From the NCBI RefSeq assembly GCF_037975245.1, contig NC_092577.1, positions 24,425,398 to 24,489,397 of the forward strand: 64,000 bases of DNA. Reading direction: 5' to 3'. Position 1 is the stretch's first letter. Each line of letters begins with the position of its first letter. Both the position numbers and the translations under genes were made by a program. The notes under the pieces are model-generated. The model was not told the DNA's origin. It ran no database searches and saw nothing but the letters and a program-made list of their open reading frames with translations. Positions 1 to 64,000 of this stretch are shown here, in pieces. Origin of the DNA: Apostichopus japonicus (Eukaryota; Echinodermata; Holothuroidea; Aspidochirotida; Stichopodidae).

Positions 1-1596
1 GATATATATACAGATAGAGTGATAGACACAACACCATGACAATACCCAACCAGCATGCTGGTATGAGCTAACAATGTTCATGAACAAGAGCCCAATGGGC
101 GGCATTTTGGTTCATTGCTGAATGGAATGAACTGTGAGGAGCATACTAACAAAATTTGAGCTTAATTGAAGTTTACCTATGGTGGTTATGAGGTTCCAGT
201 GATTGACCCCAAATGACATTTGACATCCACTAGTAACAACAAAGACCATGTACTAATTATGACAAACACTAGACTGGAGAGGATTGACCACGGATTCTGA
301 AAACGAGCCAAATGGAAACAGTTTTCTAACGTAAATACCAGCTCAAATGTTTTAGTTCGGAAGATTCATCAAAGACTTTGTACAACACAACTGTGTTTGC
401 ACTTGTATATATGCAGTACAGGGGTAGAATTTGTCGCGGCATACGGTACCGATTTATGTCAAACAATCAGTGTTGGCCTATGTTATTGGCTATTGAGCCT
501 CACATAGTGCGTAATGATTCTCCCAACCCTGTTTGGGAGAACGTAACTTGCGAATGCCTAGTCATGGTTGGGAGAATATATATTAATCAACACCAATGGC
601 TTTGGCAAGATGGTGAAATGATTTTGACCTTTGATCCCACCAAAAAGTACAGAATGTGTTCAACATGTTATGAGGAACATACCTACCAAATATGACCCTA
701 ATCACTTTAGGCATCGCTGAGAGTTGGGCCTATTTTAGGATTTACGATTTTTACCCATATTTAGGTCAAGTGAACTTCGATCAAGGCCAATTTCAATAGG
801 GTTCTTCCTCTTATTATGTACAATGTATGTACCAAATTTGATGAAGATCCGAAATTGTGAGTAAATCAGGATCCATGACGGTCGCTGTTTACACACACAC
901 AGACATACATACTCCGGAAGTGAGAGTGACTACATAGATTCCTTTTGCAAAGGCAAGGAATCAAAAACCACCTTCCCTCTTTTTGCAAAGGTCTTTGCCT
1001 TCAATTCCTGGGCAATTTGTACCCACTCTCTCCTACAACACCACTGACCTATAACCCTCTCCCTGTACCTGAACAAACAATGGACATTGCCTAGAACTCA
1101 CAAGTTCACCATAAAAAAAATATTCCTTGCTCTCTACATACATATATTGTACTACTACTATGGAGCTGAAATAACTCCTTGGAATCGGTAAGTGCTGATT
1201 GGCTAAAGGCCTTCTATACTTACAGCATACCAACTCGAGACTGCTACTTCAACCCTACCTACAGCTCCAACAGAGCCTAACCACAAATGTAAACACACAC
1301 TGCAGAGACTGGGGGACAAATTAAAGGAGATTTGGACAGAGGTGTAAGCTCAGATTTGTTTTAAAGAATGGGGAATAATTGTAATTAACTAACCTTTGAC
1401 CAAAAATTCATAGGAATCACCTTATTCATACACAATTCAACAATCATCAGTTCAACACTGTGCGTATGGGAGCAGTTTTAACAATTGTGAACAGATAAAT
1501 AGACGCAGCCCCATCACATAGCTCACATCAGCATGTTGGTATGAGCTAAAAACAGGGACCATCCATCTACTAACTAACTACAGTATGATGAACCAA
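1..1596. other. Intergenic DNA with dispersed-repeat remnants
   Basis: I see no supportable gene. The 105-codon open frame at 378-695 has no recognisable domain and begins at TTG rather than ATG. The stretch 780-1000 looks like an old interspersed repeat: it has a short CA run near 892, then a 'ttccttttgcaaaggcaagg' palindrome-like element that recurs in spirit near 55,808. A phrase 'gcatgctggtatgagctaa' near 52 returns with small changes near 1,531, a direct repeat about 1.48 kb apart whose meaning is unclear. Confidence 0.5.
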
Positions 1597-1735
1597 CATT
1601 ACCCAGCAGGGTTCGCAGGTTTCTTCCGGGGGTGGAAAAAACCGCGGAATAAACCGCGGTTTTTTCCACTCGGAAGAAATAGGTTTTTTCCAGTTTCTTC
1701 CGGACAAAATGGAAGAAACTCATTTTTTGGGGAAA
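1597..1735. repeat. TTTCTTCC-type foldback repeat, copy 1
   Basis: This is a short GC-richer patch built from TTTCTTCC(A/G)G and its reverse complement GGAAGAAA. At its heart is a perfect 16-bp inverted repeat (1632-1647 and 1654-1669) with a 6-nt AATAAA loop, centred on two CCGCGG sites. Units point both ways, so the segment can fold on itself. A second copy of the same motif family is at 2938-3070. It resembles a small foldback or palindromic element; the family is not recognised. Confidence 0.6.
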
Positions 1736-2937
1736 AACTGTTGATAAAGTTTCATAACAACCTGCAATGATTTCTAACTATGTAATAAATGGACAAGAAG
1801 CACTATAGTGTCATCTAGGTAGTCTATGAGCACATGACCTGCTTCCAGCATATACTGTACACAATATAGTACTAGGCTACTAGCATCGGACAATTCAGGG
1901 AACAACTATGGGCAAGCAATATTTTGCAGAATGGTCCTGATTATAGCCCAGTTCTTAGTTAAAAACTAGTTTCTGAGTGGAGGGGCAAGTGTTCCCTGGA
2001 AACTAGTGTAGGCCTACTAAAATGCACACTCATTACTACGATTACATTGACCACTATGGCCATATTTTGTGGAGATTGAACTCAAGACATGAGGGTTACA
2101 GATTCGACTGGAAGTTGTAGTGTGAAATGAGGGCTGGCTCGTGTCCAGCTGTGTTTAAAGGGTATGAAGACTCGCCCAAAAAGAAACGTCTAATGCCGGT
2201 AATCTGACCTAGTTTCGAATGAGGTGTAACAGAAGTGTTAGACACCACCATCGATCGCAGAAAATACACACACAGCTTGCTACCATCAGTAATTATACAC
2301 TAGTATAGTCAGTACATACAGCTGCGGTCAATACCCACAGCACAGTGTATACAAACAATGCAGCGATGGACATCTCAGGTCCAGCTAAAATAAAAAGGTA
2401 TCACGTTTCATTACTGTACTGTCTGCATTTTGTAGCGACACGAACAAAACGTCACTTGCAAGCAACGGAAAGTTAACTTTTTCAGATGGCCGCACACCGT
2501 TTGGGGCGAGTCTTCCATGCCTTTAATTGTGGATGTTTGTTCTTTTTGCTGTTGGGATGACAAGTCCTCCTGTTAACTACAAGTTGTAATTTAGGGAGTT
2601 GCAGAAATTAAACTGTTGCCTAAATCTAACAGATATTGTTCGGCTATTTTCTTGGTGTTCATTGTATTAAATCCTCAGTGCATGGGCCAATCCAGGTTAA
2701 TCATTCATAAAGTATGGCCAGTTATGCAATTCTGGTTGATGGGGGGATCGCGAGATGATAAGTAGTCCTTCAATATTGTGATTTATAAGCAAACATCTTT
2801 TGGTGTAGAAAAACAACCCAAAATTATAATCAAAACAAAAATATCATATTTTGATGGTTTCAATGGTATGCATTGATGGTAAACTATTTGTCTCTTTATC
2901 ATGTATGTGGGCTGTGCTGCGTTTATGCCAATTTTCA
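1736..2937. other. No gene seen
   Basis: Nothing coding or structured is recognised here. The stretch may lie within an intron or the 3' part of the minus-strand gene B relic whose first exons are at 4,688-3,181, but I could not find further exons of that gene. Confidence 0.4.
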
Positions 2938-3070
2938 CAGTTTCTTCCAGTTTCTTCCGGTTTCTTCCAGTTTCTTCCGGAAAAACCTGGAGAAACCTGG
3001 AAGAAACAGGTTTCTTCCAGTTTCTTCCACGTCCCCGGAAGAAATAGGTTTCTTCCGGAAGAAACCGAAC
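2938..3070. repeat. TTTCTTCC-type foldback repeat, copy 2
   Basis: About five 10-bp units of TTTCTTCC(A/G)G run forward from 2940. Inverted GGAAGAAAC units follow, then further alternations ending near 3069. The alternating orientation gives several possible stems. It shares its motif with 1597-1735, about 1.3 kb away. Long open frames across it on both strands are a by-product of the stop-free 10-bp unit and are not genes. Confidence 0.65.
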
Positions 3071-3180
3071 CCTGTAATACGCAGTATGCAAACCCACTGA
3101 ACTTTTCCATGAGCATCGCGGAATTGGGATCCAAAATAATGTGTTAAAATAACTTAGCCATGAATACTAACTATACTCAC

Positions 3181-3332
3181 TATGGGGTGCGACATGTCTT
3201 CACCAATCCAGATGTCACAATGTTGACAAGGTTCCTTCTTGATTGAGGTGTCAAAGTATTGTTTGCTGCATACTCTTCCAGAATAGATTCTCCCTTGGGA
3301 TTGTCATTGAGTAACTGGTCAATATCAAGTAC
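3181..3332 (-). CDS. Gene B relic, exon 2: SAMD3-like segment
   Basis: This exon lies on the minus strand, with a consensus acceptor (cggcag, read on the minus strand) just before 3332 and a donor GTGAGT after 3181. It continues the frame of the exon at 4317-4688 in phase 0. It encodes about 50 residues with the pattern ILEEY...L...SRRNLVNIV. That pattern is typical of the segment just downstream of the N-terminus in large uncharacterised SAMD3-like proteins found in many fish and invertebrate genomes. A related segment is in the second gene B copy near 45,000 (KERREMIRIL). The following exons, expected below 3181, were not found, so the gene is truncated or its later introns are long. The function of the family is unknown. 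Confidence 0.6.
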
Positions 3333-4316
3333 CTGCCGAAACATGAGTTTTGCAGATAAACATTTTCTTTAGCTAATTTACACCAGCATGGTGCATGCTT
3401 TGGCAAGTTATTGTTTATGGTACTTTACATACCATGGTTCCAGTCTACATGATTCTTTCAGCTATGATTATGAACAATTATATACACAGGTCATTATTTT
3501 TTCTCAAATTTGTAAATGTGCAAAACTGCAAATGGATGTTAACCGTTTAACCCCACTGTGTTCTAATAGTCCACTGTCTGATTTATGTTCTTTATTGAAT
3601 AGGCCTACAGATTTATTACAAGTAAATAATAGAGCCAGAAAAGAAAAAATGTTCAGTGATTCCTTTCAGGCAAGGAATTAAAAACCAAAAGAAGTGCTGA
3701 GCGGTGTGAAATTTAAAAAATCTTTTGTGAAACTGGTATGCAATCATGTAGGGTTGCACGGTTTCTGTTATTTCGAAAACCATTTTAGTCTGGCCAAAGA
3801 TTTTAGGGTTTTTTTTTAACCGATTTGCGGATATTTCCATTTTTTTGGGGGAAACCGGTGTCACCTCGGGACAGGAATCACACATCTGACGCTAAATGCA
3901 TGTGTTTTACAGTATATTAATGTTGCAACATTAACTTTCCTTAATGCTGAATTATTTTTACCCAAACTGCCATACACCATTAAAAACCTATGGAGATGTA
4001 TACCATACGGCATAATCCATTATTACGCTATGGTAGCTTGTAGTTTGTACTCACTCATGTGCAGCACAAACAGATCTTTGTGTACACTGTACGCCATCTT
4101 CTAAAAATGCTGCCAATAGCCTACCGAGAAACCGTACTACTGCAAGGTTACAGTTCTACAGTACTTAAACTTTTAGCACAGATTGTCAGACTTGAGTTAA
4201 TATTTAGGGGATAAATAGGAGGGTAGCCGCTCACAATCAGCAGCCAGTATTTCAATAAAGGTATTTATGAATGTCGGTTACGCCATACTCTTTCATTATG
4301 CATACTCAGTACTTAC
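3333..4316 (-). other. Intron between gene B exons 1 and 2
   Basis: This is 984 bp bounded by GTAAGT (minus-strand donor at 4316-4311) and an AG acceptor at 3333-3334. It holds no other supported feature. The open frame at 3616-3885 has no domain and is probably chance. Confidence 0.6.
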
Positions 4317-4688
4317 CAGATCTTTCTTATAATGTTTGGCCCTTGGAGTTGAATGTGCAGATGGACTAGAGATGGAGGCCTCAGAATCAGCTGTGAGGGA
4401 TTCATCCAAACTCTCTTCATCATAAACTGAGGATTCGCTTTCTGTAACCTTCTGTTCAACCGACACCAACAACTCTGAACAGTGCTGAAGGACGTAAACA
4501 TCGTCTTCGTCATCAATATCGATGTCAACAAATTTTGAAACGCCTTCACACTTGGCTAATAATTTGCAGTTTCCATCAATGTTAAATTTGAGTCTAATCT
4601 TTTCTATGGTGTTGGCAATGTCATTCGTATCCAGTACAATTAATTTGGACTTCTCTCCAAATGTCACTACAAGTCTCTTTTCAGCCAT
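4317..4688 (-). CDS. Gene B relic, exon 1: PB1-like N-terminus
   Basis: This exon encodes 124 residues from an ATG at 4688 and ends in phase 0 at a good GTAAGT donor. Residues 3-75 have a ubiquitin-fold/PB1-like pattern: RLVVTFGE at the start, an amphipathic TIEKIRLKFNI helix, then an acidic IDIDDEDDVYVL strand. Residues 76-120 are a Ser/Asp/Glu-rich linker. This N-terminal layout is known from SAMD3-like uncharacterised proteins of fishes and invertebrates that are often multi-copy. The next exon fits at 3332-3181. Directly upstream on the same strand lies the end of gene A, the same order seen inside the 13.9-kb element at 36,607-50,504. This suggests the gene is transposon cargo. Calling the fold PB1 is inference. 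Confidence 0.65.
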
Positions 4689-5397
4689 TGTACAGTACCT
4701 ACAGAATTACAAGAAAGCATTGTTAGAAACAATCAAAGAGAATACAAGATGAGATCTCTAACTTCTCAATACAGGTCAGTGTTAAGTTATAGCTCTAGGA
4801 TTGACAAAACAAAGGGGGGAATTCCTGCTTCCAAAACTATTTTGGGGGAATCTCAATATAATACAGAAATGCTATATGAAGTCTTATCTGATTATTAATC
4901 AAGAGTATTAGGGGGGTCTAAACATGGAAATTATTCTATCTGCAGAATAAATTGTCATTTTGAGCTGCCTGTAGAGAAAGAGGTGTATGAGATACACTTG
5001 AATTTTCAGCTTTGTATCTTATTATAAAGGCACTCTGAAAGGGATTACAAAAATATTACGCAAAATATGCAACAACGCGAATCGTGCACACTTGAAGGGA
5101 GTTACCACCCCAACTAATTTTGAAACGAATTGGAGTTGGAACCTAATATTTTGCATGTAACCAATATACACATACAGTAGATGAATGTTAGAAATGAATT
5201 TCAGCCAAAACGAAGAGGTGACCCATCCCACCATTGGTTGATTTGACACGGAATGACCCTACAGCACAAAATCACATAACAAAAAGGCTTTTTATGTGGC
5301 CCTAAAAATATTTGTATTTAAATTTCATTCTTATTTCTGAGTCCTGAGTAAACAGTTTAACATTTACACTCACTTTTACATGTATCTCAGATACTCA
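4689..5397. other. Spacer between gene A and gene B relics
   Basis: 709 bp separates the stop codon of gene A (5398) from the ATG of gene B (4688), both on the minus strand. It should hold the gene A terminator and the gene B promoter. No TATA box or polyadenylation signal stands out with certainty. Confidence 0.45.
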
Positions 5398-5900
5398 TTA
5401 AATTGCATATTTCAAAGCAATGAAGTCTTGCTCAGCTTTGTTGATCTTGTGAAGAGGTTGTACATCCATTAGTTCTTCATACTTGACGAAGAAATGGGTC
5501 TCAGGAGTTAACAGCTTGACTGCATATGCATGATAACATCGTGAAAAATACAGAGACTGCCATTTTCTTCCATGGAAATAAAGAACATTTCCTCCCATGA
5601 CAATGATGTACATAAGTTCACCAAATATAGGATCCCCGGTCTCTTTATCAATACCAATAGCAATGAACATAGATGACCGATACGGAATACCAGAGACAAT
5701 AATACGATGTGTGATGTAGACTTCATCATGTGGAGATGAACCAGGAACTTTTTGGAGAAAAATGTTGTAGCTATCGATGTCTGAAATTTCTACTGCAGAC
5801 ATGTGAGTGTCATTCAACTCAATTTCAGCATGCAAACCACATCCTGTACGCCATTTAATACAGTGACTAGTCTGATGTCTTGACGAAACTGTATAACATA
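5398..5900 (-). CDS. Gene A relic: C-terminal exon of a C2H2/transposase-like protein
   Basis: The frame is open from the BEL LTR junction (5900) to a stop at 5398. It encodes about 167 residues ending in the pattern V.PL...ALKYAI. The sequence, with motifs YITHRIIVSGI, GELMYIIV and HAYAVKLL, matches the usual C-terminus of large uncharacterised metazoan proteins that start with C2H2 fingers and carry a CACTA-like transposase core. The N-terminal and core parts of such a protein are at 37,841-39,703 on the plus strand. Here everything upstream is replaced by the BEL/Pao LTR, so the gene is cut. The ATG at 5835 is internal and was not taken as the start. Family assignment rests on remembered consensus patterns and is moderate. 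Confidence 0.55.
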
Positions 5901-6770
5901 TGTAGTGAAATGTATTTTGCGTTTTTTCGTTTTTCGTATTGTTGTGTGTTATATAACATTTGGTAACTTTGTTTGACCATACCTCAAATTGTTAAGATTC
6001 AGCTGCATAATTATTTGCTCATGTTTAAACGAGTACCTTGCGTGATTGGCTTGTTGAACCCTCGTGATTTATGTTATGTAAATAAGTCCTTTTCAATGTC
6101 CTTTGATATATATATTGGGCGCACACGGAAAAGGGACCACTGGCATTGGTTGCGTTTAGCCAGAACACATAACTTATATATATTAAGATCTTATATATAT
6201 TAAGATCGCTTCTCGGCCTTTTGGCTAAGATCATGTGTAGTATCTGTTCCCTTAGGGAATGGTGATACACACCTGACGATGATCACACAGTCACAGTCCC
6301 GATGCAAGGGGACTGGGGCTGAGAGCGGATCAGTCGTTTGGTAGTTTGGTTTTCGTGCCCAGGTTCTTTCCTGGGTGACTTTTTCTTAAAAAGTATATAT
6401 TAAGATCTGAGATCCATGCGAAGCCAATAAAGTAATGCCACGTAAGCAGTTGGTGATAGTGGTTGCTGGAAGTTCTAGACATTAAAGGGCTAAAGAGGTA
6501 TTTTGGTGTTTATATATTATAAGTTAAATGCTTTCTTCATGTGTATTTGATGGTTCATGTTTGTGCAATAGTGAAGTTTGTGTAGTTTTATTTATGCCAA
6601 AAAACAAATTATAAAAATGTTGTATTTAGTACTGTAAGTTTTCTATTTTTGTATTTTCGATAGTTTTACGGGAGTTATAGTCATAAACGAGTGCGGAGCG
6701 AAATAAATTGCGGTGACTTTACCCTAGTTCGAAATCATCCGTCTTTTTTCGTCTTGCCACGACCGGTACA
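5901..6770 (+). repeat. 5' LTR of the BEL/Pao element
   Basis: It begins TGTAGTGAAATG and ends GACCGGTACA. It is 870 bp long because it holds a 186-bp SINE (6208-6393), a 14-bp target duplication and a 17-bp tandem duplication. An AATAAA lies near the end (about 6703). Compared with the 3' LTR it has small indels and substitutions over its length. Confidence 0.9.
6208..6393 (+). mobile_element. U2 snRNA-headed SINE, longer copy
   Basis: The element is flanked by a perfect 14-bp duplication TATATATTAAGATC (6194-6207 and 6394-6407). From 6205 the sequence follows the 5' end of U2 snRNA (ATCGCTTCTCGGCCTTTTGG and on, about 45 nt with one difference), covering the first stem-loop and the branch-point-pairing region. 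It then changes at about 6249 to an unrelated 145-nt body with a hairpin CCCAGGttctttCCTGGG and a short A-rich end. snRNA-headed SINEs (SINEU) are known from crocodilians; this is the same principle in another genome. The body alone recurs at 10546-10665. A 17-bp copy of the target (6174-6190) sits in tandem just upstream. Confidence 0.85.
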
Positions 6771-7445
6771 GTAAAACTCTTGGATGGGACTTCCGTGCGT
6801 CTTCCAGGGAGTCTTTCTTCAATAACATATCGGCGTGGAAATCTCCGAGAACTTCATCCATACCACCATCTTCGACTAGCTCTACACTATTTGCAGCCAA
6901 AATTACGGCAGACGTGTCACGGCCTCCATATCCATTCATCATATAGTATTTAATATACCAGTTTGAGCGACGTTCTGGCTATACCATAAAACAGGTATTT
7001 TGTTATTTTGCGGAACTGTTGAAGTAGGTTGCTATCTTCATATCGTTGACCATTGACTAGCAATATGCATCCAGTTCTGCGAGGTTCCAGGCCTGTAGCC
7101 ATGTAACCCTTCGTTACTATTACCGCAAGACCGGTGTCGTTACTCTCTGAACTTTTCAGAATTATAAGGTATAATGGTTGCAATGTAAAGGCTTAGCCAG
7201 ATATATATATATATATATATATATTTTTGATATCCGTTTTATATCTTTCTATCTGTTTCATACCGTTAATTTTGTGTCGTGACAGTCTAGTCTATGTAGG
7301 ACTGTATGTTGATATTGTTGTATAGTAGTAAAATAGTGTTAGGTTTGGTAGCCTTGATTTTATAACTGGGTTATGAGTGACTGTGTGTTCGGTCCTATCA
7401 TCATTATATATGGTACTTTAAGTTGAACCTTCACAATTCAGTATT
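6771..7445 (+). other. BEL/Pao 5' leader
   Basis: This is the untranslated stretch between the 5' LTR and the gag ATG. The primer-binding site should start right after 6770 but I cannot assign the tRNA. It contains a short (AT)n run at 7200-7224. Minus-strand open frames here (6724-6942, 6950-7183) have no recognised domain. Confidence 0.7.
7200..7224. repeat. (AT)n microsatellite
   Basis: A run of about twelve AT dinucleotides in the BEL leader, expected to be length-variable. Confidence 0.9.
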
Positions 7446-9416
7446 ATGATGGACTCTGCTGATGAGGGCACGGTTTCTGAAGACCAAACGTCTGGGTTTA
7501 ATACTCGTCAAAGGATTTTGACTGAGAAAGGTTTTCAGTATCAGTTGGGTCAAAAGGAGCAAAGATTTAGAGGCATAATCTCTAAGTGGCGTAAACATGT
7601 GTTAAAGATAGAATGCCTACTTTCTGAAAGGAGCAATTTAGTAGATGTTAAGGCCGAACGTGATGTTCTATTAGAAACTATGGCAGATTTGTCTAATCTG
7701 TACATCGAAGTCGATAATTTGCTTTCGACCGTTGATCAAATGGGTTCTAAATATTCAATTTTTGAGGCAATAGAACACTCTAATTTAATAAAGAGGGTTT
7801 CTGAGTATATCCATTCTGTAACTAGCCAAGGCTCATGTTCAAAATCATCAGTGTCGGCAAAATCTCATTCTTCTACGAAAGATGAAATTGTAACAACGAT
7901 TGCAGCCCATGAGGCCAAACTAAAACAAATAGAAATGAAGGCAAAATTTGAGGTCCAGCAATTAGAGTTAATGGCAAAGCATGAAGCTGAATTGCAAAGG
8001 TCAGAATTAGCCATAGCTAAGGTAAAATTGGATGCAATTGGAGAACAGGGTTCAGTGCACATGGATTTCCCAGACGATAGTCTTAAATATACTCAAAATT
8101 ATGTCGAAACCCTGGGTGATGTTAATAACCCACAGGATAGGAAGCACCTAACATATGAGGCATACTTAGAGCAACCCGTACTAAGACAAGGCGTCACTAA
8201 ATCTAATGTTCCCCTAACAGGTGGAAACAATGATCAGCCTACGGCAACCCGTGCCAACCTAGGTAATTTAACCAATGATTTTTTGTATCAAGTATCTCTA
8301 AATAGACTTCCAGTTCCAGAACCTGAAATATTTAGTGGTGACCCGTTACAGTATCCTGGCTGGAAGTGTGCTATTGATTTATTGTTAGAGAATAAGGGCA
8401 TACCCCCCTCTGAGAAAATATACTATCTTAAACGGTACCTTAGTGGTCCACCTAAGGATGCTTTGGAGGGCTATTTCTTGGTTCCTTCTGATTCCACCTA
8501 TATAGAGGTACGAAAACTTCTTGACGATAGATATGGTAATAATTTAGCAATCGCCGATGCATTTAGATCTAAACTTGAAGGGTGGCCTAACATCCAACCT
8601 AATGACGGACTTGCACTTCGCAAGTTTGCAGACTTCCTAGGCCAGTGCGAGTTTGCTATGAAATTGGTCAAGGGTAGGCTTAGCTTCCTAAATGATAGTT
8701 GGGAAAATCGCAAATTGCTTGATAAATTGCCTGATTGGTTGGTTAAAAGGTGGGGACGAGTACTGTCAGAATGGGATGATTTTCCGCCATTTGGTAAGTT
8801 TAGACAGTTTATCGCCAAGGAAGCTGATATTGCATGTAATCCTTTAATAGTTTCTAGCCAGAAGGGCAAGGGGTCAAGAGGCACAAGGGGTGCTAGTAAC
8901 TTTGTAGTCGAAACAGGGTTTGACAATTCAAGTACAAAACTCAATGCCCATAGGTATAAATGCCTAATTTGTGAAGGTGATCACCGACTTGACTGTTGTT
9001 ATAAGTTTCTTGCTAAAACGGTCGAAGATCGTAAGATATTTGTAAAAACCAAAAACTTGTGCTATGGATGCCTACGTCAAGGCCATATATCAAAATTCTG
9101 TCGCAATCGTCTCGTATGTAATATTTGTTCGAGGTCTCATCCTACAGCACTTCATGGTGACATTGTTTCTCACATAGGTAAAACTGTTTGTAGTTCCAGT
9201 AAGTCAATTGGAATTCAAACAGAAGCAATTAACACAGGATTGAGTCATGTAAGTGGGTTAAGGGACATAACAATGAATTCTCTCATCCTTCCTGTATATG
9301 TTTCTCATGTGGATGCTCCGCAAAGAGAAGTCCTTGTGTATGCCCTTTTAGACACTCAGTCAGATAGTACATTTATTACTGATAAGACCTGTGAGCTGCT
9401 GAACGTGGAAGGTTGA
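7446..9416 (+). CDS. gag: BEL/Pao Gag and start of protease
   Basis: This 656-codon frame is the N-terminal part of a Gag-Pol polyprotein. Residues 1-200 are coiled-coil-rich. About residues 280-420 contain the DUF1759-type Gag core (PEPEIFSGDP, KIYYLKRYLSG). Zinc-knuckle-like Cys/His clusters follow at about 506-520, 539-552 (CYGCLRQGHISKFC) and 557-570. At about residue 634 begins the aspartic protease motif ALLDTQSDSTFI, with the catalytic Asp at 636. The frame then stops at TGA 9414-9416, but the same frame reopens at once and continues the protease. The stop is therefore either a nonsense mutation or, less likely, a read-through signal. The ATG at 7446 is the first in the leader with a long open frame. 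Confidence 0.88.
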   Translation: MMDSADEGTVSEDQTSGFNTRQRILTEKGFQYQLGQKEQRFRGIISKWRKHVLKIECLLSERSNLVDVKAERDVLLETMADLSNLYIEVDNLLSTVDQMGSKYSIFEAIEHSNLIKRVSEYIHSVTSQGSCSKSSVSAKSHSSTKDEIVTTIAAHEAKLKQIEMKAKFEVQQLELMAKHEAELQRSELAIAKVKLDAIGEQGSVHMDFPDDSLKYTQNYVETLGDVNNPQDRKHLTYEAYLEQPVLRQGVTKSNVPLTGGNNDQPTATRANLGNLTNDFLYQVSLNRLPVPEPEIFSGDPLQYPGWKCAIDLLLENKGIPPSEKIYYLKRYLSGPPKDALEGYFLVPSDSTYIEVRKLLDDRYGNNLAIADAFRSKLEGWPNIQPNDGLALRKFADFLGQCEFAMKLVKGRLSFLNDSWENRKLLDKLPDWLVKRWGRVLSEWDDFPPFGKFRQFIAKEADIACNPLIVSSQKGKGSRGTRGASNFVVETGFDNSSTKLNAHRYKCLICEGDHRLDCCYKFLAKTVEDRKIFVKTKNLCYGCLRQGHISKFCRNRLVCNICSRSHPTALHGDIVSHIGKTVCSSSKSIGIQTEAINTGLSHVSGLRDITMNSLILPVYVSHVDAPQREVLVYALLDTQSDSTFITDKTCELLNVEG

Positions 9417-10199
9417 AAGACGTTGTTGAGTCTGTCCACTTTGTCATCTAAGAATCAATTGGTAGACAGTAGTAGGATTGGTGGCTTGTCTGTTAGAGGG
9501 CATAGGGAAGGTACCAAAGTTCCCTTGCCTGTTTCGTATACACGTTGTTCTATACCAGCCAATAGATCTCATATTCCCACTCCGGGAACTGCCAGGCAGT
9601 GGCCACATTTGAAGCGAATAGCCAATCATCTTATGCCGTTAGAACAGTGTGAGATAGGATTGTTGATAGGCTATAATTGCCCTAAAGCATTAATGCCTAT
9701 TGAGGTTATCTCTCCTCCTGATAATGGTCCGTATGCTGAAAGAACCAACTTGGGTTGGGGTATTGTTGGCATAATTAACCCTCGAGAATTGTCTGTGGAT
9801 AAGTGCGATCCTGTTGGAGTTAGCCACTTTATTGTGACTCCTCGCCCCACTTCTGAATTTGACAGTATTCTACCACGTGATGGGGCTAAGATTTGTTTCA
9901 AATGTAATGTTAGGGAGGTTGAACCAACTCAGGTGGCAGGGTTAATGGAATTGGAATTTAATGAACGAAATTTTGAAAGTGCTTATTCAAGAGAAGATAA
10001 GAAATTTCTTAACATCCTTAAGGAGGGAGTATGCCAGTTAAGTGATGGTCATTATCAACTGCCATTACCCATGAAATTGTCTCAGGTTTTTCCAAATAAT
10101 AAATGTATGGCTCTCTATCGTTTGAATCAATTAAGAAAGAAAATGGAGCGTAATAATACTTATGCTAAGGATTGTTACCTTTATGCAAGACATTATTGA
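9417..10199 (+). pseudogene. pol: BEL/Pao protease and pre-RT region
   Basis: This continues the gag frame immediately after the TGA at 9414. It carries the Pao peptidase (A17) and linker signature: LSTL, IPANRSHIPTP, GLLIGYNCPKALMP, and RTNLGWGIVG, as in other BEL elements. The end, CMALYRLNQLRKKM, is the entry to RT. A frameshift between about 10,162 and 10,180 moves the reading to the next frame. There is no independent start; the ATG at 9588 region is internal. Confidence 0.82.
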
Positions 10200-10545
10200 C
10201 AAGGGGTATGCGGAATTAGTTCCTAGTTCTGAGCTAAATGCTGATCAGGTAAACTATATTCCTCATCACGGAGTATATCACCCTAAGAAACCAGGAAAGA
10301 TACGTGTAGTATTTGATTGCAGTGCAAAATTCAAAGGAATTTCCTTAAATGATCAATTACTTACTGGTCCTAATTTGACCAACGATCTACTTGGTGTTCT
10401 CTGTCGTTTTCGTCAAGAAAGAATTGCATTTGCAGGAGATATAGAATCAATGTTCTATCAGTTTAAGGTTAATCCTGAACAGCGTAATCTTCTAAGATTC
10501 CTTTGGTGGAGTGAGGGTAATGTTAACGGTGACCCTATGGAATAT
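10162..10545 (+). pseudogene. pol: BEL/Pao reverse transcriptase, N-terminal part
   Basis: Fingers/palm segment of RT. It has YIPHHGVYHPKKPGKIRVVF, then DCSA, LNDQLLTGPNLTNDL and the catalytic-Asp palm motif AFAGDIESMFYQF, all typical for Pao RT. It is shifted one frame against the preceding part and is interrupted at 10545 by a truncated SINE. Confidence 0.85.
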
Positions 10546-10665
10546 GACGATGATCACACAGTCACAGTCCCGATGCAAGGGGACTGGGGCTGAGAGCGGA
10601 TCAGTCGTTTGGTAGTTTGGTTTTCGTGCCCAGGTTCTTTCCTGGGTGACTTTTTCTTAAAAAGT
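10546..10665 (+). mobile_element. 5'-truncated copy of the U2-SINE inside RT
   Basis: 120 bp flanked by a perfect 14-bp duplication ACCCTATGGAATAT (10532-10545 and 10666-10679). The sequence equals 6275-6393 of the longer copy but lacks the first ~67 nt, including the whole U2 head. 5' truncation plus a long target duplication shows insertion by target-primed reverse transcription with LINE machinery. The near identity of the two copies suggests both are young relative to the host element. Confidence 0.9.
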
Positions 10666-12339
10666 ACCCTATGGAATATCGTATGACTGTGCATTTGTTT
10701 GGAGCAGGATCATCTCCAGGGTGTGCAAATTTTGGCCTAAAACAAATTGCATTAGACTGGTTCTAAATTCGGGGAGGATGTAGCAGGTTTTGTGAATCGA
10801 AGCTTTTATGTGGATGATGGTCTTAAATCTGTTGATACAGTTAATAGAGCTGTAGACCTTATTTCTCGAACGAAACAAATGCTACATAAGGGTGGCGTTA
10901 ACTTCACCAAAATTAAGTGTAATTCTAAGGCTGTGTTGCAATCAATTCCTGAGGAAGATCTTGCGGTTGCTTCTGGGCATTTAGATCTCTCCTCAAACGC
11001 AACTCATTTGGATCGGGTTCTTGGAGTACAATGGTGTATTGAATCAGATGAATTTCAATTTAAGATAACACTTAGTGATAGCCCTTTGACACGGCGTGGT
11101 ATCCTTTCTACGATTGCTTCGGTGTATGACCCGTTTGGGTTTATAGCTCCAGTTGTGCTTCCAGGAAAGCAAATCTTACAGCAATTATGTTATGATCATT
11201 TAGATTGGGATAGTCCCTTGCCAGATGAGCTACATAGTAAGTGGGAAAAGTGGAGGATGGGTTTATCTAAGTTAGAAACCATCAGAATTGATAGGTGTTT
11301 TAAGCCTGTTGAACTTGGCACCGTTACAAAGACAGAACTGCATCATTTCTGTGATGCTAGCACCATTGGGTATGGTTACTGTTCTTACCTGCGCATGACT
11401 AATCGTGAAGGTAAAGTTCATTGTAGCTTTGTTCTTGGAAAGTCTAGGGTTGTTCCCCGTAGGCCTGTTACAGTACCACGCCTAGAGCTGACTGCAGCTG
11501 TATTGTCGGTAAAAATGAGTGCCTTGTTGAAACAAGAGTTGGAGTACAATTTTATCAATGAATATTTCTGGTCTGATAGTCAGGTAGTCCTTGGGTATAT
11601 CAATAATGATGTCAAAAGATTTCATGTGTTTGTGGCAAATAGGGTGCAACAGATTCATGAAATGAGTAGTAGTAGCCAATGGCATTTTATTAAAGGGTTT
11701 GAAAATCCCAGTGACTGTGCCTCTCGTGGACTTACAGTTTATGAATTAAGGACATCAAGCTGGTTTAGAGGGCCAGAGATGTTATGGCAAAGTCAACTCC
11801 CACTGGTTAAGCACGTTACAAACCTTGAGGTCTTTGATCATGACCCAGAGGTTAAATGTTACCAGGTAGCATTTTCCAGTGTCAAATGCTCTAATCATTT
11901 GGAAGTAGATCGTTTAAGCTCCTTTTCGAGTTGGTTTAAAGCAAGGAAAGCTATTGCATTATGCCTTTGGCTAAAGGCTATGCTTAAGGCTAAGGCTAGT
12001 AAAACCTTCCTTCCGGTTAGGGAACTTAATGTAGATTCTTTGTTTGAAGCCGAGATTGAAATACTGCGAATAGTTCAGTCCTATGCATTTAAGGAAGAGC
12101 TTCAAATCCTTCGTACATTAAGTAGTGATCCAGTACAATGCTTGAAGAAAGGCAGTCCACTCTATGCTCTAGATCCATTTTTGGATGAAAATGGTGTTAT
12201 TCGTGTTGGTGGTCGTATATCTAAATCTAGCTTCGAGTTTAAGGTGAAGCATCCTGTAATTATTCCTAAGTTATGCCATGTTGCAGAGCTTCTTGTGAGA
12301 CATTTTCATGAGTTAGTTGCCCACCAGGGTAGAGTTTAA
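10666..12339 (+). pseudogene. pol: BEL/Pao RT catalytic part, RNase H and integrase zinc finger
   Basis: After the SINE the RT resumes (HLFGAGSSPGCANF), suffers a frameshift near 10,760, and continues with FYVDDGL, the YVDD catalytic box, at about 10,805. The stretch STIASVYDPFGFIAPV and the RNase H motifs FCDAST, LELTAAVLS and FWSDSQVVLGYI follow. The HH half of the integrase HHCC finger (HFHELVAHQGRV) ends at an in-frame TAA at 12337. The same frame reopens at once with the CC half, so this is a single nonsense mutation. Confidence 0.88.
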
Positions 12340-13476
12340 ACTTCAAACGAACTTAGGGCAAATGGTTATTGGATCATTGGTGGTAGTTCTTTAATTGGTA
12401 AAGTGATATACAAATGTGTTACTTGTAGACGGCTTCGTGGTAGTTTGGGTCAACAGAAAATGTCAGACTTACCAGTTGATCGAGTGGAGTCTAGTTCACC
12501 CTTTACATATTGCGGTGTAGATTGTTTTGGTCCCTGGCTTGTAAAGGAAGGTCGTAAGGAGTTGAAGAGGTATGGCGTGTTATTTACATGTATGGCCTCA
12601 AGGGCGGTACACCTAGAGGTAGCTAATTCATTGACCACCGACTCTTTTTTGAATGCATTACGACGCTTTCAAGCTATACGTGGCCCTGTAAGACAATTGC
12701 GTTGTGATCAGGGCACTAATTTCGTAGGGGCAAATAACGAGTTGTTAGCTGCATTAAAGGAAATGAACCAAGGTGTTGTAAGTAAAAGCTTGCTTGAGCT
12801 GGGTTGTGATTATATTGAATTTAAGTTTAATGTTCCACAAGCTAGTCATATGGGTGGTGTCTGGGAAGGACAGATTAAAACGGTTCGTTGCATTTTGGAT
12901 TCTATGCTACACAAGTTAGGGACTCAACTTGATGATGAGTCTCTTAGGACATTTATGTATGAAACCACTTCTATTATTAATAGCCGTCCATTGACTACAG
13001 AAACTCTGTATGATCCATTGTCATTAGAGCCGTTAACTCCTAATCATGTAATTACTTTGAAGTCGAAGATACTTCTTACACCTCCAGGTCAGTTCGACTC
13101 TGCAGATATGTATTCTAGAAAGCGATGGCGTAGAGTACAATATTTATTAAATGTATTTTGGTCCAGATGGAGGAAGGAATACCTTCAAAATCTTCAGGTC
13201 AGGCAAAAGTGGTGTTCGCCATCTGTCAACATAGAGGTTGGGGACATAGTTTTAATTAAGGATATTGACAAGCCAAGAAATAGGTGGCCCATGGCTAGAG
13301 TACAAGAGACAATTGAAGGTAGTGACAAATATGTTCGTAAGGTGAAACTTAGGTTAGCTTCTCACATTGATAATAAGGGTAAACGTCAAGGTCCTGTTAA
13401 TGTTCTTGATAGACCAATTCATAAATTGATAGTATTAGATAAGGCTTCAGAGGAGAGTAGTCATGAGGGGCCATAG
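12340..13476 (+). pseudogene. pol: BEL/Pao integrase core and C-terminal domain
   Basis: The frame is the same as the preceding part. The CC half of the zinc finger (CVTCRRLRG) is followed by the DDE core. The first Asp is in GVDCFGPW, the second in LRCDQGTNFVGA, and the Glu in HMGGVWEGQIK. The C-terminus has LTPNHVI, RKRWRRVQYLLNVFW and GDIVLIKD, a DUF5641-like domain typical of Pao integrases. It ends at a stop at 13474, about 90 bp before the 3' LTR. An AGGGG-containing purine stretch directly before 13567 is the likely polypurine tract. Confidence 0.9.
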
Positions 13477-13566
13477 TCCACTTAACGATTGTATACTAAG
13501 CATTTATGTACTGTGTAGCATGTTAAGTGTTTGGCGTATAAAATGATTTCTCATTTTGAGGGGCCA

Positions 13567-14217
13567 TGTAGTGAAATGTATTTTGCGTTTTTTCGTTTTT
13601 CGTATTGTTGTGTGTTATATAACATTTGGTAACTTTGTTTGACCATACCTCAAATTGTTAAGATTCAGCTGCATAATTATTTGCTCATGTTTAAACGAGT
13701 ACCTTGCGTGATTGGCTTGTTGAACCCTCGTGATTTATGTTATGTAAATAAGTCCTTTTCAATGTCCTTTGATCTATATTGGGCGCACTCGGAAAAGGGA
13801 CCACTGGCATTGGTTACGTTTAGCCAGAACACATAAATTAATATCAAGATCTGAGATCCATGCGAAGCCAATGGAATGTAATGCCACGTAAGCAGTTGGT
13901 GATAGTGGTTGCTGGAAGTTCTAGACATTAAAGGGCTAAAGAGGTATTTTGGTGTTTATATATTATAAGTTAAATGCTTTCTTCATGTGTATTTGATGGT
14001 TCATGTTTGTGCAATAGTGAAGTTTGTGTAGTTTTATTTATGCCAAAAAACAAATTATAAAAATGTTGTATTTAGTACTGTAAGTTTTGTATTTTTGTAT
14101 TTTCGATAGTTTTACGGGAGTTATAGTCATAAACGAGTGCGGAGCCAATAAATTGCGGTGACTTTTACTTCTTGTACGAAACCATCCGTCTTTTTGCGTC
14201 TTGCCACGACCGGTACA
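13567..14217 (+). repeat. 3' LTR of the BEL/Pao element
   Basis: 651 bp from TGTAGTGAAATG to CCGGTACA, without the SINE that enlarges the 5' LTR. The right flank changes at once to the AT-rich repeat at 14218. There is no duplication of the left flank. Confidence 0.9.
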
Positions 14218-14830
14218 GGTTCATTATTCATCATAAGACAAAGGGTTCGATATTCATTTAGACAAAAAGGTTCGTTATCCATAATGGGAAGAAAGGTTCG
14301 TTATTCATAATAGGCCTTGCCAATTACACTTGTATGAATATCGCACTTCTCTCCTATTATGAATAAGAAAACTTTTTCCCTTTATGGATTATGGAACGTT
14401 TGCTCCATTACTGTATGAATATCGAATTAACCCTTTGTCCCATTTAATGATTAGGAATAAAGAACCTTTTTGTCTAATATGGATTACGCACTCTTTGCTC
14501 TATTATGAATAAGGAACCCTTTGTCTTATTATGAATAAGGAACATTTGGTTTATTATGGATTACGGACCCTTTGCTCTATCAGGAATAGGGAACCCTTTG
14601 TCTTATTATGATTAACGAACCTTTTTATCTATTATGGATATCCAACAGTTTTGCCTATTATGAATATTGAACATTTGTTTCCATTACGAATACCGGATCT
14701 TATGAATTATGATCCCCTTTTCATAATGAACAACAAACTTTTTATCGAAAAAATGCATGTTATGAATAAGGAACCTTATGAACAATGACTCTTATGAATA
14801 GCGGACCTTATGAATATTGGGCAGACCCCT
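14218..14830. repeat. AT-rich inverted/tandem degenerate repeat field
   Basis: Units of roughly 25-50 bp built on TATTATGAATAAGGAACC and CTTTGTCTTATTATGAA. In the first ~110 bp (14218-14330) the units read the other way (GACAAAGGGTTCG, TTATTCAT), then flip and run to 14830. The field is therefore an imperfect foldback, with a short arm, a turn near 14,330-14,370 and a long arm. No coding content. Confidence 0.75.
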
Positions 14831-16069
14831 ACTAGAGAGCACCTAGCCTATCTAGCTGTGCCTGCATATTTTAATTTACTCCCATTATTTAAGCTAAGCG
14901 TAGCCTATTGCCATTTTACTGACAAGTAAATAGGCTAATATTAATAATATTGTGATATGGCTTCTAGCTAGGCCTAGGTCCTATTTTGGAGTTAATTAAA
15001 CATCTACTAAATTCTAAGCAAGCCTACTGTATAGGATATGTTGCCTGAGGATTTCTGATATTCTTTAGAAATTCTATATATATTACATAGTATAAACATT
15101 CTAAGGAGGTTCCTTTAGCATGATATATCCACACTAAATACCACACTAATAAAGTATCAGCCTAACCAACACTACATAAAGTGTGGTAGGCTAGAAATAT
15201 CATATAGCATAGGCAGTATACACAATATCATCATGAAATTGATTTTCCTGACTAAAATCATAGACAAACTTCCTTCTGACATGTGCAGTCTGAGCTAAAA
15301 TTAAATCCAGTAGACTTAAAGGACTTAAGGGAGAAAACTGTGAGCTATGATTATGAACCAATCTGAGAACCAAAAGTCTTGCCTTAGCTCTGTAAATTGT
15401 GCACTGTACTACACAAGGAGAGGTGAAATAAGGGTTGCATATTAGTAAACACTAACCTATATATGGTGACTTCATGATACACAGTTGAGTCATGAACAGT
15501 GGGGTAGGATTGAGTATTTTCAATTTGTAATGGTCCATCATAGTAAGTTGTGTTAACAAACTTTGGTCAATAAATTAGATGGGGTAAATCAACACCCTCC
15601 CCAACCAAATCAGGAGCCCTTTGTGACCATTCTCACCCTGAAAGAAAAGTTTGTCCATTTTTGTAATTGTCCATGATAGTACATTGTTTTGGCACTTTGG
15701 TTCCTCTCCCATATAAGGGAAACTTGGGGGGGGGGGGGTCTGACGATACCTTTCCTCCTGGAAATTAGGTGGTCAGTATTTTCAGTTTGTAATGGTCCAT
15801 CATAGTAATTTACTTTGAAAATAAAGTTGTCCATAATTAAGATGGGTATATACTAACCCCCCCCCCCTTCCCCACAACTTGATTCAGAATTTATTTGAAT
15901 TTAAACAATAGAAGTGGCAGCAGCAGATATAACAAGTAAACAGATTTTAGTTCAATTTTTAGTATATTTTTGAAACTGATTTAGTTACATTTGGAAAGTT
16001 ATATTATTCATGTATTTCTCACTTAAACTTTGCTTTTCAAGCCTATAACTGTGTCAGTTTATTTTGCAG
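14831..16069. other. Non-coding, with a triplicated 'GGTCCATCATAG' segment
   Basis: No gene is seen. Between about 15,500 and 15,880 a segment containing 'aatggtccatcatagta' occurs near 15,529 and 15,789, with a weaker version near 15,664, at about 130-bp spacing. G-run (15,725-15,740) and C-run (15,860-15,870) homopolymers lie in it. The minus-strand frame 15610-15834 is a by-product of this repeat. Confidence 0.55.
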
Positions 16070-16170
16070 ATGTATAACTTACGGTGCAGACGTCAACCTA
16101 CACCAAACCTAAAAAAAAAAATTGGCAGATAGAAATGGGTTATCTGTTCAATGGATAAATAAGGAAAAAG
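16070..16170 (+). CDS. SET-YR gene, exon before the SET core
   Basis: The acceptor is TTTTGCAG at 16062-16069 and the donor GTATGC at 16171. It encodes an MYNLRCRRQPTPN-like start, then ADRNGLSVQWINKEKG, which reads directly into RGVFATEEI of the next exon across a phase-1 junction. An 11-A run (16111-16121) separates the two halves by one frame, so a homopolymer indel is likely. Its first codon is an ATG, but it follows an acceptor, so the true start is unknown. Confidence 0.6.
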
Positions 16171-16825
16171 GTATGCGTCAAATAATATTTAATGAGTTAT
16201 TCCTTGCTAAGTCTTGGGAAAAGTTGTTGCCATTAATTGTCAGCATTCAATGTTACCTAGAGTATCATCAAATTAGCATAAACAGAAAATTTGAATTCAT
16301 TAGCTTGCATACCAGGGCTAATCCAGGGTTCTATGAACAGGGGCTGCAGTGAGAGCAAGGAGTGTAGCAGTTGTGAGGTTAAATGGGGGTGGGCTGGGAA
16401 GCCTGATGCCCATATGTTTTTATTTGAATTATTTCCTAGCATTTGCATTGGCAGCCCAACAAATACCTAAGGGCCTCCCCTAGAAATGTTTTTTGTCATA
16501 ATTAGACACTAGCTGTTATAGATGAAACTTTCTGGCATAGTCTGGCAGCCTAATATAGTTCAGAGAGAAAGTATCTTTTTATTAGTATTTTTTGACATCG
16601 ACAAGAAATTTAATGGTGCAATTAAGAGCTCACCAAACCCAATGCAAATATTAAGTGAAATTGTCTTCAAATTGCAAATGCAGACTTAACCATGATAAAT
16701 AATACTAAATTTGTAATTGGCTGCATCAGAAACTATGGTGTTCCAAAAGAAAAAAACTGAGTTACTGTACATCTTTGTGTGTGATCTAAAACTCTTCTGA
16801 CTTTAAGACCATTTTCTTTTGTAAG

Positions 16826-16983
16826 GTAGAGGAGTCTTTGCAACAGAGGAAATATCCTCTGGAGAATTTCTCCTACAATACAGAGGGGATCTCACCAAGG
16901 AAAAATGCTGAAATAAGATGTCAGAAAAAAGTTGCAGACATAAACTACCTTTATTTCTTCATGCATAATGGACAAAATATCTG
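16826..16983 (+). CDS. SET-YR gene, SET domain N-terminal exon
   Basis: The acceptor TGTAAG is before 16826 and the donor GTAAAT after 16983. The exon encodes GRGVFATEEISSGEFLLQYR followed by GDLTK, the S-adenosylmethionine-binding start of a SET domain closest in pattern to KMT5A/SETD8. After one frame change at GGAAAAATG (near 16,900) it continues with INYLYFFMHNGQNI. Phase and sequence join cleanly to the next exon (CVDATKEDN). Confidence 0.7.
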
Positions 16984-17447
16984 GTAAATTATCAATCAAA
17001 CAATATTTTAACAGCTATTTATGACAATACAGGTTACAACTAAGACAGAAAACATCTTGCTACTAAATTTTTGGGAGAATATTTAGACATATATTACTGA
17101 GATCGATACCTCACTTATATCCAAAGTGGAAAAATCTTTGATGGAATATATGCTTCTGAGTATTTGCAAACAGGAAATAACAAATCACTTTTATGATACT
17201 AATAATTATACTCATATAAACTCATACTCAATACTTGTAATTTGTCTCTCTCCATCTTAGCTTTGGGGATTGTAAGTTTTTCAAAAATAAATTATGCCAT
17301 GTTTAACAAACATTGCTGGATGTGGCACCATGAATGTTTAGAATAACTTTTTTGATGTTGTTTACTGAAGTTATACACTGCTTATAGAGCAAGATTGATT
17401 TTACAAGTTAATTCAATGTAAAACAGTCTTATTTTATATCTTTGCAG

Positions 17448-17637
17448 TGTTGATGCTACAAAGGAGGACAACTCCCTAGGAAGACTTGTCAATGATGACA
17501 AAAGGAATGCCAACTGCTTTATGAAGGTTGCAAAAGATGATATAATACCACATCTTTGTCTATATGCTAAGAAGAAAATACTACCAGGGGAGGAGATAAC
17601 ATATGACTATGGTGGTTATTGCCCTTGGAGAAAGAAG
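17448..17637 (+). CDS. SET-YR gene, SET domain C-terminal exon
   Basis: 190 bp, fully open, between TTTGCAG and GTAACA. It encodes VDATKEDNSLGRLVND, then NANCFMKV, PHLCLYAKKKILPGEEITYD and YGGYCPWRKK. The GRLVND, N-C, LCLYA..KI.PGEEITYDYG motifs form the catalytic core and pseudoknot of SET lysine methyltransferases, with the active-site Tyr in TYDYG. Nothing essential appears missing in this exon. Confidence 0.82.
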
Positions 17638-18009
17638 GTAACATTAAAATTTAATTAAAATGCTGTGAAATAACAATACTTTTTTATGTGTCTTACAAGT
17701 TCAACTCGCATTCACATTGATTGAGAAATTGTAAGCTTCAATAAGGCATGAATATAGACAAGAAATAAACTGAAACAGTGCGTGGCCAGTACAGTTTCCC
17801 GTACCATATATTTGCCAGCATTTATTAAGCATGCGTTAGTTGACCAGAGATGACACTTCTTATCGACCCTAACCAATTCAATAAAAGACAAGTAATGAGA
17901 TATGCTCAAATACGGGAGTAATTTTCCATAAGGAAGGCAATTGGTGGTCCCGGGAACCCAGTGGTTAATTATTGAAAATACACATCTATAATATATCTCA
18001 ATGTAATCT

Positions 18010-20480
18010 ATATACCCTTAGCATATAAAATATATCAGAATGGGCATATTGAATCCCTCATATAACAGGTGAAAATATTCTACTGAACCCGTCCCATACC
18101 AAGCAGTTTTGAGGCTGCGAAACAAAGGATCGACCAGAAATATAGAAATAGCATAGTCTGAAGCAGTATCTATAAGCATTATATTTATTTCAATCAAGAT
18201 CAATAATTCACTGATTGTACTTTTTGCAACTCAGGAGGAAATAAAAACTGTGGTACGTACTACAATATTTTGGTAAATTAATTTAAGACAATAATTATAG
18301 GTATGGGTATTAAACTATACAAGCTAGAATACACAATATATATACCATAAAAATATAAAATATATCAGAATGGGCATATTGAATACCTCATATGACAGGT
18401 GAAAATATTCTACTGAACCCGTCCCATACCAAGCAGTTTTGAGGCTGCGAAACAAGGATCGACCAGAAATATAGAAATAGCATAGTCTGAAGCAGTATCT
18501 ATACGCTGTGGCAGCTATGATGATTTTCACACACATGATTCAGTGCATGGTACATTCAATTGATCACTGATCACTGATCACTGATCAAGATCACTGATTG
18601 TACTTTTTGCAGACAACTAACGAAGAGCACGAAACAGCAACTCGGGAGGAATTAAAAACTGTGGTATGTACTACAATATTTTGGTAAATTAATTTAAGAC
18701 AATAATTATAGGCATGGGTATTAAACTATACAAGCTAGAATACACAATATATAAACCATAAAAATATATATCAGAATGGGCATATTGAATACCTCATAAC
18801 AGGTGAAAATATTCTACTGAACCCGTCCCATACCAAGCAGTTTTGAGGCTGTGAAACAAAGGATTGACCAGAAATATAGAAATAGCATAATGTAGTCTGA
18901 AGCAGTATCTATACGCTGTGTCAGCTATGATGATTTTCACACACATGATTCAGTGCATGGTACATTCAATTGTTGGTCAGAATCGGGACATACATACAGT
19001 CAAATGTGGTGCAAACTGTAGATTTGCATTGTTTCACACAGATGATTTGACCATGGATAATTTTGTGGGGCTATGGTAAATTTCACAAACATGATTCAAT
19101 AGGCCCTAGTACACTCTTTTTTAAATTGTATCTAAACAACGTCAGTTGTCGTAGCTGCATGTGAACATTATTATGCTATCATGTATTGGTCAGTCAAGAC
19201 ATTTAGGGCAGAGGTGCCATTCAGAAGCTGTGTATCCCACTTTGTCATCACAAGGTTCCTAGATCAAGCTACTGTCAGACTATACAGTAGGTTAATCCTC
19301 TTCAGCCATTGATTAGCATATATGGCCTAATACGGGGGAAATGTTCCATCAGATAAGAAAGGCAATTGGTGGTCCCCGGAACCGAGTGGTAACAATATTG
19401 ATAATACACTCTTGTATGGATGCCAATTGTGTGGAAATTCTTGATCATTTTAATAACACACCCCAATATAGACAGGTCCTAAATCTCTAAGCATTATGTT
19501 TATTTCAATCAAGATCAATAATTCACTGAATGTACTTTTTGCAGACAACTAATGAAGAGCATGATGAAGTACCTCAGGAGGAAATGAATACTAAGAATTT
19601 AAGACAATAATTATAGGTATGGGTATTAAACTATACAAGCTAGAATACACAATAGATGTAATCTATATACCCTAAGAATATAAAATATAAGAGAATATGT
19701 ATATTCAATCCCTCATATAACAGGTGAAAATATTCTACTGAACCCGTCCCATACCAAGCAGTTTTGAGGCTGCGAAACAAAGGATCGACCAGAAATATAG
19801 AAATAGCATAGTCTGAAGCAGTATCTATACGGTGTGTCAGCTATGATGATTTTTACACACATGATTTAGTGCATGGTACATTCAATTGTTGGTCAGAATC
19901 GGGACATACATACAGTCAAATGTGGTGCAAACTGTAGATTTGCATTGTTTCACACAGATGATTTGACCATGGATACTTTTGTGGGGCTATGGTAAATTTC
20001 ACAAACATGATTCAATAAGCCCTAGTCCAATTTTTTTTAAACTGTATCTAAACAACGTCAGTTGTCGTAGCTGCATGTTAACATTATTATGCTATCATGT
20101 ATTGGTCAGTCAAGACATTTAGGGCAGAGGTGCCATTCAGAAGCTGTGTATCCCACTTTGTCATCACAAGGTTCTTAGATCAAGCTACTGTCAGACTGTA
20201 CAGAACATGAAGGTTAAAAACCCCCTTCAGCCATTGATGAGCATATGGCCAAATACGGGAAAGCTTCCATCATGCTAAAATACACAATATATTACTATAT
20301 AATCTATAACCTAAGAATATAAAATATATCAGAATGGACATAGTCAATACCTCATATAACAGGTGGAATATTGTACTGTCTACTGAACCCGTCCCATATC
20401 AAGCAATTTTTAGGCTGCAAAACAAAGAATCGGCCAGAAATATAGAAATAGCATGGTCTGAAGCAACAGCTATTATGTTG
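18010..20480 (+). repeat. Intronic tandem duplications carrying copies of a small exon
   Basis: A block with 'gaatgggcatattgaat' and 'gaacccgtcccataccaag' occurs five times, starting near 18026, 18356, 18762, 19683 and 20318. The longer blocks add a shared ~500-bp segment (near 18,930-19,400 and 19,840-20,280). A small exon travels with some blocks. The best copy is 18613-18663 (TTNEEHETATREELKTV, phase 0, acceptor TTTTTGCAG, donor GTATGT). A shortened copy is at about 18230-18252 and a third near 19546-19590. The last has lost its donor. Confidence 0.7.
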
Positions 20481-20943
20481 ATGGTCATGTCAATCATAGC
20501 ATTGGAATTCCATATCACCCTGATAAAAAAAAATGGACAACTATATTCAGTTTTGCTTTCAGGTTCTGCATGAACTAGCTGTAAAGATGTTTGTATTTTG
20601 CTCTCCCATATCCATTCAATGAAATGGTTGACTCGGTACAGGAAGAGTCTCTTATGTTAGACAAATTCACTGATCTATGTTTAGGTTAGAAGCTGATCTT
20701 AGGACTGAACCTGTCTTGATGTCCTGGCCTAGTTGCGTGACCTATTCCTAGGGATTGGGGGTTGTTGTTTTTTCTGACACAATATACCTTTTTCTTGTTC
20801 TTAGAAAATTCATGTTTTTCTGTTTTAACATAACAAATAAAAAAAGGTGATTGTGAAAATAGTTTGATCTGTTATTTTGTTACATTTAAATGTCATTTTA
20901 AATATGTTTCATACTTACTTTGTTAATTTTATTCTTGTTTTAG

Positions 20944-22885
20944 GAAACTGCATGCAAATCAACATCAGTCTCATTCACAGGTGAGTTTTATTGTGTTCAA
21001 TCCGAACAAATTGTTTCAAATACTTTTAGAGCCATTTTACTTTTATTGAACTCACTAATTTTTATCTAATTTTAACTTCATTTTCACTCTTTCAGAATCC
21101 CCAAATGGTGCATTATATTTTGATGCTGATCTGAGAAAATACCATCATTCACTTGGTAAGTGAAACAGCATTTAAATAGCCTTTTAATTGTTACCTATTA
21201 ATTAACAAGTTTTCTTTATGTATTCTGTTAGATATTTTATGCTATATATATTTCATTATATTTTTATGCCGATCTGAGAAAAATGAAGCCTTTGGACTAT
21301 TAATTTTTAATGAGAACACTCTCTTCATTGTCTTTATGACTTATCGATTTTCATTTTTAAATTGCCACAGATAACAACCCCAATGAGCCTGTGTTTTTGG
21401 ATGAAATGACAGGGAATATGTACTCATATGGTGAGTTCAATTGACATGTTACCTGATTGTTTATTTAACCGACTGAATGCAAAAGTAACATTTTTGAATT
21501 TCTGTAATTACAAAATATTAAGATATTTCAGATATTTTTAGATATTGCTCTATCATGCCTATTTGGTATTGGCTAAACTTATTTACTGTAATAGGAATAG
21601 ATGTATAATATCCAAAACTTAAACAATTATTCTTCATTTCAACAGATATTTGTACTGTATCCTGCCAAGAGGTAAAGTATATACAATTCTAATTTCCAGG
21701 GAAGAAATATTACCAAAATAAATTTTGTAGTATATTCTTACCTATTCTTGTCTATGAAAGGAGGTGGTCATTGAAGCATAACATAACCAAAAATAAAAAT
21801 GTTACTTCCAATTTAACTTTCATGTAGGGAACATGTAAATTCACATGGTAAAATCAATACATGTTTTTTACAATTCAAATCGTGATTTCGGAACATATTC
21901 CACAGGCTTGTTTTGGTAAAAACTTCATCACATGAGTTATAAGGATTTGGAGAAGTTAACTTGAATAAATCCTAACTAAATGTTTTGACTCTGCTCCCAC
22001 CCCCTCCCCCCTCCACAAAAAAAAGAGCCAAAAAATTCATACATTGCCATATATACAGCATCTCAACAAAAATGTGCTAAATTCATTTCCCCATAGGAAT
22101 CCTACAATTTTTATCACTAATATGATACTAACATCAGAGGAAAATATTTAAAATTGGAATCTGTCAATTGATGATCATAGAAAAATAGGTTTTGTATCGA
22201 AATACACAAGAGATCAAAATAAGCAGATTTGTAGTAAATGCCCAAAGCTGTACATTCTAAGAATTGGCAGATACAGTATGTGCACGTTGTTGGTACAGAC
22301 CATCAAAATGTGCTATAATGTACTTATGTTTATGTTTCTGAAATACACACTGATTAACTATCAATGTATGCATGATATAACATGCATGTCATACCAATTA
22401 TCTTTGAGGTGTAAGAAACATACTTTTCCCAAATTCCATGTGGTTTCTTGTTCCACAGCAGAACCACACAACAAGTAAATTTGAAAGAGTATAACTGCTT
22501 CCAATCCTGGAGTTTCATTAACAAAGTATATATATATAAATTTATAAGTTCCTTCAATTTTGCTCTTCAAATAGTAAAATGCTATCAGTTAAACTAAATG
22601 CACCATTGCCTATTCTTTGATTCTATTTGTCCAGTAAGAAACTGTTCTTCCTATAACAAATAATATGCAAAAAGTGTTAATAGTTACCATAGGCCTGTAT
22701 GCATTGCATCTATTGAATCCTTTGAAATACCAAAGGAGTATGTGCTGTAAATTTGCAAAAATGGCATAGAAATATTGTACTTGATCACAGTTTAATTTTA
22801 GTATTAAATCAATTTATTTGATTTACAGGAGTATCCTGAACTTCAACCAGTATTTGATAAAATGATGCAGCAAATAGAAGAACAG
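20944..22885 (+). CDS. SET-YR gene, five small middle exons
   Basis: Exons at 20944-20980, 21096-21155, 21371-21430, 21646-21671 and 22829-22885, each with AG before and GTGAG/GTAAG/GTAAA after. Phases fit throughout (1,1,1,0). They encode ETACKSTSVSFT, then ESPNGALYFDADLRKYHHSL, DNNPNEPVFLDEMTGNMYSY, DICTVSCQE and EYPELQPVFDKMMQQIEEQ. No known domain is recognised. The region is a linker between the SET and recombinase parts. Open phase-compatible micro-exons argue for recent or ongoing selection. Confidence 0.6.
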
Positions 22886-23250
22886 GTAAACAGTCTTGCA
22901 TAAATTATAGGCCTATCTCAGTGAATGTTTCCCAGCTGTCTTGATGATGCATATCTACAAGTATTAATTATCAGGGGTACTGTTAATTAGCTAAAGACTA
23001 GACTTTTAAGTCGCCAAAATGAAAAGATCTAGTCGCCATGGCCACCAGAATATACTGTATGTGAAAGGTGTGATCAGATTATCTGTGTGAAACTAGAATC
23101 TGCAGTTTGCTCCACACATGATAGTGTCTATGGGTACCATTGGCTTACAATTGCAACTGATCAATGTACCAATGAATCACTGAGTTATATATTGTATATC
23201 AACAATGAATTTCTATGGTTTATTGATTCACTTTATTCTGCTTCTTGCAG

Positions 23251-23819
23251 ACATCTGATGATGATAGTGACAAAGCTATCTACGAAGAAAATGATTCCAA
23301 GGTATGTACAGTACTACCCTTGCAATTAATTATTTCAAACCACACTTTTTCAAAAAACAATTGAGTCTCCTATTCCAGTTACAATGCAGATAAATAAATG
23401 GAATGGAAATATCACTATAACAATATGTATTGCAGCTGTCACCTGGAGAGTTATATATTGTATATCAACAATGAATTTATATGGTTTATTGATTCACTTT
23501 ATTTTACTTCTTGCAGACATCTGATGATGATAATGACAAAGCTATCTATGAAGAAAATGATTCCAAGGTATGTACAGTAATACCCTTGCAGTTAATTATT
23601 TCAAACCACACTTTTTCAAAAAACAATTGAGTCTCCTATTCCAGTTACAATGCAGATAAATAAATGGAATGGAAATATGTATTGCAGCTGTCACCTAGAG
23701 AGTTCTATATTGCATATCAACAATGAATTTATATGGTTTATTGATTCACTTTATTCTACTTCTTGCAGACATCTGATGATGATAATGACAAAGCTATCTA
23801 TGAAGAAAATGATTCCAAG
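23251..23819 (+). CDS. SET-YR gene, tandemly triplicated 51-bp exon
   Basis: Three near-identical exons at 23251-23301, 23517-23567 and 23769-23819. Each encodes 17 residues (TSDDDSDKAIYEENDSK or the variant with N), and each lies between CTTGCAG and GTATGT in phase 0. The flanking introns are duplicated too (periods 266 and 252 bp). Skipping or including any copy keeps the frame. A related, exon-less fragment lies near 24,230-24,310. The product would be an acidic repeat. Confidence 0.72.
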
Positions 23820-24485
23820 GTATGTACAGTACTACCCTTGCAGTTAATTATTTCAAATCAATTGAGTCTCCTATTCCAGTTACAATGCAGATAAATGAAT
23901 GGAATGGAAATATCAGTTGAACTTAATAAAGAACCATGATGGCATTAAATTTCATGCATGAGAAGAGTTAAGGCAATCTGAGTGAATCTCATAGTATATA
24001 CCAGAACATATATATAGAGAGGCAATATTTCATCAGTATGAAGAATTTCTTTCTCACCAATAAATGGAGACCTATTAAAGTAGAATCATGAAGCAAACAA
24101 ACATACCCTTAACTACCTTTAAGTATTAGGCATTAGTGTTGTATTACTGTAGTTCCACTAAAATTAGATCAAAATAATAGTCCTTATATTCTTCATAGAA
24201 AAAACATAAGGAAGCGGTACATATATCCTCCAATCTAAATTATCTGTATGAAATGATGGAAGTCTGCAGTTGCACCACAACTGACAGTGAGTATGGGTAC
24301 CATTGACCTACAACTGTATGCTAGTACAATGCATGCATGTGTGTCGCTCAAGAGTATGCATAAAAAATCGTGTGTGGAAGTAGTGTTACATATAGGATAT
24401 TAAAAAATAGTTGATGAGATTTTCATGTCATGGTCTGTCAATTAAACCCAACTTCTGTTTGTATAGGAACAAAGCACACTAGTGT

Positions 24486-24963
24486 CAGTGGCGTAACTCT
24501 CATGCTCTCGGGGGGGGGGGGCAAACCTCCAGGCACCCGGGCTAAGGGGCAACCAGGCCTGGATACCCTTTCAACACGATAATACTTTGTTTGCATGGCT
24601 ATAATGGCTTAGGAAGAGAAGTAGAAACCTTGACCCACTTTACGCTTTTCACCCTATAAATATCAAAACCTTGAAAAAAATCCAAAATTTATAAGCATTA
24701 TGATATGGTCAGGTCACAATCAGGGCCTATCAGTAGACTAGCAGCGAGTGACGAATCTTTGAAAGTACAGAAATTCACAATCATTTGTAAGTTACAATCA
24801 TTTGTAAGTTACAATCATTTGTAAGTTACAATCATTTTTAAGTGGCTATATGGCTTTCAAAACCAAAATTAATTTACTGTGCTGCACCATGCACACCATA
24901 GGTCAGAGGCGTCCCAATCCGTCACTTTTGCACTGGGCACCCCAACCCAACGTTACGCCACTG
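24486..24963. mobile_element. hAT-like MITE with CAGTGGCGTAAC ends
   Basis: Perfect 12-bp terminal inverted repeats lie at 24486-24497 and 24952-24963. The 8-bp flanks (actagtgt, tgtagtgg) share a TAGTG core, as expected of an eroded 8-bp duplication. CAGTGGCG termini are common in non-autonomous hAT elements of marine invertebrates. The inside holds no gene but does hold a 17-bp minisatellite. It lies in an intron of the SET-YR gene. Confidence 0.75.
24778..24842. repeat. 17-bp minisatellite, about four units
   Basis: The unit ACAATCATTTGTAAGTT is repeated almost perfectly four times inside the hAT-like MITE. The last unit carries a substitution. Confidence 0.85.
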
Positions 24964-25842
24964 TGTAGTGGTTAGTAACCACCATTTATTCCATTTTAGC
25001 ACAAAACATACACAAGATTAAGCAAATATCATATTTACTCTAATTGCATAGATTTAGCATACAGTCTCCTACTATATGACAGTCTGTATACAATATGTAT
25101 GTGAGTGCCCAACTTAATTTAGTGAGGTGCAAATTCCAATTTTTATTCTTCAGATTACCACAGGTTGATTGAGGTAATTGACCAATCAGCATTTGCGACA
25201 CCCACAATAGGATTTCACTCCACAAAAATCTACACATGAATTAACAAATTGACAAATTAATAGCATTTCTCCATAGCGTTAGATTGTAGTTCAATGAAAT
25301 AAGTTTTTTGCGGGCTGCAATTTATTCACACAAAAAGTTTGTGTTTTCAGAATTAAATTTGATTAGAAAATCTTTGAAACAGTGGCCCCATCAGAGCAAA
25401 CATGTCCCAACGATTGGTACCTTGACACCTGTTTTTACTACAAAGCAAAAACAACAACACACGGAGTGTTTACGTTCAGTCACAGTTGTTAAACAATAAC
25501 AGGAATTCACGTTCTTGTGTAACGACATGACATGGCATTTTGTCGCAATCAGGGATGTTCTTGGCCCCTAACTATAGTCACTTTACATGTACCTGATTTG
25601 GAAATCAATATTAACATAGTCCTAATACATGCACATGGTTTTGTGTTTGTCTTAGCCCAGTGGCACTTCTATTAGATTGAATATGGCATTTGCCACTTTT
25701 AAAAAAACATGCATAAAGTTACTGGACATTTTTTTCAAAGCTAACAAAATAACTAGATTATTGCACTACAGTTGGTATTCTAAGACTGTCATGCCAAAAA
25801 GTAAGATATTATATACCGATTCCCTAGAAACTCTATGGAAAG

Positions 25843-25935
25843 CAGTGGCGGATCCAGGATTTCTGAAACGAGGGGCCCTCTTAATTTTCGCAAGGGGGTG
25901 GGGGGACCCGCTGGTCCTGCCCTTGGAAAGTTATG
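25843..25935. repeat. CAGTGGCGGATCCAGG-type repeat fragment
   Basis: It begins CAGTGGCGGATCCAGGAT, the end of another hAT-like MITE family, and is GC-rich against its surroundings. Related fragments appear near 30,265, 49,372, 51,735 and 60,760 (inverted). Only one end is visible here. The open frames over it are not genes. Confidence 0.6.
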
Positions 25936-26025
25936 CATAGCTTGCCATTTGAGATGCATTATACAGTACATGTAGTTCAAGGAAATTCTGTATTTGTATT
26001 AAATTTTCATGTCTTTTTACATTAG

Positions 26026-28273
26026 ATTCCAAAAAGGCTAAGGCAACTTAGATAATTAAGAAGCTACTCTAAAGATGATGCTGTCGAAAGTGATTTTGTA
26101 CCATTTGATGAAGAAAGCGACACCTCTTCAGAAGAAGATGCTAACACATCAGATGAAGGCTATGCTGCTGATGAGAATCAACCCAGTACTAGTAATAAGG
26201 TATGTGTATTATCAACAGAGTACACTGCCCCAGAGGAAAAATCAAAAAGAGCTTGGAACAGACAACACTACTGCATCTACTGTGAGAAAACTGTTGTACA
26301 AATAGCACGACATTTCAAAACTCATCATTTTGATGAATCATTGGTGATTAAGGCCTTAAATGAACCTAAAAAGTCAAAGGAACGAAATGCCATTTTTGAA
26401 GAATTAAAAAAAAGGGGAACCATGCCCACAATATAAAAGTCTTCAAAGAAGGTAAAGGTCAACTTTTGGTGTATAAAAGACCACAAATGGGGCTACTGGA
26501 TGCAGAGGATTTCATTCCTTATCCAGATTGTCACGGATATTTTGCAAAAAGATCTCTCTGGAGACACCAGAAAAATTGCACCTCGGAATCTAAAAATGAA
26601 AGTAAACAAACCTTGGGCCTTCGGAGAGCTGCCAGAGTACTGCTTCCCACAAAGGCAGACTGCAGTTCAAAACTGCAGAACATACTTGCAGGTATGAAGG
26701 CTGACAATATTGTATTAACAATACGTGCAGATCCTTGGTTATGCAAATTGGGGGAACACTACATCAATGACAGCCCAAATGCACACTACATTGTATCAGA
26801 TAGGATGAGATCTGTTGCACGTCTTCTTCTCGAGACCCAAAAGCTAAATTGTGCCATAAAATCAGCTAAAGATTTAGTAAATCCATGCGATTTTGATCAT
26901 GTAATTTCAGGTGTGAAGGGCTGCTGTGGGTTTGACGATGCATCGCAAATGTTTGCCACACCATCATTGGCTAAAAAGCTAGGTCAAAGCTTAAATGTGT
27001 TGGCAGATAAGTATTGCAGATAAGTATTGCAGAAGCAATAAAAGCTGCAGATGCTTCACAAGAGAACATGACCGAGCAATTCTTAAAGCTTAAGAAATTG
27101 CAGTGGAACAAGAAAATTGCCACTAAAATCTACAAACAGCAAAGCAAACAAAAGTTGCAAAAGCCCCCTAAAATACCACTAACAGCTGATACTGTGAAAT
27201 TGTATCAACTATTATCATGTAACATAAAAGAGACAAAAGAAAGTTTGAAAACAGAGGTAACAACATCGCTATGGAGGGAGTTGGCCTCACTAACTCTTAC
27301 ACAACTGATAATGTTTAACAGACGTCGACCTGGGGAAACCCAGAATCTTAAACTGGAAGATTACAAACAACAAACAGGGCCAAAAAAAAGACTTTGAAGA
27401 TGAGATATATGATTCACTTCCAGTAGCACAAAAATTGCCTCAAAAAGGCTAAGCCTAATAATGACAATGGGTAAGCGAGACCGCGGTGTTCCAGTAATGC
27501 TAACCCCCAACATGAAAGATTCAATAGAAATACTGAACAACGCTAGGGAACTTGCTGGTGTTGATCCCCAAAACCCTTACATCTTTGCATGCCCATCAGG
27601 GGAGTCTCTACAGCCTCTTCTTGGATATGATTGCCTGCATAAATATGCACAACAGTGTGGGGCTCAAAATCCTGAGCGCCTTACAGCCACAAATATGAGG
27701 AAGCATCTTGCTACCTTGTCACAAATTTGGAATCTTTCTGAATCAGAATTAGAACAACTGGCTAATCACTTGGGGCATAACATTAGTGTTCACAAAGAAT
27801 ACTACCGCCTTCCACAAGATGTGATATTTCTTGCGAAAGTCGGCAAACTGTTACTTACTGCTGAAAAGGGCCATATTCATAAGTATGAAGGAAAAGCTTT
27901 GGCAGATTTTGAAATAGATAATAAAGAACTCTTGTCAGATAGAGAAATGTCTGATGAGAATGAAAGTGAGATAGATGAAGTTGAAACTCAAGAAATACCT
28001 GATAGCCAGGCTCATACAACTGTCAATACAAAGTACAAAAAGAGAGTAATATCCTCAAGAACAAAATGGAGTAAACATGAAGAAAAGGCTGTCATGAATG
28101 ACCCACAGCTTAAGAAAGCCATCAAAACCATGCATCCTCCTGCATACAAAGCATGTCATGATGCAAGAGAAAACAATGCCTGTTTGCAAAATAGGTCAAT
28201 TACACAAATCAAATCCAAAGTTTGGAACATTATACAGAAAAAATTTAAAGCACAGTTACAAAAGGAGCATTAG
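26026..28273 (+). pseudogene. SET-YR gene, last exon: C2H2 finger, tyrosine recombinase, SANT-like tail
   Basis: The acceptor TTTACATTAG is before 26026. First comes an acidic stretch (DFVPFDEESDTSSEEDAN), then a finger CIYCEKTVVQIARHFKTHH and a second Cys-rich piece (CHGYFAKRSLWRHQKNC). The recombinase domain follows with Arg in RRRPGETQNL (near 27,320), box LTATNMRKHLATLS with the second Arg, LANHLGHNISVHKEYYRL with His and the likely Tyr nucleophile. The His of the usual HxxR is replaced by Thr. Residues after 28,000 (TKWSKHEEKAV, ITQIKSKVWN) resemble Myb/SANT. The frame changes near 26,410 (A8), 27,005 (13-bp tandem duplication), 27,385 (A8) and 27,435. There is also a TAA near 26,056 if the acceptor is right. 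Confidence 0.7.
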
Positions 28274-31200
28274 GACCTTTACACTTAACCAGTTTCCAGG
28301 GTTGTATTCTTCTTTGTCCAAGTGTGATGTCAGACAAGCCATATTGAGAGAAAAAAGTAAACTGACATTGTGTTCCCTATTTGAATCTAAATTGTGATAA
28401 AGAATGGTCTGTTCTAGATAACATCTTAATCTCAAATTCAATGCCTGGATTCTGGATTGTATACACACCATCTCTTCCATTTAAATAGCCTGTGTTGTAC
28501 ATTTGTTAGTGATATATAACCAAGAGGTATATTTTCAAGTCAGCTACTGTACAGTAGTGTAGTAAATAATAGCTGAGCAAAATGTGCAACAAATAATGAG
28601 ACATATATAGCTTGAAGATTACCATGTTGTATTCTATATCACAGTATGGTACAAATGGGATAAATTAGCATGTTGAAAACACTACAAATTCGCAACAGTA
28701 TAATGCTTCTTACTGATTTGCCATTGTAATAGTTGATGATACTGGAAAATGTGAACAAACAATTACTCATTACTGCCAGCGAATTTATTCAGAAAAATCT
28801 TCACACTCCAATATTAAGGATATCACACACCCTTGCATATTGCCTAATTATAACATCATGATGCATGGTTGCACCAAGTGAGCTTTCATGCATTAATTGG
28901 GAGCTACAGTATTCAATACAGTTTGCACTTATTTGTAAGGAGTCTGATGTCAATACTGGAAATGCTTGGAGGAATCAAACATTTAATGCTGCATGATTGC
29001 ATAACCAAGGATCTGCATTGTTATACTAGTACAATATTGGCAGCCGGCCTATACAAATACAATTTATATAAAAAACTATAAAAAAGGAATGAAAACCTGT
29101 CAGAAATACTTCCAGCCATTAATGACATGATAATAAGATTTTATTCTGAAATATAAGATACAACATTATTTTTAATTAGTGTCTGATTATCAAAAATTTA
29201 ATTCTACCAATACTGATCGATCACGAACTGATCTTTTTCGGTTTCATGGGTTGGATCACATTTGGAAAAGAGGGGTGGGAATTTGGAGTAGAGAGATGCC
29301 TCACTAACATACCATATGATGATGAAACAACATATTTTTGATCAATTTGCCTTTTTATTGTTTTTTTGGTTTAATTTATATGAACTTATATGCAGTATTG
29401 ACATTTACTTTCATACATGTACATGTACTCTATTATGCCACATACAGTACACCAGAAAAGTACTGTAAGGAGGAGGTCGACCATGACCTCTGAATCTGTC
29501 CTAGCAGCTAACTTTACCAGTGAAATAGCATTGCAACAAGGAATTTGAACCGTTAATAATTATACAATCTACATTTTCACTAAAAATTTTACATATATTC
29601 ATGGATTGAAACTCTACAATTAACAATGAAATTCAATATTTGTAAATGTCTTTGTATGCATATACTGTAGATTTGTACATTTTCAATAAAAAGTCCTTTT
29701 ACCATGCTGTCAATATTAATTCGAACAACCAAGATAGCATTCACATAACAATATTTGTATGTTTAAACTTCAACAGTTAAAGTTAAACAGTTGATTACAT
29801 TTTTATAGTTAATCACACATTATTATTCTACTTGTTAAATGAATTCAAATTGTGTATTCTGTTCTTTTTATAGATGTTTCTCATTGTTTCTCTGTTTACA
29901 CATTATTGAAAATACCAAATTTAAGTACTGAAATGAGTGCTGAATATCACAAATGTCAGTGCAATGTTTTTTAAATCATGTAGATTTTGTAATGTTAGTT
30001 TTGTACAAACTCTTGGAAAAAGTAATTTCTATGTCCCACAATATGATTAGGCAATCAATGTTGGATACATATTTTAAAGTCAATGCATGTGTATTTTATG
30101 CATTAGTAAATTAGTTAATTTCATGAAAAGGCAATATGCTACTCAATATATTTACTGTAATTTCATTAACATTTTAATTGACTTTTCTACTGATTCTGGA
30201 GAAAATGAAGCCCAGACATCCATGGTAATAATTGAGAATGTACTACAGATGAAGTCTTGCTAAGGGGGTGGATCCAGAAGTTTATTTTGGGGTCCCCCAT
30301 CCATAGTTCAATTTAGCAGTGCCAGGTTTAACAGGGATGCAATTAAACTAGAATCCTGCATTTAAATACTGAAACATTACTTTAATGTGATAAAATTCAA
30401 TGCTTAATGATTTATATATGTTAATTGTGTGCCACACTTCGAAAAAGAATAATTCAATATTTTACAATATTATTGGAAATGTGGCAAAGTCAATATAAAA
30501 TTTGAGTCTTGCATTTCATTATGTACAAAGTTTGAACTCATTCAGTCACGTAAATATCATTTCAGCATTGATTATATACTTTATGATAGTGCAAATTTAA
30601 GATTTGTTTGAATGTAGTAGTACTTAATTAATTTTGTTGAGTAGAAATGGCTTATTAACTTGAGGGTATATAGATCCAGTGAGGAGCATTTTTTATCAAT
30701 TTTTTTATTGCTTCTTAGTGTCAATTTATATGAACTTTATGCAGTATTGTCATTTACTGGCATTTCATACCCCATTACACAGTACACCAGAAAAGTACTG
30801 TGAAGATCAGCTCAACCATGCTCTCTAGATCTGCCCTTGCAGCTAACTACCACTGAACTGTAACCATGATTGAACCATTGACTGTTGTATCACACATATT
30901 ACATTTTATTGAAATTTAATAACTCTAACATCTGCTTTTTTCACTTAATTTGTACATATATATTCATGCATTTAAGCACTAAAATTAACAATTAAATGTT
31001 TTGAATTTATGTAGATTCAATGAAATTCATCAATTTATATTACATTTTCAATAAAAAATGTCCAGTGACAGTACATCTTGTTGTCAATATTAATTGTAAC
31101 AATCAAAATTGTACCACTCACTTGAACAATATTTCTATTTTTATACTTTGTTTAACAGTTGAGTTATTTTAGTTAATTAATCCTTTCAGGTTGACATTGT

Positions 31201-31814
31201 ATTATTCTGCTTGTTATTAAAATTGAAAATTGTAAATTAACAATGAAAAAATGTGTTCTTTTCATTTCTGTTCCAGTGTATAAAAATGGTGTTAAGGTCA
31301 ACTATGAACTAGTGCTGGCCTCAATCAGCTGTTAAATGAGATGATGGGATATAGCCACCATCCCAAATCTGGGTTGTTCACCTTGCATCTAAGATATATT
31401 AAGATACAGTATCACCTAGTTGGCTATCAGCTAGGAAAATGCTAGTGGGATGATTTCATTTGGTATATTTTATTGAGCATTGTTTTATTCAAATCAATTG
31501 CAATGGTGTTATTAAGGGATATATTGTCTAGCACATTTGTGGTTGTGTTGTCATCATTGCCACTTATACTACAATGTTAATAGGATTACTACGATACTTT
31601 GTATGAAATTTGTTTGAAATTATAGCATTAAACATTACAACATAATTAGAAGCTGTGCTGTAATTTAGAATCTATACTCGAAAATGGCACTAATTGACTT
31701 ACTTTCAGCATGGCCTATGTTTTTCACATCAAGCACACCGATATAGAGTTAGGCAAGGGTGGAAACAGGGGGGGGGGGCAATTGCCACTCCTTCACGATT
31801 TTGGGTTCAGACAC
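28274..31814. other. Downstream flank with a diverged ~1.4-kb duplication
   Basis: No gene is recognised. Segments 29,330-29,990 and 30,690-31,260 are diverged copies of each other: both have 'tatatgaac(t)tatgcagtattg', 'agtacaccagaaaagtactg' and an AGCTAACT stretch, in the same order. The spacing is about 1.35-1.4 kb. The first copy may include the 3' UTR of the SET-YR gene. Single AATAAA signals occur (for example near 29,686 and 31,052) but I cannot choose the used one. Confidence 0.55.
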
Positions 31815-31945
31815 TTGGACACTCGGGACCTAGAAATGGACAGTCTGGACTTAGAAATGGACAGTCTGGACCTGAAATTGGACGCTCGGGACCTAATAGT
31901 AGACAGTCGGGACCTAATGAATAATGGACAGTCTGGACTTGATAG
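31815..31945. repeat. 21-bp minisatellite, about six units
   Basis: The unit is GGACAGTCTGGACTTAGAA plus two more bases, varying to GGACGCTCGGGACCTAATA. Because 21 is divisible by three, all units stay in one frame and give open frames of repeated MDSLDLE-type peptides. These are by-products. A 10-G run precedes it at about 31,770. Confidence 0.8.
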
Positions 31946-32571
31946 CTTATTCCTCCTGTCTCAGAAACGGACCCCTAGGTAAAACTTTAAAGTGCCCTCA
32001 TTACAGGAGTAAACGACTTGAAACAAGTTTAAGATCATCACTTGATAGTACGCATCGAGTTACATCACGACACCAATTTATGTCCCGAAAAGTATGTCGA
32101 ATATGCTAACCCTAGCTAACCCACATTTAACGTAAACACGTAATGAATGTTATGATAACGTACCCGTTACTCCTCAAATCTCTCCATGTCGAGACGTGTC
32201 AATTTCGTAGTGTAGTACAGTAGAAGTTTCCAACTTCCTATTGAAACCACCTAGCGCATAGTCACGACTAGGCTATCAGGTGCTACAAAATGCAACTGTG
32301 CTTAAAATGTCGGAACATCGAACATTATTCATTATTCGGAGCGCGTTAGCGCTTGTACCTTCGCTGGGGTTTTATCCTACCCCTTTTCCAACTTACTAAC
32401 GCGTTTGTATTGGTAATTCACCCAAAAAGTAGAGAGAGAGGCTTATTCCATGGGATCGCTCACGTAGTCGACAGCTCGTTGCAGCAAACGTTGAGCTTAC
32501 ACGTGTCAATCCAGGTGACTGCTCGCCCCCCCCCCCCTCTCATAACAAATATACAGCGCGGGTATATCTTC

Positions 32572-32659
32572 TTGGCAGTTTGCCAAGGTACTAAAAAGGC
32601 TTCGTTTTCCTGGCACTTTGCCAAGTTTCGAGAACGTTGTCTTCCTGGCAGTTTGCCAA
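32572..32659. promoter_or_regulatory. Three spaced NFI-type palindromes
   Basis: TTGGCAGTTTGCCAA at 32572-32586 is a perfect match to the nuclear factor I consensus TTGGC(N5)GCCAA. CTGGCACTTTGCCAA (32610-32624) and CTGGCAGTTTGCCAA (32645-32659) each differ by one base. Starts are 38 and 35 bp apart. No gene start is evident next to them, so regulatory use is inference. Confidence 0.5.
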
Positions 32660-33029
32660 GGTACTACGAGACTGTACTAGAATCGCTTCAGTTTTGCGCA
32701 TTTTGACATGCTCTGGAGGGGGTTCCACAAGCGTTTTAAACAAGAAAACACAAGTAAGGTTTCAAACCTAGACATATGGCGATGAATTATAATGAGAGAG
32801 AAGTATAATTAGCGAGGAGAATATGACCCATGAATGCCCAGGAAATCTATGTCATGTCCTGGTTTCTGCTGGTACTCGTTAAACACACATTTGGGATGTG
32901 TAGTGATAAATGGTGTAGCGATTGCAGTGTCTTTCCGCAATTGATTCGAACCTGTCGTTGCAGCTCAAGCTGCTAGTTCCGGGGGGCAACACTCCCCTGA
33001 TGAAAGAGACTTTTCCCCCTCTTGGAAGC

Positions 33030-33493
33030 TGGATTAACTTTGAGGCTGGGGATAAGTATATCTCCGTTTGACGTGGGAACCTCGCTCGGGTCGGCTTTCT
33101 TTTCGGATTGGGCGTTTGCCCTTACTACCCCGTTCTGGGGGCCCAGCAGTTGTTGATCTCATCGGTTCCCGGCTCCGGGACCGGCTCCTGGGATCCGGAG
33201 TGGAACCTCGGTTCCGCACTCCCTGTGAGGTCTCGACGGACCCGGGCCCCCGGAGCCCATCTCGGTGTGCGTACCTAGCCGGGTACCACTCCCCTCGACC
33301 TGGACATTCTGTCCGTTCCGGTCGGAATTTCAAATGGGCTATTTATTGGCCTTGAGCCTTGCCTCCCCCCTTGGTCATAGAATCCGGACGGTGCCGGGAC
33401 CTTGGGGGCAATATCTCTTTCTCCTCTCTCTCTCTCTCCTCCGGCCTCTCTCGCCGGACTCGGGCTCCCGGAGCCTATCTTCCTCAAAATAAC
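33030..33493. other. GC-rich block adjoining the satellite
   Basis: A G+C-rich stretch with CpGs in a very AT-rich window. It contains a near-repeated phrase (CGGGCCCCCGGAGCCCATCT near 33,242 and a version CGGGCTCCCGGAGCCTATCT near 33,462) and a CT-rich run at 33,418-33,440. No tRNA, rRNA or coding domain could be recognised on either strand. It ends where the 203-bp satellite begins. Confidence 0.5.
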
Positions 33494-36400
33494 CCCCCTA
33501 TCATCCCAGGGAGGGATCGCACCCCAATTATTGTACCATTGTGGACAGCAGACACCCTAGTGGTGTTACCCTGTCAACATGGGCTCAAAAGGGCCTGGCT
33601 CCTGTGCGTGGTAAGGCCTGCAAGGTCCAAAAGCGGGTTTCCTCCACTCTAACGTTAAATTATTGACTTATTTCGGGGGTTTTCACAAAATAGCCCCCCT
33701 ATCACCCTTGGGAGGAATCGCACCCCCAATAATTGTACCATTTTGGACAGCAGACACCCTAGTGGGGGTACCCTGTCAAAATGGGCCCAAAAGGGCCTGG
33801 CTCCTGTGCGTGGTAAGGCCTGCAAGGTCCAAAAGCGGGTTTCCTCCACTCTAACGTTAAATTATTGACTTATTTCGGGGGTTTTCACAAAATAGCCCCC
33901 TATCACCCTTGGGAGGAATCGCACCCCCAATAATTGTACCATTTTGGACAGCAGACACCCTATTGGTGTTACCCTGTCAACATGGGCTCAAAAGGGCCTG
34001 GCTCCTGTGCGTGGTAAGGCCTGCAAGGTCCAAAAGCGGGTTTCCTCCACTCTAACGTTAAATTATTGACTTATTTCGGGGGTTTTCACAAAATAGCCCC
34101 CCTATCACCCTTGGGAGGAATCGCACCCCCAATAATTGTACCATTTTGGACAGCAGATACCCTATTGGTGTTACCCTGTCAACATGGGCTCAAAAGGGCC
34201 TGGCTCCTGTGCGTGGTAAGGCCTGCAAGGTCCAAAAGCGGGTTTCCTTCCTATATCTCTAATGTTAAATTTTGTATTTTTTCGGTTTTCTCGGAATAAC
34301 CCCCCCTATAACCCCAGGGGGGATCGCACTCCCAATTATGTTACCATTTTGGACAGCAGACACCCTAGTGGTGGTACCCTGTCAAAATGGGCCCAAAAGG
34401 GCCTGGCTCCTGTGCGTGGTAAGGCCTGCAAGGTCCAAAGCGGGTTCCCTCCGTATACTCTAACGTCAAATTATTGACTCATTTCGGGGGTTTTCACAAA
34501 ACAACCCCCCTATCACCATTGGGAGGAATCGCACCCCCAATTATGGTACCATTTTGAACAGCAGACACCCTAGTGGTGGTATCCTGTCAAAATGGGCCCA
34601 AAAAGACCAGGCCCCTGTGCGTGGTAAGGCCTGCAAGGTCCAAAGCGGGTTCCCTCCGTATACTCTAACGTCAAATTATTGACTTATTTCGGGGGTTTTC
34701 ACAAAACAACCCCCCTATCACCCTTGGGAGGAATCGCACCCCCAATTATTGTACCATTTTGAACAGCAGACACCCTAGTGGGGGTACCCTGTCAAAATGG
34801 GCCCAAAAGGGCCTGGCTCCTGTGCGTGGTAAGGCCTGCAAGGTCCAAAAGCGGGTTTCCTCCACTCTAACGTTAAATTATTGACTTATTTCGGGGGTTT
34901 TCACAAAATAGCCCCCCTATCACCCTTGGGAGGAATCGCACCCCCAATAATTGTACCATTTTGGACAGCAGACACCCTAGTGGGGGTACCCTGTCAAAAT
35001 GGGCCCAAAAGGGCCTGGCTCCTGTGCGTGGTAAGGCCTGCAAGGTCCAAAAGCGGGTTTCCTCCACTCTAACGTTAAATTATTGACTTATTTCGGGGGT
35101 TTTCACAAAATAGCCCCCCTATCACCCTTGGGAGGAATCGCACCCCCAATAATTGTACCATTTTGGACAGCAGACACCCTAGTGGTGGTACCCTGTCAAA
35201 ATGGGCCCAAAAAGACCAGGCCCCTGTGCGTGGTAAGGCCTACAAGGTCCAAAAGCGGCTTTCCTCCGTATACTCTAATGTTAAATTATTGACTAATTTC
35301 GGTGTTTTTTCACAAAATAGCCCCCCTATCACCCTAGGGGGGATCGCACTCCAAATTATGTTACCATTTTGGACAGCAGACACCCTAGTGGTGGTACCCT
35401 GTCAAAATGGGCCCAAAAAGACCAGGCCCCTGTGCGTGTAAGGCCTGCAAGGTCCAAAAGCGGGTTTCCACCGTATACTCTAATGTTAAATTATTGACTA
35501 ATTTCGGTGTTTTTCACAAAATAACCCCCCTATCACCCTAGGGGGGATCGCACTCCAAATTATGTTACCATTTTGGACAGCAGACACCCTAGTGGTGGTA
35601 TCCTGTCAAAATGGGCCCAAAAAGACCAGGCCCCTGTGCGTGGTAAGGCCTGCAAGGTCCAAAAGCGGGTTTCCTCCACTCTAACGTGAAATTATTGACT
35701 TATTTCGGGGGTTTTCACAAAACAACCCCCCTATCACCCTTGGGAGGAATCGCACCCCCAATTATTGTACCATTTTGGACAGCAGACACCCTAGTGGGGG
35801 TACCCTGTCAAAATGGGCCCAAAAGGGCCTGGCTCCTGTGCGTGGTAAGGCCTGCAAGGTCCAAAAGCGGGTTTCCTCCACTCTAACGTTAAATTATTGA
35901 CTTATTTCGGGGGTTTTCACAAAATAGCCCCCCTATCACCCTTGGGAGGAATCGCACCCCCAATAATTGTACCATTTTGGACAGCAGACACCCTAGTGGG
36001 GGTACCCTGTCAAAATGGGCCAAAAAGGGTCAAGACCCTGTGGGTGGTAAGGCCTGCAAGGTCCAAAAGCGGCTTTCCTCCGTATACTCTAACGTTAAAT
36101 TATTGACTAATTTCGGTGTTTTTCACAAAATAACCCCCCTATCACCCTAGGGGGATCGCACTCCAAATTATGTTACCATTTTGGACAGCAGACACCCTAG
36201 TGGTGGTACCCTGTCAAAATGGGCCCAAAAAGACCAGGCCCCTGTGCGTGTAAGGCCTGCAAGATCCAAAAGCGGCTTTCCACCGTATACTCTAATGTTA
36301 AATTATTGACTAATTTCGGTGTTTTTCACAAAATAACCCCCCTATCACCCTAGGGGGGATCGCACTCCAAATTATGTTACCACTTTGGACAGCAGACACC

Positions 36401-36606
36401 CTAGTGGTGGTATCCTGTAAATTGGGCCAAAAAGGGTCAGGCCCCTGTGCGTGGTAAGGCCTGTAAGGTCCATAAGTGGGTTTGCTCCCGATACTATAAT
36501 GTTAAATTTTGTATTTTTTCGTTTTTTTCTCAAAATAACCGCCCTATCACCCTTGGGAGGAATCGCACCCCCAATTATTGTACCATTTTGGACAGCAGAC
36601 ACCCTA
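33494..36606. repeat. 203-bp satellite array, 16 units (left part)
   Basis: The phrase GACAGCAGACACC recurs at 33544, 33746, 33947, 34149, 34352, 34556, 34761, 34964, 35166, 35372, 35576, 35778, 35980, 36184, 36388 and 36591 (some with a base change), a period of 201-206 bp. Two unit types alternate irregularly. One has GAGGAATCGCACCCCC and GGGCCTGGCTCC. The other has GGGATCGCACTCCAAAT and AAGACCAGGCCCC. The segments 33,655-33,854 and 34,873-35,072 look identical. Many short open frames on both strands are by-products of the unit. The array is broken at 36,606 by a transposon and resumes at 50,507. Confidence 0.95.
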
Positions 36607-37012
36607 CACTGTTAAAAATTTCTGTAAATTTACAGTTAATTCCTGTCGATTTTTACAGAAAAAGCCGGTTTTCTATATTTACATGTAAACGTCTGTTATT
36701 TTAACAGACGTTTTCTGTACAGCAAGTGGTTTACACAAAATTGTAGTATTTTTCCCTCCAAAGAAAATTTACAGGAAAATCCTGTAAAATTTTCCAGAAT
36801 ATGTCAGTTTTTAATATTTACATGTAAAATCTGTGATTTTTACAGACGTTTTATGTTACAGCAAGTGGTTTACAAAAAATTGTAGTATTTTTTCCTGCAA
36901 TGAAAATTTACAGGATAATTCTGTAAAATTTTCCAGAATATGTCAGTTTTTTATATTTACATGTAAACTTATGTGATTTTTACAGACGTTATATGTGTCA
37001 TGTACTTTACAG
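36607..37012. repeat. Left terminal and subterminal repeats of the large element
   Basis: The terminal CACTGTTAAAAATTTCTGT is followed by about 2.5 units of ~139 bp. 'caagtggtttaca' recurs at 36723 and 36862, and 'tttttacagacgtt' recurs near 36,838 and 36,976. Short inverted words TGTAAA/TTTACA are dense, which may offer repeated transposase binding sites. A T-run (about 37,017-37,034) follows. Confidence 0.75.
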
Positions 37013-37840
37013 AATTATTTTTTTTTTTTTTTTTGCAATCTAATGCATGTAAATTGGAATTTGAAGAGTGTTATACGAAAATATACTTGAAGGTGGAACA
37101 CGTTACCAATATACAATGGTATAGGCTACAACAAAATCCATTGTGCAGTAACATTACCGTTTGGCAAAGAAAAGAATGAAATCCAACCATGAAGCTATTA
37201 CCGATAGCTCCATGATCCAACCCACAATTACCAGTTAACTTTGTCCCTACAGTCGTTTTCTGCCTTAGTGTTACATTTGAGCAACAACCCCCACCCCCGT
37301 GAGGCTCATCAATGACCCTTAATTGTCCAGCGAACGAAACCAATGTAAAAGGTAACTTTGAAGGGTCTGTAGGTCAAATATGTGAAATCTAACCATTTAG
37401 AGTTTTAGAAACGAATTATTTGTAAATGCCTAACGTGTTAACTAATGAAAACATAATTTTACAATAGATGGTACTGTTCCAATTGGTTTACCGTTTGTTT
37501 AAGGAGTATACAACTTCCGAAATCCTATCAAAACAATTACTGCTGTGAGCTGCCAAGAATACAATGCCCAGCCTTCAAGATGTGGTCTAATTTATTGTTG
37601 TTTTATGTTAACTTGTATTGTCAGTAAAACATGAACCGATGACAATTCCGTGTGCTCAATGTACGATCACTGGGTCACACACATGCAGCTATTTATAGCT
37701 AAATGGGTCACCGAACGTATCAAAATGTTGTTCAATATGTCTAGTACAGCAAATGTCATTTCATTCATCTGAACCGCCCCCCCCCTTCAACCCCTCCTCC
37801 CATTCGACCCAGCCGGTCTAGCTCGATTATTGGCGTCAAC

Positions 37841-39703
37841 GTGTCTGTAACAGCTATGACGTCTCGCGCACAGGCGGGAATTCTTTTGATACATTCTGGG
37901 CGGCTGCCGTTGGCTTTCCCGGAAAACTTGGCTACCCGTGGCTATACCCTATCAACTTTTGCTGCAATGAAGATTCATGTGACTAGGTATCACCGCCATC
38001 TTCAAAAGCAAACAGCAGTTGCAGCAAAACTTCAGTCAGTTAACCTGTCATTGATTTGTATGTATGAAATCTGTCAAAAAGAACTCACAGATCTGTCCTC
38101 ATATTTGGCACACTTAAAAGCACATATAAGAAAAGAACAAGTTGTATCTTGACCATATAAGAAGTGCAAAAGAGATTTTTCAAAAACCAGTTCATTTACA
38201 GCACATTTGTCACGTTGTCACAGAAACTGGGGAGCTGTAAACATTTTGGATAAATACAAACTTTCTACTCGTGATCATTGCTCTTTGGATCAAGATATAC
38301 CTCTAGACACTAACTGCTTTGATGTGTCTACAGAGACTGATAGATTTGTCATTGAAAATGACATAAGCTGTGATTTCGAAAACAGTAACAATTGCCAAGG
38401 TAGGGTGCAAGAAACAGGTCAGTCTAGGCTTCAATTCCAACAAAATTTTGCCTTGTTTCTTCTGAAACTTCAGGCAAAACAACTTGTTCCATCACAAACA
38501 ATTCAAATGATTGTTGAGGAGCTTCAAACTATTCACAGTTTATGTCAAAAATTGAGAGATGAGGGTTTAGCAGAAGAACGTATCAAATGTGTAGCCGATT
38601 ATATGAATGAGATAGATGCATGGATTGCTATTGATACAGTAGTTGTAAAGGAAAACTCAGAACGCAGCACTGTAGAAAAGAGTAATTTACTATAAATCAG
38701 CATTCAAGTTTGTTGCTCCAATTGCAATATCACTAGGGAGAGATTCAGCACAAAAAATGCATTACTATCATTACATTCCAATCAAGGAGAGCATTCAATT
38801 GCTCCTTTCGGATGATTTTGTCAAAGTAGGCATCACAGTGAAGACTCATCTGTTCTTACTGACATAGTGGATGGTACAGTTTTTAAAAAAAAATAGTTTG
38901 TTTCAAAGTTGTGAAAGATCCTTGTCCATCATTCTCTATGAAGACTCATTTGAAATTGTAAACCCACTTGGGTCGGCAAGAATAAAACACAAAATACTAG
39001 CAATGTACTTTACACTTGGAAACACCCAACCTGAGTACAGATCTGTTGTTGATGCAATGCAGCTTGTGTTTTTTGTAAAGAAGTTGATTTTAAGGTCTTT
39101 GGGCAGCAGAAGGTTTTTGAGAGAGTGATAAATGATTTGAAAACATTAGAGGAAGTTGGAATAGAAACAAGTGACGGGGTGGTCTGGAAAGGTGCGCTGT
39201 CTTGTATATTAGGGGATAATTTAGGTTCCCATTGTATTGGGGGTTTCATTGAGAGTTTTTCAGGAACTAACATGTGCCGCTACTGTTTAATAACTTCACA
39301 TGACTTCAAATGTAATGCACCATATGCTGTTGGGAAGCCTAGAACCAAGGAGGAGTATGATTCTTGCATTGCACACCTTGAAGATCATGAAGAAAATCAT
39401 CATCAAGGAATTAAATTTAATTCATGTTTTAATTCTTTGAGGTATTTTCATGTGTGTGCACCTGGTTTGCCATCATGCCTGGGACATGACTTGTTTGAAG
39501 GAGTTGTTGATTACGATGTAGCCATGTTTATTCAATACTGGATTAAACAAAAACATTGGTTCACATATGCAGATTTGAATATAATGTTGGTACAGTTTAA
39601 ATTTCAAGGATGCGATGCAAACAATAAACCTGCATTTGTAAATTTATCAGGTAACCGCTTAGGTGGTTTTTTTGAGGAATGGAGAGGTGAAAGGGGAGGT
39701 TAA
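37841..39703 (+). pseudogene. Gene A: C2H2 / CACTA-like transposase, decayed
   Basis: From 37,841 the frame encodes a degenerate finger (FAAMKIHVTRYHR) and then a C2H2 pair. The first is CMYEICQKELTDLSSYLAHL; the second, PYKKCKRDFSKTSSFTAHLS, lacks its first Cys because that codon is now TGA (38150-38152). After a Leu-rich stretch to 38,695 the core continues in other frames: HYYHYIPIKES, FEIVNPLGSARIKHKI, AMYFTLGN, then a clean 192-codon frame (39,125-39,703). That frame has CILGDNLGSHCIGGF, MCRYCLI, LPSCLGHDLFEGVVDYD and WIKQKHWF. GDN and GHD carry the likely catalytic Asp residues, and C..C resembles the CACTA zinc site. The C-terminal third is missing; a related C-terminus lies at 5398-5900. 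Confidence 0.65.
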
Positions 39704-40514
39704 GAAGTAAGTTACAAGAGGAGATGGAAAAATTTCTAAATAGTAAGTACATGTGATACACAGAAGTTTCTCTTATTGTCTAAGACAGTTGCTGGTACCA
39801 CAAATTGAATAAGGAAACTGGTCTCATAGTACATCATTAGCATTTTTGTAATTCTCTAAAGAAAATTTTCTGGGTTAATTATTAGTATTATACATTAGAT
39901 TTGAATTTTTTTTAAAGCAGTTTTCAAGTAGTGAGCAAATAGAAAACACTAGGTCAAACTAATGAAATGATACACCACATACCCAAACTAAAATATTTAT
40001 CAACAAGAAAAGAGGAAACCCTTCTTTTCAATTCAAATTAAACATAGAACGTACGTTCTATGTTGTTTGTAGAGTATGTTGAAGTTCATATGAGAGTATG
40101 ACAAGGCTAAAGGTCACCTTGAAAAACAACCACTATGGGTTAGTATGGGGTACAGTACCTCTACTCTGGGATCATACTTGGCCCCCACTTTGGGGTCCAA
40201 ATAAGCGGGCACTACGAAAATGTCTGCAGTGACCAAATAATGCCATTGACGCAACAATTTGATATGTATGAGTGTTACTTTGCCCCAAAAACACTTGTAT
40301 ACCAATAATCAACAAAAATTGCCCCAATAATTTCACACTTTGGCTATACTGATTGAAAGATGCAGAGAACTGTGGAAATGGCTTGCTTTCCATACTGTAT
40401 AAGAATACACCTCGACAACTTAACAAACTATGAAGCACGCCTTGTCCGATGCTTATGCACAAGGTCCATATGGCATACGGTACGGTGTGTACATGTGTAC
40501 AAAGCCATTGCCTA
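39704..40514. other. Spacer with a perfect 24-bp palindrome
   Basis: No coding continuation of gene A was found. A perfect 24-bp palindrome, AACATAGAAC-GTAC-GTTCTATGTT, lies at 40041-40064. The rest shows nothing recognised. The pogo-like element begins at 40515. Confidence 0.6.
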
Positions 40515-42116
40515 CAGGTAGGGGCCCCTCAGAATGCTGGTGCCCCTCAAAATGTAGGTGAACAAATATTATTGGCTAGAAAAAAAACTGAACCTGTCAT
40601 GAACTTTTTATTATACTTTTTAGATAGGATATATGTATGATGAATTTAAAATTGCCAACAACTCAAAAATTATTTTATAGTTTCCAAAAAAATATATGGG
40701 TACAATCATCTATTTGCTTACCGTGCATCTAAAATTTGCTATTAATTGAAGTGTAGCTTCTTGGCACTGCATCAAAAACGGAAAACTAGGGGGTAATTTA
40801 CATTGCAAAATTACCTGTTTGTAGAATGATGATCAGTGAAATATAGCACTTTGTACGTAACTTGATATTTTTGAAAACATCATTACTTGATCAGAATCAG
40901 CATTTTGAGGGGCATTAAACCAGCGTTTTGAGGGTCAATAAAAACAAATATGAAAAATTAATAAATCCATTACAGGGTAATATCAAAACTGTATTTTTAC
41001 ATGAAACATATAATTTTACACTAACAACACCAAAAATAAACACTTACCTCACATATTTTGTAATTTAACTACGTTAAATAAGTTGCTCTCATATTTTTTT
41101 TAAATGTTCTGAGAAATATTTACTATTGCCTTCTACAGTATTCCCTCAATTTTATGTCCATTACATTTACTAAGATATGTACAATTCACAACATACTGCC
41201 AAAATGACTACTATATAAATGAAGACCTCATTTGGATGTAAGTTTTGCTACCTTCAAGATTTTTAACATTGTGGGTCAGTTCAACTGGGTGGGTGCTTAT
41301 GGGTTGGCGCAAAATACAGTACCACACACATATAGTATAAACGAATATTAATTACACTTTAAAGAACCTACATTCACATGTAACAGTTTCATGTAGCTGA
41401 AGAAAGAACAATCTGTTTTTAACTGTAATGATTTATATTTAACAGGTAATAAACAACTTTATCATTTGAAACTTTAATTAAACAAATAAAGCATCATCAG
41501 AAAAGACAAACTTGTATACTGTAGGGTAATAACTAAACTATAAAACTAATCAACTTTTCATTTCACATACACATGTTTATTGATAAATGTATTTCTACAT
41601 TCTACCACATTTCACCATCCCTGGTTGCACTTCTGCTTCATACACTTCACCATAAAATATGGGAGCAGACTCTTTTTCCATTTCCTGTGTCATACCCTAA
41701 TCTACTCCAAATGGCTTCTCTAAACATCTCACACAGACTTCATCTCCCACCTTTTGTAGAACTTTACCAATCATACACTTCTTCTAAACCCACATCGACA
41801 CTTTCACATCCTTCATATCCAACCTTCTTAACCCCATCACATCTACACCTTCAACCTCGACAGCATCTACACCTTCAACCTCAACGTCATCTGCACCATC
41901 AACCTCAACCTCTTCTGCACCTTCAACCTCAATATCATCTACAGACATCTCTTCAACAGATGAGTCATCAACAAGAAGTCGCCGACGCACACGCTTCCCT
42001 TGTGTGCAAGCAGGCAAAATCATATCAGGCTTGACTCCATTTTCATCTTTACATGCAGCTTTACTGCATATAATTGGGAAGCCAGCACATTTAAGCATTT
42101 GGGACACAGTTTCAAC

Positions 42117-43041
42117 GGGTACACGTTGTCAGTCCGACACGTTTTCAGTCCGAAAATAAAATACACGTTTTTAGTCCGAATAAACGAGTTTTCAGTCCGA
42201 CACGTTTTCAGTCCGAAAATAAAATACACGTTCTCAGTCCGAAAAAACGAGTTTTCAGTCCGACACGTTTTCAGTCCGAAAATAAACTACACGTTTTCAG
42301 TCCGAAAATGAAATACACGTTTTCAGTCCGAAAATGAGAAAAACGTTTTCAGTTAGGGAATGAAAGCAGTTTTAATGCCATAATATCACCAATAAACGGT
42401 GACAGTCCGAACTGATAGTAAAAGAATCGATTGAATCTTTTGTATTAAGTCTCACATCACCGGCCTCAACAAAGACTTGGGACCCCTTAACAACTATCAG
42501 TTCTACAAACATATGTAATCCGTTCTTCGCTCCTTAATCAGCTTCCTGTATAGTCATGGTTTGTTTGGTTCTAATTCCATCAATGCAATTTACACTTTAA
42601 ACCTAGCGTCATACTTTCACTGTGTTACATTTTGTACTTTTCAGTCGACTGCCAATAATGCTGACGAAGGTCCCAGGGGACCGAAAATTCCAATATATTT
42701 TCTAAAACTTACCTCCTTATTTGTCAATTATGAGTAAATACGAAAGATTCAATCGATTTATTTACTATCAGTTCGGGCTGTCACAGTTTATTGGGGATAT
42801 TATGGCATTAAAACTGCTTTCATTCCCCAACTGAAAACATTTTCGGACTGAAAACGTGTATTTTATTTTCGGACTGAAAACGTGTATTCCATTTTCGGAC
42901 TGAAAACGTATATTTTATTTTCGGACTGAAAACGTGTATTTCATTTTCGGACTGAAAACGTGTATTTTATTTTCGGACTGAAAACTTGTCGGACTGCAAA
43001 CTTGTCGGACTGCAAACTTGTCGGACTGAGGGGTGTACCCC
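42117..43041. mobile_element. Long-TIR non-autonomous element, 8-bp target duplication
   Basis: The element is 925 bp flanked by GTTTCAAC on both sides (42109-42116, 43042-43049). The arms, roughly 42117-42455 and 42720-43041, are inverted copies of each other. They start GGGTACAC and hold tandem words TTTTCAGTCCGAAAATAAAA. The inner arms share 'gaatgaaagcagttttaatg' and 'gaactgatagtaaa'. No open frame of note exists. 8-bp duplications occur in hAT, Merlin, P and Novosib-type elements, and the GGG start does not decide between them. It sits in the reading frame of the pogo-like transposase between its two Cys clusters. Confidence 0.88.
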
Positions 43042-43557
43042 GTTTCAACTTCTCTGCCTCACACTTGCCATCTGGTTTCAAGCAAACACAATGTGACTTG
43101 CACTTCAAAAATGTCTCTAGATTACACTGTTTCTTCAGCTTATTGTCTTGTCTGGCTTTGTCCCTTGCTTCGTTCTCTTTATTCAATAACTCCACTGATT
43201 CTTATATTTGTTGTCCTTCCATGGATCCATGGACTTGAGTTACCCTTATGTTACTTGTCTACCTTTGGTTTTGGCTTCACTTTCTTAATTGTCAGTAGTC
43301 CATCAATCTCCTCCAATGGCGTACTCTTGAATGAATTTTCAAGCTTCTGGATGGTTTCTAATGAGTTCTCCAGTTTTTGTGTATAGTACTGCTTGGTGTA
43401 CTTCTTGATGCCAACTGGCGACTCAACCATTGATGTGTTGGAAGTTGATGATGAAGGTCCTGCCGTTTCATCAGTTTCATCTTGAATAACAGATGATGCT
43501 GGAACAAATTTGTCCTTTTGCATCCATTCAACACCCAGGCCATGGTTAGTTACACCA

Positions 43558-43590
43558 TGGAGCTATAAACCTGGGATATATAGCTCCATG
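43558..43590. mobile_element. 33-bp palindromic insert with 9-bp flanking repeats
   Basis: GTTACACCA occurs at 43549-43557 and again at 43591-43599. Between them lie 33 bp that form a hairpin (TGGAGCTATA ... TATATAGCTCCA). Without the insert the pogo-like transposase frame reads on smoothly on the minus strand (KNAAKRVGVT, then NHGLGVEWMQKDKF). It is therefore a real insertion, too short to encode anything. Origin unknown; a minimal foldback element or a repair-made template insertion are both possible. Confidence 0.65.
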
Positions 43591-44844
43591 GTTACACCAA
43601 CACGTTTTGCTGCATTTTTTATTATTTCAAGTTTGTTTTTATTTCAACATCTGCCAATTTCTTCATGAAACCATCCCTGTTGACTGTGCATTCCGCAGAA
43701 AAGAGTTCTCCCTTGCTGTTATGGTATTCACAGTGCAAATTTTGATTGATTTGGTCATGTAATTGTGTGACTCCAGTGGTATCAGGTGGAGTGATGAAAA
43801 GATGCATTTCTTTTGCTCTCAAGAACCTCAACACCTCAATATCAAATCTGGAACTGTGGCCATCAGAAACAATGACAACTGGTCTTGCTACCTTCTGTGC
43901 TGCTAAGTGTCGATCTAATAACTTGTACACTGACAACAGGGATTCATGTGCTTGAGAACCAGGTTCAGTTGTTGATATAAGAAGATTTGGAATGTTCTTG
44001 ACAGCAATGTCAGGAGCCATATGTACAAGTGTAGATAGTTGAGTTAGAAGAAATCCAAAGTATTGTTAATTGTCTTTAGGATGTTTGTTGGTTACTTTTG
44101 CTCTTTTATTACTTAAGTGGGGAATATTTTTCCATTTGTTGACTGTCAATATGCCAAGGAATGGGAAAACAAAAAAAAATTTTGGAAAGGAGGTGTCATG
44201 TTTTGTATTTTTCATTAGGGAAAATCAGCATTCTGAGGGGCAATACACCAGCATTTTGGGAACCTCAGTGGGAAAAAATACAAGAAACACAATCAATTTT
44301 TAAATAACTCTTAGAGAGTTTAAAATGAGTGAACCAGTCAAAATTTGTTTTTAATTCATGACGTTCCTGGAAAATTATAAGCAAAATTGTTGACCAGCGT
44401 TTTGAGGGGCAAGTGTTTTTTAGTGTGGTTTTTATCCATGCCAAAAAAAAATGATAAAAAAAATATTTTCATGTTTGGACCCAAATGCAATCTAAGTTAA
44501 TAGATAATCTTCATAATCTTCATCTGGTGAGCTGTAGGTGACTTACAAAAAACACCTACATTCTGAGGGGCCCCTACCTGTACATCAACAAACAAGCAGC
44601 GGCTTAACCGAAACAGACGTGTCAGAGAATGCCCCTGTTGCCAATTGAAGATATGCTTGATTCGATAGATTGAGAGCTTGAGTGCTGCCCCTGTTTATTG
44701 TGTAAATGCTGATGTTCTGTGAGTGTCCAAAAAACTAGTACCTTAATGCAATATATGTCTGTTGTCAGGAAATAATTTATCAAGGTTGTTTATTCATTTC
44801 ATATCATCTACTTTCATTGATGTGACATATTTTCATTCTTAAAG

Positions 44845-47800
44845 AAAAGTTGCTTGGATCAGAATCTTCACAATCATCTGAACCCGACTCTGTGGCCAGT
44901 TCACCAGGATGCAGCTGGGTGCCCAGTTCAGCAGGATCAAGTCCAGCAGCGGTAATTGCAGATTGGGCAGAGTCATTTAAAGTTGATTGGGATAAAATGC
45001 CTAAAAGCCTCACAAAATCACTCCAGAAGAAACAGAGACCCACTCCCAAAGAACGGCGTGAAATGATCAGAATATTATGCAATGACATATATAATGAAAG
45101 TTGAGTCAAGTCCAGGACGAAAGCACCTTTCTATTATTGCACAGAAGATCGTTCGTGAGTTTCCAGAACCCTTTAAAGATGACATTGAAGGACTTGTTGT
45201 TGGTAGTGGATATGCATCCCTTCTTACACAGTTGGAAAACCGTATGAGCAATCTCAATAGAGGCAAATTTCACCTAAATGTTGGTTACCCTCTGTTTGTA
45301 GAGGGTGAACAGAATGAAGCACTAACAAAGAGCGTAAACTCAGCACCTCATATGGCTGCAAAAACTGGCAACCAGAGGACCTACCTGAAGGGGAGGATCG
45401 AGACACGCAGAGAAAAAAGACAGATGACTTAAAGGTGATGCATGAACTTAACATATGGGATGACAATGAGCTTGTTTTCCTCATGAAAAATGTATTTCCA
45501 ACCATCCGTGCCAAGATAAACAGTCAGCAAGTTCCTGTATGTGCTCTCCTTGATGAATATCCTTTCTTGTTTGAGGAGGTTGGGATGATGGGATATTTTG
45601 AAGACTTAGTGGGCATCAAACTGAAATCAGTTGAATTCAGAAGTTTCTGCAAGTGTCAGCAAAGAAGAAGAAGGAGGTGCAAAATATAATAGCTGATGGG
45701 AGAGTGCTAAGAAGGAAAGTGGTGATCATTCCCCTGATGTTCCAGGACTTATTCTCCTCCTCTGCAATCACCTTGGAGATAAATGGGACGATCTTTTCTA
45801 CCTTGCAAAGGTAAGAAGAAGCTACCTTTATAAATCATTAAGCTTGTGAACAGTCTCAGAATAGCACTATTTGTCTGTGTTTTTCTCTGGTTTGTTGTTC
45901 TTACACTTACAGTTATGTAGATGTATTAGTCAAGTTGATTGACTTTATAACGATTTTCCTCTGCGATGTTCACTGTTTGTAGGTCAGTTGTAATTGTTGT
46001 GTATTGGGACTCTGAAGTCCAAAGTTCAGTACATCATATGCCATCAGTTGATTAAGATCTTCCCCATTGTCATCATTTTGATTTCAGGGATGCATATTGT
46101 CCCTCAGTTTCATTTATTTTATGTTATGCTTTGGAAGATACTACTGTTTTCCCAGATGGCATCTTGAATGTTTTGTCCCACATAATAAGATAAGTATTCC
46201 AAACAATTTTAATGTTCCTACATTTACATTATGTACAGGAAACCAGTACTGTGTAGAATATTACTAAGGATCTGAAGTCAACATCCCCATGCATCATTAT
46301 TCAAGGTGAGAAGCATTTGGAGGATTTTGCTCTAATATGCATTTCCTCCAGTACATATACACTGCTCTTTTTCCCCTTTTTGGTTTGGATGATAGTTGTA
46401 ACCTTTGAAATTTGTGATGGTGAGTATTTGTGCATGTGTATGTATTTTACTGATGCCTACCTTGTAAACACAATTTCTCATGAAAGGAAGCTTAGATAGA
46501 TTTCATAGTTGGCATGTGGGTGTACCCGATAGAGTACAAGAAGCCTATTGTTTTTGGCAAAGGTCAAAGATCATTTGGGGTCAACAGAGGTGAAACTGTG
46601 AATACTTTGTAAACATGATATCTCAAGAAGGGAATCTTGGACAGATCTCATGTGGTATGTAGGTGTGGTCACTTGAATCAACAGTGGTCAAAATTTGAGA
46701 ATCTTTGATTAGAGAAACCTAGGAAGTTATATGTTGGCAAGTGTGTCAATGACACCTCATAGTGCACTGTCACCTGTGGAAGACAAAGTCATGGGTCAAT
46801 CTGAGATTTAACTGGGAAAACTCTGTTACAGCATCAATTCAGCATGCATGTGTGCATTTGATGCTCAGCATGTAACATGAAACTCAAGAACTATAGCCCA
46901 TTTTTGACTTCATATGTGGTAAAAACATTTTGGTTGACCATTGCAACATTTTCAATGTCATTTTTGTGTTGCTGATCTAGGGTGCCTCAGTAAATCGATA
47001 TATCAGATAAACCGTTTTTTCTTTCATATCCACACCGACAATATTGAAATCTGCCATCAACGAATATATCGAAATACATCCGAAACAAACCTTGAATACC
47101 GGTAAAAATAATATTGAATAAAAAATAATGACCCATTAGTGCACGCGAGTTGGAGTATATTCACGCTGCAACGGTAAAGTAGTGGTAGTCATAGCAGTGG
47201 CATTAACTTTAAATGAACATTCTCTTAATAGTTCTAATTGATATTTATTTTTTGCAGGTCCAAACATGTACACTGGAAGAAAGTTTATGTTGGCAGTAGA
47301 TATGGTTATTGTTAATGACCACATTCAAACTTTTGAAAGTGCAATGATCATGCTGTTTGCAATGTTTTTCATCTTAAACATTGAGTATCCATCTGAAGGT
47401 GCAACTTTAATGGAGTTTATCCAGCGGTGAGTAGGCTGAAAGTACCCTAGTAATAGTTAACCATTGTTATTTTGTGTGGACATTCCCTTGACATGGAATG
47501 TAAGAGTGTATGCATATTATTAGCCGCCTTCAAAAGATCAGCCAATCATAAAGGTACCAATATAGAAAAAAATCAACAAATTGCAGTTAACTCAACTCGT
47601 GGGCAGATCATTGAAATAAACCATACTCTGTTCTCAGTTACAGCTGATTTACTTATTTTGTACTATTTGTTGTGGTCCAAGAATAACAGCAGCTTTGGTA
47701 ACCTTTTGTAAACATTGATGACCTTTACATAATTTTCACCAATGGAAAGTTAGTGTAAATAGTTGAATGGCATGTTTTATTATTTTGGAGAAGGGTGGGA

Positions 47801-48321
47801 ATGTATGAGTTTGGTTAATTACTGAGAACACCTTCACAATTTGTTACAACTATAGGGTATCAGCTTAAACTGAACAAAATTGAAATTAAAAGAGGATTCA
47901 CAAATTAGCTCTTCTTTTCAGATCATGATTTCCTAGAAAACTGTTGAATTCCAAAGGCTTGTAAATTAAGACAGGTATCCAGCTCAATTGCTTCTATCAA
48001 CACCAGTGAGCACACATACAATTGGAAACTGAGTTGTGTCACATCATATTTTGACCATATCTTACTATCATGTATGTCATACTGTAGTGTAAATTTGAGA
48101 CCAAAGGAAATTAATTGTTAAATGGTTTAATAATTGCTAACTTATTTGAACTTTATGATTTCACAGTTCTAATTTTTGCTCCTCTTTGCAGCTGCTTTGT
48201 TGGATTGAATCCAGAAAAGGGAAGAAAGACCCCCAAATCCAAGAAGAGCTATCCTGTCAACCCCAAAATTTTGGCTTTGGTTGGAAACCTGAAGGAATTT
48301 GAGTCAGATTGGACAGTCTAA
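44845..48321 (+). pseudogene. Gene B: SAMD3-like protein, second copy
   Basis: Exons are about 44845-45810 (donor GTAAGA), 47258-47426 (acceptor TTTTTTGCAG, donor GTGAGT) and 48192-48321 (acceptor TCTTTGCAG, stop TAA). Content in order: Ser/Pro-rich linker, DWDKMPKSLTKSLQ with KERREMIRIL, RKHLSIIAQKIVREFPEPF, GSGYASLLTQLENRMSN, a YGCKNWQPEDLPEGE segment, LMKNVFPTIRAKINS, EYPFLFEEVGMMGYFEDLVG. The last exons give YTGRKFMLAVDMVIVN, NIEYPSEGATLMEFIQR and CFVGLNPEKGRK. The order and motifs match SAMD3-like uncharacterised proteins of fishes and invertebrates. Frame breaks are near 45,098, 45,340 and 45,690. The PB1-like first exon (as at 4317-4688) was not found, perhaps lost around the pogo-like insertion. 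Confidence 0.7.
45811..47257 (+). other. Intron of gene B copy 2
   Basis: 1,447 bp with consensus borders. Around 46,500-46,780 it carries a stretch with 'aaaggtcaaagatcat' and 'atctcaagaagggaatc' that resembles the AGGTCA-rich repeat at 55,808-57,687 in style. No exon is recognised. Confidence 0.55.
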
Positions 48322-49650
48322 ATGCTTTTCAGGCACTTCCCATGATTCGTCACATTAGTCTGACAATTTGGTAACGTTGAATTATAAATCTAGGTCACTT
48401 AGTTGATTTAAGGTGTTCCTAGTTGAGAAAATGTTAGCGAGCCTCTTGAGCCTCCTTAACTGGAACCATAGACTCTCCAGCTACAGAGAAGTCTCATTTA
48501 CAAATGAACAGTTAAACATTTATACAGAGTTCAAACTATTGTGTTTTACTTTGTTGGTGGATATTTACAAGGTTTTACTTGTTGACAAACTTTTTAAAGA
48601 CTATTATTTGGTGCTATTATGACACCTTTCCAATAACTCCATAAACTCTGAAACTCTTCCAAGCAGGTTCACAAATGTTAGAAAAGTTTTGAATTCATAA
48701 TAGTTTCAGATGTCAAGTCATTCTGTTCATTTTGTTAATGCTATAAGCTTGATATCTAAATTATATTTTGTTGTCAAAATATAAAATCTCTATGCTAAAT
48801 TTTAACATGAAATCTTTTCATAAAACTGCTCCTTCCACTCAAGCAGAAGCACAGGAATATAAGGACAACTTTTTTTAATCATTTACGGGTACAAAGGTCA
48901 AATCATTGTTTATATATCTTTTGATCAGATGATTTACAATATCTTTGGTTAACAGATTAGTTAATCTTTATTCTTACCTATTGTAACATATCCTTGTCTT
49001 TAACTTCCACTTTGAACTTTAAGGGCTAAAGAAGGTCACGAAAATTAGAAAAAGTATACAATCCTATATCAGCAATAGAGGAGGTACCACAGTTACAGGT
49101 ATCAATTTTCTGTGAACATTGATATGCCCATTAAAGTGAATATGGTATATGAGCGATATATTTAATACTGCTAGAACATTTAAAAATACATGAAATGAAC
49201 ATAGTTGTAATAAAGTTAAGTGAAGAATAGTGAAGACACCTAAGTTTCTGTGGTTACATAATACAGTGACCTTGAGTGAACTTTGTTGTAGAGCAATGAA
49301 AGGGCAAGGAACTAGCAGGTGTCAAAGCTTAGTGTTTTATGATCAGTCAATTGTGAAAACTTTCAGTGGCTGATCCAGGATTTCCTGAAGTGGCCGAAGA
49401 GACAAATATGGCCACATACAGACTTATCAGTATATTTCCAAACAATGAAAGTATCGTCTGTATAACAAAACCTTTTCCAAAAGAAAGGCTGGGGCACCCA
49501 GCAAATACCCAGCCATCAATAAGAGATTGCCTTATGATGTTCAGTCTTATATATTACTTTTAAGGTTTTGACGTTCAAAAATATGTTTCAACAAGTTTTA
49601 ACGTTGTAAATAAAAGTTTCAGAGAACAATAAGTTGTTTTTTTATTTTAT
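48322..49650. other. Right interior of the large element, non-coding
   Basis: No gene is seen after the gene B stop at 48321. A fragment 'cagtggctgatccaggattt' (49,364) is a remnant of the GATCCAGG-type repeat. An AATAAA lies near 49,608. Confidence 0.5.
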
Positions 49651-50504
49651 AATCTCACTGATAATAGTAATTCCATCTGAAAGCCAATTTTACAGACAAA
49701 GACCTATTTATTGCAAGGAAAAAAACTATAGATAACATTAAAGACTAGACTTTACCTAAAAGAAACAGTAAATTAAAAGTCACAATACAGTTATTTTACA
49801 GAGAAAAAGACATACTGTATTTCAAGAAAAACTGTGTAAATAAGCATTTCAGACTGTCTATTTTACATAGAATGTAGTGTAAAATAACGGCCATCATATA
49901 GTAATTTACGGATGAAAACTTTTATAATGCAAAGAAAAACTGTATGAATTACGCTCTCATACTGTGTATTTAACATAGAATTCAGTGTAAAATTACGGTC
50001 GTCGTACAGTAATTTTACGGACAAAGACTTTTATAATGCAAAATAAAAACTGTATAATAACAGTTTTAGACTGTTTATTTTACATAAGATATGGTGTAAA
50101 ATAACGGTTGACGTACAGTGATTTTACGGACAGAAACTGTTATAATTGGGGGAAAAACTGTGTAAATAACAGTTTCAGACTGTTTATTTTACATAGAATA
50201 TGGTGTAAAATAACGGTTGACGTACAGTAATTTTACGGACAGAAACTGTTATAATTGGGGGGAAAAACTGTCTAAATAACAGTTTCAGACTGTTTATTTT
50301 ACATAGAATATGGTGTAAAATAACGGTCGTCGTACAGTAAGTTTACGGACAAAAACTGTTATAATGAAAGAAATAAACTGTATTAATAACAGTTTTAGAC
50401 TGTTTATTTTACATAGATTATCTGCAGTTGGAAATAACAGACATTTCCTGGAAACTCTGCTGCCAGAGAAATTCTGTATTTTAACAGAATTTTTTTTAAC
50501 AGTG
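49651..50504. repeat. Right subterminal repeats and terminus of the large element
   Basis: A unit of about 109 bp recurs with TACATA(G/A)A marks at 49864, 49972, 50081, 50190, 50300 and 50410. It includes TGTAAAATAACGGT, CGTACAGTAATTTTACGGAC and GAAACTGTTATAAT. The last 45 bp give the inverted terminus TTTTTTTTAACAGTG. Unit length and sequence differ from the left-end repeats (139 bp), though both are rich in ACAG...TTTTAC words. Confidence 0.85.
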
Positions 50505-50506
50505 TA

Positions 50507-50720
50507 GTGGGGGTACCCTGTCAAAATGGGCCCAAAAGGGCCTGGCTCCTGTGCGTGGTAAGGCCTGCAAGGTCCATAAGTGGGTGTCCTCCCTATACTC
50601 TAATGTTAAATATTGTATTTTTTCAATTGTTTCTCAAAATAACCCCCCTATCACCCTAGGGGGGATCGCACCCCCTATTATTGTACCATGTTGGTCAGCA
50701 GACACCCTGGTTTTGGTACC
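50507..50720. repeat. 203-bp satellite, right part after the transposon
   Basis: It resumes at GTGGGGGTACCCTGTC in the exact phase in which the left array stops. It runs to GTCAGCAGACACC at 50694 and ends near 50,720, where unrelated DNA starts. It represents the 17th unit. Confidence 0.93.
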
Positions 50721-53129
50721 ACAATGAAAATATTACAATAATCATAATAATAATGATAATAATAATGAATATGCCAAATTGACCAAAGAAGGTTTTGAGC
50801 AAACTACTCTCTTCCACTTGAAAATGCCACATTAACCAATGCACTAATATAAGAGAGGGAACACGGGGAAAAGTTTCGCGCGCTCCGCGCACATATAGTA
50901 CAGTATTTACAGTACATTTACAGTATTTACTCTACATTCTTTGCACCAAGGTGTGTCATACAGCTCCCCACCCACCAAGACTGACACGCCCTCCCGAATT
51001 GGTCAAATGGTAGGCAGTATCCACTCTCTCTGGCTGATCATTTGGGAAATATCGCGCAATTCAGTCCAATATAACGTATGCGTTCCCGCGGGCAAATATG
51101 GTATATCCAAAAAAATTCTGTACGCATAGGTACACCATGGGTATGTATACCCACCTCATGACCCAAAGATGAAAAACTGAATAAATATATAAATGACATA
51201 AGCCGTCAGGGAAGTTTGTTGTTATTTTGGGCTCAGACGTGCATTCAGAATCCCCTCAATTTTTGTTTTCAGCTCAACTGGTAGTGGAGGGGAACCCCCT
51301 CCCATATATCACTTCCGCCATATGCACAACGTGCATGAAAATTCTCTGGCTACGCTCCCCATGTGTCAATAGTGTCTATGAGAAACTATTCCCAATAAGT
51401 TATTCTTTAAGAAGGGGGGGGGCGATGGTTGAGTTGCGGTGATAAATAGGTCGAGGTTACGGGCTTGGACGTGAAATGCATCTCAAGGGGATAGGATGCC
51501 GATTGCCGTAACTAATATGGTAAAATATATATAAAATTTAATAATGTTAACCCACAAAGACTGCATATTTCACGGAAAATTAAGAGTGGCAAAAGTTTGT
51601 CTAAATGCCACCATTTTACATGTAGGCACTACTGGGATTCCAAAAAAATTCAAAAGGGGAGGGTGTCACACCATCCCCTTATACCCCTCCCTCAGGCCAC
51701 AATTCAGTGGCGCCCACCTGGTCGACTGCCCCCTAGATCCGCCCTTGGAGTTAGGGGTTTGGAATTGTAATTTTTTACCCTATTTTAGCAGCCTCTATGA
51801 TATGGAAATATAATATAAGGTTAAGGTATAAATTATGGTTAGCATTGATATGAAAGAACAAATTAAAATAACTTCTGGCTACAGAATCTAGTACCAAAAA
51901 CAGTTCAGAGTACTGAAAGTCCTACATACACGGGGAATCACACACACTGACAATTGTGGAGCATCCAAATTGAGCTCAGGTATTTGACAAAAACACAGTT
52001 GTGGGGCATGGTAAAATTAGAGGGCGTTTTGAAAAAGTTTGGTTATTCCATAACTCACACTCAAAAACATTATGTAAATTCACTTCTAGGTCAAACTATC
52101 AATTGCTTTAAATTAACTCCTTAATGATATTTTATAATTTTAATGTGGAATAGGCAAAAACAGTTGTGGGGCGCCCCACAACTGCAGGTTACACAAAAAT
52201 CGGATCAACAACTTAATGTGTGTGTCAGTTCTGCTGCCCCACATTGGTGTGGCATGTAAGAACATACATACATACACGCATACATACATATACATATATA
52301 TATATATATACATATATATATACATATATATATATACATATATATATATACATACATATACATATATATACATATATATATACATACATATATATATATA
52401 CATATATATATATATACATATATATAATGTATATAATGATAACATTTTCGGCACAATCAGTGGCTCATTAAAAAACGTGTGCAACTTAAGTGTACTGTTT
52501 CCACAAAAATCTTATAAAATGTTTACTGACAGAAAATTCATGATTTTATTTGGTGCCAGGAAAAGATGCAACATGTTTAAAATTTAATTTTAAACCTTCC
52601 ATACTGGAAAATCAAATGTTTCAGTTTGACAACCACCCAAATTTGGTAAAGCTCTCTGATGCATACTTTTGGAAGGCAGTAATGATGAGCAATGGATTGG
52701 ATTCATGAACATTGAATTTCTGTTTCTGATTAATTGATTTCACTACTCTGTTTTGCAACATACAGCACCAGGAAAAGTGGTCTTGGGTAAAAATATGCAT
52801 CAAGTGTCGAGAATTTCAATTTTATCTGGTGAAGTAGATATTGTTGGCATCCAAAATTGTTTGTAAGAATAACTACAATGAATTCACCAGTCTTGTGGGC
52901 AAAATCTCCCCTTTTCCTTTTCTATCTCCATCCCAAAGAAAACAACAATCAAAGGGAGTGGAATTTTTTTTATAATACATCTAATACCCATTAGCTTTGC
53001 ACCTGGAAAAGATTTGTCTTATTGTTGGTTCAATTGTTACATGTTTTCAGACTATGAAACCAATTTAAGATCCAACTATATGACATTTTGAGAAAAACAA
53101 CTGTGTCAAATTTCGATACCGAATCTTAC
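50721..53129. other. Non-coding, with simple repeats
   Basis: An AAT/AAC-type microsatellite lies at 50,733-50,768. Near 51,640-51,750 is a degraded MITE-like stretch ('cagtggcgcccacctgg', 'ctagatccgcccttgg'). Later exons of the minus-strand gene at 54,467-53,130 would be expected here, but no MULE transposase or SWIM motif could be read. Confidence 0.5.
52262..52432. repeat. (TATATACA)n microsatellite
   Basis: About 170 bp of alternating TATATA and CATA words. Being purely Y/R alternating it is open in all six frames, giving false frames of YIYIYIY peptides. It is likely unstable in length and may cruciform or form Z-like DNA. Confidence 0.95.
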
Positions 53130-54467
53130 CTGTAGCAGTACTGCAAATCAGGACAACGGGCTCTGTCTGCAGAGAGTCTTGTGTACTCTGCATCTGTGCA
53201 GCCCTCTTGAAGGTCATATTTCATCGTATCCAGAGCAGATGATGGTGAATGGCCCGATCTGTAGAGCTCAAGAAGCTTCTCTCTTGTACCATCACTGACA
53301 TCCCTTTCTCGAAGGGCATCAGCACTTGCCACCTCATGGTTATGATCCCACTTCAAGGTTATAAGGGTGGGATACCCTTCTCGAATGTGCTTATCCTTAG
53401 ACCTCAAGAGTTGATAAAAAACTTAATTTACTAAAATATGCACTAACTGTTTTGACTAACAAGTCATCAGCCACAAAGAAGGACAATGTGAAAGAGAATC
53501 AATCCATAGTAAACTTTGTGTTTATATATATGCAAATACTCAACCTACTGTTAATTAACACCCCACTGACAGTTTTTTTAACACAAGTTTCTTGAAGATG
53601 GCAACCCTTTGGACATTGCCCTATTCAGGATTGCAACTAGTGCTGACTTAATGACAATTACAATTGACACACTCAAGATTCGCTTCAATGCACTTTGCTT
53701 CAATGCACCTTTTTAATGATATGGGGCCTTTTAATTTATATATCTTTAAATTTCATACCTGTTTCGACCACGACTGCCAGCTGTCCTCTTTACTATGACG
53801 AACATTGTGCTTGGGCATTTGGTGTTTTTGGAACCTTTCTTCAGGTCGGCTGTTGAGGATCTCGGAAAAGTGTTGTGATGACAGTGCATATCAACCTGTT
53901 GTTAGCAAAACATAGATACAACCTCAGTATGAAGGTCCTAAGCTCAATTGAACAAGGCTGCAATGAGGGAAATATAGTTTGGTGTAAAAAGCACATGGCT
54001 GGTGATGTCAGATGGCATTTTTTTGTGTATAATATTGGCAAAAACAATAATAAGCCATCGAGTGTGCCCATATCTGATTAATGAATTATTAACAGTTTCC
54101 AGATTCCACAAATTTTATGTTAACCCTTTTAACATCAAACTATGCAATTTATCTTGAGAATCAGTGTGGGTAAAACATGATTAAAATAATTCTTGAAATC
54201 CCTTAAAAAATAAATATCCTGACAGCCGTCACAACTTTCACACAGACTATCTGAACATACCCGAAAAACATTTTTTTGGCCGCTATTTGGGTAAGTCTTG
54301 TTTGTCCTCCAAGTTGAATATGAAGTTTCTTCAAACTTCTTAAGCCACCTTAGTACATCTTCAGGAGAGGTGAATGGCAACCTCAGGGTAAATTCCATCG
54401 CATTTCCATTCTCCTGATAATGGCAAATTTTGTAGTCATGACCTGATTGCAATTCTGGGAGTATTGG
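53130..54467 (-). CDS. MULE-associated zinc-binding protein, three exons
   Basis: Exons on the minus strand are 54467-54261, 53895-53759 and 53402-53130, all with AG acceptors and GTATGT/GTATGA/GTAAGA donors. Phases agree (0, 2) and all are fully open. They encode FTLRLPFTSPEDVLRWLKKF, TWRTNKTYPNSGQKNVFR, then a CHHN...CP cluster (MHCHHNTFPRSSTADLKKGS, NTKCPSTMFVIVKR), then LITLKWDHNHEVASADALRE and SADRARCPDLQYCYR. This pattern (Cys-Cys-His-N-His, WDHNHE) is that of FAR1/FLYWCH-type WRKY-like zinc domains. These precede MULE transposase and SWIM domains in a widespread uncharacterised metazoan family. The exon at 54467 follows an acceptor, so a start exon lies further right. The catalytic part was not found. 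Confidence 0.72.
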
Positions 54468-55807
54468 CTGTAAGAGAAAGATAAATTAATTTAATGTTAG
54501 TATTGTAATCAAAATGGCCTTAATTTTTTAATTTCCTAACCTTCTTTCTTTATTCTTGTGATGTGCAGACCTTGAAATATAAATGTAATAAACCAGTGTC
54601 TTAGAAGGAACCAATATCATTGCAATATATTTTGTGCTTTGTCCCTGCATTCTCCAATCATAAACTTAAAGATAAGTAGGGGAAACAATACAAGGTGATC
54701 ATAGATTTTGTATCAATTCAGAACAGATGTCCTAAAACCAAAAGTAAACTGCTAGAGTTTGATGCAGTTCAGTAGCAATTGAACTGGAATAAATGCCATG
54801 GGCAAATCTACAGTTTAGAAATGCAGTTAAAGCCCTAATGTACAAATAACCACTTCACTCTAATTTGCAGTATTTTGGAAAAATAAGCAAACAAACTACA
54901 AATAAAAAAGCAAACAAAACAACAAAAACAACAAATAACATACATGTAACAATTGAATGTGTCGGGTATGTTTACAATAGAATTTAGAAACTATGACACT
55001 TCTAAAAATCCTTGGTGATGTGGTGTTTGGTGAAATGTCAGAGGCAATTTTTTTATTAATATATAACATTTATACTGATTTGAATTCAAAGTTTTCAATC
55101 CCTTACTTCCGTTTCATATTATAGCACACAACAAACAACACTGGTCTCCATTTATTCAAACTTACAGCACAGTGCATCAAATCTCAATGCAGCATTCACT
55201 ATATTAATAGAGTCACTGTTGATAGTAAACATATTGCCCTATATAAACTAGGTCTTTCAGTCCGCCTCTTTGAGGTAAAACGCTGCAGGTAAAAGTTAAC
55301 ATTACTCTTACATTAAGTTTGTTTACATGTACCTACCTACACAGCCTACTAGTACTACGAGGAGACTATATTTACCTGTAATCGTGGACACGATTCAAGG
55401 GGGGACATCAGGGCAAGCGCTCCCAGATGTACAATTCGCCATTGCTCCGTTGTCGTCGAGATGTGTCCGAAAATAAAACTCTTTTAGAAGAGAACGCATG
55501 CGCGAGAGTATTTTACTGGCAAACACGCCCATTTTATGTTAATAGCCCACGTTCGTCCTGGGGAAAAAAAATACGCACACCGGACAGTACAGGAATTAAC
55601 ACACATGCACTGGTTACAGACATTAGTGATGCTATTTCGTGTTGCATGCAGCTCTTTTACTGATGAAAACAAACCTCTGACTCATAGATCACCGGGAGCC
55701 AGGAAGCGTATTTCTTTTCCCAGGACGAACGTGGGCATCGGCCAATCAAATCCCTGGATTCCAAACATGTGACGCTTTTTTCCCAAAACATGTTCTGGAC
55801 CTTTTTT
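54468..55807. other. No gene recognised
   Basis: This would hold the first exon and promoter of the minus-strand gene at 54467. A phrase CCCACGTTCGTCCTGG with an A-run occurs at about 55,546, returns inverted at about 55,718 (CCAGGACGAACGTGGG) and appears again near 57,835. So a small inverted repeat of about 170 bp lies at 55,546-55,733. Confidence 0.5.
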
Positions 55808-57687
55808 GGTTCCTTGCTAAAAGCAAAGGAACCTATGTATTCAGGTTGGCGTGTGTGTGTGTGTGTGACGCTTAAGCTAACTCAACAAGGGATTGAATGA
55901 TCATGATCAAACTTGGTGGGTGGGTGGCACATAGTGAGTAGATGAACCCTATTGTTTTTGGTGCCCACAAAGGTCCCCAAAGGTCAGTTATGGTCCAAAA
56001 ACCCAAAATACTAAAACTGCAATAACTCCCAGTGCCAATGAAAAAATGTGCTTAGTTTGGGAGAAAACGGGCAAAAAAGAAAATGTTTGGTTTTGATGCT
56101 AGATTTGGATATCAAATGTACCTTCTGATCAAAAATGTCAATGGGTTGACACCCGGGTGACCTTTGTGTAAGTTATACAAGGTCAAAGTTAATTTTCAGA
56201 CATTTAATGCAATAACTCCCAGGGCCAAGGTGTAACAAGGTTGATATTTTGGGACAAGTTGCAAATGGTATAGAGTAATATTTTCAAACTTAATGGTCAT
56301 GTGATCCGAGGTCATCAAAGGTCAATTAATGTTAAAAAACTAGTATTTTGGGTGAGAAAATGGGCAAAGAAAAAAATGTTTCAATTTTTACAGTTCCCAG
56401 TTCCAAGGTGTGACAAGGTTGATATTTTGGGACAACTTGCAAATGGTATAGGGGAATATTTTCAAACTTAACGGTCAATTAATGATATTTTTGTGATAAC
56501 TTGAGAACAAATTGTCCGTTAGGGTTGGGAGTTGCTTCAATTTAATCCAATTGTCGACCCGCATCTGGGTGACCCTTGACCGCAATTTGACCTCTGGTGA
56601 CCTTTTCATGTTTTGGGGATTTTTACAGTTCGATGCTATTTTCAGATGTCAAAGGTACCTTCTGATCATAAATGTCAATGGGTTGACCCCCGTGTGACCT
56701 TCGTGTGCGGAGTTATACGCGGTCAAAGTTAATTTTCAGACATTTAATGCAATAACTCTCAGTTCCAAGGTGTGACACGGTTGATATTTTGGGACAAGTT
56801 GCAAATGGTATAGGGGAATATTTTCAAACTTAACGGTCATGTCATCCGAGGTCACCAAAGGTCAATTAATGATAAAAAACTAGTATTTTTGTGATAACTT
56901 GAGAACGAATTGTCCGTTAAGGTTGGGAGTTGCTTCAATGTAATCCAGTTGTCGACCCGCATCTGGGTGACCCTTGACCTCAATTTGACCTCTGGTGACC
57001 TTTTCGTGTTTTGGGGATTTTTACAGTTTAGATGCTATTTTCAGATGTCAAAGGTGCCTTCTGATCATAAATGTCAATAGGTTGACCCCCGTGTGACCTT
57101 CGTGTGCGAAGTTATACAAGGTCAAAGTTAAAAAATATTAATGAGGTCACGGGTGAAACGTGAAAAACTCCCAAGTTGCAATAACTTGGCTGCTATTTAT
57201 TGGAATTTCATCAAACTTGGTTTCATGATTATATCACACACTGATGTGTGTTGCATGCAATTGATATCATGCATGTTTATAAGGGGGGGGGGCCTAGCAT
57301 TATTTCGTTATGAAAAGTTTGTATGCACAATAACTCAACAAGGGAATGACCAATCATTACCATACTTGGTGAGTGGGTGGCCCATAGTAAGTAGATTAAC
57401 CCTGTTGATTTTGGTGCTCATTTCATGAATATTAATGAGGTCATGGGGTCAAACGTGAAATACTCCAAATTGCAATTACTTGGCTACTATTACTAGTCGG
57501 AATTTCGTCAAACTTGGTATGATGATAATGGTAGATAGTCTTCACACACTGATGTGTGTTGCAATTGATATCAGGGCTTAGCATTACTTTGGCAACAAAA
57601 GTTTGTGAGCATAAATTACTGTTGTTTTATTACGGCTTTGTTAGAAATTTCCCTATGAATGGAACTAATGAACAGCAGCAAGGAACC
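55808..57687. repeat. AGGTCA-rich long repeat with GGTTCCTTGCT ends
   Basis: 11-bp inverted ends GGTTCCTTGCT (55808-55818) and AGCAAGGAACC (57677-57687). A GT run sits at 55,853-55,866. Internally a ~540-bp unit is tandemly repeated (compare 56,140-56,660 with 56,690-57,090), with 'ggttgatattttgggacaa', 'gaggtcaccaaaggtcaatt' and 'gttgaccccgtgtgacctt'-like phrases. A final part (57,130-57,600) repeats in the same way. Open frames inside have no domains. It is a common style of high-copy repeat in marine invertebrates. No clear target duplication. Confidence 0.65.
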
Positions 57688-57989
57688 ATGAAATGTTTTC
57701 ATTCTGGTTCCTAGTTTTGACCCCAGATTATGAACGACAATCCTGCAATTTCATAGAAAATGTATCCTTAACCCACTTTCTAAACCCTAACTCTGATTTC
57801 AAACGAATTTGTAAATTCCTGAAAAACCTGAAACCCACGTTCGTCCTGGAAAAAAAAAAACGCAGCCAGGAAAGGCCTTCAAGTTTCCTCCTAGAAAATA
57901 TAACGACAAGGTGAGGAAGGAGGTGTAAAACAATCTATTAATGATGATTGAAAATCGACTATCAGCTCAGCAAGCAAAGCTGGTAAAAC

Positions 57990-59135
57990 GCAACAGATCG
58001 TTTGTTATTTCTGTCATGAAATGCATTCAGAGGCCACAGAGATGACGATACTATGGAGGGGACCCACAATAAGGGCAATTTCAAGGCTCTAAGTGATCTA
58101 CGTATCGATGCTGGTGACACAGACCTGCAAAAACATAAGGAAGCATGTGCTCGTAATGCAACATGTCAAAAACATCTCCGAACGAATTACTCCTTTGTAT
58201 CAAGAAGTATATTCAAAAGACATTGGTAGAACAGATAAAAGATGGCAGCGGGTTTTTATGGTATCTCCGCAGATGAAGTAACAGATACTTGGAACTGGGA
58301 AGAAATCGGCCTTGTTGCCCGCTTCTTGAGAGCCTGTTGAAAATTAATAAACTTCATACATTGTGAAAGCTGCAGGGGCAAAGTAATTTGTGATCGGATC
58401 TAACAATCATTGCAGCATGTCCGATTGGACCCAACATTGTGCAGGGCACAAACATACGATGATGCAGCAAACATGGCGGGGTGTCACAATGGATGTGCAA
58501 AACATTTTCTAAAAATCTCCCCAAGAGCGACATCATATCATTGCGCCATTCATGAGCTTAATTTGGCCCTGTCTCATGCCTGTAAAGTCCCAGTTATTCA
58601 TAACATGGTATGTGCACTGAAGTCCGTTGGTATATTCTTTAAATATTTCCTGAAACGACAGCGAACATTTGAAGAGAGCATTGTCAATGTAAGCGAGAAG
58701 ACTGCTAGCCCTAAAGATTGTGGGGCTGAAAGTGAGGTTGATAGTAGTGATTCAGAAGATGATAGCTCCATTGATGATGAAATAAGCGAATATGGTGAAG
58801 AGAGTGAGGAGAACGACGAGATGCAACCCGCCCCTGATAATCCTCAATTTCAAGCGGCAAAAAAAGAAAATCAAACCCATATGTGAGACTAGGTGTGTGG
58901 GGCATAATATGAAAGGCAAAAAACCTATAACCTACTACCATCGAACTCTCTATGTGCCTTTTGTTGACGGCTTAGTGCACCAATTACGCGACCGTTTCCA
59001 AGGTATGTCTGCCCATGCACCTCAAGGATTGCTTCTAATCCCTACCAATCTGGAGAAACTGGATGACGAGTGTCAGCAGGAGTTACTGGAATTATATAAG
59101 ACCGACCTTCCTTCTCCAAGCAGTGCATGACAGGA
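57990..59135 (+). pseudogene. hAT transposase (ZMYM/P52rIPK-like), decayed
   Basis: Fragments in changing frames, in order: RGHRDD and NKGNFKALSDLRIDAGD (58,027-58,115), YQEVYSKDI, GISADEVTDTWNWEEIGLVA with the Asp motif (58,262-58,320). Then DDAANMAGCHNGCAKHFLKI (from 58,458) and SYHCAIHELNLALSHACKVP, the conserved His/Cys region, followed by a long acidic insert (SDSEDDSSIDDEISEYGEES), then KPICETRCVGHN (W to C at the CETRW motif). It ends LEKLDDECQQELLELY. These are hallmark blocks of the DUF4371/hAT C-terminal transposases related to ZMYM-type and 52-kDa repressor proteins. Several frameshifts make it dead. TIRs were not identified. Confidence 0.75.
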
Positions 59136-60675
59136 ACTTGCAGTGTGGTAATAATTCATTAGGGCATGGGCGCACGTGGTGGGGTAATTGGGGTAGGAGT
59201 ACATCGGCACTTTGCAGAGATCTCGTTTTACTTAACTCCTCCCCGCCACAAGTTTTTCAGACGGATGTGCCCCACTGAATCAGAGGCAGATCGAGAGTCA
59301 GGAATGGCGAGGGACTAATACAATTTTATTGGAAGGGGAGGGGGAACGACTAGTTGCTCTTGAATTACTGTTTTTAGGGGGGCTGTCCATTATTGTAAGG
59401 TGTCTGTGTCTTTCTGCTCATGTGAACACAATAACTGATTGCCAGTGTTTCGATTTAGGGAGGCGGATAATGAGATTTCCATTAATGGCTAGCCAGTGGG
59501 CCTATCTTGTAACCAAATAGGGGAAATGGTCGAGTGAGCGCACCTCGATCCGGGCTGTCGAAAGCTGTAGTCCTAGTAGTTAGTTGTTGATGATTTCAGA
59601 TATTTGTTTCTGTGCCAATCCGCAAGCTGCACAGCAGTTGTTGATTTCTTTGTATTGATTCGGGAATTTCAGATAGATAGGTTCAATGGTGACAGGCGGG
59701 TTGCTACCCCTCCTCTCATCGTTTAAGAAAGTAGCCAAAAGTCTCACTCATATCCGCTTGATGGGGACGTAAAATGGCGGTCTCGGGACCAAAATGATAC
59801 AGGCCTACAGTAGGTAGGTATAGGTAAAAGGAGTCCAGTGATAGCTTTGTTCATCCAAGATCACACGTGACATCGGGGTTTCTCGACCAACTTCAGTTGG
59901 CTTCCGGAACCCGTTAATACTAGGCTAAGCTACACAAACTATTTAACACAGCAAACATGCAAATCTGCCACCCCCGAAGGATGAGCTTTGTAATCCTCTA
60001 CAGTGATCCATTTCCTGTTCTTTGTAGTAAGTTTCGAAGAATTTCTTATACTTGCAAGTTGTTATGACGCTGTCATTTTAATTTCCAGGAAGGCTGTGGG
60101 CAAATCAGGTCCTCATGAATTTGCAAAATGTGTTCAAAGTCAAGGTTGGCGTTCAGAAAATAGGTTACGGGTGCCCTCCCAATGGTAATCGGCTGCTGCC
60201 GATACCTTAGTGATGCTAACAGCGGGAAACAAGAGCCAGAGTGTTTTTCGACGAATATCACTGACACATTATCCGAAATACCAGAGTTTGGTTAGCCCTT
60301 GCCCACAACCTTCCTGGGAAAAACAATCACGCGGGCGAAGTGGGAGTTGTGGGAACATTACAGCGCGCCGGGCGTTGTGGAAAACCTCCGTATTGGCTAA
60401 GTATATCATAATTATCTCGTTCAATATATCTTGTTTTATGTTTTCTTCTTTGGGTGAATCTGGTGTCATAATTCTCGCGCAAAAGAAAAAAGAATCGACA
60501 CAATAATAGTGTATCCATGGTAGTGCTCCACATGCACTGTTGAGCGTTGTTCAATATGTGTCTATCGAAAAAAAATGTGCTCCCTAAAAAGAGTGTCTGC
60601 AACGTTTCTGGTTTTTCTACTTTTTGGCGAAATGTTTCACCATTTTGCAATTAAGCACTCACAATTAGCCAAAAA
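59136..60675. other. No gene seen
   Basis: Open frames at 59329-59520, 60003-60188, 60210-60506 and others show no domain. The content is unremarkable apart from slightly higher GC than the left half of the window. Confidence 0.45.
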
Positions 60676-60780
60676 TTTCAAAGGGGGAGGGGGAGAACCT
60701 CCCCCTGGACGCAGATCACTAAAGTGCTATCATCGGGATGTCGGCTCCCCTTTCTCCAAATCCTGGATCCGCCCCTGATG
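60676..60780 (-). repeat. GATCCAGG-type MITE fragment, inverted
   Basis: It ends CTCCAAATCCTGGATCCGCC, the inverse of the GGCGGATCCAGGAT terminus seen at 25,843. The inside includes a self-complementary GGGGGAG...CTCCCCC hairpin (60,687-60,704). Confidence 0.6.
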
Positions 60781-61792
60781 CCATCTGCTCTTTCCTGACA
60801 TATATATTAAATCTCGCCATATCTTTTCACACTTAGATGTGTAACACCCCTGTATCCCGGCCGAGCGGTAGCGTGGGAAATCAGGCAGCTGGAGGCCACC
60901 TGATGTCAGGGCAGGGGAAGGGGGGAGGCGAAGACTTATGCTAGCAGGGCTTGAACCAAAACACCAAAAAAAAAGAAAAAAGAATGTAGTTAAAGAGAAC
61001 TGGGTCTCAAATGAACAATTTAATAGCTTAATTAACTTTAAACGTACACTTAACAAAAATAAGGCAGTGACTTTCTGCCGTACACAAATATAAAAGCAAA
61101 CAACGGGCAGAGATTCAGTTGAAATAAATAACAAATACACTACATACCAGGGCGTGGGCAGCACGGCTCTTAAGAATCACGAGAGTGAATACCCGACACG
61201 TGGCGCCAACGGCAGACTAAACAAATACTGCCTAATGTGGTCCCGCCCCGATTAACTTCTGCAATACCTCCGGGGAGAGCCCTAATTTGACCCTACCTCC
61301 GGAGTCTATAACATGCAAAGAAGCCAACCAGGACGGGAAATTATTAGTTATACTATACAAAAGGAATGGCGCCCCGTAGTCACCCTTCACTCCCGGACCA
61401 GCTCTCTAAAATAAATCAACCTTGCCTTTAAAATAATACTGTGCTTTTTACGTGCAAAGAAACGGACACGGACCAAAGGTCAACAAAACCAAAAACAATC
61501 AGCAAAAACCCAACTGAAAACCCACAAACAGAAATCTCTCACTAACCAACAAATGTATAAAATATAGCGTTCAACGTGACGTGAAAAGGACACGGACCCA
61601 AAGGCTAACAGAACCAAAACAATAAAGCTCCACAAACCAGCCCCAAAAAGCCAACACCAAACCACAAACAGAAAACCCCCAACCCATATTATGTAAGGAC
61701 CACACAAACCCCCCACCCCACACATAACAACTAACTAACTCCAAAATTTATACGGGGTACGCCGTCCCGATAGCAGACGACAGGCTTGCGCA
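60781..61792. other. 3' flank of the zinc-knuckle gene
   Basis: A LINE ORF2 or LTR pol would be expected here if the gene were a complete element, but neither endonuclease nor RT motifs can be read on the minus strand. 61,463-61,500 and 61,586-61,620 are similar ('acggaccaaaggtcaaca' against 'acggacccaaaggctaaca'), a ~123-bp tandem duplication. A 22-bp phrase containing 'ccttgcctttaaaataatac' (61,420) returns in direct orientation at 63,264. Confidence 0.5.
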
Positions 61793-63073
61793 TTACCTGC
61801 GAAGTTTTCCCAATACGGGTCTTTTCAAGCCCCTAACAGTATTCCCCCTTTTCTTACGAGGGAGCAGAGTTCTTAACTCCTCGTCAACCTTGATCGAGTG
61901 GACCTCGAGTGGTCCACTAGCGACCATCGTGTCCGGTATAGCTGAAGCGGCTGCGGGTAGGGTGGAAGGGCCACTCGAGTCAATGAGATGAGTGGCCTGT
62001 TTTGTCTCATCAAACCAATCGGTGGACTCCTTAGCCACAACTAATAAGGCTGTAGTGCAGTCCTCCATTGGCGAGTCAGAATCTGGGCCACTTAATGTCT
62101 CTTGGGCCGGTTGACTCGGGGCCCGACTAGTATCACCGATCGCGGTTGTAGCTACCGGTGAACCAGTACAAGCGGCATCCTGCGCCGCGTGCCACTCCGC
62201 TAGTACCATCTCCGCCGTTTTGTCCTGCTCTGCCTCAGTGGGCAGGCTGGCAGTCTCGGTAAGTTCGATCAGGGGAGAGGTCGGACACGAAAGGGGGAAC
62301 AAAGCCTCCATCGGGGCGCTAGTGTCGGACACTGGGGCGATGACAGGAGCATCATGTGGTACGGTGTCAGAGGCCGGGACAGGGACCGCTTGAACCACGC
62401 CCGTAGCCACTCTCGCGGCGTATGAGCGGTCTGGGCATAAACGGGCGAGATGGCCCGTTTTCCTACACGAGTTGCAAACGATATCCCCTTTACACTCGGC
62501 CAGGGTATGCCCAACCTGTAAACAGCGGCTACACCGCTTGTTCGGGCACAACCTGGCCTCATGCCCTTCCAGCCCACACCTCCAACAAGTGCGAGGCTGG
62601 CCCTGGTATGCAACGTGGGCCCTGTGCCCATTAGCCCACAAGGTAGAGGGGATATCGGACTTGAGTTCAACTCTAACTCGTCTAGTCCCGGTCTTGACAC
62701 CCATACATTCAAGGAATTCCGGCTCCTCGTAGCCGGTCACTTTCCCGAAACGCCCCAGTGTCCGCACAACAACCTGTTCAGACATGTCCAGAGGGAGATG
62801 GAGGACTGTCACCCACACCGAACTGTCATACGGTGTGACCTTCAGTCCCTTAACTCCCTCCAACACATGGACGCCTCGGACGCGGGCAGCCTCCGAGGTA
62901 AACCGTACATCAAAACAATTCATACCCCGGAGAGGTTTACGCTGAAGCGCGTCAACCTCTCCAGGGACCTTTAAACCAACAGAACGCAAAACTGAAAAAA
63001 CTTGTACGGGGACGACCTTAGCCTCCCCCGAAAAACTCAACAATACGATTTTGCTGTCACGGCGAGCCGCCAT
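61793..63073 (-). CDS. Three-zinc-knuckle ORF1/Gag-like protein
   Basis: 426 codons from ATG at 63073 (context GTCATGG). The open frame reaches 63103 only through a non-ATG codon, so I prefer 63073. Residues about 5-130 form an RRM-like/Gag-like region (KIVLLSFSGEA, WVTVLHLPLDM, LGRFGKVTGYEEPEFLE). Then comes VELKSDIPSTLWANGHRAHV with AYQGQPRTC, the phrase typical of ZCCHC3-like and Tx1-type LINE ORF1 proteins. Three CCHC knuckles follow: CWRCGLEGHEARLC, CSRCLQVGHTLAEC and CNSCRKTGHLARLC. The C-terminal half is acidic and low-complexity, ending in a basic patch (LLPRKKRGNTVRGLKR). The frame is intact and GC-richer than the surroundings. Its partner ORF2 is absent, so it is a truncated LINE or a solo/domesticated gene. 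Confidence 0.75.
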   Translation of the reverse strand: MAARRDSKIVLLSFSGEAKVVPVQVFSVLRSVGLKVPGEVDALQRKPLRGMNCFDVRFTSEAARVRGVHVLEGVKGLKVTPYDSSVWVTVLHLPLDMSEQVVVRTLGRFGKVTGYEEPEFLECMGVKTGTRRVRVELKSDIPSTLWANGHRAHVAYQGQPRTCWRCGLEGHEARLCPNKRCSRCLQVGHTLAECKGDIVCNSCRKTGHLARLCPDRSYAARVATGVVQAVPVPASDTVPHDAPVIAPVSDTSAPMEALFPLSCPTSPLIELTETASLPTEAEQDKTAEMVLAEWHAAQDAACTGSPVATTAIGDTSRAPSQPAQETLSGPDSDSPMEDCTTALLVVAKESTDWFDETKQATHLIDSSGPSTLPAAASAIPDTMVASGPLEVHSIKVDEELRTLLPRKKRGNTVRGLKRPVLGKLRR

Positions 63074-63103
63074 GACAGCTAGGGGTGTGGCAAAGCCACG
63101 CAC

Positions 63104-64000
63104 CTATACACAAACCAAAACGAAACAAACCCAAAACACACAAACTACACTAAAACAAACTGTAAACTAATGAAGGGCCAACGTAAAAACACAATAAAGG
63201 TGTGGTCAACGAAAGGTGGAGAGCAGCCGAAAACACGTTCGCACTCCACGAGAACTGAACTGAACCTTGCCTTTAAAATAATACTTTACTGTTATTGCAG
63301 TGCTGCTCACCGCTGGTCTCCAGTTCTCTGCCCGAACTTCAACGAAATAAATTAAGTGTCCACAAAACAAAATACATTAGAAAAACAACGTCTTAATTAA
63401 ACAAGGTTAAGAGAGCAAGTGAAAGTAAAATAGATAACCGGTACACAGAACAACTCGCGTAATAAAAGAGCGAATGCCTGGAATGCTGGTGATGGCAGAC
63501 GACGGGGAGAGCGAAAGAGACCTGCATAATAAAACAAAGGTAAATGGTATGTATGGTGAATGAATGGACAACAAATCGCAGGGTAAATTATTCAAACAAA
63601 CGGGAAAACATATTCTTAGTAGCCCTGGGCGTGTTCGAAATACGGGGTACACGCATCCCGAACAACCCAGGGCGTAACACCACCCCCAACTCTCTCGAAA
63701 GGACTCGCCCTCGATGTCCAAACACACTACCCAGTAATATAATACATATGACGTGGTAGATGAACTTGCACAATTTCTATACTTCACCAAACATATTCGC
63801 TCCCTCTCTATATATACATGTGTAGGGGACCCCCGGCCTCCTAGGCGACCTGAGGCCCCGAACTTACAATTCTAGAGTTCGTTACATCTACAATCTATCA
63901 CCACCACAATTGGTTTTCTCCAAGACAGCATTTCCGTTCATCTCCAAAAAAATCCTTTCCATAACGATCACTGAATCACTTTCCGACCCCCATGCACAGA
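63104..64000. other. Upstream flank of the zinc-knuckle gene
   Basis: No gene is recognised. A stem-loop is formed by CCCTGGG-CGT-GTTCG (63623-63637) and CGAAC-AA-CCCAGGG (63659-63672). The minus-strand frame 63407-63790 covers this and has no domain. The promoter of the minus-strand gene should lie here but no TATA box is certain. Confidence 0.45.

Follow-up and report, generated by a model that had tools for sequence, protein, structure and literature searches.

In the genome of Apostichopus japonicus, a transposase-like gene (gene A) is followed on the same strand by a second gene (gene B), and this pairing is real and common. It was traced from a 64,000-nucleotide stretch of contig NC_092577.1 (assembly GCF_037975245.1, positions 24,425,398 to 24,489,397 of the forward strand; hereafter the window), which holds two such places: a 13.9-kb element of family F1 and a minus-strand locus of family F3 near its left side. 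The pairs are probably EnSpm-like two-gene transposons, in which gene A would encode a DDE transposase and gene B a polymerising, end-binding helper, the helper role being drawn by analogy.

Pairing of gene A and gene B in the genome

Searches of the A. japonicus genome covered 671,581,487 bases, and the resulting counts are lower bounds in which copies within one family are not independent of each other. Matches to the F1 gene B exon defined 47 gene B places, PB1-type gene B places lying outside this count; 29 matches at 94-100% identity and one short match at 81% are all F1, and the rest come from smaller families. Gene A gave 158 matches, 91 of which were used in the pairing count. The original prediction had proposed scoring how often gene A lies within 5 kb upstream of gene B on the same strand, and in this genome it does so at 33/47 gene B places, rising to 44/47 within 15 kb. 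Downstream of gene B, gene A was found on neither strand (0/47), and an opposite-strand gene A also lay upstream at 2/47 places, which represent an inverted element pair on C12. Gene B is therefore not mostly solitary or beside unrelated genes, the outcome that had been named as speaking against a unit; gene A was absent from 3/47 places. At two of these (C15:15394562 and C7:9210419) the F1 left end lies upstream at distances of 3.9 and 4.6 kb, which points to a probable loss of gene A there, and the third (C8:30156161) is unaccounted for. The count can also be read from the element end. The F1 left end gave 63 matches, and each of the 30 strong ones (E<1e-125) is followed on its own strand by gene B at a distance of 3.9-15.6 kb, which accounts for all 30 F1 gene B places; the 33 excluded matches were shorter or fell in internal repeats, some of them beginning at the end itself.

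Both gene families are abundant, and this abundance would favour a reading of the second place in the window as a chance adjacency of two separate repeat families. The strand and side bias (gene A lies upstream on the strand of gene B in 44 places and on the opposite strand in 2, and downstream in none) stands against it, as does the repetition of the order by the left-locus family in two further loci, L027 and L033. Chance adjacency, which we regard as exceedingly improbable, was rejected on that bias for the families counted.

The order of gene A followed by gene B was found in at least seven diverged families (F1-F7), a tally that excludes a large gene A group with frames of 868-872 residues. 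Twenty loci (L026-L045) were read with about 1.5 kb of flank around the gene A C-terminus; gene B lay on the same strand in eight of them (L026, the left locus of the window, to L033), and in 12 (L034-L045) no gene B was found within the flank. Longer reads at three of the latter places (L082, L083 and L084) reached gene B exons or a near-identical copy. In F4 (L084, at the L041 place) gene A is followed by gene B on the same strand, and so it is in F7 (L082, at the L039 place), where the search yielded only two exons of gene B (E values of 7e-11 and 1e-7 in comparison with L084); L083, at the L038 place, was assigned to the F7 order through its 99.7% identity to L082. The same arrangement is present in F5 (L085) and F6 (L086), and two less studied groups with the order are L032 and the pair C12:18901950/C14:11961176. 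Gene A and gene B cluster alike, as F1/F5/F6, F2/F3 and F4/F7, which argues for their joint descent.

Both element ends were read in F1 and F2, and right ends in F3. Among 14 further F1 copies, two have the right end outside the 801-bp slice, and the 12 with both ends readable all carry identical 2-bp flanks (10 TA, 1 TG and 1 CA). In addition, the window copy and its relative X are flanked by TA, and the F2 copies Y (C1) and Z (C16), which are 98.8% identical over 9.8 kb and have CACTC ends, are flanked by TA and TG, respectively. A unit of about 12.5-12.8 kb is common to the F3 copies on C19 and C17, whose right ends read GAGTG followed directly by TA. The repeated pairs could alternatively be segmental duplications of host genes without any transposon, and the many near-identical copies, the inverted pair on C12 and the reading of F3 at its right ends would agree with this; F1 and F2 copies, however, stop at inverted termini flanked by 2-bp duplications, and no two of the 15 left flanks read are alike. 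Segmental duplication is rejected for F1 and F2 on these grounds and has very little probability as a reading of the pairs. Taken together, the pairing counts, the CACTG and CACTC ends and the 2-bp duplications bear out the original prediction that gene A and gene B form a fixed transposon unit.

The ends also bear repeated short motifs. In the F1 element of the window, the 7-mer TGTAAAA occurs 6 times on the left, 12 times on the right and 4 times in the interior, and in the F2 copy Y the 7-mer AAGTGCT occurs 5, 7 and 2 times, respectively. The best 7-mer enrichments exceed those of all 170-186 random interior window pairs per element, tandem repeats accounting for part of the enrichment in F1, where the interior of the window copy takes in a nested element. 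Repeated motifs near both ends, as in canonical CACTA elements, are thus present in F1 and F2, and the CACTG (F1) and CACTC (F2) ends with their short duplications agree with the 5'-CA..TG-3' termini and 2-5 bp duplications of CMC/CMCT elements. Plant CACTA elements have a 3-bp target duplication, whereas the duplication here is 2 bp, which departs from the canonical form.

The predicted proteins

Open gene A frames span 917 (X), 847 (Y), 931 (L085), 841 (L082) and 840 (L084) residues. An alignment of nine rows was built from the seven families, the left-locus piece and L018, an outside relative found by searching bacterial genome contigs with a GDNLGSH-x-[IV]GG-like peptide pattern, which returned one contig. 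When invariance was judged on the rows that reach the columns concerned, with the left-locus piece omitted, D388, D479, C499-x2-C502, H569-D570, H708-x3-H712 and E732 (X numbering) proved invariant. The N-terminus gave weak C2H2 matches. EnSpm, Mirage, Chapaev, Transib and their kin share a set of DDE, C(2)C and H(3-4)H residues according to the available part of PMC12730594, and the catalytic and zinc-type residues of the CMC/CMCT clade, as defined there, are present in gene A. Transposase_21/tnp2 (PF02992) gave no match at E<=10 in gene A of the window, L018, X, Y, L082 or L085; because this Pfam family is unmatched, gene A is placed within the clade but outside canonical plant CACTA. Judged by its residues, gene A is a predicted DDE transposase of the CACTA/EnSpm clade with N-terminal C2H2-like fingers.

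Other searches returned little: Pfam gave no usable match for the parts of gene A and gene B in the window, solved structures gave none for gene A, no relatives of the genes were confirmed in viral contigs, and phages and plasmids held no match to the L018 gene A frame. L018 itself (QNXQ01000188.1) is a 4.5-kb, eukaryotic-looking contig filed as an Aquifex MAG; as it carries an animal-type gene A transposase, the Aquifex bin probably contains contaminating eukaryote DNA.

The first exon of gene B differs between families. In F5 it matches SAM_TNK (E 7e-4) and SAM_2 (0.015), in F6 SAM_TNK (0.021) and in F2 PB1 (0.0062), all of these below the Pfam curated cut-offs; the F1 exon has no domain match alone and aligns with the F5 exon (E 4e-14). 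Neither a SAM nor a PB1 head was found in gene B of F4 and F7. The remainder of gene B is clearly common to members within groups. Between the SAM type (F1, F5 and F6) and the PB1 type (F2 and F3), blastp gave no match at E<0.001; the two gene B types of the window share a weak segment match, equalled in 13/5,000 shuffles, and profiles of the two types built from joined exons match with a probability of 91% (E 1.2e-6, 174 columns), a result that 0/60 column shuffles equalled. These comparisons indicate that gene B encodes a putative accessory protein from several exons, of which the N-terminal one is SAM-like or PB1-like depending on the family. SAM and PB1 are both head-to-tail polymerising domains. 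Gene B is labelled SAMD3-like here for its long conserved body preceded by a SAM-like or PB1-like head, an arrangement that we take to be that of animal SAMD3-like genes.

Possible role of gene B and relation to known systems

Since gene A and gene B travel as one element in many copies, gene B probably helps movement. Its protein would bind the subterminal repeats, polymerise through the SAM or PB1 head and so coat the end repeats, pair the two ends, and recruit or regulate the transposase, much as TnpA does with TnpD in maize En/Spm. In maize, transposition requires both TnpA and TnpD, and the two proteins interact, as described in the available text of PMC1636069. Gene B could instead be a passenger that is always inside the element and serves a purpose other than transposition, such as escape from silencing, which Kojima proposed for the TET/JBP genes carried in fungal transposons (available part of PMC12730594). 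Gene B has been retained with gene A in at least seven diverged families in which the two cluster alike, and the repeated short motifs at the ends are usable by a binding protein; both observations speak against a passenger, although they are compatible with one too. We therefore regard the passenger as an unlikely reading and prefer a helper of transposition.

Like maize En/Spm, the elements have CACT-type inverted ends, motifs repeated in the subterminal regions, a second protein and a DDE transposase that carries the C(2)C and H(3-4)H residues. They differ from it in the 2-bp, mostly TA duplications, in having gene A and gene B as separate genes in that order, in the lack of a Pfam tnp2 match, and in the SAM-like or PB1-like heads of the second protein; the parallel drawn with TnpA is an analogy. 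The TRC elements of animals and fungi (SmTRC1) are likewise CACTA relatives with 2-bp direct repeats (7/14 copies) and a second product, but their ends begin with CCC, they carry Transposase_21, and no relatives of their second protein could be detected in other elements, whereas different families here have gene B in common (all for TRC according to the available part of PMC1636069). ESTA, a fungal EnSpm-like group, shares the CMCT clade residues and TA duplications as far as its available description goes (PMC12730594); unlike the present elements it is fungal and was found carrying TET/JBP genes. In the plant MUG7/MUG8 genes, which are domesticated and Mutator-type, PB1 is also linked with transposase-derived genes, but there the transposase-derived gene itself carries it as an additional exon, whereas here it heads the second gene; in the available text on the MUG7/MUG8 proteins, PB1 is said to be usually not associated with transposable elements (PMC8616336). 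Among the literature matches listed, with open text as the scope and Repbase Reports outside it, no SAMD3, SAM or PB1 protein was found in an EnSpm/CACTA element.

More tentatively, and with somewhat more doubt than confidence on our part, the elements may belong to a widespread animal group of two-gene transposons with a polymerising accessory protein, whose head would have been exchanged between SAM-like and PB1-like forms; the animal SAMD3-like genes, and perhaps the vertebrate gene too, would then be this accessory gene, partly domesticated. If so, unexplained animal genes become testable transposon accessory genes, and if the SAM/PB1 exchange is true, head-to-tail polymerisation would be the needed property. 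An animal En/Spm relative with open frames and many copies also offers a system for asking why CACTA elements need a second protein.

The two places in the window and neighbouring sequence

Table 1. Positions of the two gene pairs and associated sequences in the window
Feature	Position	Strand	Remarks
Gene B second exon, left locus	3181..3332	-	then GTGAGT; 68%/50 residues to L027 and L033; 52% to F2
Gene B first exon, PB1-like, left locus	4317..4688	-	ATG exon, then GTAAGT; borders from sequence; 56%/75 residues to L027
Gene A C-terminal piece (F3), left locus	5398..5900	-	LTR truncates at 5901; 48% identity to L027
BEL/Pao retrotransposon, interrupts left gene A, outside the unit	5901..14218	+	LTR pair; Pfam
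Left TA target duplication copy	36605..36606	.	
F1 element, CACTG...CAGTG, 13,898 bp, gene A then gene B	36607..50504	+	inverted ends; empty site
Left subterminal tandem repeat, 139-bp unit, 2.7 copies	36626..36996	+	
Gene A (transposase) remains	37938..39667	+	95% to X 3252-5011, inside open 917-residue frame
Nested element, inverted ends CAGGTAGGGGCCCCTC, TA flanks	40515..44580	.	absent from X
Gene B long exon, decayed	44845..45810	+	open as 350 residues in X
Gene B exon near C-terminus	47257..47427	+	conserved in X
Gene B last exon	48190..48321	+	42/42 residues identical in X
Right subterminal tandem repeat, 109-bp unit, 5.5 copies	49825..50421	+	
Right TA target duplication copy	50505..50506	.	

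The host site of the F1 element is a 202-bp tandem array, which supplies the empty site CCCTA.GTGG; because of this empty site, only a 2-bp target duplication, TA, fits. Copy X (C1:1535000-1553999, from L062, L058 and L059) matches window positions 36605-50506 in four long pieces of 93-95% identity, with 87% in the repeat-rich right end. Its ends are CACTG, its target duplication is TA, and its open gene A is followed by a gene B whose long exon is open. X is longer by 0.8 kb at 37935/37938, where the start of gene A lies, and by 1.5 kb at 39667/39689, where the extra sequence takes in the catalytic E block and C-terminus of gene A together with the SAM-like first exon of gene B; most simply, the additional sequence would reflect losses in the window copy. 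The N-terminal and core parts of gene A had been predicted at 37,841-39,703, followed by gene B on one strand. The order and strand held; the extent was revised by the comparison with X, which leaves the shorter remains given in Table 1. These remains keep the zinc-finger part, the first and second D and C(2)C, and gene A of the window copy is without its start, E block and C-terminus. Most of the distance between the two genes in the window copy is the nested element, at whose position X has about 1.2 kb of other sequence. Within the nested element, inverted short-tandem-repeat arrays (CAGTCCGAAAA type) at 42121-43029 have a foldback-like arrangement.

At the left locus, a C-terminal exon of gene A had been predicted to begin at 5900 and to be followed by gene B. 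The pairing was confirmed, with about 0.7 kb between the gene A stop and the gene B exons; however, 5900 is an artefact and no exon start, because the LTR that begins at 5901 truncates gene A. The C-terminus of the gene A protein is read at 5869-5398(-), in a frame ending at 5398, and directly 5' of the gene B ATG lies a splice-acceptor-like sequence. Because the gene A sequences at the two places in the window share no overlap, an outside relative was needed for comparison, and L018 holds an almost complete gene A (tblastn E 1.8e-41). When the window ORFs of >=25 residues were compared with the tail of the L018 gene A protein, ORF 5401-5991(-) ranked 1/1612. Its local score was reached by 41/10,000 shuffles and its anchored global score by 21/10,000, and a cruder shuffle test gave 68/5,000. 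The concern that 5398-5900 might have no homology to the gene A C-terminus is thereby set aside. A search of the A. japonicus genome with a 134-residue part of this C-terminus gave 40 places at E<=0.01, many of which sit in open frames of 840-890 residues; a structure model of the C-terminus, with a mean pLDDT of 36, was of no use. Around the left locus, a search for a CACT-type end pair gave none. The gene A C-termini of the left-locus and big-element families are 16% identical over 154 positions, and since the families are different, the two places in the window are independent cases, as had been proposed.

The LTR pair of the BEL/Pao element was recognised by blastn of the window against itself, in which 5900-6771 matches 13566-14218 with Pao-type ORFs in between; Pfam matches are Peptidase_A17 (3e-49), DUF5641 (5e-27) and DUF1759 (1e-7). 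The right LTR abuts foldback-like inverted tandem repeats (TTATGAATAACGAACC type) at 14217-14816 and is without a target duplication on that side. The 5' LTR contains a U2 snRNA-derived sequence at 6205-6395(+) (Rfam U2), and a 122-bp stretch in the pol region, at 10545-10666(+), is 100% identical to the U2-derived LTR sequence. A further 93% copy lies near the right flank of X, and the U2-derived stretches are possibly mobile sequence.

Elsewhere in the window, a SET-domain exon is present at 17449-17637(+) (Pfam SET 1.6e-8). An ORF run at 26056-28273(+), 8.4 kb beyond that exon, has no Pfam match and presumably resembles a C2H2 plus tyrosine-recombinase (Crypton-like) protein. A 436-residue gag-like ORF with three CCHC zinc knuckles (Pfam zf-CCHC 3e-5) lies at 61793-63103(-), and comparison of the window with itself revealed local tandem duplications at 18000-20500, 23000-23900 and 55900-57600.
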